From assembly GCA_963922205.1 (NCBI GenBank), contig CAWUHX010000124.1, forward strand, positions 124,001-188,000: a stretch of DNA of 64,000 nt, in the 5' to 3' direction. Origin of the DNA: Romanomermis culicivorax (lineage: Eukaryota > Nematoda > Enoplea > Mermithida > Mermithidae). Position numbers and translations under genes: made by a program. Below the pieces are notes generated by a model. That model was not told the DNA's origin and made no database searches. It saw only the letters and a program-made list of their open reading frames with translations. Position 1 is the stretch's first letter. Each line of letters begins with the position of its first letter. This document shows positions 1 to 64,000 of this stretch, piece after piece.

Positions 1-210
1 GTGCATGTATGGTTGTGGCAATGTTTTTGGGTATTTTTTGAGGTGATCCTTATATTTTGATCCGCATGCAGAACAAAGAGGAATAACTTCCCAATTTTGA
101 GTTCTTTCATACTCCTTCACGTGTCGTTTTCCGTTTCGGCACGGTATTCGCATTCTCCCATGCATTTTATCGAAAAGTTTCGTGAAAAAACCATAGAATA
201 CTCCAAGCAT
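1..210 (-). CDS. N-terminal part of an unrecognised Cys-containing protein, runs off the left edge
   Basis: Reading leftwards from an ATG at 208-210, the frame stays open for 70 codons to the end of the window. The start sits in an A-rich context (AAAATG). The protein begins with an aromatic stretch (GVFYGFFTKLF), then a basic region with a Cys (RIPCRNGKRH), then a closely spaced Cys pair (PLCSACGSKY) and a Lys-rich tail. The CxxC pair could be half of a zinc site, but that is a guess. I do not recognise the family. The open frame through moderately complex sequence, with no stop, argues for coding; its short visible length argues for caution. The rest of the gene lies outside the window. Confidence 0.4.
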   Translation of the reverse strand, partial: MLGVFYGFFTKLFDKMHGRMRIPCRNGKRHVKEYERTQNWEVIPLCSACGSKYKDHLKKYPKTLPQPYMH

Positions 211-1174
211 TTTTACTTGGATTGACTACATTGCAAGAGCACGTTGAGCATGAAAATTGAAGTCACAGAGTGAGTTTTAGGATTAGATAAAAATATAATA
301 TGCGATTTCATGGCCAGCGTTGCCATCGCGGTTTACTTCTCACAGCACTAGTAAAGTTCCATTCGTTTTTCTCGCCAGCACTCTCGAATGATATGAATTG
401 CAGAAAGGCAAATTTGACGAAAATTTTAGATCAAGGTTTGTAGACTAGACAGACTGGTAGGTACAATACATGAGATCATATCAGGGACATGCACTGGTAT
501 GAAATGAACGTTGCAATTGACCCTATTTGTGATCTCCATTGCCAGATTAATCAAATTGGACCAGATAACATAGTGCTATTGGGTAGGATTAGTACATAAT
601 GTTACACCGCAAGTCAATACATTTACTGTGCTATGTGATCTGATGCATATGAACTGCAAGTTTTATATGTGCGACAGCACACCACGCAAATTTGGTGTAA
701 GACAATACACTGTAGAGATATTTTGTGGCACTGCGCATACTTCTGCACTGTACGGTACGATCTGCCATCTTGAGTAATCGTATCTCTGTATACAAATCTT
801 TATGTGGTATTGTATACGCAATTTTTTTTGTACAAATCTTATGTGAGACAGCATATATCTGCTCTATCTTCCGCCAGATCAGAGAAAAATGAGCAACTAG
901 GGCAGCGAATTTATGGAGGCACGTACGACGCATTCTATGGCTAAATGGGAGCTTGACCATTACCAAATTTGAACTGACCTCTTCTCGGCGTAATTCGAAT
1001 AAAGAACCAAATTCCGATCGATCGCTCCTCCTGAGCCCTGTGCACCCTTCCGTCCCAGTGTATGCATACCAATTCTTGTGTGGAATAAGCAACTAATTTT
1101 TTTACTATGTGAAATTTGCAGCGTCTCCTCTAACAACAGTTCGAAACGAATTCATTACTGGTCAGATTTCAAGA
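211..1174. other. Intergenic stretch with one unrecognised open frame
   Basis: This lies between the edge gene and the 3' end of the gustatory-receptor-like gene. The minus strand holds a 153-codon open frame at 631-1092. It shows no domain, no transmembrane pattern and no splice-consistent partner. Repeated words such as TATGTG-GACAGCA around 668 and 840 suggest repeat-derived sequence. I would not call it a gene. Confidence 0.4.
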
Positions 1175-4100
1175 TTAAATCGTCGCATTCTTCGAGCATT
1201 GAGCGTCGCTGGTTGAATTATACGGCAGAAGCGTCAAATACGTGAAGATCAAGGATATCATCTTCAAAGATTTTAAAGCTGTAAAGAAACTGCTAAAATG
1301 ATGGTCGGACTATCATCAAACTTACAGTAAGTAGTAAGTTGTTTGTGATCAAGAAAAATGGTCCTATGCTGATACCGACGGGCCTGTTGGCCGCGTGCAT
1401 GGCGAACCAATTTAGACGTTGAAAGTCGATCTGGAAGAAAAGAGGCTTAGACACAATGAAGGACGATTTCCGAACTTTTAGAATGGTGGCAGAAGTTCCG
1501 GGATGCAAAACTCTGTCTGCAGCATCGTTTAGACTGCCGACTTTTTAGAATCTTTTCAGAAAATTCACTTTTTCTCTATAAAAAGTTTTGCTTACACCTA
1601 AATCTAGAATGTTTTCAAACCGAAAACTATAGTTAATTTTCTGCATTGAGACTTTAGACAATAGCACCACGTAAAAACGCGAGAAATTTGCCAAAAAGAG
1701 ATTATACGGTCCACTTGTGAGTACAATACACATTGACTCGTCACTGAACATACTGAACTCCTAATACGATTAGAAAATTGTCATGTCTATGGTACATTTA
1801 AGAATAGATGCAGCGACAACCAAAAATGTTAGTTCGATTTGTCATTTCAATCCACATTTGACTAAGATAGAACCGAGTCAACATCCTGAGTGTTACTCGA
1901 GAGATGTTCACCATTTAACCAGATTATTGAAGAAAATTTTCAGTTCTCTTGCCGCTCATTGGCGAAAAAATTTTAATCAGTGGTTATAGTAATAAGCTTT
2001 CAGTTCTTTTTTCATGAGATCATTGTATCTATCAACTCAATATAAGTTTTTGAAGTAAAGCGTAATTCAGCGGCAGAAAAATCTAGGGGAGGGTTTTTGT
2101 TAAATTTTAACCACTTCTAACTTCGTCAAAAATTAAGGTACACTATTTTATAACGTTTTTTGATTGGTCTCAATGAGGCCTCCGATTGATAACCGATTCG
2201 CTGCGTTTTGAACTATAAACTTACTGCTCACCCTGAAAATTCACTAATCTGATTGGTGTCAAACACATATTGCCATGAAAATGTCATCCTGTTTACTTGC
2301 TGATTTGTCTCATCAAAATCCACTGGTCGGATTTTCTTATAAACTGCTTTTGACGTTTTGGCGGCCTACCGAGAAATTAGAAAACAATGACATCACGGAA
2401 AATTTCAAATGAACTGATTGATGATACTTGGTCATTTATAGCGGCTGGTACAACTGTCACAAGAACGAAAATTATTATCATGGCCCCCAGAGACACCAAA
2501 CTTAGTGCCAGGTCCAACGACGCCATTTTATTGATCAATAACCCGTAAATGATCAAGATGGCGTTCGGAATAGCTGTGCCAAAAGAGAATAGGGCAAATA
2601 CCCTGGAAAAAATAAATTACAATTTTTATGTAGATAAATAGAGGATGAATCGTTCGAATCGTGCTACAAATACATCGACGAAATTTTATACAGCACTTGT
2701 GTCGTTGTTTCTGAAAATGCAAGCTATTAAGAACTAACTGTAGTTCTTTTGCTACGGACATTTCATCTCAATAATGAAATTTGCACAAAGAAGAATTTTC
2801 AGTACAACGTGGCTTTTTGGGTAATTTTTCTATCAGATTTTCTTAGCATTACAGGGTGGTCCAAAAACAGTACGCTTGAAAGTGCTGTCTTACAGTGACC
2901 TGTTTTTTTGTATTCGATAAAAAAATTGCCCTAATATCATACTTCCGAGATACACCCATCTTCGAAATTATCGGGCTGAAGGGTATAGCTATTGAAAAAA
3001 GCAAAACTATTCATTTTGTGATTTTTCATCGGTTATTTTTCGACGGATAGCTAAATACGAGAAGGGCTACTTGCAAGGAAATCACTACCATTTGAAAAAA
3101 TTTGTTGTTTTTTTAAAAACTACAAAAAATTTTTTACCACTTGAAATAAATTTGTTACCACTTAAAGAAATCATTTACTTAGAACATGATGCACAACATT
3201 TTTTCAAGATGAATAGCAAAAATCAAGATGTAAGAGTTTTTCGATGTTCGACCTTCTTTTCAAGTGCATCGTATTTTATCAAGATAATCTGAAAAATCAA
3301 GATGTCATCTTGAAAAAAATCAGAATAACGTCTTGAAAAAACCAAGATTACATCTTTAAAAAATCAAGATCCCATCCTGAAAAAAATCAAGATCCTATCT
3401 TGAAAAGAATCTAGATGGGCGGCACATCAAAGGGTGAAAATTACTGAAACTTGCCAATCAAAGGCGTTGCTCCGCCTCCTATGTTTATATACACGGGAAC
3501 CTTTCAAATGTGAAATCCTGAGTTCACGACTGGCCGTCGGAGGGTGTCCTTGGTTTTTACGGGGGCAGACAGGAGCAGGAAGTTATTTCGCATGGGGAAT
3601 TCGATGAACATTTTGGTTTTTCATTAAGAATTTTATTCGAAATTTTTCAGAAAAACGTCCAAAATTCTTGTTTCTCACAAAAAAATTCAGTAATTTCGGT
3701 AAATAATCCTCATTATCGTTTCTTTGCCGGGTTCCCGAAGAGGTTGGAAATGGCCCTAGGACAGCGATGCATCTTCAAAAAATGTTGTGCATCATGTTCG
3801 AAGGTATCGATTTTTTTTTAAAGTGGTAGCTCATTTTTTCAAGTGGTAACAATTTTTTTCAAGTGGCCCCTCTCGTATTCCGATGATTCCGGGTAAGATC
3901 GGTGAATTTGTCGGAAATCGCAGTTGAAAATATTTGTTCTGAATGAAGAACGCTTATTGAGATCATCATTTATGCTTTTAATCAGTTTTGAACAAATTTT
4001 GGGCCATTCTGCAGCTTTCAATTGGGAATATATCGAAATGGAAACATTTTTTCGCTCATGTCAAAATAAGCGACTCTTGGCTCAAAAATCATGTATCTTC

Positions 4101-7100
4101 CATATCTTCCAAGTGGGCTATTTTTTGACAATCTATGCTGAAAAGCATCAAAACTAAGGTTTTTGCATGATATTGAACGTTCCATGCAAAATGTGTTTGT
4201 AGAAATAAAAGAATGTTTGAATTGGTTGTCTACAACTTCCGCAATCATTGTTGAAAAGCCATGTGACAGCTAAATTTATCAGAAATAGATGTTTGGATTG
4301 TGATCTACTGGAGCACATTGCTGCTTATTTTTTTTGTATCACAGTACCTACAAAGTGAAGCGTAAAAAATGTATCAGCAATGCAGCTTGCTGACCTGAAA
4401 CTTCTATTGCAGTGATCGACAGCGATCAGCAACTTGTAATACTGATCGAAATATCGGTACAATTCGTCCCAATTTTCTTGCACGTTCAATTTCCGCAACA
4501 ATTTGTTGAAATGTCGAAATTCTAAAAAATCGCACAAACAAATAAAGGTGAAAATGCAGATGGCCGACGACCAAGCGAAAACGCCGTAACAAAAGCCAAA
4601 AAGTAGCAAATAATGCAATTTCTCGTAATTCATCGAACCGTACGACAATGCGAACGTAAACAGGTCGCCCTGGACGATAATTACGGCAGGGTAGAACACG
4701 GTGGCGCATACGACCCAAACGGCCATGGCTATACCGCAAAGTAGAATCAGGGTTTCGTGGTGCCGGATGCCCGCTTGACCGGTCGCGTCCATGAGCAATT
4801 GACCGTGGACGACGAACCGGTCGCGCACTTGCCAGTAGAGCAAGAAGAAAAACGAACCGCAAGCCACCATCGTCCACAAGCTGAACATGATGGCCTGGGT
4901 GTGGATTACGTCGAGTTTTGTGATCCGTAGCCAACTGAATATGGACGTAAACGACATCCAACACAAAAGTATTAAGATCAAGATGGCGTAAACTCGTCTA
5001 AAAAAAGTTTTGCACGTTGGTTAGAGTGTATCGCTATCATAGATCAGCTACAGAAAGGTAATATGGAGGTCAACTAAACTTTTACAATCGATAACTGAGT
5101 TAGAATTATAGGTATAATATTTTAAATCATATTTTTAAATAGATTTGAACAAGATTTATTGATTGACGCCCGATTTGTTGCTTTTTGAAAGGAAAACTTC
5201 AGATTCAAGCTGAAAAGTCACGATTTGGCTAGAATCAAACATCTACCTTAATGAGGTCCAAATATTTCTGGCCACGATGATTTATGATCATTGTACATTG
5301 TGCGCGTTGAGAGCGCTTGCTGACTTTATCACATCAGAAGCCGCGGTTATTCATAAAATTATCAACAGGTAGGCCCACCTGTAGGTAGGAAAAATCCCAC
5401 CTGTAGATAGTTTTTTACCATTAACTGCAGGTAGGAAAAAATCCTTATTCATAGAACATATTGGAAATGAGTTAGAAACCCGCGAGTGGTTAGGACAAGT
5501 AAACATGAAAAAGAAGGTCATTATCGATTTATTTTGAATGCGACAGGGCAACTTAACCAAGGAAGGTGTCTTCCGGGTCGTTGATGATGCCACAAATATT
5601 CTGCAAGAATCACTTCATGTGGCTCATATAACACTAGCTTATTAGAAAATGCCCCGGTGGGGCAGAAAAAAGAATATACTTGCTCCGATAGTTGTCATGC
5701 TAGAAAAAGAAGTGGACTAGATTTTTGAGAACTTGGGTCAAGGTTGGAAAAAAATCACTTTCTTTATATTGGATTTCCATTCTTTCTCAAAATAATTTTC
5801 CATGTCTATGAAGAAGTATATTCTGCAGCATCGTGCATTTTGTCCTTCCCCTGGCATCAACTACACTAAAATTTTTCTATATGAAAATTATATGCACAGG
5901 ACTTCAAATGTAAAGAAATGGTAAATCAATAGCATTCCAACTCCCGACCAATTCAAAACTTCTGCTTCTCACACCAGTTGAAAAATAGCGAGTGGGGCAT
6001 ATTATAGTCATTTTCAGAACTATAAACGAACCTGAGGTTGGTTGCACTAACCCGACATGAGGATAATCTCAACATCGGGATTAAATTGATGATCCTGAGT
6101 TTAAGTTATTCACAATGTCCAAATTATTTTCTTCCGATGCAGAAACCATACTCACTGATATACTGAGGTTTAAGTTCGAGTTTGTGAGTTGTACAAATTT
6201 TTTAAATTTATTTGCTTTAGAGATAAGAAAATTATGCAAAAATGTTAGTGCAACCCGACAGCTCGAGCTGGGAATAATCTCGACATTGAACTCGTTATAA
6301 TCCTGATGACATTCAAATTATTCCGAACTTGAGATCAAACCGAGTCACTTTTTTGTTCGAGATCATCTTGAGCTCGAGCTCAGACCCCTTTAGTGCAACT
6401 GGGCATTGATTACCGTCATTCGGCCCTAATCTGCAAATGGGAGAACAAGGTAAAGCATACAAAAAAGCTTCTGATTCAGCCATGCCTATATTAGGAGTGT
6501 GCGCGAAATCCGGCACTCGGTGCTCCCCCACTATACTCGCCCTCCCACGGCAACAGTACGACTTTTTTGAAAGCAAGATCGGAGCGATAAAGATGGGTAA
6601 AATTGCTTCCCATTTGCAATCAGGCAAAAAGCACTCTTTCTGCAAATTTCAGTTTAAATCCAAAAACTGTGAATGATGCTACTTTGTTCGATAGTTAAAT
6701 AAAGTCTATTTTTCTTGAAATGCTTCCAAATAATGAAGGTTTGAAAACAAGTAGTATTTCACATTTTTCGATTTTCTGATAAACAAAATATCATGTAGGA
6801 CTGGAAATTTGTGAGCAAATTTTACAGTAAGACCGATATGTAAACGATTTCGACGACAGTACTGATTTGTGTCACTTTTGTATCTGGAAGCATTTTATAA
6901 AAAACAGACTATAGAAGAGAATAAATTTGTTTGTAGCTTGTAATCAGTAGAACTTACAGAGTGAACTCTATACGATATGTTATATAAAATGAGTGAATGA
7001 AACGTATCTTGCACAATCAATTTAGTTCTTAGAAGACTTTGTGCTGTAGCTCTTTTTTCTAAACAAGCTGAATGGGATTTTATGCGCCACTTTCCCACAG

Positions 7101-10100
7101 TTGATTCCTTTTGTTGACGCCAAATTCAGTAGAAATGTTTAACACAGTGGGACGCAAGCATGTGTGAGAGGGGACATGGGGGGTATAAACTTCCACAAGG
7201 GTTTTGAAACTGGAAAATTTGTTATGCAAAAAATTTTCTGTCAACTTTTTTCAAATTTTTTGTCTCAAAAAACGCCAAAAAACCAAGGTCCACGCCTGTA
7301 CCCTCCTACAAATCTCAGAGATGCACATGCGTGGTTGGAAAGTGTTTTGATGCACTCAGCTGCAGAATATACTTTTTCACAGACACGGAAAATTTTTTTG
7401 AGAAGGAATGAAAATCCAGTATGAAGACAGTGAATTTTTTCCAACTTTGACCCAAGTTCTCAAAAATCTAGTTCATTTCTTTTTCTAGCATGGCAACTAT
7501 CGAAGCAAGTATATTCTTCTTTTTTCTGCGCCATCGGGGTATTTTCAAATAAACTAGTTCACCTCTTTTTAGTGGGCCCCATAATGCATGAAAACTTTCA
7601 TAGAAGCACATTGAAGTTTTCAATTTGGTCATCTTCACATAAAAAAACAATAAAAAACCATCTTCAAGCTACGAATTCTCACTTTCGGTAAAAGTAAAAG
7701 ATATGTAGACTGCATAGTACTTGAAAAACGTTGTAAACAGACTGAAAGGTGACCATATCCATTGAATTTCTCATGGTCTAGAATCCTTCAACCCAAAAAT
7801 CGCAGAAATACCTTTGTTTACACAAATGACTATTCTTCGTGTGAACCGACTGCATCCATTGAATTCCTCATAGTCAGAAACATCTTCCTTCAAAAATCAC
7901 AGAAATACATTTGTTAACACTCAATATGAATTAGTGTGTAAAGTGATCACTTTCATTAAATTTCCAGTGGTCGAAAACCCTTCCAGAAAAAAATCGCGAA
8001 AATAGGCTTGATTAAATCCGGAATAATTTTTTTTGTAAAGTGATGCATCCATTGAAATCCCTGCAGTTGAAAACCCCTTCCATAAAAAATCACCAAAAAT
8101 ATGCTTGTTTACACCCCAGATAGTTTTTTTGTGTAAAATGACGCATCTATTGACTTCTGGGCAGTGGAAAACCTATTCCACCAAAAATCACAGAAATACG
8201 CTTGTTTACACCCGAGATAATTTTTTGTGTAAAGTGATCATATTCATCGAATTCCTTGTGGTCGAAAATCCCCTCCACAAGAAAATTACGGCAATATGCA
8301 TTTTACACCCGCGATAATTTTTTTTGTGTAAAGTGATGACATTTATTGAATTCCCCGCCCTCGAAAACTCCCTCAGCTGAAAAATCACAAAAAATACGCT
8401 TATTCACACCGGGGATAATTATTGGCGTAAAGTGACCATGTCCATCAAATTCCCAATGGCCGAAAACCCTTACAGCCCAAAAATCCCAATAAGGCTACCG
8501 GTTCAATTGAAACTGCAAAAAAATTAGTAGTGCATTATGCCGCAAAAAATTATTTTTTTGAAACTGTAGGTATTATACAACAAAATTGGGGAATCTGGCG
8601 CTTTCCGGGACTTTGGACCACCATATAATCAAATTGAGGCCATATTTAGAAAAGATGAAAAATCACATTTGAGATTGCACCCCCAAAATGCTTAGGCCGA
8701 AGTATGGAGCTTGGATATGGCACACCCATTGCTGGGCATGGTGGAACTGGGGGGCCTTAAAAGTGCGTTTTTTGCATGTTTTTGGGGTCCCACCGAGCAC
8801 CACTTGCAGATAGAGGCGAAATGACAAAAGACATCCCATAGTTTTCCTCTGTGCCCAAAATTATGAAAAAAACCCGAAGGTTCTAGGTCTTACCTTTTTT
8901 GCTCTAGAGAGATGTGGGACATGAAATTTCGAGGCCAAGTATATTATAGGTTGGCGCTATCTCGCCACCTATGATGGTGTGATTTAAGAACTTATTAGAC
9001 TGAAAGTATTGTAGAGAGGGAAAGTCCAGCTCAGAATTTGTTTCTCATCAGGTAGCTTTTATATTGTCATTTTCTGTATTAAGAGTTCACGTGTTTAACT
9101 ACAGTAGATATGAGCTGTGCATGCTGATGGTAAACCACTATGTAACAGGACAACAGTAAACATTCTTTTTTCATTGGTCACGGTTGTTCATTACAGCCTT
9201 TTATAAAATTTATGTATCATGGAGAAAAAACTGAAAATCATCATAGGTCGCGCGATAGCATCAACCTATAATATACTTGGCCCCCAAAATTCATGTCCCC
9301 CCACCCTAGGGCCAAAACTGTAGGAGCTAGTACCCTCGGGTTTTTTCCATAATTTCGGGCATAGGGGCAAACTATGGGGTGCCTTTTGTCATTTCCCCTC
9401 TATCTGCAAGTGGTGCTCAGTGGGGCCTCAAAAAACGCACTTTTTGAGGCCTCCAGTTCTACTATGCCCAGCAATGGCTGTGTCATATCCAACCTCTATA
9501 CATCGGCCTAAGCATCTTGGGGGCACAATCTCAAATGTGATTTTTAATTTTTTTGTAATATGGCCTCAGTTCAATTATATGGTTGTCCAAAGTCCTGGGA
9601 ACTGCAAAATTTGGCAATTTAGTTATATAAACTTGATGGCTTCAAAAAAAATTTTTTTGCAGCATTATGCACTACTTTTTGCCGTTTTAAATTCACATTC
9701 GGACCAATTTTACCCAAATGTCACGTGATTTCCATCATGTTGATATTTTGTGTTTTTCGCCACTTTTTATTTGACAGTTACTTTCTTTCATTTCGTTTCA
9801 TTCATTATGTTTTACATGCATTTTGTGTGTCATTTTTGTTGCATTTTTGTTGGTTTCTGTTCCGCATGTAGGCTACAGTGTGACCCTTTAATCAGAGTTT
9901 CTGCCAGATAAGCTCTACGAGCTCATGGCCATAAATGGAGCGTCCTGTGCACCTCTTATCAGTAAAAACTAGCGACGTTTTGCAACACAACATGACCAGT
10001 TTGGAAGTTCTCATTAGAAGACATTCATATGTTTAGCATGGGGATGAAACTTGTCCCCAACGCTAAACGTATTCGAACTGGATAATGTCTATGTGACCAT

Positions 10101-13100
10101 AAGTATCTTCTGCGCTGCTTTCCTCTGCAGAAGTTAGCTTGGGTCTCGTAAGCTCCCCCCAGGCCATACTGTAGGCCTATGAGGTCCTTAAAAGGACCTG
10201 TTTTGTTAGTTTTGTGCTCATTCTCTGGGTTCAGTGCTTACGTCCAACTTTGTCTTTTAGTCCCTGTCCACGGCTTATTATTTTATAATAAATTTGAATA
10301 TTTGTGTCTTCCTTGCATTCCATCGAACGAATTTGTGTAAACACCTGCTGCATACCTTGTGCCCAGTTCCTGAATGTACCCATCACCCATGTAGCACCTG
10401 GTCACCCCCATCACCGGTTCATGGAATACTAGAGCATCCCCCCGACCTCCCGAGTTAACCCATTGCTGAACCGAGTGGACCTTTCCCCTGTTCGCCGATT
10501 GCTATCTGAAGCCACCAGGGACCCATCGCCCTTTCGTCGAATCACAGTTTGAGAAGCAGGACTAGGTAAGTCTTCTCAGGGGATTATTATTGTTGAGGGT
10601 GTATTTTAGGGAACCCTTTCTTAAGTCAGTTTTCCCTTGAGTCTTCCCTCAGTTAGAAGGGCCCTTGTTCCTCTTGGGTTAGGGCTAAAAGGGGGATTTA
10701 GGTTTACAATCGGGTCCCCTATATCAGGTCATTCCTCGAGTGACCATGTCCAATTTTCATTCTGAATGGGACCAGGGATTGCCACCCCTGACCTGGCTGT
10801 GTTGTCCCTTACTCTACAGCAGAACCCCAGGACAGTACCAGAGTACCCTATAGGGCTTCCTATAGCCAGTACTAGCCGGGTCAGGTTCCCGAAGATGAAA
10901 TAAGCGAGCCACCCAAAGGGGTCACAGCATGTCACTCACAGTGACATGGCCATATTTTTCTATCAATATGGCATGGGTTATCCCATCAATGTGATTGGCC
11001 ACATTCCACTTAATGTGACATGGCTCCCAATTTCGTCTAATGTGACACAATTGAACTGGTAGCCTTATTGGGATTTCTGGGGGCATAAGGGTTTTCGATT
11101 ATGGGGAATTCAATGGGCACAGTCACTTGCCACAAAAATTATCTGGGGTGTAAATGAGCGTATTTTAGTGATAATTTTGAGGAAGAAGTTTTCGACCACA
11201 AGGAATTTAATGAATGTGATCACCTTACATGTAACCAAGCATATTTTCGTGATTTTTTGTTGGAGGGGGTTTCGACTGATGCAAACTCAATGGATGCAGT
11301 CATTTTACACAAAAAAATCATTAATGTAAATGAAGGTACTCCCATGACTTTTAGGAGGAAAGGGTATTTGACTATTGAGAATTCGATGGACACCATCATT
11401 CTACAGGCAAAAATTATCCCGAGTGTTTTTTTGTGATAATTTGGGGTGAAGAGTTTTGGACCAAGGGGAATTCAATGAATGCAATCACTTAACATGAAAA
11501 AATTATCCAGGGTGTCAACAAGCATATTTTTGTGATTTTGTGTGGAAGGGGTTTTCAACCATGGGAATTTGATGGATGTGATCACTTTACACACAAAAAT
11601 ATATTGAGTGTATACAAATGTATTTCTGTGATTTTTAGGGAAAATGGTTTCTGGCCATGGGAAATTCAGTTACTTCACACAAAAAAAATTTCTGTGTGTA
11701 AACCGAGGTATTTCTATGAGTTTTTTGGGTTGACGGGTTCTGATCATGGGAAATTCTATGGAACCGGTCACTTTACACTATGTTTACAACGTGTTTTAAG
11801 CTCTGTGCAGGTTACACATGTTTTACTTCTACTGAAAGTGAGAATTTGTAGCTTTAAAATTCTTTTTTATTGTTTCCTTGATGTGAAGATGACCCAATTT
11901 TAAAACTTCAATGTGCTTCTATGAAGGTTTTATACATAGTTCATGCCCACTAAAAAGAGGTGGACTAGGAGCAGAAAAAAGAAGAATTTACTTGCTTGGA
12001 TAGTTGTCATGCTAGAAAAAGAAGTGGACTAGATTTTTGAGAACAAGAAATTCACTTTCTGTGTATTGGATTTTCATTCTTTCTTTAAAAAAATTTTCCA
12101 TGTCTGTAAGAAAGTATATTCTGCAGCTGAGTGCATCAACACAATTTCTAACCAAACATGCGCATCTCCGAAATTTTGAGGAGGGGTACAGGCGTGGACC
12201 TTGGTGTTTTAGCATTTTGTGAGACTGAAAATTAAAAAAAAGTTGACCAAAAAATTTTTTGCATAACAAATTTTCAATTTTCAAAACCCTTGTGGAAGTT
12301 TATATCCCCGTGTCCCCTCTCACACATGTTTGCTTCCAACTGTGTTAAACATTTTTACTGAATTTGGTGTCAACAAAAGGAATCAACTGTGGGAAACTGG
12401 CACATAAAATCCCATTCAGCTTTTTTAGAAAAAAGAGCTAGAGCACGAAGTCTTCTAAGAACTAAATTGATTGTGCAAGATACATTTCATTCACTCATTT
12501 TATATAACATCGTATTCTACTGATTACGGGCTATAAACAAATTTATTTTCCTCTAACTATTCAACAAAATAGCATCATTCACAGTTTTTGGATTTAAACT
12601 GAAATTTGCAGAAAGAGCCAAACTTTTTTGGGGGGTGGCAGACGGGAAGCAATTTCACTCATCCCTGTTGCTCCCATCCTGCTTTCGAAAAAGTCGTACT
12701 GTTGCCGTGGGAGTGCGAGTATAGTGGGGGAGAACCGGGTATGGTATTTGACGCGATTGTGCCCCAACATTGCCACTGTCCCAACACTGCCACCGTCTCA
12801 ACATTGCCGCCATCTCAACATTGCCACCATTTCATATGAGGGCATAACATGCTGACATGATTTTGTGAAGCAAACTGGGTGTCTCCATTTTCTAACTTAT
12901 TTCCTCAAGTTTACTGAATCATTAAAAAACTTCAACCAAGCAGGTACAATAAGTGCTCCAAATATCGACGAACTCTAGCACGAAAATCATCATCTTGTAA
13001 ACCTACAAAAGCGTTTTTGCACGCATAAGATTACTTGTACATAGCCCGAGGCTAATATCAGGAAAGACGTTATCGCCTACCTGAAGAAATTGCATGCAGA

Positions 13101-15754
13101 ATGTCCTGGTTGTGCAAACGTGCACGGAAAAGAGCAACCCCAACTTCCATCACAAGCCAATCATTTCAAAAAAAATAATGAAAATTAAAAACGGCATGAT
13201 TAATGCACATTTTTCACGAATTTGAAGGCACCTGTTTGCTTCACAAGGTTATATCTCATTATGTTACACCAAATTTTTATCCATAATGCCACTTTAAAAA
13301 ATTGTGGCAATGTTGGGACAGTGGCAATGTTGGGATGGTGGCAGTGTTGAGACGGTGACAATGTTGGGAATTTTCGGTGGCAATGTTGGGATGGTGGCTA
13401 TGTCAAGACGGTGGCAATGTTGGCATGGTGGCGATGTTGGGACTACAATTTTGGCGCACACCCCTAATATAGGCATGGCTGAACCAGGAGCATTTTTGTA
13501 TGCATCATCCTGTTCTACCATTTGCTAATCGGTGCCCAATGACTGTAACCAAGGCCCAGTTGTACTAAAGGGGTCTAAGATCGAGCTCAAGATTATCTGG
13601 AACAAAAAGGCCACTTACTTTGAACTCAAGTTCCGTATAATTTGAATGTCATCAGGACTATAACGAGCTCGATGTCGAGATTATCCCCAGCTCGAGCTGT
13701 TGGGTTGCACTAAGATTTTCGCATAATTTTCTTATTTCTAAAGCAAATAAATATAAAAATTTCTACAACTCCCAAACTCGAACTTACCTCAGTATTAGTT
13801 AATCCTGAAGTGAGTATTGTTTGTGCACTGGATGAAAATAATTTGGACATTGTGATTAGCTCACACTCAGGATCAGCAATTTAATCCTGATGTTGAGATT
13901 GTCCTCATGTTGGGTTAGTGCAACGAACCCCAGGTTTCTTTATAGTTCTGAAAATGACTATAATATGCCTCCCTCACCATTTTCCGGCTAGTGTGAGAGG
14001 CAGAAGTTTTGAATCGGTCGGGAGTTAGAACGCTATTGGTTTACCATTTTTTACATTTGAAGTCATGTGCACATAATTTTCATATAGAGAAATGTTACTG
14101 TAGTTGATGCCAGGGGAATTACAAAATGCACGATGCTCCAGAATGTACTTTTTCACAGACATGGAAAATTTTTTTGAGAAAGAATGCAAATCCAATATAA
14201 AGAAAGTGAATTTTTCGAACTTTAACCCAAGTTCTCAAAAATCTAGTCCACTTGTTTTTCTAGCATGGGAACTATCGAAGGAAGTATATTCTTCTGTTTT
14301 CTGCCCCATCGGACATTTTCTAATAAACTAGCGTCTTATTCTTTCTACGCTATTTTTACTAGCGTGCGGCATTATAAATGAAAGTACCGCGTAAACGAGA
14401 TATTGCAACCAGAAAATTATCAATTCCGAATACCGCTCTAGATTTTGATTGACAAGATATTTCCAGATCAGACTTTACCTGATGATTGTACGAAAATGAC
14501 AAGGTTCCAAAAAATACACGTCGCGGTCCTAACTATAGTTTCATCATGACACTGAAAAACTATCCTTCGTTATTTCACACATCAACTGGTTCGACAAGTG
14601 GTAATGCATACTGATTAAAGCCAGGTTTAACTTCTCCACGCTGGTAAACGGAAGAATGAATCTGTCTGAAATTCCTGGAATTAGTTTTGGCGAGCTACAT
14701 TCCATATTTTACCTCTCAATTGTTGGTTTGGATTTGGGTTCGGCCTATTCTCATATTTATCCGCACCTTGTTTATTCAGCTGATTAATATGAATCCAGAT
14801 GCGTAATTTATCGTAAGTCTATTCCTTGTTTTCAAACAAAATGGCTTGAAGTCATCATAACTCACAGTTATTAAAAATAAATCTTGTGTCGTAGTAGGTT
14901 CTGCTTCATCACTGCTAACTTTTGTTGGAAAGAAAATTATGATCACCCTAAAAATTGTACAATTCATAAAAAACTATTGCCACAGTCAATGGTTCGATGA
15001 TATGTGGTTCATTCAACTTGTGGTCTCAGTCAGCACATGTTCAGCAAGCAAGCCACCGTTGTTCTAGCACTGAACTATCGATATGTACTCAGATTTTTCG
15101 TTGTAGCAGTAGTCTTATGATACACTGCGCTGATTCGATTGCATACAACTAACCAATGATCCCCGACCTTCTCCACTATCTGTCATAAGCTTAGGTTCCA
15201 TACCTTGAGCTCGTACTGTAAAATTTAGGAGATTGAGACATATTTCTTAAATTTTATCACCACGACATTTCATTAATTTTCCATCATAAACACTAAGCCT
15301 AAGCCTAAGCAGCCTAATCCTAAGGCGACTGATACGTACATCAAATATTTCAAAAATGTCGTGATGATAAATTTTTTGTAGAAAAGGCACGAAAATTTAA
15401 TCATTGAAGTCGACCATTCAACTTCAACTCCCTATAATTGTTAAACATGGGTGCAGAAGTGAAATTCACTTTTTCAGGATGAATTCATTGGCGACCGCAG
15501 ACTGAATCTCGCAATCATTTTAGTATAATATTTGCATTTATTACTGAAATTACGTACCTTAAATACGCCAACGCTCTTCTATACCATGGATCACAAGGAC
15601 TAATGTAAATACAAATCCCAACTGCACCCAATAGAGCGCTCAAAGTTCGGAATAACTTGAACAAAGGTTGATCACGCTGGTCGCAATTTTGGCAATAAGA
15701 CCTGGACATTCCGGTTGTGACTCTGGTTTTATGAATTCTTTCGAAACTTTCCAT
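1175..15754 (-). CDS. Gustatory-receptor-like seven-transmembrane protein (GUR/Gr family), five exons
   Basis: Exons, 5' to 3': 15754-15558, 4997-4395, 2602-2428, 1430-1326 and 1261-1175, totalling 1167 nt (388 residues plus stop). All junction phases agree: 2, 2, 0, 0. The first intron is 10,560 bp. The product has seven hydrophobic segments, with a GQLLMDATG loop after the second, a segment carrying [14 protein letters not shown], and a last segment ending IFTYLTLL. That last spacing matches the TYhhhh signature at the C-terminus of insect Gr and nematode GUR/LITE-1/EGL-47 receptors, which are plasma-membrane chemo- or photoreceptors with an intracellular N-terminus. Length is normal for the family. 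A T-rich acceptor (TTTTTTTAG) lies 12 nt before the chosen ATG and could be a trans-splice site; an out-of-frame ATG lies between them. The weakest call is the last acceptor (TTTGAAG): a better-looking TTTACAG 17 nt earlier would give an immediate stop. Ligand unknown. Confidence 0.78.
1760..2010. repeat. Dispersed repeat family R1, copy 1
   Basis: One of four diverged copies in the window (others near 15890-16230, 21880-22160 and 41850-42080). Shared words are CACCATTTAACCAG, GAAAATTTTCAGTT, TTGCCGCTCATGG and ATAGTAATAAGCTT, in the same order and spacing. It lies between exons 3 and 4 of the receptor gene. I see no terminal inverted repeat, so the class is open. Confidence 0.6.
2090..2300. 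repeat. Dispersed repeat family R3, copy 1
   Basis: Words such as GGTCTCAATGAGGCCTCCGATTGAT recur with changes at 22940-23090, 43275-43420 and, more weakly, 5065-5225. Each copy has a run resembling TTGGTCTCAATGAGG followed by ATTGATGCTCGATTTGC. It lies inside an intron. No ends were resolved. Confidence 0.45.
3054..3890. mobile_element. Non-coding inverted-repeat element with ACCACTTGAAA subrepeats
   Basis: The left end (AATACGAGAAGGGCTACTTG, from 3054) reappears inverted at the right end (CAAGTGGCCCCTCTCGTATT, to about 3889). Just inside each end lie several copies of ACCACTTGAAA in opposite orientation, then an inverted word (GATGCACAACATTTTTTCAAG at 3188-3208, mirrored near 3773-3795). 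The whole behaves like a MITE of about 840 bp with roughly 150-bp imperfect arms. No clear target duplication was found. It sits between exons 2 and 3 of the receptor gene. Confidence 0.6.
3275..3416. repeat. Short tandem array, unit about 26 bp, self-complementary
   Basis: Five or six tandem units resemble AAATCAAGATNNCATCTTGA, followed by AAAA. Each unit contains CAAGAT and its complement ATCTTG, so each can form a small hairpin. The array lies inside the 3054-3890 element. Confidence 0.7.
5636..7556 (+). mobile_element. Composite repeat copy A, module 1: non-coding element with about 195-bp terminal inverted repeats
   Basis: The ends read TTATTAGAAAATGCCCCGGTGG (left) and its inverse TTTTCAAATAAACTAG (right). 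The left arm runs from about 5640 to 5837 and the right arm from 7360 to 7556; they stay alignable up to TATTCTGCAG. A 210-bp MITE plus its TA duplication lies inside, so the original element is about 1.71 kb, close to copies B and C. There are no long open frames, so it is non-autonomous or a relic. CTAG flanks every end but may be part of the terminus rather than a target duplication. It lies in the first intron of the receptor gene. Confidence 0.8.
6702..6911. mobile_element. TA-flanked MITE (family M4) inserted in copy A
   Basis: Left end AAGTCTATTTTTCTTG and right end ATAAAAAACAGACTA are inverted repeats, with TA at 6700-6701 and 6912-6913. The matching site in copy C (17566-17580) reads straight through with one TA, so it is an empty site and the insertion duplicated TA. 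That duplication and the short inverted ends fit Tc1/mariner-type MITEs. Other copies: about 23852-24094, 38973-39197, 55833-56076 and a fragment near 26600-26715. Confidence 0.85.
7740..8490 (+). repeat. Minisatellite of copy A (module 2), unit about 90-100 bp
   Basis: Seven or so diverged units each contain CTTGTTTACACCCGGGATAA, then TTTTTGTGTAAAGTGATCA, CATTGAATTCC, GTCGAAAACCCC and AAAAATCACAGAAATACG. TTTACAC and GTGTAAA flank the middle of each unit, so each can form a short hairpin. The same array occurs inverted at 11090-11790 (copy B) and direct at 18400-18920 (copy C). Confidence 0.8.
8505..9690. repeat. Long palindrome (module 3): two arms of about 450-480 bp around a 250-bp centre
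   Basis: The sequence from about 8510 to 8988 reappears as its reverse complement at 9239-9690. Shared landmarks are GGGACTTTGGACCACCATAT, GGCCGAAGTATGGAGCTTGG, CACCACTTGCAGATAGAGG and TATTATAGGTTGGCGC. The arms end near the unique centre in CGCCACCTATGATG and its inverse. Copy C carries one arm only (about 18950-19445); copy B stops before it. No coding content was seen. Confidence 0.8.
9691..11048. other. Unique, less AT-rich spacer between repeat copies A and B; possible retroelement leader
   Basis: This stretch joins the two arms of the large inverted repeat and is clearly richer in G+C than its surroundings. It contains a TATA-like stretch and AATAAA near 10280-10295, followed by TTTGTGTCTTCCTTGC, and a strong splice-donor-like AGGTAAGT at about 10564. 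A short open frame begins at an ATG near 10745. These fit the R-U5 and leader of an LTR retroelement, but I found no second LTR, convincing primer site or pol sequence, so the identity is open. Near 10930-11040 several GTGACATGGC words recur. Confidence 0.35.
11049..14333 (-). mobile_element. Composite repeat copy B, inverted relative to A and C
   Basis: Read on the minus strand this follows copy A in order: module 1 (14333 to about 11962), then the module 2 minisatellite, ending at 11049 where CAATTGAACTGGTAGCC matches the inverse of 8492-8508. Module 1 here is 2372 bp; removing the nested 695-bp foldback element and its 8-bp duplication leaves about 1.67 kb, matching A and C. Its two arms are near 14140-14333 and 11965-12130; the inner end has lost a few bases. 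A and B form an imperfect inverted repeat with arms of about 3 kb in the receptor intron. Confidence 0.8.
12755..13449. mobile_element. Foldback-like element FB-1 with arms made of 17-18 nt tandem units
   Basis: The left arm (about 12761-12830) is a tandem run of CCCAACATTGCCACNGTCT. The right arm (about 13305-13442) is its inverse, GGTGGCAATGTTGGGA, in more copies. The ends read GATTGTGCCCCAAC and, inverted, ATTGTAGTCCCAAC. The element interrupts copy B at a site whose intact form is seen in copy C (ATTTGGCGCACAC). The flanks are TTTGACGC (12747-12754) and TTTGGCGC (13450-13457), an 8-bp target duplication with one change. The core shows no convincing gene. Confidence 0.8.
14334..15557. other. 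5' part of the receptor's first intron outside the large repeats
   Basis: No exon is supported here. The only structured feature is the telomere-like array near 15300. Short open frames on the minus strand (for example 14776-14967) have no partner exons or recognisable motifs. Confidence 0.5.
15249..15374. repeat. Telomere-like GCCTAA array inside an inverted repeat (copy 1)
   Basis: About 35 bp of CCTAAG units (15294-15334), some degenerate, sit between AAATTTTATCACCACGACAT (15249-15270 region) and its near-inverse AAATGTCGTGATGATAAATT (15354-15375 region). The arms match at 20 of 22 positions. GCCTAA is the complement of the nematode telomere repeat TTAGGC. It lies in the first intron of the receptor gene. 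A second locus with the same design but different arms is at 37744-37941. Confidence 0.75.
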
Positions 15755-15889
15755 TGTGCATTTCCTAAAAAAACATTCAAATGCAGTTTTGACTTCGAGA
15801 AGAGATGAGGCTTTTTGAATTCCGATCTTACTGTATTATATGCTGAAACGTGATGCTTGATCGGAAATATGGCGATAATCAATAACAAC

Positions 15890-16230
15890 CAGAAAAGTTG
15901 GTTCAATTTGACAAGCACTTTTCAAATAGTAAAAAATTTTGTACTGTTGAAAAATACTGAATTTCTTCTCACCAACGTGGGAGCCAAAATCATGCAAAAG
16001 CATCATGCTTATCCACTTGTGGATCGAATACAGCAGTGTCGACACCAGAGTGTTTCCCGAGAAATGCTGAACATTTAACCAGGTTATCAAAGGAAATTTT
16101 CAGTTATTCGGTTTGCCGCCCATGGACGAGAAATTCTTTTATTGGTAATAGTAATAAGCTTATTATTTTTTCGTGCTGAACTTACTTTCATGGGTCGCTT
16201 CAGCTATCATTTCAGAATAAATGGGATGTA
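15890..16230. repeat. Dispersed repeat family R1, copy 2
   Basis: It carries CATTTAACCAGGTTATC, GGAAATTTTCAGTTATTCG, TTTGCCGCCCATGGACGAG and ATAGTAATAAGCTTA, in the same order as at 1760-2010. It lies just upstream of the first receptor exon and could overlap its promoter region. TCTGTCATTTCAGAATAAAT-like sequence closes this copy and the one at 21880-22160. Confidence 0.6.
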
Positions 16231-16531
16231 GTATTTTTGTGAAACTCGGCCTATATGGCAGATTTTTCTCATCTTACAAAAGTGGGCGAAGATGAGACCA
16301 AGGATTTTCTTGTCGTGAAAACTATGCTCTATTCATTTTGAAATAATTGGCTTTTAAATAATGGAAGGCTAGTTGACTCTATTCAGTAAATTTTTCCTTC
16401 ATGATACAGAGTCCTTGGAGGTCATTCGTATCAATCATTTCAACGTTATCGATGTTGTAAGGCTGCGCTTGCCGAAAATCCGACCGCTGCAATCATTTCA
16501 AAATGAATGATGTATAGAACAGAGTCTCACT

Positions 16532-19445
16532 AGTTTATTAGAAAATGTTCTGATGGGGCAGAAAAAAGGAGAATACACTTGCTTCGATAGTTGCCATGCT
16601 ACAAAAAGAAGTGGACTAGATTTTTGAGAACTTGGGTTAAAGTTGGAAAAAATTCACTTTCTTTATATTGGATTTGCATTCTTTCTCAAAAAAATTTTCC
16701 ATGTCTGTGAAAAACTATGATCTGCAGCATTGTGCATTTTGTAATTCCCCTGGCATCAACTACGGTAACATTCTTCTATATGAAAATTATATGCACATGA
16801 TTTCAAGTTGGTAAACCAATAGCGTTCTAACTCCCGACCAATTCAAAACTCCTGCCTCTCACACTAGCTGAAAAATAGTGAGGAAGGCATTATAGTCATT
16901 TTCAGAACTATAAAGAAACCTGGGGTGTTCCACTAACCCAACATGAGGACAATTTCAACATCGGGATTAAATTGATGATCCTCAGTGTGAGCTAATCACA
17001 ATGTCCAAATTATTTTCATCCAGTGCCCAAACAATACTCACTTCAGGATTACCTAATACTGAGGTTTAAGTCCGAGTTTGGGAGTTGTAGAAATTTTTAT
17101 ATTTATTTGCTTTAGAAATAAGAAAATTATGCGAAAATGTTAATGCAACCTGACAGCTATCCCGATCGTTATAATCCTGATGACATTCAAATTATACCAA
17201 ACTTGAGATCAAACTCAGTCACTTTTTTGTTCGAGACCATCTTGAGCTGGAGCTCAGACCCCTTTAGTGCAACTGGGCCCTGGTTACAGTCATTGGGCAC
17301 CGATCTGCAAATGAGAGAACAGAGTAAAGCATACAAAAATGCTCCTGGTTCAGCCATGCCTACACTAGGGGTGTGCGCCAAATCCCTTACCCAGTTCTCC
17401 CGGACTCTACTCGCACTCCCACGGCAACAGTACGACTTTTTTGAAAGCAGGATCGGAGCGACAAAGATGGGTAAAAATGCTTCTCATTTGCAATCCCACA
17501 AAAAGCACTCTTTCTGCAAATTTCAGTTTAAATCCAAAAATTGTGAATGATGCTATTTTGTTCAATAGTTAAATAGAAGAGAATAAATTTGTTTGTAGCT
17601 TGGAATCAGTAGAACTTACCGAGTGAATTATATACGATATGTTATATAAAATGAGTGAATGAAACGTATCTTGCACAATCAATTTAGTTCTTAGAAGACT
17701 TTGTGCTGTAGCTCTTTTTTCTAAAAAAGATGAGTGGGATTTTATGTGCCAGTTTCCCACAGTTGAATCCTTTTGTTGACACCAAATTCAGTAAAAATGT
17801 TTAAAACAGTTGGACGCAAGCATGTGTGAGAGCGGACACGGGGGTATAAACTTCCACAAGGGTTTTGAAAATGGAAAATTTGTTATGCAAAAAATTTTTT
17901 GGTCACCTTTTTTTGAATTTTTGGTCTCACAAAATGCCAAAACACCAAGGTCCACGCCTGTACCCTCCTTAAAAATTTCAGAGATGCACATGCTTGGTTG
18001 GAAAGTGTTTTGATGCACTCAACTGCATAATATATTTTTTGACAGACATAGAAATTTTTTTTGAGAAAGAATGAAAATCCAATATAAAGAAAGTGAATTT
18101 TTTCCAACTTTGACCCAAGTTCTCAAAAATCTAGTCCATTTCTTTTTCTAGCATGGCAACTATCGAAGCAAGTATATTCTTCTTTTTTCTGCCCCATCGG
18201 GGTATTTTCTAATAAACTAGTTCACCTCTTTTTAGTGGGCCCCAACCATGCACGAAAACTTTCATAGAAGCACATTGAAGTTTTAAATTTACTCATCTTC
18301 ACATCAAGAAAACAATAAAAAACTTCAAGCTACGAATTCTCACTTCCGGCAAAAGTAAAAGATGTGTAAACCACATTGTACTTAAAAACATTGTAAACAG
18401 ACTGAAAGATGACGATTGGTGTTGAATTCTTCATGGTTTAGAATCCTTCAACCGAAAAAATCTTAGAAATACATTTGTTTACATTCAATATGAATTAGTG
18501 TGTAAAGTGATCACTTTCATTAAATTCCCCGCGATTGAAAACCCCGTGCACCGAAAAATCACGAAAACACGTTTGTTTACACCCGGGATAAGTTTTTGTG
18601 TAAAGTGATCGCATTCATCAAATTCCCTGTGGTCGAAAACCCCTTCCAATAAAAAATCACGAAAATACGCTTGTTTACACATGGGATAATTTTTTGTGTA
18701 AAGTGATCACATTCATTGAATTCCTCGTGGTCGGAAATCACCTCCTCAAGAAAATTACGGCAACACGCTTGTTTACACCCACGATAATTTTTTTAGTGTA
18801 AAGTGAGGTTATTGAATTCCCCGCGTTCGAAAATTCCCTCCACTGAAAAATCACAGAAATACGCTTGTTTACACCCGGGATAATTTTTCGTATAAAGTGA
18901 CCGTGTCCATCAAATTCCTAATGGTCGAAAACCTTTGCTGCCCAAAAATCTCAATAAGGCTACAGGTTAAATTGAAACTGCAAAAAAATTAGTGGTGCAT
19001 TATGCTGCAAAAAATTGTTTTTTTGAATTATTTTTTTTTGAAAATTATTTTTCAAAATTGGGGAATTCGGCGTTTTCCGGGACTTTGGACCACTATATAA
19101 TTGAATTGAGGCCATATTTTAAAAAAATGAAAAATCGCATTTGATATTGCATCCCCAAGATGCTTAGGCCGAAGTATGGAGCTTGGATATGGCGCACTCA
19201 TTGCTGGGCATGGTGGAACTGGGGGCCTTAAAAAGTGCGTTTTTTGCATGTTTTTGGGGTCCCACCGAGCACCACTTGCAGATAGAGGCGAAATGACGAA
19301 AGGCACCCCATAGTTCGCCCCTATGCCCGATATTATGCAAAAAAACCCGAAGGTTCTAGCTCTCACCGTTTTGGCTCTAAGGGGGGGACATGAAATTTGG
19401 GGGCGGAATATATTATAGGTTGACGCTATCGCGCCACCTATGATA
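16532..19445 (+). mobile_element. Composite repeat copy C
   Basis: Same order and orientation as copy A: module 1 (16532-18215, 1684 bp, no nested insertion), the minisatellite (about 18400-18920) and one module 3 arm (about 18950-19445, ending CGCCACCTATGAT). Module 1 arms are about 16533-16730 and 18020-18215. It preserves the empty sites for both the MITE found in copy A (17574-17575) and the foldback element found in copy B (ATTTGGCGCACAC, inverse near 17368-17380), which makes it the reference copy. It lies between the receptor's first exon and the last exon of the membrane-protein gene. Confidence 0.82.
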
Positions 19446-19685
19446 TGACGAGTAAAATCTATTTAGCAATCGCACATTCACCAAAAATCTTTCGACCAAA
19501 TTTGTTGCTTGACAAATTCATCTCTAGAAGTCAGTTTTTTGTATTCTCACGAATTCCATAAACTGAGTATCAATTCCGTCGTGATCTACTAAACATGATC
19601 CAGAATTTTGAGTTAATTTTTGATACAATTGTACGAGATTAAAGTTTGAGACAAATTTTGGCTATTCTTCACCAGAGTTTTTTTA

Positions 19686-22585
19686 CTAGGGAGTGGTGTT
19701 ATCAAATCGAGCAAACTCTGAAAAGCACAAATACAAGCGACAATGATTAGCAGAGACGGATAAACGAATTTTCGATCTCTACAAGGTTTTTGGCGTTTGA
19801 TCATGACTGAAATGCCATAACAAACTTATAAATTACTTATCGAAAGAATGTCGCTTTAGCTTAATGAGACTAAAAACATCTGCCACCAAACGTCGCCATA
19901 GAGAAGTCACCTCGGGCTCACGACAAACAAAATTTTTTTCTATACTTAATGAACTAATAAATCCATTAAATTTTGTCTATTAATATTTAGCACGTTCATT
20001 ACTGCTTTTGAACATTTTTCAACAAAAAAAATTCATTTGTTCCATTTGATGGCATCAAGACATTTTCTATTAAAAAACATAAAGTTCAACGTGAATGATC
20101 GATCAGATTAGGAACGAAGTTCATTTTCAGATCAACGCTTGATATTCCGCGTCAACATGTCCAATTTTCGGTCGATTGATATTCATGCAATAATTATAAA
20201 TATAGTTTTCTAAGCTTCAGTTTCTTTTGGTGTTTCAAAATTTGTCGTCGACTTTTCAATAGTCTCTGTTAGATCTAAAAAAAGATATATCTCTTCTTAT
20301 TTGGGGAGTGGGAAAAAATAATCGGGACGAAAAGAAAAAAAAAATTTTGAATCACAAAAGAAAAGAAAAGAAAAGAAAAGAAAAGAAAAGAAAAGAAAAG
20401 AAAAGAAAAGAAAAGAAAAGAAAAGAAAAGAAAAGAAAAGAAAAGAAAAGAAAAGAAAAGAAAAGAAAAGAAAAGAAAAGAAAAGAAAAGAAAAGAAAAG
20501 AAAAGAAAAGAAAAGAAAAGAAAAGAAAAGAAAAGAAAAGAAAAGAAAAGAAAAGAAAAGAAAAGAAAAGAAAAGAAAAGAAAAGAAAAGAAAAGAAAAG
20601 AAAAGAAAAGAAAAGAAAAGAAAAGAAAAGAAAAGAAAAGAAAAGAAAAGAAAAGAAAAGAAAAGAAAAGAAAAGAAAAGAAAAGAAAAGAAAAAAAAAA
20701 GAAAAGAAAAGAAAAGAAAAGAAAAGAAAAGAAAAGAAAAGAAAAGAAAAGAAAAGAAAAGAAAAGAAAAGAAAAGAAAAGAAAAGAAAAGAAAAGAAAA
20801 GAAAAGAAAAGAAAAGAAAAGAAAAGAAAAGAAAAGAAAAGAAAAGAAAAGAAAAGAAAAGAAAAGAAAAGAAAAGAAAAGAAAAGAAAAGAAAAGAAAA
20901 GAAAAGCAAACGATAGGCTTACTGGCGAAAACTCGAGCACTGTGTGGTACTTTTTTCGAATCTTTTTTCGCTGTCATTTTGGCTCCATGCATCATGGACC
21001 ATTTTTTCAAGAGGTAAGCCTTCTCTCCCGCTGCTTTGGCCGAATGATCGGACGTCGTTACCGGTTCCATAGGCGGCAATGATAAGTCGAATTTAGGTTC
21101 GAATAAATGTTTTAATTCTGGCGGTGGAGTTGTCGCTCCGCCCTCGACAGCTGCGTTTTCTTTCGTCAAAATTGTCGGCTGTTTTCGTTGCCTGTGGTGA
21201 CCGCCCTCCTTCGATTTGGAATTCGGTTCTTTACAGTCCACTGATCGATCCGTTGTCAGTGAGCCTCTGGACGGTACGGATTTCGGCTCTTTTTCGCCAT
21301 GCCGATAGAGATGATGACTGAACAAAGATATTGTGAAGTGAAAAGAAGGGTTGTCACAAAAATCTTTACCCTTTTTTGCAAACTCTAATTGATTATGCGT
21401 TTTTCGGCCTTGCACATTGTTCCTCATTATATTTAATGCTTATATGAAAAATGCTATTCGTCTATCATTCTATAATTAGAAGATACTGTACTTTGATTAA
21501 TTGAAATTTTTATTCATGTCCGAAAACATGAATATTCAGCACTTACATTTCGGAAATCGATCACTAAAAAGCTCTAGTTGAATAAAAGATCTGGTGATTG
21601 AAAACTTCCGAAGCATTGTGATATGTCGGAAAGAATGATGACAGAAAAATTCAACTTTATTTCGGGAAATCCGTAATTTAAAACATAATATCTCCAGCTC
21701 AGCAAATTTAAGGAAGGTATTACTGAACTAATGAACCACTAAAACCGACTACTGAACAATTAGAGACACTGAACCATTAGAAAACCACTCTAATGCTCAT
21801 TTGCTTCAAAATGATAGACCCAACAGTAACCAAAAAGATATGTTCCATTTGACACGCAATTTTCATGTAGTGAGAACTTTATGCTGGAAAAAATGATGAA
21901 TTTCTTCAGGATAACAGAAAAGCCAAAATCATAGAAAAAACATTATTTTTATACACTTTCGACCTGGATAGAAGTGTGTCGATCGAATAATTTTGACCGC
22001 TTAACGAATTTATTGGAGGAAATTTTCAATTTTTGTGTTTGCCGCTCATGGACGAGAAAATTTTTTTCGTTGATCATAGTAATAAACTTATATTTTTTCC
22101 GTATTAAATTTAGCTTCATGGAATCGGTACATCTGTCATTTCAGAATAAATTTTCTTTAGTAGCCGTTGGTGCGATCGAAAAATTTACGACTACTGATAG
22201 GACTACTGTATCACTAAACCACTGAACTACTGAACTGACAAGCGTTGGTGCAACTGGCTCCGACCGCGTCCAGGTTGCACCATTCGTAAACTCTGTCCGA
22301 TTCCAATAATGATGAATCGAAAATATGCTCACCGCCGCGTATCCTTTTTCCGCTTATTGTAGACGCCGAACGTGATCATCAAAGCGAGCAAGGCGAAAAT
22401 GCACACGCTAGTGATAAAGTACATGATTATGGCCGTCGACGGCATACCATCTTCCTGATCCTGAGTTAAGATTACTGGCGGCGGCGGCGGCGTCGTACTG
22501 GCAGTACCAACCGTTTTCCGTTTTGTGGAACGCATAATGATAGGCATGGTTAGTAAAAGAAGAATCAACCACTCAAAGTCGACAT
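19686..22585 (-). CDS. Unrecognised small membrane protein with a basic tail, 3' three exons
   Basis: Phase-consistent exons are 22585-22333, 21317-20923 and 19717-19686. The first has acceptor CAAATTTAG and donor CG/GTGAGC, the second TTTGTTCAG and A/GTAAGC, the third GCTTTTCAG and a TAG stop. The first exon needs one nucleotide from an upstream exon I could not identify, unless translation starts at one of its internal ATGs. It encodes a short hydrophobic run, a Pro stretch (TTPPPPPVI) and a clear membrane span (IIMYFITSVCIFALLALMI) followed by NKRKKD, so the tail is probably cytosolic. The second exon is polar and rich in Lys, Pro and Ser. The third adds ten residues ending DNTTP. No family recognised; the last exon is the least certain. 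Confidence 0.45.
20356..20906. repeat. (AAAAG)n microsatellite, about 110 units
   Basis: About 550 bp of nearly perfect AAAAG, with one visible interruption near 20690-20701 (a run of ten A). It lies in the intron between exons 2 and 3 of the membrane-protein gene, which begins at the donor just beyond 20923. Because 5 is not a multiple of 3 and neither strand of the unit makes a stop, several frames stay open through it as artefacts. Confidence 0.97.
21880..22160. repeat. Dispersed repeat family R1, copy 3
   Basis: Contains AGCCAAAATCATAG, GGAAATTTTCAATTTTTG, TTGCCGCTCATGGACGAG and ATAGTAATAAACTTA. It lies in the intron before 22333 of the membrane-protein gene. It ends with TCTGTCATTTCAGAATAAAT, as does the copy at 15890-16230. 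Confidence 0.6.
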
Positions 22586-23380
22586 CTAAATTTGAATCGT
22601 GTGAACGTAAATTATGTAAAGTAGTGATTGCATAACATTTTGAATCACAAAGTTATCATGCTCGTAGGATAGTGACCCCGCATAGTGTCGCTACGATCCG
22701 ATAACTAGAGTAAGTTTGCAGAAAAAAATTTCAAAAGTTCGAATGTATTCATGGAGCGATGCTGCTGTTTTTCTTTTTGTTGCAATGGCCAGCAGTATTC
22801 TCTGACTGCAGTTTCACATGCGATCAGTTTCCGAAGTTGAGCACCACAAATCTGACAGAATGAATGGCAGCAAATTTTCGACTTTTTAAAAGTGATTCTT
22901 CACCTTACGGCGTTGAGACCATATCGCCAGAAGGAAATTTGGGGTCAAATTTTTATAAAACTTTAACCACATCCAGTTCCGTTGCACCGTTATAAAGAAT
23001 TTTATTGGATAGATCTCAACGAGACCATTGATACTCAGTTATCTGCTTTTTATGACTAAAAAATCTCGTTCACCTTGAAAAGCCGCTGACCGCGAATATT
23101 CGAGCACCTTTCCTTGGTGAAGTCTGAACTCCCAACACACAACGCTGATGAATGTTTGTGCTATCTTTTTTGTGAAATTAATTCGCAAAGGTCATTTATA
23201 CCTGCTTAAAGTTTCTTTTTTGATTTATGAAAGTTTTCAAAAATCAATTTGATATAAGCTCTTCATCATGGTCTTTTCACTTTAAAATAAGATCCAGAAA
23301 GCAACATAATCAGTAGAAATCGGTACCGCGGACAACATACCTGCATCGTAGGTCGAAATCATTTTCTCAATTTGTTCGTC
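22586..23380. other. Upstream flank of the membrane-protein exon; no further exon found
   Basis: AT-rich sequence in which I could not place an upstream exon. A diverged R3 copy lies at about 22940-23090 (GATCTCAACGAGACCATTGAT). Nothing else is supported. Confidence 0.4.
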
Positions 23381-23383
23381 TAA

Positions 23384-23737
23384 AGGCCCTGTCATACTTC
23401 ACCGCGCGGCGCCGCGCGGTGCCGCTTCTCCTATTCATACTAACAGGCGGCGCCGCGCGGCGCCGCGTGGTACCGCGCGGTGGCTTGTCATACTTCGCCG
23501 CGCGGTACCGCGCGGCGCCGTACGGCGCCGCTTTTTTACTTTTGGATTTTGCTCTTCTCAAAAAATGTGTATTGGTTTAGTTGAAACCTGATGGGGCGCC
23601 GCGCGCCGCCGCAAAAATTACAAAAACCTATTCATACTTCAAAGGCGGTACCGCGCGGCGCCGGCCGGCGCCGCTTTTTAGTATGAATAGAACAACCGGC
23701 GCCGCGCGGCGCCGCGCGGTGAAGTATGACAGGGCCT
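23384..23737. mobile_element. GC-rich MITE with TAA duplication, PIF/Harbinger-like
   Basis: The element begins AGGCCCTGTCATACTTCACC and ends with its inverse. The first 36 bp match perfectly and the match then continues imperfectly. TAA flanks both sides (23381-23383 and 23738-23740). Inside are many palindromic GC words (GGCGCC, CCGCGCGG, GGTACC) and repeated CTATTCATACT. A 3-bp TAA/TTA duplication is typical of PIF/Harbinger elements; the class is inferred from that alone. At 354 bp with no gene, it is non-autonomous. Its base composition is very unlike its AT-rich surroundings. Confidence 0.85.
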
Positions 23738-23851
23738 TAACTGTTGTAGTCAACTCGAGAAATTAAGGTTCCGTATACGCAATTCGTTTATTATTTGCAT
23801 GAACATCTTTCTGCTTATCGGGGATCGTTTGGAAAAAACAGACTATGTGAA

Positions 23852-24094
23852 TATTCTGTTTTTTATAAAATGCTCCCAAATAGAAAAGTGACACAAATAG
23901 TACTGTCGTCAAAATCGTTTATATAGAGCTCTTACTGCAAAATTTTTCACTCGAAAATTGTTGAAAGTTAGGTCAGTATGCTCACCAATTTTCAATCCTA
24001 TACGATATATTGTTTATCAAATAATCGTGAAAATCTGTAATACTACTTGCTTTCCACTTTCATTATTTAGAAGCATTTCAAGAAAAACAGACTA
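23852..24094. mobile_element. TA-flanked MITE, family M4 copy 2
   Basis: Left end TTCTGTTTTTTATAAAATGC; right end AAGAAAAACAGACTA followed by TA. The interior closely matches 55833-56076 (AAATAGAAAAGTGACACAAAT, AGAGCTCTT, GATATATTGTTTATC), so these two copies are probably recent relatives. The left terminus is slightly rearranged. Confidence 0.75.
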
Positions 24095-25580
24095 TAGTTC
24101 CGAATCTTCCCACACACAGCGATTAAAATAGTACTGAAAATTTTAGAATATTTATTTTTTAGAATACTATAGTACTTTTGCTCTTGTATCAAGATTAAAG
24201 ATTATAACTCAGAGATCTTGATTCCGTTTAGTTTCTATCGTTGCTACAGTAAGCTTAGCCTGCAATAGACGAGTACACAATTTTAAAAACTAGGAAAGAC
24301 ATAGAAAGGCAATGATTTATCGTAAATGAATACATACAGCATGTGTAGATTTGAAATTTAAATTGAGAAACTAGAGTAGGCAAAGCCGAACACTCCATAT
24401 TGATTGACTGATGCAGGCTTTTGGGTTTGATGGCATATTGTTGCATATGCTTGATTCTAGATTGACTAGTATTGTATACTGCTGACATCATTATCAAAAA
24501 AGCTTCTTGTTTTCCAACACTGACGATGGGAAATAGACTGTGCAGGCAGTACCACAACTGAACACCCTCCAAGCTTGTTTTTTCATAGGTCTGGCTAAAT
24601 TCACATTTTTTTATTACTTGTTGTAACAAACTAGTTTCCGATGAAAGAATGCACGTTCCTTCGAGGCGTTGCCAATAAGTAAACTTTTCATCAATATTCC
24701 AGAGGTGCATATAAAAGTTTGAAAAGTTTAAGCGAAAGCTCTATTCGGCTAGCTTGGCTTCTGTTTGCTTGCTTTTTCTTAAACCTAAACTGCTGTGGTT
24801 AAATTCTTAAGATCGATCTAGACTAGTTGCTTTTTCGGCTTTGACGTTAGCAAGATGGACCTGTATCGATTGTCACCCCGTATGATAATGAGGTATATCG
24901 ATTGTCCGACCTCCAAATAAAAATTTCTAGTCGCACAAGTTTGCAATTATAGAGATATGCAGTTTTTGTATATTCATCAATGAATCATTCACAACTCATT
25001 GAATAATTAAATCATTAGTTTGGTCGATTGAATAGTTTAACTATTCCATTGGGGGTAATTTAGAATAAAATGAAAATTTGATCACAATCAGTAAGGTTAG
25101 CATCATTTTGAAAGCATGAGTAAGCACTGCTACTGCCCTTCCAAAAAAATTAAGAGACATACACTTCATCTCTTGGCAGGTTTTCCAGGTTATCTACAAT
25201 CATCATAAAAAGTGTTTGTTTTGGGAAGGCACGTGGTTGTCAGCCAATTTTTAACAATCTACGTACCTTCTGCACCGAAACTTGGCAGTATGCATAGTAT
25301 AGGGATGGTAGTGCCTGCATGGGTGCGTCACCGTGCCTACCATTGACTCTCAACATTTCCTGAACCAAACCAGTCTTCTTTGTTCTGGCTGCTGTTATTT
25401 TTGTACTAAATGCGCGACATTTCTACTACATACAGGAAAAAAACAATTTATGCCCCAAATTACGATCGCCTCTCCGAATAATTATTAGCAAAAAAATTGC
25501 ATAATTTTTATTAAAATTAATATCCACCGTAAATGTGAACGACCGGATTTTGTCGAATTTCCCGCCCCAAACTAAATACC
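24095..25580. other. Upstream flank of AASS, with one unrecognised open frame
   Basis: A 151-codon open frame lies on the minus strand at 24255-24710 (ATG at 24710). It is long for AT-rich sequence and has several Cys residues, but no domain, signal or partner exon, so I leave it undecided. The AASS promoter should lie in the right part; I see no clear TATA box or trans-splice acceptor. Confidence 0.35.
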
Positions 25581-28500
25581 ATGTTTGTATTCAAATTTTC
25601 GCAAATTCTAAAAAAGGGACGGCGATTGGCATTCGTCGATTATTATTCGCCGTCGAAATGGAAATCTACGTTGATCAAACGACCGGGCAAATTCGTCGTA
25701 CCCGAAGAGGTCAAGAACGCCAAAAAACCTTACTGTATGGCTATAAGGCGGGAGACCATCAACCCGTGGGAAAGACGCGCCCCCTTGGCGCCCAAGCACG
25801 TTAAATGGTTGACCAGGTCTGGCGTGAAAGTTTTGGTGCAACCGTCGAACAGGAGAGCATATCCTATGCAAGTAATAAAACTTTCGAGCATGTTAGGTCC
25901 TAGCATAAGTACTCTGAATCTTAGAATTTTTCAGCGGCACAAAGGAGTGCAGTTTTCAAGGGTAATTTTTCGCAAACTGTAACTTTTTTGAAGATTGATT
26001 TTTGAGGATTGATAAGCATGGTTGCGATACTGTGTTTTTGTTTTTTCTTCAGTCAGCTCCACCCCCTCCCCCCCGAGGACCCTTCTCCTGGAAAATTCTT
26101 GGCGTGCATGTCTGGTTGCAGCTCTGATGATTATTCAAGCTTGATGACCACTTTCAAGATGAATTTTTCCTACAGATAGACACAGCAGGGCTGTCCAAGA
26201 AAAAGTGTAACGTCAAATTCTAAAACTCGATTAGACCAAAGAGATTTCATTCAGTGAAAGATATATACATTTTCTCCATACAATCCTCATCATCCTTCAC
26301 TTGAAAAATTGTTATTTATTGGATTTTTTCTCTGACTGATACTCAAAATTGACACTTGATCTGATTTTTTTCTGGAGATACAGAGCCACGAATCTATATC
26401 CTGATGAGATGACGAATTCACGATGCACTTCGGAAATTTCAAATTTGATTGACTGAGTGATTGATTGTAATAGCACTTTGAGCAGCCCAAACCTAAAAAT
26501 ACGTTACATTCTGCAGCTTCTAAATTGAAAAACGACAAAATTCAGTGATACAATCTTTCACGCAGAGCCCGGACTCTTCGCTTGAAAAATTGTTAAAGAT
26601 CAATTGAGCATGCTTCCAAATTTCCCGTACAATGTGACATATACGGTTTAGAAGAAAAAGGATACCTGCTGCTTTCCATTTTTATTTATTAGCATTCCAA
26701 GAAAAACAGACGACTGTAGTTCAGAAATCATTAAAAAACTTTCTACATACATATTCATGAAAGCCAAACGTCAAGAAGTGAGCACGTAATTGACCAGTTT
26801 CTCCTCTACCGAACTAAGTTTCACTTTTATGATGATTCCATGATTGAAGGATTTCTTATTACAATCAATAATTTTGTTCTGGATTGCATGTGTGATTTTG
26901 TAGATGCGGATTCTGATATTTGAGAAACAAAATGCTCCGTAAATTGCGCCAAGAAAGCTTGATTAACCGGTATCCAAAACTAGCTGAACACAATCTTTTG
27001 ATATCATCTACGAATTTCCTGACTAAAATTTTTGAAGTATGCAATGAGCCAAAACTTCAGTATTTTATTAATTTCATCATTTTTGAAAAAATTTTTTTTC
27101 GATTACTTGTCGAATTTCATTTATGTTTTCTGAGGCAAATTTCAGTTGAGAGACGATTCAAATATTTGCGGTTATTGGTTTGGAGCATCCTAAGTAATTC
27201 AGTATAGTCGAGTTCACAGCCCCTTTCGTGAAATTTCAATCTGAATTTGTTTTTTATGAAAAAAGTCATTTACTTTGCGACTTTGTAGTTACCGCAAAAA
27301 CTCAGCATTAATATTGTACTTGCAGACGTCAATAATTCTACGGTATGATTACTTTTGTTTTTCCTTGAAAGAATTGTTCCGACCAGAAATGGATATGCAA
27401 GTCTCAACTTTTTCACTCCTTTCTTATTAAGGACTATATATCCGCCGGAGCAATATCGTCCGAAGATATCAGCGAAGCCAGTTTGATCATGAGCGTCAAA
27501 ACTGTGCCTATCGAGGATTTGATACCCGATAAAACCTACGTTTTTTTCTCGCATACAATCAAAGCTCAAAAAGATAACATGCCTTTGTTGGACGCCGTTT
27601 TGCAAAATGTAAAATATGCATGTGCTCTGACAAGTATGTAACGGTCCAGCCAACGTGCCATTTCAGCAATTTTTTTGCAGAATTTTCAGATGTCAGTCAT
27701 CCATTGTTTTTGCCACTAAGGTGTTCTAGTCATGCACGACAATAAACCACGCGGTAACGCTAAGTTTTAGGATGACGTATTCAGAATGTATGTTTGAAAT
27801 TTATGCGCTATATGACGGCAAAAAGCGGATGCCACTGCCTGTAAAAGAACGTTGCATATTAGGGGGCGTATCAAAGGCAAATAAAATTTCAGATAAAACT
27901 TTTCAAAGTGATCAAAAAGAACATGTCACAAATATTTTTTGCCGAAATATGCTCAAATTTCCATACACCATTTGAATTCTGCTTTTTGTCTAGCCAGAAT
28001 TTGAAGTCTTAGTAAAGCATCCATTTGAGTTTTTACCTGGTGTCTCCTATCAACAGTAGTTTTATTAGCTGTAGTGCTTCATAAATTGTACTCATTCACA
28101 ATGAACTGCTGCGCTTGGTGTCATCAACGAAAGTTGAACAAAACCAGTAAATCTCTGGTCCCAGAAAAATACTGTAATTGCTTCTGACTATCAGAAGCAA
28201 GATCAATATTTTAAGTATAGCTTGCGGTTTTCAAACGTTTACTTCGTCCATTGGACAGCTGCAGATAAATTCGAAAATAGTCTAAAATTAACTGCACTTT
28301 AATTTTGTTGGCAATAATTTTATTGAGCGTAATCAGGAGTATAAATTGCTGACGTCAAACTCATACTTTCAAGGATGCAGTCTGTCAAGCACCGTCATCA
28401 GGAAACTTTCTTCTCGACCATTCCACGCAGGAAAAGTTAGGTATTCTCAGGGATTCTATGGTCACTTTATTCCATCATTTGTTACTCTTCTAATCTTTGT

Positions 28501-31500
28501 CCCTTCCTCCTAGAATATCCGCCTAATCGACTACGAAAAAATGGTCGATGAGAAAGGTCAACGGATTGTCATGTTCGGCAGATGGGCAGGCTACGCAGGC
28601 ATGATCGACATTCTGCACGGTCTTGGACTCCGATTATTGGCTTTGGGTCATAATACGCCATTCTTGGTAATGGATAGGGATTTTGTGCCCGAAAAATGAG
28701 TTACGAGTACCAAACGTTTCATTGCAATGGGAAGATATTTACTATAAAAGTATCGACACGTTTTTAGAAAAATCCTTTGATGTTATATAAATTCCAAGCG
28801 CAAAGAAGACATTGAAACACCTGCAAAATATTATCACTTTCAGGACTTACTTGCATCCGCAATTTGAACATTCGAAAAGATCCAAAAAAGTCTTTCTTTA
28901 CACTTGTTTGCACTAAAATCGAGTAGTTCATTAGTTAAGACATCTTGAAGTCTTACATCCTAATCCTGTCTGCATTGAGACTGTAGACAGTAGTACTGAC
29001 CATGAAAACATTCGTGATTTTCGATTCACTTATGAACTACTAGACTATAGAACTAACAGAAATTCGACCTGTCTTTGATGCAAGTGGACACTGAGGAATT
29101 TCTGATTTACAAAGCTACTTCTCCAGTAGTTCGGAAATTCAGAAGTCCACTGATAAATGTGTGCTGAATTCTTGAGTTGACGAAATAATCACTTTTGGAA
29201 AGGGTTCGTGCCTTTTTCATGGTCGCTACCGCTGACGTTGAATGTTAGACTTTCTTTTTGGATATGAAAACAGAGGAATCTATCAAGAGGTGTTAGGTGT
29301 TAAAAAACTTCTGGATGTCTGAGCTGCTGAACTTACAGATTTTGGTGCAATGGTAATCTTTCTCATTATAGAAAAAAAGTTTTCTGAAAGACTTCCGAGT
29401 CATCCGAGCGTTCAAAAGTCTAAAAGTGTGTGGAAAAGTTGATTTTCGCATTCCTGATTTTTTAATCTTTCTAAACGCTTTAAAAGTTGTTTGTGCAAAC
29501 GAGCCCATTTTTCATTTCATTTAATTTCATTTTCCAATTTATGTTCCAGGAATCGTTTTTTCCGTATTAGAATTTCAGTCGTCGTTTTTTTACGTTCAGT
29601 CATTCTGATAGCTTTACGAAATATGAATTTAAAATGTCTATGAAATGTGCATCAATTAAAATTTAGAAAAAGTTTTATTCTACTGTAGTTCAATATCAGA
29701 GAATTTTGTTTTTTTCCAGTTTCTGGAAAACTTTCTCAAAATTCCAAATCACCGTACTTTTTACAGTCTAATGTTTTTCTTGGATTCAGCACATTGGTTT
29801 GGCGCACAGTTACCGCGATTCTCACATGGCGCATAATGCCGTCCGTGATGTCGGCTACGAAATCGCCCTCGGCTGCATGCCCAAGTCTTTGGGACCGTTG
29901 ACATTCGTTTTTACGGGTACCGGCAACGTTTCGCAGGTCAGAATTCGCACCTGCATCAGTAAACAGTGGCACATGCTTTGGTCTCGCAAATTCCATGTTT
30001 CAGGGAGCTCAAGAAATTTTCCAGTCATTGCCTACGGAATACGTCGACGTGGCTAATTTGCATAAAGTTGCTCAATATGGCAGTGAGGAGAGTTTTTTAG
30101 AAATGCAGACGAAATTTTCCAGTGAATAATACCTAACCTGAAAAACGTCTGTTTACGTTTACAGATCCCTGTTCATACTTTGCAGCATTACTGTGATTTT
30201 TCAACAATTTCATTTTTCACAGGCCTTAACAAAGTATACGGGTGCGTGGTCAGCCGTGCGGATCATCTCTCGCGTATAAACGGAGGCGGTTTCGATGCCG
30301 AAGAATACGATGCACATCCTGAATTGTATAAATCAAATTTTGCTACGGAAGTATGTTGCATTGTTGACTATCACTCTGATTTCAAAGATTTTGCATATTA
30401 ATTTTCAGAGTCTACTGAAGACTAGATTATCAAATATTGTGATAGAAAACGTCTGTCCATCGGATTTATTTTCATAATGTTATTTGGCATACATACACAA
30501 TGTTGAACCAGGACTTTTGATGAAAAGTCTCCATAAGCAATGCGGCTATTCAGAATGGTTATTTGAAATTTTCACATCCAGACGTAGAGCATCAAACTCC
30601 TGATGAAAGTGAATTATTTTCCAGAATGTGTCACATTTACAAAGTAGGAGTAGGCACGGAATGTTCTGTAATTGAAGTTTTGTAAAAATCTGGTTGACTC
30701 ACGCAGATTTTATTTGCTAGTGATGTATCGATAAAACGTTACTGCAAGAAGTCTGATTTTCGTTGAGAAAATGTGCTCTTTCGACTTTTAAATTTGGAAA
30801 AATGGAGATTATGCAAATATTTTCTTAATTTTCATGCAATTTATGATCAATGTGGGGTCATCATGGGGTGGTTGGATTCATTTTGATGTGCATTATTTCA
30901 AAATCTACATCTTGAGACATGCTCTCAGGAACTGTGCCTCTTGATTTGACTTTTTGCAGATGGTTTTACTCACAAGTCACTTATTACCGTTAATCTCAAT
31001 TTTCTTTTTAACGGAATTTTTATCACTAACACCTTCCCACGTTTTTTACAGGTTGCTCCTTATACCAGCGTTTTGATCAATGGCATCTATTGGGCGCCAA
31101 AATCGCCCCGCTTGATAACTTTACCGGACGCCACAGTTTTGATGTCCACGTCGATGACCTCAAGCAAGAAGGTGAAAACACCGGGCCGCCCAAGGTTACC
31201 TCACCGCCTAGTGGCCATTTGCGACATAAGCGCCGATCCGGGAGGATCGGTGGAATTTATGACCGAATGTACTACCATCGATCGGCCGTTTTGTATTTAC
31301 GACGCTAATCAACATAAAAGCCACGATTCGTGAGTAGACTGAAACGTTAATTTTTTCCAGGGCATGTTGGGAGTCGAGACTGTAGTCAACTTTTGACTAA
31401 TAATACTAATAAAGGTGCATTCCCGTCGAAACTCATGTATTGTTTATGAATCCGTCCACGTAATCAGAGTCTCTGACATGGTCGGTCTGGAACGGCACGC

Positions 31501-34500
31501 TGGGAATGACCAGAATCATAACGTAGTCCATTTGACTACATAGTGATTGAAAAATTTGTCAATCATACTAGATTTATAGAATGTAGTTTCTTGTTTTATT
31601 GAAATGTCATGCTCGTAGCTACAATATACTTAGTTACAGTGAACCTTGCATTATACATGAAAATGGAGTAGTTGACTGATCCGAACACTTTTATGCACGT
31701 CTTGAAAACGCATGAAATATAAAACGGATGGAGAAAAATCAGATGAACTTTGAACTAAATGACTCATTCGTGGTCTATACCGGCAAAAATCACTCTTATA
31801 GGTTAAACTTGAGGGTTTAAAAAAACTGTTCAGTCCGAAAATTTCGAAAACACTGAAGTTCTCAGAAGTTCTCAGATATGATGCCGAAGTGATTTTGCAT
31901 CGAAAACTGAATCCTTACTCTTGTGTCTGCAATATCGCACCTTTAATCGGACTGTAAGTTTATTGAATAATAAAATTTAGGATTTTTTGCTCACAGGGTT
32001 CGAAATAAGCGGTAATTAATCGAATGTCGACAGTGTGACACTATAAATTGAGTACACATGTAAAGGTTTATGATTCATACATAATCATGAATAATCCAGA
32101 TAGTACTTGAAATTTTTGTTTGTGAACCATTTGTAGTAGCAGACATGAGGGAGCAATCAGATTTTTATTTTTTAGCATCATATCATCTTGATTATTAGTT
32201 AAGATTCGAATAGGATAAGGTTTAATTTTCGTTCCTTGAGGAAATACAGTAATTGTCATTTGATCCTAACTACTTCGGAATTGCTAGTTACATGAGTATA
32301 TTTGCCTATGTCACTGCTCCAGATTCGCCTTACCGACTGGTGTTCTAGTGTGCAGTATCGATAATATGCCGGCCCAAATGCCACTAGAATCTACGGAATA
32401 TTTTGGCGACCTTCTAATGGACTATATTTTCGAAATGGTAAGAATATGGCGTGTTCTCGAAGAATTTTTTTCTCGTCGTACATTCCAGGCGTTATCGAAA
32501 TGAACTTTTTGGTCTACCACTTTTTCATGACTTTGCTGTCTCCGGTTGGCTAGAAACATTATTGCACAGCATAATTTTGGAGAGTATTGGATTTTTGCTA
32601 AAAGTTTCATAACTTCCAGCACGTATCGGATATTTTCACATGTATTACGTGGCTTGCCTCATCATATGATAATATGCAAAAATTCGTCCAAATTTTTGAT
32701 CACAGCCTCTATGATCACATGTTTTAGCTATTATCAGACGCCACAACTCCGTTCGAAAAGTTTCAAGCTTCGGACGCTGTCACAGGTGTAAGTGCGTTGA
32801 TTCATATTCATAAGATTCTGATGGTTACAAGGTGTCATTTTTCTAGGCAATTATAGCTTCCAACGGAAAATTGACTCCTAAATTTGCATACATTTCCGAT
32901 TTGAGACGACAGAAAGCGTAAGTATCCATCTACAAAATTAAGTACATATGACCGATAAGTCAAAACCCTGGTTTCAGAATTTTTACCCGTTATAGTCTTC
33001 CGGTGTAAATTTTATTGAATTGTGTATGTTACACTGATCATTCATGTTTTTGAGTTTGCTAAAGTACACTCCAAATTACATTATGTTGAAATAGAAATCC
33101 GTTTGTCAAGAATAGGGTGATAATCTAGCTTTCACATTCTTTCAAATTCTTAGCTATATCAAAAAATTTTTCATTGGTTTTCATGTAAATTTTCGGATTT
33201 CCGATGCTGTACTCTTTGCTTAAGTGGTGCTTCCATTGTCCTGCAGAATTATTAAATTTTCAATGTGAATGTGGTTTATTCGCAAAAACAATTAGTGTAA
33301 AATTACTTGAGTTGATACTGACAACTGTGATGCATGTGCTTTAATTATTGTAAAATTTTTCAATTTTATCAGAATGGCTTCATACCATAAAGCCGGTCGT
33401 TCGCAATCCGATTTGCCGGAAAAATCCGTTCTATTGCTGGGCGCCGGTTTCGTTTCGGCGCCGGTCGTCGAATATCTATCTCGCGCCGGCCACTCCACGA
33501 AATTGACCGTTGTGACGGAAAAGGCGTCCGACATTGAAAAATTGATCCAAATCAGTCCGGAAGTCAAAATCGAAATTATGAACGTGTTTGAAGAACAAAA
33601 TCAATTGAGTAATTTGATTGAAGATAGCGATTTGGTTATAAGGTAGATTTTTATCGCATCATGAATAGATTAATTTTTTGATGAATGACTTCTTTTTTGA
33701 TTTTTCATACCTCGACTCGCAAACCTTTAAAAAGATTCCGAGTTCCTTTTTCTGCTTTAGAAAATTTTGATTTGCTTTGGAATAGTTCAGATGTTGCAGA
33801 AAGCGTAATGTACATTTTTTCTCAATTTCCATATTCAACCTTTCACATTAGGATTTTGAACACGAGCTCAAAAAACACTTGAACTCTTGCCGGATATAGA
33901 TTATTGCCTTCCCTTGCAAATGCCGTACAAATTTCCCGGTTCACTTTAGAATTTCTAAACTTCTGAAATATTAGAAAGTCAGTTTTTCGGGAAGTTTTTT
34001 ATGTAAGTCTCAACACTTTTGAACCACTAGAACGCGACTTCTCCTTGGTGCAAGGTAACACTTCGGACATTCGAAGAGTACCATGGAACATCCTAACATG
34101 TATGTGAATTCACATCAGTCATAAAATTATGTTTCATACCTCAAAACAGATCAGTCTAATCAAAAATTTACTATTGATTCTCATTATTTATTGAACATCC
34201 CATACAGATTCATGCCTCTACGCACACTGAATCATAAAATGATTCTTCCGAAAAAAATTTCAGCTGAAAGTCGTTTTCGCGAATTCCAAATCATCAGTCT
34301 AAACCGGATTCTTCTCTATAATATGTCTAATTTTAACTAGAGAAATCTGGACATGTGGATATAGGTAATGGTTTGATTATCGTGTAAACATCAAAATCCG
34401 TGTACAATATTATATGAATTTTGGAAATTCGGAGTAAAGGTTTATACCGAAGTCGAATTTTGTTTGCCATCAAACAGTGATCAGATTTCGCACAGGGAAT

Positions 34501-37500
34501 TAAAGTAAAGTTTTATAGCATCAGTCTGATTAAGTCCATTCAAAATGATAGGATAACATAAAAGATAAAGACTATGAAAAAGTGCAACATATGGCGTAGG
34601 AATAAATGTGAAATTTTAAGCTGAGAAAGTAAAATAGGTAGGCTCTCTGAGGAGCGAAATTGAACACTTCAAGTTGTCCGACTGAGATGTTATAAGTTTA
34701 TTTAACGGCTCGTTTTTTTGAACCACCCTGCTATTTTCAGGATTTCATACTCATGATTTGTGCTGCACTGCATTCAAATCAGACTCAGTCAATGCATCGC
34801 ATCTGTCATGGACTTTCATTCAGCATCTTCAAAAAAAATTTTCAGTGCTTATAGTCAGACCTCATTAAACAATGATGGCCTGAATGAAGTCAGACACCAG
34901 TTTTCTATCAGTTACCTAATTCCAAAGATTTCACTCCTGAACTCTACACCTTGTTCTTTGTAACTATATTTTTTCCTAGTTGAACACTTTCCACCCATTT
35001 ATTCCTTATTCAGTTTGTTATTTTTTTTAAGCTTACTGCCTCACCAAATGCATCCCAATATTGCTAAACTTTGTATAAAACACCAGTCGCATATGATAAC
35101 CGCTAGCTACTTGTCGCCAGAAATGCAAATTTTACAAGAATCGTAAGATCTCGAAAAAACATCATCAACGAATGACTGTATAACCGGGTTTTTTAGAGCC
35201 GAAAAGGCCGGCGTAACTATTGTTAACGAAGCAGGTCTCGACCCGGGTATCGATCATCTGTTGGCCATGGAGCTGATCGATTCGGTTAAGGAACAAGGTG
35301 GCAAAGTGAGAAATGTTCAAAATTATCACATGCACAAAAGAGCAGTTTTACCTCAACAAATTGTCATCTTAAATTCAGTTGACCTTTCTAACATCAAGTA
35401 TTATTCAAAGCAGATTAGCTGCATTATTTCACACGGTTCAAAAATGTGGACCATGCATGATACACTCTACTGTTTATTATCCTACTTACCCACAGGTTAC
35501 ATCTTTCGTTTCATGGTGCGGAGGGCTACCGGCGCCGGAATTTTCGGACAATCCATTACGATACAAGTTCAGGTGCCAAAACTTCCTATAATAAAATATA
35601 CAAAATTTGACGTCAACGAGATTCTCAACAGTAGCCAATCATTTAATTATATCGCTTTTTTAAGTTGGAGTCCGCGGAACGTACTTTTGAACGCCTTGTC
35701 GCCGGCCAAATACATTTACCAGGGTCGCGTCGTCGACGTGGCGCCCGGGCATTTGTTGGACGAACCGATGTTGGTGGACTTTTTGCCCGGCTTCAATTTA
35801 GAAGCGTACCCGAACAGGGATTCGACAACCTACGCGAGGCTTTACAAGTTGAACGAGGCTAAAACCGTTCTAAGGGCCACGCTGAGGTAAGCTATGATGG
35901 GCATCCCATACAGATGATTTTTGCTTATTTTTCATTCCGAAAACTATGATCAATAATTCTGTGCCGGGATCAGTCAAAATTTCTCCGGAATAGGAATCTT
36001 ATTGTGGGCCAGTCCAAATCTGTAGCATGCAGAACACGCTTAAAACCGACGCAAAAAGAAGTTAGTTCACGATTTAAATCAGAATTCACGTTTTGGCAAA
36101 TGTGTTAGAAACAACAATTATAGTTTTTCAACAACGAATTGTATTCGCATTATTTTCAGTTTAGAGTTAGTAGAATTTATAAAAATTTGCTTTCCTCGCC
36201 AATCAGTGGCTGTAGTAGTCCAGCCAGTTTAATTAGTGTTCAGGGTTTCTACCATGTGATACTTTTTGACGTCAATTTTTAGTTCATTGATTGAAAATTA
36301 AGTGGGTAGTCAGAAGCGTTTCGGCTACTACATTATAAGCTTACAGCTGAACATTTGGTTTCTAAGCTGCAATCGTTAATTTTGATAATCATGTACAACA
36401 TACTGTTGTTTCATAGGTTTTGATCACAATGAGCCAATTTTTGTTCGGAACTAGACACGTCAGTAGTATTTTCCTTCAAATTTGTCGATTTTTCCGGAAT
36501 CTCTCAAAAAGATAATCCATGAATAATCCCGAAAATGAATACTTATGTACGTACCACTTCAAACATGAAATTCTTCAAATGATACCGGGCGAATTCTTCT
36601 ATAAAATGCAAGAGACTGGAGCCACAGATTTACTGTAAGATAAAAATTTTACTCGAGATTTTTAGATCACCCTGTATTCCAAGGTTGAATCTGAAACAGC
36701 GCGTTTAATACGCCGAATCCTGATAACAGAATAGCATTTCCTGAAAAAGGATTATTTTTGAAAGTCAAGCAAGTGGTTTCAACTTCGGATTGGCATGAGC
36801 CTGAGCTATGCAGGATCTGCATTTCACACTCCTACAGTTTATTTCTATAGTCTATTTTGAAATGACAGATGCAGCAAAACATTGAAAATATGTCCAATTC
36901 GGATAAAATAGTATCTTATTACTGTTAAAACTCTCTCGACTACAGGCGACCAGCAGACCGACTGATCACTTTCTCAAATAACTTGATCAACAGCTCGCTA
37001 ACAAATCAAAAATCTGCAATCAACATGCTGTTTCCTTAATTTGGCCTCATCATTGTCAAGAGGAATTCATGTTTTCTAGAGTATAAAATTTTTTATCCCT
37101 TGAAAATTGTATGACAGATTGAACCTTCGTTTTTTTGTTGCTGCATCTGTCATTTCAAGATTAATGGGCTATAGTACGAAACAGTAAATTCTCAAAGATA
37201 TGTGTCTTTTTGTGTCGTAATTTTTGTCATGTGATTTCAATCGATTTTTTGTCTGGCACCTTAATTTTCACGATGCCTACATCATCTGCAATAAATTTTT
37301 GCAGATATCGCGGATTCGGACAAGCCATGCGCAGTTTCTTAGCTTTGGGGCTTATAGATCCCCAACAGCACGCGGCGTTCGACCCCGATTTCGGGCCTAA
37401 TCTTACTTGGGTATGAAGTAATGGTTTTTTGGTCAGTCGAAAATCCCGACTTCAAGTTTCACCTTTTTTTCTTCAAACAGAAACAAATAATGGCCCTTTT

Positions 37501-39699
37501 GATGAACATGAAATCGGACATTTTCGTCGATACTCTAAAAAGTCGAATAGCAGAACGTTTCGGCGGCGAACATTCTATAGAATATAGAACGTTGGAAGAG
37601 TAAGAAAATTCATAGAATAATTTATCGGATAAATTTATCCGCAAGTACAATTTTCAACTGTAGAAGGAATATCGAGAAAAATTCTTACTGTAACAGAAGT
37701 CGTGTTGGACACAAAGCAATTTAATTGGTCGAAATATTTTATATCATCAATTTGATTGGTCGAAAAATTGTAGTCTACTCCTTCCTAACCGTGAGTCCAA
37801 GCCTAAGCCCTAGCCTAGGCCTAAACCCAAACCTAGGCCTAAACCTAAACCTAAACCTAAAACTAAGCCTAAGCCTAAGCCAGAAAATATGCCAGAACAA
37901 TTAAAAAAATAATAAATTTTTTCGACCAATCAAATTGATGACAGTTCTCGCTCCACAATGCATTCTCTGTTGGACACCTTTGACCATTCTTTTATTCAAA
38001 AATGACCATTTTCTACCAAAACAAAACTTTTTTCCGTTTTTTCATCCCCAGCCGTATCGTCTACGATTCTTGGGAAAAATTCCTATAGTACCTTTTCCCA
38101 ATAGCGTATCTACTGTAGCTGCAATAAGCCAGATTCGATTTTCAGCTTGAATATGCTCGATGACGAAGAATTTGTCGAACGAAAAGGCAGCCCTCTGGAC
38201 ACCCTGTCTCATTATTTGACCTCTAAATTATCGTACAAGAAAAATGAACGAGACTTATGCTTGTTGCGACACGATGTCACTGTAGCCTGGCCAAACGGAT
38301 CAGAGGTATTGTCTGCGAGAATAACTGTGAAAAATTGATCTATACATACCGCATCATTTTGAAACGCCAGGAAATCCACCACGTCAATTTGGTGAAATAC
38401 GGCGATGCTAATTCTTATTCGGCTATGGCCAGCACTGTAGGTTACTGTACGGCTATTATGGCGAAAATGATCTTGGATGGTAAGCTTACTTTGTATGAGC
38501 TCAAAAGTTCCTGGGTATATCATCTTCGAGTAAATCAACTGAAATTTTGCATTTGAAATTGTGATATCATGTTTTAAAATCAGGAAAGAAGTTTAGTAGT
38601 TGCATGATGAAGTCGAATGATCGTGCGTCGAATTTTAGATAATTTTGATCTTTGGAATTCTTCTAGCATCTGTTCCACGTCCTGTTCAAATTTTCATTCT
38701 GATGTCTGCAGTAAACAAACGATTGACTAAAAACTTTACTACGACCTGTTTTTTCATAAGATACTTGCAAATAACTAAAATTGACAAAAATAAGTACTGC
38801 CTCATTATTCCATGAAGCTTTTACTGTAGAAGTTTTTGCACAAACATTTTTAGGGTTGGTTGTGTTAAATCATACATTTGCAGCTCTATATGACTTTCGG
38901 TTTACCAAGAAATCACAAAATATGAAGCATTCAAGAAAAAAGTCTACAGATTCATTTGCAGAATCCAAGCTTTAGTCTGCTTTTTATAAAATGCTGGCAA
39001 ATTTTAAAAGTAGCAAAAATTAGAAGCACCATCAAAGTCGTTTATGCAAAGCTTTTGCTATATCATTTTTTCGCAAAGTCGTTAAAAGTTAATCAAGCAT
39101 GCTCACATTTGTAGCCCACTGCAGGCCAAAATTTAAAAGTATGAAATGGTATTTGATTTATTTTTTCATTATTTAGGCGCGTTCATAGAAAAACGTAGTT
39201 CTAGAATAGTTGTCACTTTTTGTGATTATGGATAATTCTGTGAATACTGTGAGCGTTTTAAAAATATAAAGACGTGAATTTTTGTTGTGCGAGTTATACT
39301 CAGATAAATCCATGTCACATTGATATTTTGTCATTGATCATGACTCGAAAAATTATCATCACTGATTATTTTGGCCTTATCCAGATTTTACATTCTGTTG
39401 CACCTGTTTTTTCTGTTTGGTGTGTCTATAAACGTCACAAATCTCACTTATTCTGTCTTTCTGATGTCAGATTGGCTTCATCCTTTGAGCATAATTATGG
39501 TATGTATCGTCATGATATTTTCAATTCACTTCTTTTCGTAGGTGAAATACAAGTCAAGGGTCACGTGCTCCCTATGAATAAGGCTGTTTACAGACCCGTT
39601 TTGGATAGATTGGCTAAAGAAGGAATCGTGGCCAAAAGTTCTAAAACCATAGTAAAAGACGACCGTTTTGTGAAAGGCATGGGTAATCAATCTTTATGA
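25581..39699 (+). CDS. AASS: Bifunctional alpha-aminoadipic semialdehyde synthase (lysine-ketoglutarate reductase / saccharopine dehydrogenase)
   Basis: Twenty exons: 25581-25871, 27432-27608, 28514-28666, 29790-29936, 30004-30082, 30223-30350, 31052-31329, 32323-32437, 32728-32787, 32847-32917, 33373-33642, 35032-35142, 35197-35305, 35496-35572, 35665-35886, 37305-37410, 37481-37599, 38146-38305, 38371-38479 and 39542-39699. They sum to 2940 nt (979 residues), every phase agrees and every intron is GT-AG. The N-terminus is hydrophobic and basic before the first acidic residue, as in a mitochondrial leader. The reductase half (about 45-499) has [30 protein letters not shown] and [13 protein letters not shown]. 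The dehydrogenase half (about 500-979) has a Rossmann loop ([16 protein letters not shown]), [16 protein letters not shown] and [18 protein letters not shown]. The enzyme condenses lysine with 2-oxoglutarate to saccharopine, then splits it to aminoadipic semialdehyde and glutamate. Human AASS (926 residues) is collinear. Confidence 0.96.
26600..26715. mobile_element. Fragment of MITE family M4
   Basis: It keeps the interior word GATACCTGCTGCTTTCCATT and the right end ATTAGCATTCCAAGAAAAACAGAC, but the left half is shortened or rearranged (ATGCTTCCAAATTTCCCG). It lies in AASS intron 1. Confidence 0.5.
37744..37941. repeat. Telomere-like GCCTAA array inside a perfect 24-bp inverted repeat (copy 2)
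   Basis: The left arm starts TCATCAATTTGATTGGTCGA (37744-37767) and the right arm (37918-37941) is its perfect complement over 24 bp. Between them, about 37797-37882, lie some 85 bp of GCCTAA/ACCTAA units, with degenerate CCTAGG variants in the first part and clean CCTAAG at the end. A partial extra copy of the arm word (TTGGTCGAAATA) precedes the left arm. It lies in AASS intron 17 (37600-38145). Confidence 0.85.
38973..39197. mobile_element. Diverged MITE, family M4 copy 3
   Basis: Left end TAGTCTGCTTTTTATAAAAT and right end CATAGAAAAACGTA are inverted relatives of the family termini. The interior keeps CAAAGTCGTTTATGCAAAGC and TTTTTCATTATTTAGG. Older and more diverged than the copies at 23852 and 55833. 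It lies in the last AASS intron (38480-39541). Confidence 0.65.
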
Positions 39700-39823
39700 A
39701 ATCTTCAGTGTATTCTACATGTTATTATTACTTTTTGCTATTACCTCTTTCCGCTACAATTTGTTCTATTACGTTTTAGTATGTATATTTATGATTAATG
39801 TTTTTGTCAGTGTCTAACTATCT

Positions 39824-39829
39824 AATAAA
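39824..39829 (+). terminator. AATAAA polyadenylation signal of AASS
   Basis: A canonical AATAAA lies 125 nt after the AASS stop codon, in AT-rich sequence. The reductase-only paralog starts about 320 nt further on, so the two genes are close enough for a shared transcript to be possible; no direct sign of an operon was seen. Confidence 0.6.
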
Positions 39830-40149
39830 GCTACGAGTATTTATTGTTCGAAAAAGATTAATGATTGCAAATTTCAAGGACTAAGTCATTTTTCAAATTT
39901 GATTGAACGATTTTTTGACGTTTCACCGCAGTAGTTGAGTTTTTTATTGTTAAAATACCGTTACTATTCCATTTTATATTTCGTATGTTACAGTCAAATC
40001 TACATTGTAAATTCACAGCGGACTACTGCTTTTGTAGAAATCGTTGAAAGATTTGCATGTTATTGTGGAACTTTCCTGCAAAGAAAGCTAACTTTTTTTT
40101 AAATTGAACTTTCAACGTTTGCTGCATTGATTGGGAGAACTGCTTACAT

Positions 40150-43100
40150 ATGAACGGAGACCATAAATCGCTGTGCGTGGCCATAAAACGTGAAACCACG
40201 AATCCCTGGGAGCGAAGAGCTCCTTTAGCCCCGAGACACGTAAAATTTTTGTCCAGCAACGGTATCAAAGTCATAGTTCAGCCGTGCAACAGGAGAGTGT
40301 ATCCTACTCAGGTCGGGAAGGTTTCCCGTTTTCGTGACGTTTTTTAAGCAACTCTATTCTGTAAAGGACTACGTCGTTGCTGGCGCCACTATTTCCGAAG
40401 ACATTTCAAAGGCTAGCCTGATCATTGGCATCAAAGCATCGAAAATTGAAGATTTATTATCCAATAGAACTTACGCGTTCTTTTCTCATACTGTCAAATC
40501 GCAACCCGAAAACATGCCTTTGTTGGGCGCCATATTGCAAAAAGTATGATCAACAACGAGTAGCGTTTGAGCTTACACATCGTCGTGGGGGGTCTGGAGG
40601 TTTTGAACTCGCCCAGAGAGGTGATACCACCCATAATGTAACTGCTATAGGCGAGCAATAACTTTTTTCTTCAAACAAGCAATAAATTGGGTGTCAAACA
40701 ATAGATCTCACATTCTTTTTTGACGGAATTATATGAGTAGCTAAGGTTCGGTCGCTCTCCTTCAGATTTCCTTACTGAAGACTCTCCTCTTGTCTCTAGA
40801 ATATCCGTTTGATCGATTACGAAAAAATTGTGGACGAAAACGGACATCGAACGGTGATGTTCGGAAAATGGGCTGGTCGAGTCGGAATGATCAATATTCT
40901 ACACGGACTTGGTCTTCGGCTATTGGCATTGGGCTTCAATACTCCCCTGATGGTGAAGAGCATACTAATTTCATACTAAACTTTTACATGAAGGAGCATC
41001 GATGACGCAAAAAAAAAAGATGCACATGAGAAAAAGTGTTGCGAAAAGTCTTTTTCTAAGTCGCTGTGATCAATTTGAGGAGAAAAGATATCGACTCACG
41101 GATTTTTATTCGCATAAACGTTTTTTTAGTGTCGCCGAAGCTCATTCGAAATGAGGAACATTTAATGGTCATTTTTTGTAGCACATCAGCTTAGCTCATA
41201 ATTACCACAGTTACCAAAAAGCCAAGAAAGACGTTCAAGACGTCGCCGAGGACATAGCTCTTGGACTGATGCCCCGATCTTTACCACCGCTGATATTTGT
41301 ATTCACCGGCAGTGGAAATGTTTCACAGGTTTTTGTAACGGTTATTTAGTCAACATGGAGCTGAAAATGTTAAAACTTCTGATTTTCACATTCATTTTTG
41401 AGTTTTCGACGGTTTTGATGGAGATATGTCGGGGATGGGAAATTTTTTCAAGCTATTTTCTCTTTGCGCTCGAGTTTCCAAGCCATTCTGTAGCTAACCA
41501 ACTTTCGAGTTCTGTGCATATTTTTCACTGAATGAAGAGTCATTGGACGTCTTTACTTTGATACAATTCATCAGAGCATGCAGATATTCCACAAATCTCC
41601 TACGTACGAGTACATACCTTGGCGCACGAACAAACATCTTTTCATCAAAGTGATGTCATCAAAAATTCAAGCATGCACGCCATAACACAAAGGTGTTAAT
41701 TATTTCATTTATAAACAACCACTCAAGCTTTCACTAATCTTGTGAAAATTAGTTACATAAGTGACATGAGAAGTATACTTGTGGGTCTTGGGGATAGTCC
41801 ATTTACTTTGAGATTTACTAGTCCATTTTCTTGGGCAGGCGCAGCGAGAACCAATGGAAAACTTTATACTGTGGAAAAACGCTAAGTTTCTCAATGAAAA
41901 TAGGAACTCCAAAATCATAGAAAGACTAAGCTGCTTATCTACTTTTGATTTGGATAGAGCTGTATTTGACACACAAGTATTACTCGAGAAGTTTTCACCA
42001 TTTAAGTAGGTATATGGACGGGAATTTTCATCTGTTCTGTTTACCGCTTGTGATCGATAGCTTGTGATCGATAAATTTTCTTCATTCATTACAGTGACAT
42101 GTATAAAACTTCTGACAGGCCTTGCGAACTCCGACTTCGGAAACTCTATGACAAAAAGGACCTTCTTGATACGTGTTCTATCTATTGTGTTCAATTCAGG
42201 AGCAAATTTCAACATCTTTCAGCAAAAATACGGGTCTATGCCTGAAATGGTACCCAACTCCGCTGCTTATTTAAGTTCAGAGACGTCTGTGCGATTGATG
42301 AATTTTCGTCATAAGTCAATATGTTTTCCTCATAAGTTGACTCGAAATTCAAATTTTTTCTGCACGAGGAACATTGTTTTTTCTCCCTTCTTGTCATTTA
42401 TGTCTTTGTATCACAGAGACTCATTTGAAATTGAATGAACTGTGTGCTAGCATCCCTGTTAAAAGCAAGCTACCCAGTGGAATTTTTCCCAAAGAAGGCC
42501 AAAAACATACACTTTTTTGCAAATTTTTTTCAATTTTTTCCAAACTGGGGGGTTGGGGGGGGTAAATGATTTTGGGTACTGGGTTGGCCAAGTTGGGGGG
42601 GGGCCCAACCCCCGCCAAGTACAGGTATGCAAGGGAACTGTAAGACCGTTTGACACTACTTGAAGTTATTAGGATAGAGAGAGGCCGCTTGTGTGCCAAA
42701 CAGGTGAAATCATCATCAGAAAATATGATGCACGTCTATTTGTTGAGCTTACTTTGACATACTATCAAATATACGCTAAAAAACAAAACAGATTCAGTAC
42801 GCTACGTTTAGAAATAAAACGAACCTGCATATTTTAGGGGGCTCAAGATGTGTTTCGCCATCTTCCAGCCGTGTTCGTGAACGTCGCTGATCTTCCCACT
42901 GTTGCAAAATATGCAGGCAAAAATGCTTACAGTACATGAAAATTCATAGAATAACCCCTGTTTTACGTGTTAGATACCGACAAAGTTTACGGTTGCGTCG
43001 TAAGTCGTGCCGATTATATTTGCCGGAAAGATGGCTCGGGTTATTACGACGAGGAAGAATACAGTCTTCATCCTGAATTGTACGAGTCCAATTTCGCTGC

Positions 43101-45981
43101 AAAGGTAAGAAGATACGAAGCGGCTGAGATGATTATTACCTCCCTTACAAACACTGGCCATAATAAGTTCCTGTTATCAAATAGCATTTCTATTCAAATG
43201 GAATATGCCTGGGTAAATATCTTCCAGCAAGCATGCCTAAACTTCGGTTCAGCAATGAAAATCTGGTTAGGTCAACTAAACTTGAATCATTTTCAATTCC
43301 GTCAAAAATATAAATGAATAGTTTTAAATCATTTTTATTTATAGGTCTCAATGAGGTCTCTTCATTGATGCTCGATTTGCCTAGAACGAATAAATTTTTT
43401 CGCATCATTCTGGATGGAATCAGGCAATTATCTGGTTGATATCACGTATTTTCTGGATGAGATCTTAAGCGCATAAAAATACTGCAAGGAAGATGATCCT
43501 GCATAGACTCGGACCGCAAAACATTCTGACGAGTCGGTCCAGAATGAAATCTCAGTCCCATAAAACTCCGTCGTCAGACATGCATTAATACATTTGCTCA
43601 AAATTAGCTCAACAAAGCTGTTATCTATGGAAGTAGCTCAACAATGCAACATGGTTTGAATTTGTTTGGCAAAAATAAAGCTTGTTCTCTGTGAAAATTT
43701 CGTATCTGCACAGATCAAATTGCTCTGAAAGACAGTCGATTTATTTTCGAATGAGCTTTCAAAGCAAAGAAATCTTCATGCATATAAGATACCTTCATTT
43801 TTCAATAGTTCCTTTGCTTATAGGTTATTTTTCCGTACCTTTGTAAAATCGATTTGGCTTTCGCAGAGGGTTAGTCTTTTTACGTCAGCATCTTTCGAGT
43901 GAAGACCCAAATCTTCGAGTTGACATCAAGCGTGCACAGTGTAACTGCGCTAATTTTTCCACTATTTAGCGTCCTTTAGAAAAGCAAAATTGAACCAGCA
44001 GAAAGCTCTTTTGACGGAACTAAAAACAAATGCCATTTTGACTTATCGGTTTAGACCACCGGAAACGGACAACTCTTTCAAAATTCTGCGTGCATCAAAT
44101 TTCAATTGTCCCCAAGTGCTAACTTACTTGTTTTGGATAATTAAGAAAAAAAACGATGTTTGAAAATATGTATCAAATAATCGTTTTCAAATGTTTTCTC
44201 ACCAAATTTAACACCTTGCCTTTTTCAAAGTTAGATTTAGATGATGGTGACAAGCTCTGTAACATATTTCCACGAGAGTCGTAATTTTTAACTGCTAAAA
44301 AACTCAATTTTTGTGACATTATTCCAGATCACCTAGCTATTTTGTGAATATGTGTTTACATGAAAAAATGTAGCTGCAATGACCAGCAATATCGGCTCGT
44401 TGATGTAATATATCGCATTTTCTAAAATCGTTCCCTAGTACTTGTATTTTTATCGATTCTATCATAGAATGTGATGAGGGAGCACATTATCAGCACAATG
44501 AAAAAAATTTTGTGCACTCAAAAGCAAGACATCTTCCTGACGTCAAGAAAATGCGACCCGTTCCTCGCTCATAGAAATGCAAGGCTTACTGTAGTCAGGA
44601 AAATATACGACTGCACTAAACGTATGCCATTCACATGCATGTGAACACCTCCTGCTTCTCAAGTCTGATAAAAACAATACATTATCCATGTAGATTGCGC
44701 CGTACGCCAGCGTCATCGTGAACGGCATCTATTGGGAACGGAAATTTCCGCGCCTCATCGCGTCATCCGACGCCCAAATTTTACTCCGTGACGGGAAAAA
44801 GGCCAGACTGATGGCCGTTTGCGATATAAGTGCCGATTCCAGCGGTTCTATGGAATTTATGACCAAATGTACGACCATAGATCGACCTTTTTGCATCTAC
44901 GATCCGGAACGGAAAATGTGCAGCGATTCGTAAGTTTTATGCGAACTCGGTAATTCGATCCAGTGAAGGTTACTGCAGTTTTTTTGTAGTCTCGATTCAC
45001 CTACCGGAGTTTTATTGTGTAGTATAGATAACATGCCGGCACAGATGCCCCTGGAATCGACCGATTACTTCGGTGACCGTCTAATCAATTATGTTTTCGA
45101 TATGGTAAAAACACAGGGCTAAATTATACGGTATTGTACCTTTCAACAATTTTGGGATTGGAGACATCCCATCAAACGCAATTCTCAAAATTTCTTTAAC
45201 TGAAACTGTAATTTAGTTATTTCTAATTCTGCTGAGCCTTTCGGCTGTCGATTCAAAAGTGTTTGAATTCAGCTTCTCAGCTGGCCTATGTAGTCGTGCC
45301 ATAGGTATAGTACACTCAAAGCGTACAATAGTAAACTGTTTTTTGGCCTCAGTTTTACATGACAGAGTAAACAGTAAATCGCATTTTTCTGAGCTGAGCA
45401 GAATTTCGATAAAATTTGCAGTTTCCCGAAATTTTCAATACATCTTTCATTGCGAGTTAAAGCTAGATTAGGGATTAGAAATTTATCTAAACTTATCTAT
45501 AATCCATTCTGGGTGTAGATTCGACCGTTTCCAACGATAAATTTTTATGTTGTTTCCGTTGGAATTGTGGAAAATAGTTCAAAAAAGTCACAGAAAGTTG
45601 CTACCGCACACTGTTTGTGCCATATTATCAATGTTTCCATAAATTTTGTTTTTGTGAAAACAAAATTCTGGGGGAAACTCAGTGCTGTTATAATACCTGT
45701 CAAATCGGATATTTCCTATGGAATGTACAGGAAAACTACTACACGAGAGAATTTCAGTTATCGTGCATTGAAGGTTTATCCCGCTATACTTATAGAGTTC
45801 AATTTCACACCAATCGCTTTTACAGTTGTTGTGCTCGGAATCAACGCACCTGGAAAATTTCCGATCCTCCGTTGCGATCAAAAACGCTGTGATTGCTTCC
45901 AATGGAAAATTGACCCCAGGATTCAGTTATTTAGCAACTGAAGATCAGAAAGGGGCTATCAGTCTATCTATTAATATGTAG
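40150..45981 (+). CDS. Reductase-only AASS paralog (lysine-ketoglutarate reductase domain, no dehydrogenase)
   Basis: Nine exons: 40150-40311, 40367-40543, 40800-40952, 41182-41328, 42838-42916, 42974-43104, 44694-44929, 44990-45104 and 45826-45981, totalling 1356 nt (451 residues). No frameshift or internal stop; phases agree throughout. Exons 2, 3, 4, 5 and 8 have exactly the lengths of the AASS exons (177, 153, 147, 79 and 115 nt). Conserved blocks include [42 protein letters not shown] and [12 protein letters not shown]. The start removes about 44 N-terminal residues, including the leader-like part of AASS, so it may be cytosolic. The ninth exon joins what are exons 9 and 10 of AASS, and TAG follows nine residues after the point where AASS splices into its dehydrogenase half. 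Intron 5 appears to use a GC donor. It could make saccharopine but not split it; activity is unproven. Confidence 0.87.
41850..42080. repeat. Dispersed repeat family R1, copy 4
   Basis: Contains TCCAAAATCATAGAAAGAC, TTTTCACCATTTAAGTAGG, GGGAATTTTCATCTGTT and GTTTACCGCTTG, in the family order; the most diverged of the four. It lies in intron 4 of the reductase paralog. Confidence 0.5.
42547..42603 (+). other. Potential G-quadruplex tract
   Basis: Five G-runs occur within 57 bases: 6 G at 42547, 8 G at 42555, 3 G at 42574, 3 G at 42581 and 9 G at 42595, with short loops. A C-run follows directly (CCCAACCCCCG), so hairpin pairing could compete. It lies in intron 4 of the paralog on the transcribed-sense strand, in otherwise AT-rich DNA. 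Confidence 0.7.
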
Positions 45982-46588
45982 TTTCGAATATTCAAATCTG
46001 GTAGCAATAGCATAGGGAAGTCGTACGGTCCTTATTGTGTATGAATGAGCAATTTTATACTAAATATAAACTACAGTATCCTGAAAAATTGTGTCAAATT
46101 TTGCACATGTATTATGCAGGTACTACTTATATTAATTTCAATCCTATCTTGCTGGTGTCGAAATTCTTGTGGTGACTTTTCACTTTCTCATACTATAAAC
46201 ACGTCATGCTCGTTGTTCTTTTGACTACAGTAATACTTGCGTACGAAACTTACGTCAAAATTTTCTTGATCATCATTTCAACACAAAGAACTTTAATCTC
46301 TAAATGAAGAGTACATTGCAAATAAAAATTATCATGGCAAACAATGACTGGACGAGACGCCAGCAGACTATAGATACGATTTTTGTACAAAACATTATGA
46401 TGGCAGACATCATATCGGATTCGCAAGACTTAGTCTTACTGTAGGGTCAAGAATCTCGTTTGTACTACAGTATGGCCTACCGTATATCACCCACAACTTT
46501 TAAAGCCCGAGCGATAGTCAGACAAATATATGTATAAATGCAGTATAAAGCATAGAAAACAATCGACCAATCGACGATGGTCACGTGA
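45982..46588. other. Convergent intergenic region
   Basis: It separates the stop of the reductase paralog (plus) from the stop of the receptor kinase (minus) by about 600 bp. AAATAAA at 46319-46325 may serve the plus-strand gene. I searched for a remnant of the dehydrogenase half after the paralog and saw none. Confidence 0.5.
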
Positions 46589-49500
46589 TCATCGAACAAA
46601 CGTCGATTGGCCGTTTACAAATTGCGCCGGATGGTGATGATTGGTCGTCCTGTTATTGCTGGTCGAACCCAAAGCGTTGGTGATTTGGTGCAAATGATGA
46701 TCCATAAAGAGGACGGGCGTAAAATACAATTCGAAATCGACGGTGGCGAAAGGCGCGAACGGGTCGAAAGATCTTTGCTGCAAAGTTTCGCCCAAAATAG
46801 AGACTAAACGGCCGAAGTCCGGGCGAATGGCTGGTTCATGGTGCCAGCAGCGGAGCATCAGCGAATAACTGAAAATTTTACAAAAATTGATCGCCACGAA
46901 TTAATAAAATAACATTAACGTCATTATTAATTAAAGTAGCAAAAAGTGATTACTGTAATCATTAAAAAGATTGGCTGATCTGAATTTTGCTTCTTTTTTT
47001 ATACTCATACTTGTCTTTATCATTATCCATACTTTTACCCTTATTCTCATCTTCTTTTTGTCCTAATCATTGTCCTCGTCTATGTCTTCACCTCTATCGT
47101 TATCATGTTCGTTTTCCTTATCGGTATGTTTATCCTTACCATTATTCTCGTTTTATTCCTTTCAACATTTTTGTTCTTGTCCTTATTATTATTGTTATCC
47201 GTTGTCCCAAACATAGTCCTAATTCTTACCCGAACCTGTACCTTCATCCTTTATTCTTGTTTATTTTCTTACTCTTATCCATATCCTCATCCACCCTTGT
47301 ACCCTTGTATTTACTCTTCTTTTTGTTTTCGTTTTTGTTTCTGTTCTTGTTTGTTTTTGTTTATGTCTTTGTTCATGTCTATTCTTGTTTGTCATATTTA
47401 TTCTTATAATTATACGTTTACTTCTCGTTCTTCTCCTTCTCATTCTTCTTCTCCTTCTCCGTCTCCTTCTCCTTCTTCTTCGCCTTCTCCTTCTCCTTCT
47501 CATTCTCCAACTCCTTTTCCTTCTCTTTCTCTTTCTCCTTCTCCTTCTCCGTCTCCGTCTCCTTCTCCTTCTTCTTCATCTTCTCCTTCTCCATCTCCTT
47601 TTCTTTCTCCTTCGCATTCACCTTCTTTTTCCTTTTCCCTTTCTCTTTCCTTTTCCTTTCCCTTTCCTTTTCCTTTTCCTTTTCCTTTTCCTTTTCCTTT
47701 TCCTTTTCCTTTTCCTTTTCATTTTCCTTTTCCTCTTCCTCCTTCTTTTTCTCAAATTGTCATAATAAATTTGAGATTCTTTTTTCACATTCGATTTCCT
47801 AGAACCCAGACCAAGAAAATTATTATTGACCAGGAACTCTCACATTTCTGTCGGACATTGAGTCGGCCGTGAAAGACGATGGCCGGCGTCGAGATATTCG
47901 CGTAGCTTGGAATGGCTAATGTTGGCGTAAGGCACGAGACCTCTGGTCATCAATTCCCATAGTAGGATGCCGAATGACCACTAAAAAAGTAAGTGTGAAA
48001 AGAAGCTGGATACTGAATCAATCGGATCTAGAACCGAAATTAAAATTGGAATCAGATTCTGTTGGGTTGACAAATTTTTAGCTTTAATCCTGATTTGGTA
48101 AGTAAAATGTTTAGGCCTACAAGCCTAAGGTGAGTTTCCAACATTTTGGTTTTGGGTATGATATCTGACGTCTTGGTTCGAGCAAGGAAAACAAAAGTTA
48201 GCGGTCAACCGGATGAGCTCTTCATTGAAAAGTGATTTGGATGATGTCCAAACCATTTTCGTAATACTTAGAAGTCATTCGAGTGACCAAAGTCACTGCT
48301 AGCCAGGCCAACGAATTTGGTGATTTAAGTTCGGAACTAGATCAGATCACCTTCAGAGCCATTAGAAGTCATCCACGGGATCTTGTCACTCCAATGTCAC
48401 TCCAATCCCGTCACTCCAATGACTGCTCAAGTAAAAAAAGTTAAAGTGATACAGAATAATATTCCTGATCAATCCATTCGGAATATTGTGCACCAAAGGG
48501 TCATCGACGTGACCGGTGGTCAGTCGGATTATCTCGACTCTAATCTCAAATATTCGTCAGTTTTTGTTAGCAAATTTTGGGCTGTACCTACCACGTCAGT
48601 TTTCACGTCGAATACCCGTCGATCCCGTAAACTTTCCGGCGCCATCCATTTGATAGGCAGCCGAGCGTTTGTTTCTTCCTGTAGATAATCTTTTTCGTAT
48701 AAATCCAAAGCTAAGCCGAAATCGGCAACTTTGACCACCCTGTCGTTGGTGATCCTGTGAAAAGGGATGCTCAAAGTTGACGGACGGTGAAGTCACCGTA
48801 AACCTTTTTCATACATGCAATTCCTGGCTGCTAAATCCCTGTGGACGAATTTTGAATTGGCTAAATATTCCATGCCCTGGGCGACTTGATATGCAAAATC
48901 GAGAAGATCCATCACTATCAATGTCTGGAAAACAAAGTTATGTAAAGACTAAAATATCAACTGTCTCGATGTTTGGCACTGGAAAATGACACGAAGGTCA
49001 GTTGCAGTCTAGAAGTAAGCAGTGTAAGGCGTGGCTAAAAGCTGCGAATATTGAGTCATGATTTCCCAAGCAGTAAACTTCAGGGACAAGAACATTTTCG
49101 TGATCAAATTCATACCTTAGCTGATATTTGTTTTGGGTAACATCACTCGTTGGATATTTCTTTCTTACTCTATATGAGCTCATAAAACCACATATTAACA
49201 CTGAACCTGAATTAGCACTGAACTTGATTTTTTTCTAAGCAATGAAGAAATCGATTCGATATAAAGTAAATTTCAAAATTCCGTAATTTGTATCGGATTC
49301 GAGCCGTATCATCATTGTAACTAAAAATCTGATTTTAAACTTAGTTTCAAAAAAAATTTGACACAAAACGACATGACTTCAAGTCCTGATCCCGACGGTA
49401 GAAAGTGAAGTATGATGGGGAGTCTGTTTGGCCAGGATTCTATGCAAAAATACTACTTGATTTTTGTAATTTTCGTTAATTTGCTTCATGGGTGAATTTT

Positions 49501-52500
49501 CAATAACGGATTTTGATCTCCCGTAATTTGACACGCATTATCCCAGACTTCCGCCCTATTTTTTGAATACCCCTAGATCTCACTTTGATACTTCAACGCA
49601 TATGAATTTGATCGTGTTTTCATTTACACAATGTTAATGTATAATTTTCTGCTCAAAAACGAAAAAGCAAGGCTCATTGGGAAACATCCTCCATTGATAT
49701 TGGTTTTAAAGTTGAACCACAATGAGTGCATAATTGCTCGATTTTCAGATAGTAATGTACACAATTTCAAAAGAACAGTTTACTGTATTTTTGTGCATAG
49801 AATTTTACAAGAAACTACAGTACACAAGTTTTTTTGTTTTCGTTTTCCTGGTTGCAGCCGAATAACACGTGTAGCGGTAAAATACCTTGTGCACATCAGC
49901 GACGTACGACCGCAGGTCACCTTGAGCCATGAACGGCAGCAGAACCCAAGGTGCCGAATCCTTATTGATAGCAATGCCCAACAACCGTAGGACGTGCGGG
50001 TGGTCGAAATCTTTCATTATTGCTCCTTCGCGCAAAAATTGTTCGACCAAACCTACTTCTTTCACTTTGTCAGCTGGAAAGGTTCTACGATAGGCAAGTA
50101 AAGCTTTTAAATTTTCTGCTCTAGTAAATTTTAATTCTATTTCGCAAGAGTATTTTGCGTGAACGCTTATTATTTGTCCAGAAAAACTTGAGCTTCAAAT
50201 CCCGTTGTTACTGTAACTATTAAAACTTTACTTTTCAGCGTTTTCACAGCCACTGGAATGTAGTGCCCAGTCACTGGGTCGCGTAGTTGGCCGCGGTAAA
50301 CATTGCCGAAATATCCTAAAAATACAATACGAGTTGATAATTATCGTGATAAATGAGCATAAAATTTCAGAATATGGTATAATAATCAATTTTTTCTAAT
50401 GATACTGGCGAGGAATGGAGTAAAAATGATCAAGTTAGACTTTAATATTGATCTGTTTTTTGCGATACAGTATAGTCTCAATACGAAGCTTCCAACCACA
50501 TTTACCAAAAGTGAAATTTGTTCGGATTCAAAGAATTTGATAAGAGTCACCTTTTCCGACCAAATCTTCCAGGATAACATGTTCCCAGGGAATGAGAAGA
50601 TCGACGACCACGCTCCTCAAGTCTGGTCCAATTTGGGACATGACACTGTAAGCCCTGCTGCTACCTGAAATAATGCAAAAAATCTGATTCCGGAGGTTCA
50701 GTTGGTCCAGAGGCCAAAAAAATTGAGGGTCATAAATTGTACCATTTGACTTTGAAATATCAATAATGAATTAGTTCAATATTTCACTTATCTAGATCGA
50801 TTCAATCAATAATATTAAATACGATTTCTGAGTTTTCTTTCCATACTGCTTCCCTCACTATTTCACGCATTCTTGGTGTTTCGAATGTGCATCACTCTTT
50901 CTTACTTACTATTTGAGATATTTTCGTTTAATCTCTTCCATGGATATTCCTCAATTAAAAAAGATGGCACCAGAATGCTTGTCTCTAACCTCCATTATTT
51001 TTGACATACTCAAGTAGCTCAAACGCGATATAATTCCCGTTTAAATCCCGGATGATCTTATGGGGTAGAAACGCTGAAATAGATGCCACCAAATAAGATC
51101 ATAACATTGAGTCAACGTCATGAATGACATAAGCAAGTTTCTGACATGGGATAATTGATCACAAAACATGAACAGCCACACTATTTTGACTTGTACAGCT
51201 AAAGTCCCAAGTAAAAAATGTGGGGAAAACTGATCGACCCGACAAATGTTTTTATTGTAGGAAAAAGCATGCCCGAAACTATTGAATGATCAACTACCAT
51301 GATTCTTCTTTTATTGATTTTCTGAAATAAGCGCAACAGAGAAAGCATATCTGACATGATGTGTTGAAGCAAAATTTCATAAGCTTTCAAGCAAATCACG
51401 AATCCTGATTCACGCGTTTTATCTCAACTTGGCGTCCAATGCTATATTAGAGGCTAAATATAGAAATCTCAACTTGGCGTCCGTCCTAACTTGGCGTCCA
51501 TTCCCAACTTGGCGTCCAATGCATCATAAAATCAAAGTTAACTTGATTCTTCCATTTTTCTATCTTTTTGGTCTCCGAATTTATGTGTATTTGTTCTTTT
51601 TCTTTAACTTTATTACATTTTATCTTTCTTTTTTTCCTCTGAGATACTTTATGTAGGTATCCCTATATATAATTTGTGTACTAACTGCATTAATACAATT
51701 TTATACATCAACATTTTATTAAACTGCTGACCAGATAGAAAATAGAAAGAGGAAGAAAAGAGAAACGGAAACACAGACAAAAAAATTAAACAGAAAAAGA
51801 ATACAAAGAAAAGAAAACAAAAAAAGATGAAAATAAGATGAATGGGAAAAACCAGCTACCATACTGGAGATTCAAGTGGGGCCGCGGCCCTTTACAACCA
51901 AGTACCGTGGGAATAACCTGGGAACTAAGTAGCAAGGCAGGAGTCAAAAAATCAACCATAATTAACCAAGGAACTTCTTAGTCGCATTCCTTTCAGCTAT
52001 GTAAACTACGGTAAACAAACTGACAAAAATATACGGAGCTCCAGATCACCTTTATCCATAGCTGCTCTGCCAGAGCAACGGAGCAGCAAAGCAGCTCAGA
52101 ACTCTACGACTATGGAGCTGAGAGTTGATCCCTAGTTTATCACGAAATTATTTTGAATTTGTTGTTTAGTCATGTTCCCCCTTCCTTCACTCTGTCCTCA
52201 ATTCTGTCTTGTTCGGGCCCTCCCCCTTTACATCCTTTTTCAAAGAAAAAAGTTTAAACGAATAAATAAAAAATAAATGAAAATACATTATGAGAAATGA
52301 GGTAAAGGAAGAAAGAAGTAAGGAGAAAATGTGAATGGATAGCAAAGATTTATCGGGCGATCTTTTTGCTTCTCTCGATTCTCTTTACTTCTCCAAAATC
52401 ACCCGTATTTTAGAGAACAGCGCAATTAATCAACTATATTTAAAAATTAACATTCAAATGAACATTTTTGCGGAACGGGAAGTCTGCTAGATTTTGAGAA

Positions 52501-55500
52501 CATGGATAATTTATTCAGTTTTCGAAATTCTGGGAACCTACGAGTTTGCATGAAAATTGCAATGTTTCTTTGTGAAACTATGTGCTTTCTTCATTAGCAA
52601 ACCGTTTCTATGTATAGGTAAATATGACTAAAATTTACGTATATACTGAACAACTCCTACGTGTAATGATCTATGTGTATTTCTCGTAAATGCATATTTT
52701 TCAAAAATCAATGAAAAGTGAATTTGGGTTAATTTTGATCCAAAGCATATTATACGCCAAGTTAAGACGGATGCCATGTTAGGACAGACGCCAAATTAGA
52801 CGCCAAGCTAGGACGGACGCCAAGTTAAGATGGACGCCAAGTTAGGACATAAAATGGACGCCAACATGGGACTAATACGCCAAATTAAGACGGACGCCAA
52901 GCTAAGACGGACGCCAAGTTAGGACGGACGCCAAGTTAGGATGGACGCCAATTTCGGACACAATCGATTCACGAACGTCATGGAAGTACGAGCATATTTA
53001 GTACATTCATAAGCCATTTCCTCTGTTGGATTATTTAGTGGCTACAGTGTATAAGAACCTCTTTTTTCAGGAGATAGCAATGCACATTCAAATTCTAGTC
53101 TTCTATCGTGTCCGACAATTTTCTCTAGAAGTTTTCACTTTTCTCACAATCTACAAATATCTATACTTATTATCTCTAGAACATATAATTTTTTGAAAAA
53201 CTAGGTTAATCATTTCTAAAAAAATGCGATAATTGCGCAAAAGAACAGTTGAAACATTTTGACTGTCGTTGTTTTGAACGAACGTACACGCTTTTCAATG
53301 ACAAAAAAAGATTTGCAGGGTGTGTGTTTGAGTGTGTAGTGAAACTGGTTCCTTAAAACCAAACATTTTCACCAATAGTAGCAAAACGGAATTAAGTAGC
53401 AATAAAATCGGCAGTTAGAAAACAAAAAAAATCGAAAATAACGGAATTTTTCTTCCGGTACACTGCCGCAAGATATTACTATTAGTAATGAGGAGCGTTT
53501 CCTAAACAATTACAATTCTATGAGAGATGGTTGTATAGCTGGATTAACCAGAAGAAAAAATATCAATCATAATTTTGACTTGTTCAGTGGATCAAAAATA
53601 TTGAAGGGTAGTTTTTGACGATCCTTAACGCGCAGAGTACAATCTTGATTCTAAAAGTTTCGTTTGACGCCATCAGGTATGGAAAAAATCGAGGAAAAAA
53701 CTTGCAAAGCAGTTTGCTGAAGCATATCGTCTACAAATCTTGCAAACAGCTCAGATTGAAAGAGTTTACAGTGGCTTTAGCTTACGTGAAAAAAAGACGT
53801 CAATTCCAGTTACTTGTGGAAGGTACTTACTCATTAATTTTCCAACTTTCCAACTGTTCATTATCTGCAACAGATTCTCAAAATTCCCAAAAATTTAATT
53901 TTGTCGAAATTTTAGTCACAATCAGCAAAATGTAGAAAGAAGTGCAAGTGAAAAATGTCGAATTAATGCTCAAAGTCTAGTCAGTCGAATGGGCATTTTA
54001 TCCTTCGGAAAACGTTTCAGCATCTCTTCTTAGCACAATCCTGTAATTTAATTAAATTTCTTTCCAAGTTTTTTGTTTCGCTTTCCGCGTTTTTTCACCC
54101 ACATTTGCATTGAGAACAATTCATCTGTAACAATGGTTTTCTTTTTTTCCAAGATTCTTAGGTGAAGAAAGTTATACGTTTTTCTAAGGAAGGGAAAAAA
54201 CTAGTCTCCTTAATCACATTTTGTACAAAAAATAAATTCTTTTGTTTTGGAGTACAAGTAAAAACGTGATACCCAACTACTATAACACAAACGATTGAAA
54301 CTTTTCAGGATGCTGAGCATTCGAAGCGTGACCCGCATAATAGAAATTAGTAATCTGTTGATTTTTCTATTTGGTAGGAATAAACAGAAAAGGAAGATAA
54401 GTTGCTTCAATTACTATTGAACTATTTTAGACTTTCAAAAATAAACTGTTGTAATAGTCCATAAATATCACTAGTAGGTAATCCGAATCATAAAATCAAA
54501 CCATACATGATGACTATAGACTAAACCACAAATTTTCTGAAACGATTGAAGCTGCTAGGCAAATATCTTGAGTTTTCAAAATGTGCCAGCATGGAAAAAT
54601 TCAGGTATGGCAAAGTTGTAGATTTGAAGAGGAAAGTGAGAAATTCTTGAAACTCATGTGCATGAAACATGAAACATATATCCAACTTTGGGCATGCAAA
54701 ACCAGCACAAGTCACTTGACATGTACATACACATCAAAGCATAACACATCAATCAACTTTGTGCATGCTCGTGTAGAACCCGGATGAGGAATTTTTGTCA
54801 ACAGAAATTCTGTTCTCCACTGAATTCATGTATACTATTGCCCCGACATGTATCACTGTACGACTGAACTTATCACATGATGCACAGTAAAAGGGAACTT
54901 TCACACCAAGTTGCACAAGTTGCAGTAAACTACAGACATGGAATCCAAATTCAGGTGCATGTTTATTTTTTACAGTATATTCGAAAATATGTACCCGAGA
55001 AATCCCTCAGTTTAATGATATTCATTGTCTCCAAATACTGCAGTGTCAGTTGATTCTCACAGAATATGTGAAGAAGACCGTTTTGCACAAAATATGACTT
55101 CCCGCCAATTTTTTAGCCCAGTTTATTTGAGGTCGCGCCGTTCGTGTATAACCGAAAAAATGTAAAAGTTCATTCGAGGCAATTGTCCTTGAAACAATTG
55201 GATCTTTTTAACAATAAAAATGAGGCCGAGCCGAATTATATATCATGCTATAAGCCCGAAAACTGCGTCTAGACGAAAAATTTTTGCGCGAAAAATCCAT
55301 TACGTTAATTTGCATAAAATTTAAGTAAAACACCCATAAATTTTAATGCCTATCGATATTACATAGAAAAAACTGTCGCTTTGGATCTTTGTCGCAGAGA
55401 GACCAGTCTTGCAAAGAAACATTTATATGAATTTCGAAGGTCGAAAAAAGACGAAATGTGAGTTGAGGGAACCGAAATTTCGACTATTGTCAAGTTCAAT

Positions 55501-57382
55501 AACCACTTAAACGGTCGATTCCCGTAGGTATGAATTTCGACTGTAGAAGATTAATCCCAAAAGTGAAAGGTAATACCAACCACAATCAAAAATGTGCATG
55601 CAGCGATGGCAAAAAAAATTTTTGACACCCGAAAATAACCGCGCGAAAATTTTCAGAAACAATCGTGCAAGTGAATCTGAAATTAGCAATGTCAGCAACA
55701 AACTGTATAGAATCGATAAGTGCCAAATGTATGAACGTGCCAAGAACTTTGGGGGCATGGAGGCGGACAGCATCCATCAAAAGTAGTTTTCAGGGATTGT
55801 TCAACCAAATAAATTTGGAAGGGAAGCTCCTATAGTCTAATTTTATAAAATGCTTCCAAATAGAAAAGTGACACAAATCAATATTATCGTCAAAATCGTT
55901 TACGTAGAGCTCTTGTCGCATAATTTTTCACTCGAAAAATTTCTAAAGGTGAGGTCAGTATGATCACAAATTTCCCGTCATAAACGATATATTGTTTATC
56001 AGAAAATTGCGAAAATCTGAAATACTACCTGCTTTATACTTTCGTTATTTAGAAGCATTTCTAGAAAAACAGCCTATACGTATTTTTCACATTTCAGCAT
56101 TTCGACAGGGTTTAGAAGATCAGAAAGATGCCAATATAAAGTTTTGATAATTAATAGAGGGTTTGAACCAGTCTATGTCGTAAACGCAGCTGTCGTATAA
56201 AAAAGTTCCGATGATCTACTGATCAAATCTTGGCGTTGCTTCAGCCTTTTTTACAGTAAGATCTGTCTGCGTTTGATTAGCATATAATTTCATCAATACT
56301 CGCAAAAAAACGCAATTTACTGTACATGAGCACAAAATTTGAGTCATGCTATAAAGAACTACATTTGCATAAAATATGTTGTTCTTATGGAATCAACTTT
56401 GAAAAATGCAGTTTAATCGAGACGGTAGTATTTTCATTTGGTATATGAAACATGTATTCAAGACCTAGTGTTGAATCAGACAGACCTTGTCCCAACCACT
56501 GAATTCAGTCGAAAACATGGCACTTTTTAAACATATTCTAGTGCGTTGGATCTTACCCAGAAGTAATAGCAAAGGAGCAGATGCGCTGTATAAGCACTTC
56601 TTATTACAAACGTTTTCAGATTCAAAACAGGGCATCTTGTCACAAATCTCTCTATCAAAAATCGTTATTCATATTCTTATACAATGTAAAAGAGGATGCA
56701 GAATGATTTAATATCCTCCCACAATTCTTCGGAATTTGCAGAAGTCCAAAACTTATTTTTTTGTGAAAAATTGAAATTTTCAAGAACTTTCATATCAATC
56801 AGAAAGATTGATGTTGTATCCCCTCGCTGACGTCAAATCATCTTTCAAGGATAAAGACCGCTCAGCTAAATTCTCTTCGTACTTGTGCTCCACCCGTAAT
56901 CCGAATTATAAATGGGCACCGTCGAAATGCTCATCCTTTGCCCGGCCGACCGGCTAATGCCGTCGACGATAGCGCCTGCGCCGCCGCAGTAGCCTTTCCT
57001 CCTCTTCTTACTCCTGGAAGTCTGGTGGTGGTGAAACTTTTTCTTGCGGCCATCGGCCGACGAGCACGGCTCGGCTGTCGATGACCTTTTATGGTGGCAG
57101 TAGTAATATTGGGCCAAAGCAGCGACTAGGACCACGGTCACCAAGCCCAAAGCGAAGCCAACGACGACCATGAGTAGGGCGGCGTTTTCGGCCAAGAACG
57201 GTGAAAGTCCGCCGCCGCCACCAACGCCTTTGCCGTTATTGCCGCCGTTCCAAAATGTAGGCGTTTCGGCCGTTTTGGAGAGGCGCGTGGCTTCGATCAA
57301 AGGGTTAGCATTGGGGTCCATGATGAAGGAGCCGGGTTGATCGGGAGTTGTAAAGTTTTCGCGCCTCATTTTCGTGTCATAT
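46589..57382 (-). CDS. MET-family receptor tyrosine kinase, transmembrane and kinase part (5' incomplete)
   Basis: Exons, 5' to 3': 57382-56883, 50664-50551, 50315-50232, 50073-49886, 48924-48797, 48754-48592, 47980-47844 and 46868-46589. They give 530 residues and a TGA stop, all in phase; the first needs two nucleotides from an upstream exon. The first exon has an extracellular Gly-rich stretch, a membrane span ([20 protein letters not shown]) and a basic juxtamembrane part. The kinase has the Gly loop ([11 protein letters not shown]), [43 protein letters not shown] and [22 protein letters not shown] with [14 protein letters not shown] places it with MET/RON and the nematode SVH-2. The activation loop reads YEKDYLQE, where MET has two adjacent tyrosines. 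The tail has no MET-like YVHV docking motif. It should be a plasma-membrane growth-factor-type receptor; ligand unknown. Confidence 0.9.
46985..47755. repeat. Long polypyrimidine/polypurine tract in a kinase-gene intron
   Basis: The plus strand is almost purely T and C from about 47405, with blocks of CTTCTC and then (CCTTTT)n at 47650-47725. The left part (46985-47400) is a decayed TTAT/TTCTTATCC sequence. It fills most of the last intron (46869-47843) of the receptor kinase gene, so the transcript carries a polypurine stretch. Confidence 0.9.
51415..52965. mobile_element. Foldback-like element FB-2 with tandem-unit arms and 8-bp duplication
   Basis: The left arm (51424-51520) has four copies of CAACTTGGCGTCC. 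The right arm (52752-52955) has about ten inverted units of the form GGACGCCAAGTTAGGAC. GATTCACG flanks both sides (51407-51414 and 52966-52973), an 8-bp target duplication. The right end, inverted, starts GATTGTGTCC, like FB-1 (GATTGTGCCC). The interior has a pyrimidine-rich part (51540-51650) and a purine-rich part (51738-51850), no convincing gene. It lies in the intron after the transmembrane exon of the receptor kinase. Confidence 0.85.
52966..55832. other. Intron sequence without recognised features
   Basis: Part of the 6.2-kb intron of the receptor kinase gene (50665-56882). Short open frames here lack motifs and splice partners. AT-rich, no clear repeat. Confidence 0.4.
55833..56076. 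mobile_element. TA-flanked MITE, family M4 copy 4
   Basis: 244 bp starting TAGTCTAATTTTATAAAATG and ending TCTAGAAAAACAGCCTA, with TA at 55831-55832 and 56077-56078. The interior aligns along its whole length with 23852-24094. It lies in a receptor kinase intron. Confidence 0.82.
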
Positions 57383-59639
57383 CTGGAAGTAGAAAATTAA
57401 ATTTTCGATTTACGATATTATAAAATGTATACAGTTATTTTCATGAATCGGCGAGGGGAAGAATGACCTTTTGACCAGAGATGAACCCTCACAAGTTACC
57501 CATTCCAAAATTGTATGCGCCGTTCGACATTTTTTTGCGGTCTGTTCGAAAAAAATAAACGCATTATTTTATCTGTATTTTTGACCAAGACAAACCAGGT
57601 CAAAAGATATGATTCAGATCATGTAACAAATAAAAACCTTGAGTAGTGAGAAGCATGAATTGGCACCCTATGAAAATGATCCAAAAAACGTGAACAGTTT
57701 GCGACTCGGATCCAAGACACATGTGAAAAAGAAACTGAACATATTCAAAGTCAGTTTAGAAGTTCAATGGGGATGAAATTCAATTGATTACTGTGACCTC
57801 TAAACTGTGATCAACCTTTGATGAAAAAAGTATGTCGCAAATGAACTGATGGTCCGTAAAAACCAAGATTGAATAAGTATTTTACCCAAAATAACTCAGA
57901 ACTTTTGAAGCCAAGATGGGACACGAGCTAAGCCAAACTGACACTTCTAATTATCCAAAACCAAACAGTGCAACTTTAAAGTACAAAAAATGTTTGGATT
58001 GGCTAAATTTGTATAGCTGCTAAAATGACACATGCAGTAATATACACAAAATTAAAAAACACACACCTATTGAACTTTTTCACATACAGGAAGACTCTTA
58101 TAAAGTACAATTTGTACCCCGGGTACTTAATCTAACCGCATCTTTTAGATTATTCCACCAAAAATGTGTACGTATATACAGTTCAGGGTATTGGACTGCA
58201 AAATTTTTCCAGTTTTGCGCGTATCATGTAGAAAGTTCCCCCATCAACGGAGTAATTTACCCCCTTTTGTGACCCAGATTAAAGTAGAAAAAGGAAGGAA
58301 GAAATGTTTCCATATTTAGTGGAATCCATTGCATAATAAACAAGTAGTTGTAGTGGTAGCAGCAGCGAAATGAACTCCAAAACTGGGTTCCCATAATTAC
58401 AAACAAAATACCATTCAAAAAGTACACATGTAAGTGATCGTCTGGAATTTTAGGAAAAAAGAGTTAAATTCTCAAGCTAATTTATTTTATTTATAAAAGT
58501 AATGGATTTAGTAAATTTAGGATGTCGAATTTCGAATTTTCTCCAATGCGTGAAAAAGTCAGACTCTGCTGTACAAACAGGAAAATGGGACGAGTTTTCT
58601 AGCTTCAGTAGATTCTTGTGTTTCGGCGATTTGAGTAAACAAAGAATAGTTCATGGCCGACTTCCCTCTTGTATGTGAGCATCATGACGGTAAAATGCGC
58701 AAACTTTGCTCCGGATGTATGATTATTTAGACTCTAAAACTTTTCGTATTGTTAACTATTTAAGTCAGAAAGATTATTCACCACAAAAATGGATTTCGAC
58801 TTGAGTTCAGTAGATCCACGCTTTTTTCACTCAAGACGCCGACTATCAGTCGTATGAAAATGATGAGGCTCATCATACATGTGACACAATGTCAAAAAAT
58901 ACATGATCAGTGAGCTCACTGTCTAATCAAAACATGCTGACATTCAAGACTGCCAAGACCAGTGAAATTTTCTAACGTTGAATTCGAAGCGCACTTACAG
59001 CGCTTCATTATGCATAGTTCACAATGCATAGGCAATTCACATATAATTCAGCATACTGATTTTGCACATAGACGTTGTGAATAAAAGCTCTAAAAATAAA
59101 GTAAGAGGTTTGCTGACCGTACATTTTCTGGGGGATTTGGGGAGGTGCTGAGATCCACACCGAAACATAGTCGACCCCGGGTGGAAACCTGGCTGATCCC
59201 AAGCAGAATTTCCTTCTTGGGATTTTTTACATTTTTTACTTGAAAACTTCGTGTATGTTGAAAATTATTTTGAAACAAATTATTTATTCATTTTGGAACT
59301 AAAAGAGCACACTAAGAAACATCAAAAATCAAAATTTTTAAGCATTCTGATCAATTTTGACTGAGTACGGATCACTTTTGAAAAAAATTGTCGCTGACCC
59401 CTCACAAAATTTCTATGCTGTAGGTGTATGTTACTGACTACAGTCAACTTCACACGATACATGTTTCAATACTAACTTTCTATTCATGATAGATCAACCA
59501 GGAAATTTCCAATCTATACGGCATCATTCAATATTGTTATTTAATGGACATTGCTCGTGTGTCAGTCCAATGGCAAAAAATAATAAGGCAGTAGTTATAT
59601 CATCCCTTCGGATTAGAAAATACAAAAAATCGCAATGAT
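57383..59639. other. Upstream of the kinase transmembrane exon; ectodomain exons not found
   Basis: The kinase gene must continue here or beyond the window, because its first visible exon begins inside a codon. I found no frame with Sema, PSI or IPT-like Cys patterns next to good splice sites. The longer open frames (for example minus 59008-59278) have no recognisable motif. Confidence 0.35.
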
Positions 59640-61020
59640 TTGGAATGCCTGATCTCAAAAATGTTCGAGTATTGATTCCAACACCATCCAGTTTTTATGT
59701 TGCATTTGGACCAGCCTGTGAAAGCTTCGCACTGTCATACACTTCAAAAAGTTTCACAAATCTTCGTCAGTATCATCTGATTGATGGAACAGGATCAGCA
59801 AAAGTAATAAATAATTCGATAATCTGAAACGACTTGTTCCATAGCCGATTATCATAATTGCAATTTTTTAAAAATATTAATCGAATCAGAATTTTGACCT
59901 AAAATGTACTGAAAACACATAACTTCCCGCTAGAAAGGAAAAAATTGCAATTAGACACGCCAGAGTTAAGAAAGTTCACAACAATGTACCCTAATCATTG
60001 AAATGACCTATGGTCAATTTTACGTTTTATTTGGACCAGTCAGAAAGAGGATGCTATTCTTGGAAAGGGGTATTCACACACCTCAAATATTATGTTTCGA
60101 GGTCACGTGGGCGAAACATCACAGAACAGGATCAAGAAAAGTTACTGTTAAATTTTTTGGATTCATACTGGTTTTCAAAGATCAAAACAACTCAAGTACT
60201 GCATAGTCGGCTGGCAAATGTGGGTCCGAAGTAGAATTTACTGAGAAATTACATCTTTTCCCGTTAGAAAGGGATAATCCGTAACTATAGGAAAGGAAAT
60301 GAGGCTCACTGCAATAAATTGTATTCAATGAGAAGACTTTAGGTCATTAATGTGACGTGCTATAAAAATTGAGGAAAAGTGGCCTATCATTTTAATATAA
60401 GCTACTGAAAATGGAATTGATTTGCAAAGTGCGAGATGTTGGAAATATATTGACACTACTCAGTCCTTTTGTTTATTTGCCATTCTATTCAAAAGAGTTT
60501 CACGAGGTAATCGTTCAGTTGGAAAATATTTTCACACACGTCAATTATCATGATTAGAAGTCATATGACTGATGTGCAACGGAGTCGCCATAGTTGGATT
60601 GCTTAGATCCGCATTGGATTTCAAGAATATCCAACAGTTGGCTGGTTAGTGCTTCAAGAGTAATCATACTGTAAATTAAACATACTAAAAAGACATTTGA
60701 GCATGATAGAAAACTCGCTGCATTAAAATCAAAGTATCTTATTTTTGTATCTTATGATACTAGAAATGCACCAACATTGTCCACACACTTGAAAAAATTT
60801 CCACTCACCTCCAAGGTCATGTTTCAAAATCATGTGATTGATGCAACAGGGTCAACACCGATTATTCTTAGTTGCATTACTCATTAAATAGCTTACTCGT
60901 ACCTTTGTTAGCATAGTTTTCGAATAGCCCTCGAATTTTTCAAAACTATAAATTGAATAGATATTTGAAGTAGAATAAACAAAAAAATCGTCTCTTTTCC
61001 CGCTAGAAAGGGAAAATTTT
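59640..61020. repeat. Strongly diverged tandem repeat, period about 270-450 bp
   Basis: Landmarks recur in the same order about four times. CCCGCTAGAAAGGGA-like words occur near 59925, 60258 and 60998. CACACACCTCAAA-like words near 59736, 60075, 60530 and 60780 are followed by GTGATTGATGCAACAGG-like words near 59772, 60105, 60565 and 60833. ATTTGGACCAG occurs at about 59706 and 60032. This looks like an old satellite or a repeatedly duplicated element. No coding frame persists. Confidence 0.6.
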
Positions 61021-62532
61021 AATCACATGACAATAGAGAATGAAAGGAGGTCCATTAAACGAATACATACACATGTAGGTACCATGGAAGACCGGCGTCT
61101 TAGACAGAAAATTTTAATATAATAAAGTAATGGTAGTATAAAAATAAACTAGATTTTTCCGCGATGCAATATACAAATATGCTGAGGATTTTGGTTTTGA
61201 GGTATGCCAGGCAGTACTGCTACCAGTATTTTTCACAGTGGGGCACTGGAAAAAATAATCACTCTAATCACAATGGGGGTAATAGTTATGTGTGCTATGG
61301 CCTTTACCGTATAAATGACTGTTTACAGGAGGGATAACAATATTTTCACAAGCGGACCGTGCATGGTACGTTTTGTGTACTTTATTACCATATTGAATAC
61401 AGTAAACAAAGCCTGTCCGTTTGGGCAGATTGTAATACGCTGAAAAAAGGTTCTTGCACTTTATACGTTGTGGAATTAATTTGAACCTGTCTTAAAGATG
61501 TTACACCGACGCTTTAGAACAAATTACTGCTCGAAAAAAACTTCGCTAACTTTGAACCTTTTGGCGATATTGACCTAGAAAAAACACAAATTCAGACAAA
61601 AAATATCCCGCTACGGTCCGAATGAAATTTTTAGTGCACAGTCGTTGAATGAGCCACTATGTATGTACAAAAATCGTGGTTGATGATTACTGAACGCCCT
61701 GATTACGCAGCAGGTTGTGTTTTTGGCGCAACATACAGAATTTACTGTATTTTTGTACGTTGTGGGACGACGATATATGTACAACGGAAGATGACGTAAA
61801 AAAGTGAATACACTTGACTCATATAGATCTAGTGTTTCGTGGAGCGGAAATCTAGTTTACGGGATATATAAGTACATTAAAGGATGGAAAAAAAATTTCT
61901 AAAATAAATTTATGAACTGTGAAAATTAAGACGATTAAACGCGGAACGGTCTAAAATTAATCATTTATGTACAAGCAAAGCGTTCAATGAAAGACATAGG
62001 CCAATGGCGGGTTAGCGGTGGTCGAAGACTTAAAAAAACACGAAAAGGAGAATGTTGAGAAACAGAGGGCAGAAAAAGGCAGATAGAAGCCAGGAGCTAT
62101 ATTTCAGTAGCACAACTAAATTTAGTGTCGCACAAAAAATATTAGAACTTCTGAATTCCATAGTAAATTTTCAGTAGTTCATTAAACAGTATGGACATAA
62201 TTCAGCAAAGTGAACCTGGCCACTACTTCTTCTTCCATTTAGACAAATTAATCTCGTTATACTACTGAAGTTTTGCTCTGACCAGTGACCGTTACTGAAT
62301 TCGTCTCTACTGGCACTATTTATTTCTGTACAACTCCAGCTCTACCTTATAGAACTACTGAATTCAGTACTACTTGTTACTGAATCTGTTTTATGCAACA
62401 GATATTGACTATGAAGGGCGATTGAATACGTCAAGCACCTTTAAAATCTTTTGGGACTTATGCACATTTTTCCAAATGAGCTCCCCGCAAAAAATATACT
62501 CATGCAAATAATAAAGAGCTTACGTACGGGTA
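61021..62532. other. Intergenic or intronic AT-rich sequence, nothing recognised
   Basis: No exon, repeat array or RNA gene could be supported here. Confidence 0.4.
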
Positions 62533-63691
62533 CAGTCTTACTTTTGCGCTCGTTTCACTTTGGCGCCCGTCTCTTTTTGGCGCCCATTGTTTAATAACGA
62601 CTTTTCTTCGATGTCTTAACTTGGCGCCCATCTTACTTTGGCGCCCCGTCTTAGTGTGCTTTTCAGCATTCACGTTGATCATTTATTTAGATAAGAAGCG
62701 ATTACCAATTTTGCAAGATCATTGTCGGAGTCGTTTTGCTGTGATTCTAAAATATCATGTGTCTCTGCTATAGCTCGTAATATAACATAAAGATTCGGAG
62801 CAAACTGAAAATGGCTCAGAAATTAACAGACCATGAGAGAAATATTACAGTAACGCGAACGACCAGGCCCCAAACGTGCTAGTTTTCGAAAAAAGGAGAA
62901 GATTGAAGGAAGACAGAGAAGGAAAAGAAACTATATAGAAAGAAAAAGAACAAAACAGAAACTGAAATGCAAAAAAAGAAAAATGAAATTTGAAAATTGA
63001 AACGTAGGGAAAAAGTGGAAACAAGGAACAGAAACATGGAACAAATACTTTGCAAAATTGGAGCAGAGTAGAAAATAAACGAGTAAAAGAGAATCAAAGG
63101 TCGAAAAAAACAAAACAAAACAAAAGCAGAAGAACAAAAGAAAAGAGAACGGGAAAAGAAAAAAAGACTATAAAAGCAGACAAATGGAGAAAGAAATGAG
63201 AACTGAATACTAGTATAAGATAACAAGGGAAAAGGTGGATAAAATGAAACGGAAAAGAAATGTGCAGAAACAAAAAAAATGTAGAAACTAACAGAAACAA
63301 CACAATATGAAAATAAAACAAGAGAGCAGTGGAACATAGAATTGTGTGACTCAAAATAATGAGAATAAAAAGGAAGAACCTGAAACAGAGGGGAGAATGA
63401 AAGGGAAACAGTGAAGAAATGTTATACAGAAAGTAAAGAAAAGGGATTTACAAAATGACTTTTTACTATCTACGTCGTCTAATGAAATTTTCATACTAAT
63501 ATAAATTAATATAAAGATCATTAGCACAGAGAAACAGCATTTTACTAGAAGGTACATGATTTTCGTACAGGAAACTATAGTAGATTTTTAATCGCGTAAT
63601 GCAAAATGTAAAATTTAAAATCGCTCGTAAAATTTGCGTCGATAAAATCACACATACGGGGCGCCAAAGTAAGACGGGCGCCAAGTTGCTT
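62533..63691. mobile_element. Foldback-like element FB-3, relative of FB-2
   Basis: The left arm (about 62533-62662) has units CTTTGGCGCCCGTCT and ACTTGGCGCCCATCTT. The right arm (63656-63691) has the inverse, GGGGCGCCAAAGTAAGACGG and GCGCCAAGTTGC. The unit differs from FB-2 (GACGCCAAGTTAGGAC) at few positions. The interior (62880-63440) is a long AG-rich tract like the purine part of FB-2. The right arm is shorter than the left, and no target duplication could be fixed, so the ends are approximate. Confidence 0.7.
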
Positions 63692-64000
63692 TTCAGGTTG
63701 ACTGCAGCCGTATGACTTCAACTTTAAAAAATGCGGGCCACCGATTCATGATCATCACCTGTTCACGGATTTTTCTTTATATTTTTGCATTTCGAGGCTC
63801 ATTTGAAAACGAGGCGCGTCAGTGGCCGGAGGTGCCAAACGAACTATATGCAAGACCGTTTGGCTTCGGATGATGTAGGACATGAAAGGCATTCTTCACT
63901 CATAGAGCGAAGATTGTACATCGATTCTGCTAACTTGCCATTTCATCCACAATGGAATTTCAGACACCGTTTTTCTAAGCATGGAGATTTGATTTTCAGT

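Follow-up and report, generated by a model that had tools for sequence, protein, structure and literature searches.

Lysine-ketoglutarate reductase (LKR) and saccharopine dehydrogenase (SDH) are normally joined in animals in one bifunctional protein, AASS. In the window analysed here, a stretch of 64,000 nucleotides of Romanomermis culicivorax DNA (contig C124, positions 124001-188000, within an assembly of 359 Mb and 595 contigs), an intact AASS gene (copy 1) is followed by a second copy (copy 2) that stops after the reductase half. An earlier note, made from the letters of this DNA, had described copy 2 as a tandem AASS paralog of which an intact protein with the reductase alone is left, a description that the sequence supports. 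The question raised by this locus is whether copy 2 is a working reductase, a partner of copy 1, a reductase with a new task or a gene on its way out.

Gene structure of the two copies

The exon models of both copies were derived from homology and splice signals and are therefore predicted rather than transcript-based (Table 1). When copy 2 was rebuilt base by base, the start codon at 40150 and the stop ending at 45981 both proved exact, as did the nine exons and the 451-residue open frame of the earlier note. The exons (162, 177, 153, 147, 79, 131, 236, 115 and 156 nt) are spliced into 1356 nt without an internal stop. Copy 2 carries none of the marks of a processed or decayed copy (introns gone, stops, frameshifts); eight introns are retained and the frame is open.

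Table 1. Features of the two AASS copies, in window coordinates.
Feature	Position	Strand	Remarks
Copy 1, intact bifunctional AASS	25581..39699	+	20 exons, 979 residues; reductase then dehydrogenase; basic N-terminal extension
Copy 1 dehydrogenase half, exons 11-20	33373..39699	+	Sole dehydrogenase match in genome search
Intergenic gap, copy 1/copy 2	39700..40149	+	450 bp; AATAAA at 39824
Copy 2 exon 1	40150..40311	+	Begins at reductase domain, no presequence seen; R23 (human R39)
Copy 2 exon 2	40367..40543	+	K77, H95, K98, Q100 (human K93, H111, K114, Q116)
Copy 2 exon 3	40800..40952	+	R130, A138, G139 (human R146, A154, G155)
Copy 2 exon 4	41182..41328	+	FTGSGNVS stretch; S208 in place of human T224
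Copy 2 exon 5	42838..42916	+	GC donor at 42917; in-frame alternative GT donor at 42932
Copy 2 exon 6	42974..43104	+	S250, R251, Y269 (human S266, R267, Y284; NADPH contacts)
Copy 2 exon 7	44694..44929	+	D331 (human D358); 12 residues missing (human 336-347)
Copy 2 exon 8	44990..45104	+	
Copy 2 exon 9 and stop	45826..45981	+	Reductase domain end and short tail; runs across a site where copy 1 has an intron
AATAAA, candidate poly(A) signal for copy 2	46321..46326	+	

Every one of the eight introns of copy 2 has a counterpart in copy 1 that matches it in alignment column and phase (8/8); the lengths of the introns differ throughout. The claim that AASS exon lengths and phases are kept through the reductase half stands in full for the phases and in part for the lengths, which are identical for exons 2, 3, 4, 5 and 8 (5/9). 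Relative to their copy-1 counterparts, exon 6 of copy 2 has 3 nt more and exon 7 has 42 nt fewer, and exon 1 is without the presequence part. Exon 9 corresponds to exons 9 and 10 of copy 1, whose reductase part contains an extra intron (32788-32846) that is absent from copy 2. One intron, at 42916-42973 in the window, is of the GC-AG type in copy 2 and has a GT-AG counterpart in copy 1.

The splice signals bear on one alternative reading, in which copy 2 was long maintained but is now recently silent or fading, with an open frame that is poorly spliced or not expressed. The exon-5 donor of copy 2 is a non-canonical GC in a weak context (gcaaaaat) where copy 1 has GT, and retention of intron 5 would stop the frame after residue 246. 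Use of the GT donor 15 bases further on would keep the frame and add five residues, giving a 456-residue product and a 42-nt intron. Acceptors ending in CAG are also few in copy 2 (1/8, vs 11/19 in copy 1). We return to this reading below, where the constraint on the coding sequence is given.

A single dehydrogenase match in the genome search

The C-terminal saccharopine dehydrogenase domain, required of a bifunctional AASS, is absent from the copy 2 protein. The earlier note held that the stop of copy 2 is followed by no dehydrogenase half, and this was upheld both in the window and in the assembly. In a tblastn search of the window with the copy-1 dehydrogenase, strong matches were confined to copy 1 and no dehydrogenase half was found 3' of copy 2, the best match past 45981 having an E value of 1.6. 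Run against all 359 Mb of the assembly, with E values of up to 0.1, the same query gave 10 match rows, all 10 in copy 1. With copy 2 as the query, 16 match rows were obtained genome-wide, every one of them in copy 1 or copy 2. At the search sensitivity used, the genome contains two reductases and one dehydrogenase.

It is conceivable that a dehydrogenase part of copy 2 exists and was lost or misplaced during assembly. Nothing found here speaks for it. The window contains no N, no second dehydrogenase match occurs across the 595 contigs, and the two copies are too different (168 of 444 aligned residues) to be a duplicated haplotype. We regard an artefact of this kind as barely credible.

The Pfam profile AlaDh_PNT_N also matches a third place in the genome, on contig C60 (locus L001), which copy 2 does not match. 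By eye, its open frame resembles an NAD(P) transhydrogenase.

Age and course of the duplication

The two copies are identical at the other 276 of the 444 aligned residues and have diverged at 88 of 120 fourfold sites; on these counts the duplication is old. A tree built from both copies, human AASS and 25 of 80 prokaryotic LKRs (see below) placed copies 1 and 2 together with support of 97/91. The tandem duplication thus most probably postdates the divergence from vertebrates, although the alternative groupings of copy 1 with human and copy 2 with human (p-AU 0.11 and 0.12) were not rejected.

The 3' end of copy 2 hints at how the stop arose. Exon 10 of copy 1 ends in AGAAAGC, followed by the donor gtaagt; copy 2 has AGAAAGG and then GGCTAT. 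Loss of the donor and read-through into the old intron could have supplied the stop. The tail of copy 2 has no significant similarity to the copy-1 intron (shuffle P 0.38), and a read-through origin is therefore only suggested.

Active-site residues and domain boundary

The N-terminal reductase domain of AASS is present in copy 2, for which the human AASS reductase domain (8dda) is the best PDB match (E 1.2e-147, query residues 3-439) and which Pfam AlaDh_PNT_N matches at E 2.3e-21. The C-terminal AlaDh_PNT_C stretch scores 22.8 bits, slightly below the Pfam cut-off of 23. Copy 2 and human AASS are identical at 229 of 435 aligned residues.

Residues important in human LOR are named in portions of PMC13174811 and PMC9490328. 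We used the chain numbers of 8dda as human residue numbers, and every named residue gave the expected letter. Of the 13 positions (R39, K93, H111, K114, Q116, R146, A154, G155, T224, S266, R267, Y284 and D358), 12 are identical in copy 2, and T224 is replaced by Ser. Both catalytic residues (human K93 and H111) are present, as K77 and H95. The residues that bind saccharopine (R39, Q116 and R146) and the nearby K114 are likewise all kept (4/4), as are the NADPH contacts S266, R267 and Y284, with T224 the one exception among four. In human AASS, S266 and R267 touch the NADPH 2' phosphate, as described in a section of PMC13174811.

As for the domain ends, passages of PMC9490328 report that a human construct of residues 21-451 was folded yet inactive, that one of residues 21-470 was active and tetrameric, and that the C-terminal helix of the latter extends to the active site of a neighbouring subunit. 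Copy 2 starts opposite human residue 19; its last aligned human residue is 465, after which 12 more residues follow, and it thus passes the published active boundary (human 470) by residue count, the stretch past 465 being counted and not aligned. Beyond the column of copy-2 Y435, the prokaryotic LKRs extend by a median of 6 residues (n=80), copy 2 by 16 and copy 1 by 488. Both ends of copy 2 therefore suit a free reductase.

The sole sizeable deletion in copy 2 relative to human AASS removes the 12 residues equivalent to human 336-347, in exon 7. Human residues 331-339 are described as missing and modelled in part of PMC13174811. We counted the overlap of the deletion with this modelled stretch in favour of a working enzyme.

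Comparison with prokaryotic reductases

As a yardstick for a free reductase we used prokaryotic LKRs. A scan of genome contigs that included the human row gave 181 relatives, from which 80 prokaryotic LKR loci (L024-L103) were kept; an earlier contig scan with a two-row alignment had found no relatives. All 80 loci entered the profile, and three plasmid relatives were left out. The earlier note confined free LKR mainly to fungi and some plant transcripts, which is too narrow: these 80 bacterial and archaeal loci encode stand-alone LKR, and 74 of them have a separate SDH-like ORF nearby. The free prokaryotic LKRs resemble copy 2 in length and in domain end, and their invariant core is mostly kept in copy 2, but the mean identity of copy 2 to them is 34%.

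Thirty-seven columns are invariant in all 80 prokaryotic LKRs; copy 2 keeps 34 of these, copy 1 keeps 35 and human AASS keeps 36. Because the loci were baited by two conserved motifs, the motif columns are favoured in this count, and it was repeated with these columns omitted, which left copy 2 with 29 of 32, copy 1 with 30 and human AASS with 31. The two copies agree at 35 of the 37 invariant columns vs 239 of the 413 others (Fisher p 1.5e-6; 9e-6 without the motifs). The sole invariant column that copy 2 alone has lost among the three animal sequences is R29 (human numbering), which is kept in 80/80 prokaryotes, human AASS and copy 1 and is Lys in copy 2. At the columns that are 95% conserved in prokaryotes, copy 2 retains 60 of 80, copy 1 retains 67 and human AASS retains 66.

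At the position of Arg267, which human AASS, copy 1 and copy 2 share, 76 of the 80 prokaryotic LKRs have Glu. This contrast suggests a switch of cofactor in the animal line.

Evolutionary constraint and rate

Codon differences between copies 1 and 2 fall at positions 1, 2 and 3 in 114, 86 and 264 of 444 codons, respectively. Pairwise dN comes to about 0.27; dS is at saturation (LWL85 dS 2.0; NG86 gave no dS), and this saturated, pairwise comparison therefore gives no dN/dS for copy 2 alone. The 64 amino-acid changes found only in copy 2 are conservative, with a mean BLOSUM62 score of 0.44 vs -0.47 for random single-base changes. In a neutral simulation, about 0.7% of frames were still open at 0.1 substitutions per site, and at 0.2 none of 300 was open, with about 8.5 stops each. 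The argument that an intact frame speaks for selection therefore holds, given the bias of third over second positions (264 vs 86) and the absence of open frames among 300 drifting ones. Copy 2 has evolved under constraint.

Its rate is nevertheless raised. The end branch of copy 2 in the tree is 0.63 vs 0.17 for copy 1 (about 3.7 times faster), and private changes number 64 in copy 2 vs 24 in copy 1 with gap positions excluded (68 vs 38 with gaps). Faster evolution, together with the GC donor and the scarcity of CAG acceptors, would suit the silent or fading gene described above. A reading frame of 1356 nt with neither stop nor frameshift argues against it, as neutral drift would break frames at the rates just given, and so does the retention of deeply conserved columns; we think it unlikely that copy 2 is silent or fading. 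Alternatively, copy 2 may be a neofunctionalised reductase of the same fold and chemistry that works on another amino donor or in another direction (for example, forming lysine, or acting on another amino acid). The three- to fourfold faster branch fits such a change, as do substitutions adjoining the active-site strings (human 96, 115 and 157), but the named saccharopine and NADPH contacts are unchanged except for T224S, and we hold a new specificity to be quite improbable.

N-terminus and predicted location

Residues 1-40 of copy 1 include 10 K/R and 1 D/E. Copy 2 lacks this N-terminal extension, a difference that the earlier note did not mention, and no mitochondrial presequence was seen in it by inspection and charge count. 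The first in-frame stop 5' of copy 2 is a TGA at 40105. Inspection by eye of the 450-bp gap (13 AG sites, 39851-40149) gave no convincing leader exon. ATGs occur in the gap at 39861, 39985 and 40057, the last two in frame with copy 2. The frame that opens at the ATG at 40057 is closed by the TGA at 40105, and it could be a leader no longer in use or a chance occurrence.

Since a presequence is not evident, the product of copy 2 is probably cytosolic. By the account in parts of PMC2745569, mammalian enzymes are mitochondrial and the plant enzyme is cytosolic. Tick LKR/SDH is reported there in both cytosol and mitochondria, and a presequence is therefore not a sure guide to location.

Location also bears on whether copy 2 acts on its own. 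In human AASS the reductase domains form a tetrameric core and the dehydrogenase dimers lie outside it, as set out in a portion of PMC13174811. Copy 2 could thus be translated as a subunit or regulator that enters the tetrameric core of copy 1 and shifts the ratio of reductase to dehydrogenase, or it could have some other non-catalytic role. Loss of one partner domain would suit mixed oligomers, and faster evolution is in keeping with such a part. On the other hand, the kept catalytic and contact residues are unexpected in a catalytically dead subunit, and copy 2 has no evident presequence by which to reach copy 1 in the matrix. We consider this role unlikely.

A probable stand-alone reductase and its precedents

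The reading that we favour, with moderate confidence and from sequence evidence, is that copy 2 encodes a functional stand-alone lysine-2-oxoglutarate (lysine-ketoglutarate) reductase that arose by tandem duplication of AASS, is without dehydrogenase and presequence, and would form saccharopine in the cytosol. A bifunctional AASS would have been duplicated in tandem within the animal lineage, after which copy 2 would have been cut off at the domain boundary, with loss of the dehydrogenase half, and would also have shed the mitochondrial presequence. If expressed, the protein would form homotetramers, as the human reductase core does, and join lysine and 2-oxoglutarate with NADPH into saccharopine. 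The product of the copy-1 reductase can pass to the tethered dehydrogenase, whereas saccharopine made by copy 2 would have to leave the enzyme; in the cytosol it would either enter mitochondria and be split by copy 1 or accumulate. Unsplit saccharopine is described as toxic to mitochondria in a part of PMC12583054.

A wider proposal, which we put forward only tentatively, is that this animal reversed the LKR-SDH fusion by duplicating the gene and shifted the opening step of lysine catabolism outside the mitochondrion, with cytosolic saccharopine either carried to the only dehydrogenase or used as a product. Long retention of a reductase that has no dehydrogenase of its own makes such an animal a natural test case for two questions: why the two activities usually come in one protein, and whether the harm done by saccharopine is confined to mitochondria.

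Several known systems resemble copy 2 in part. Animal AASS (human 8dda and 8e8u) has the homologous reductase domain, the same catalytic and substrate contacts and, but for T224S, the same NADPH contacts; copy 2 differs from it in having no dehydrogenase domain, no presequence that could be seen and a loop shorter by 12 residues. Yeast LYS1 (lysine-forming saccharopine dehydrogenase; 2qrj, 2q99 and 3ugk), which comes next after human AASS among the PDB matches, is a stand-alone reductase homologous to copy 2 (E about 1e-10) but distant in sequence. Monofunctional pathway enzymes were reportedly described in an animal (mouse) in 1999; the product is said to be the dehydrogenase, made from the AASS gene and not from a separate reductase gene. 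Yeast LYS1 serves lysine synthesis and is NAD(H)-dependent, according to a section of PMC9490328.

Closer parallels come from plants and, as far as duplication is concerned, from insects. In excerpts of PMC3017810, a monofunctional LKR gene of poplar is described that, like copy 2, is reductase-only, lies in tandem beside full-length LKR/SDH genes and ends soon after the last reductase exon. The poplar gene has an apparent frameshift (still to be confirmed, according to the authors) and is matched by no ESTs, whereas copy 2 is an old animal gene with an intact frame. The same excerpts describe monofunctional LKR transcripts of switchgrass and Arabidopsis, whose product consists of the reductase alone and stops shortly beyond the LKR exons, the switchgrass transcript reading into the next intron; these are transcripts of an LKR/SDH gene, whereas copy 2 is a separate gene. 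Duplicated lkr/sdh genes of insects show that the gene has been duplicated in other animals, but the portion of PMC4441501 that deals with them tells of two lkr/sdh genes, a number of which are pseudogenes, and mentions no reductase-only gene. None of the titles and abstract openings in the open-access literature searched names a reductase-only animal gene. Within that literature such a gene is new, and the nearest precedent found is the poplar tandem LKR gene with its apparent frameshift.

Surroundings of the locus

Downstream of copy 2, a protein kinase exon lies on the minus strand (window 49805-50194; Pfam PK_Tyr_Ser-Thr, E 1e-8); by eye it is part of a receptor-type kinase gene directed towards copy 2. 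Near the other end of the window, also on the minus strand, a 231-residue open frame (4325-5020) with several hydrophobic stretches looks chemoreceptor-like by eye and is matched by no Pfam family at E 0.01. A genome search for the exact 22 bases of SL1 found no match, and an Rfam SL1 search gave no match among the 50 of 149498 candidates that were scored, its controls likewise giving none.

TTAGGC is the nematode telomere unit. The genome contains 14221+14795 = 29016 overlapping matches to (TTAGGC)4 vs 0+11 for the reversed control, and those listed lie inside contigs. Taken with the lack of an exact SL1 match, this abundance would suggest a nematode that does not belong to the groups with canonical SL1. 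A degenerate GCCTAA/CCTAAA array occurs within a copy-1 intron (window about 37795-37885), and long GAAAA-type and CT-rich microsatellite tracts occupy about 20350-20920 and 47400-47750 of the window.
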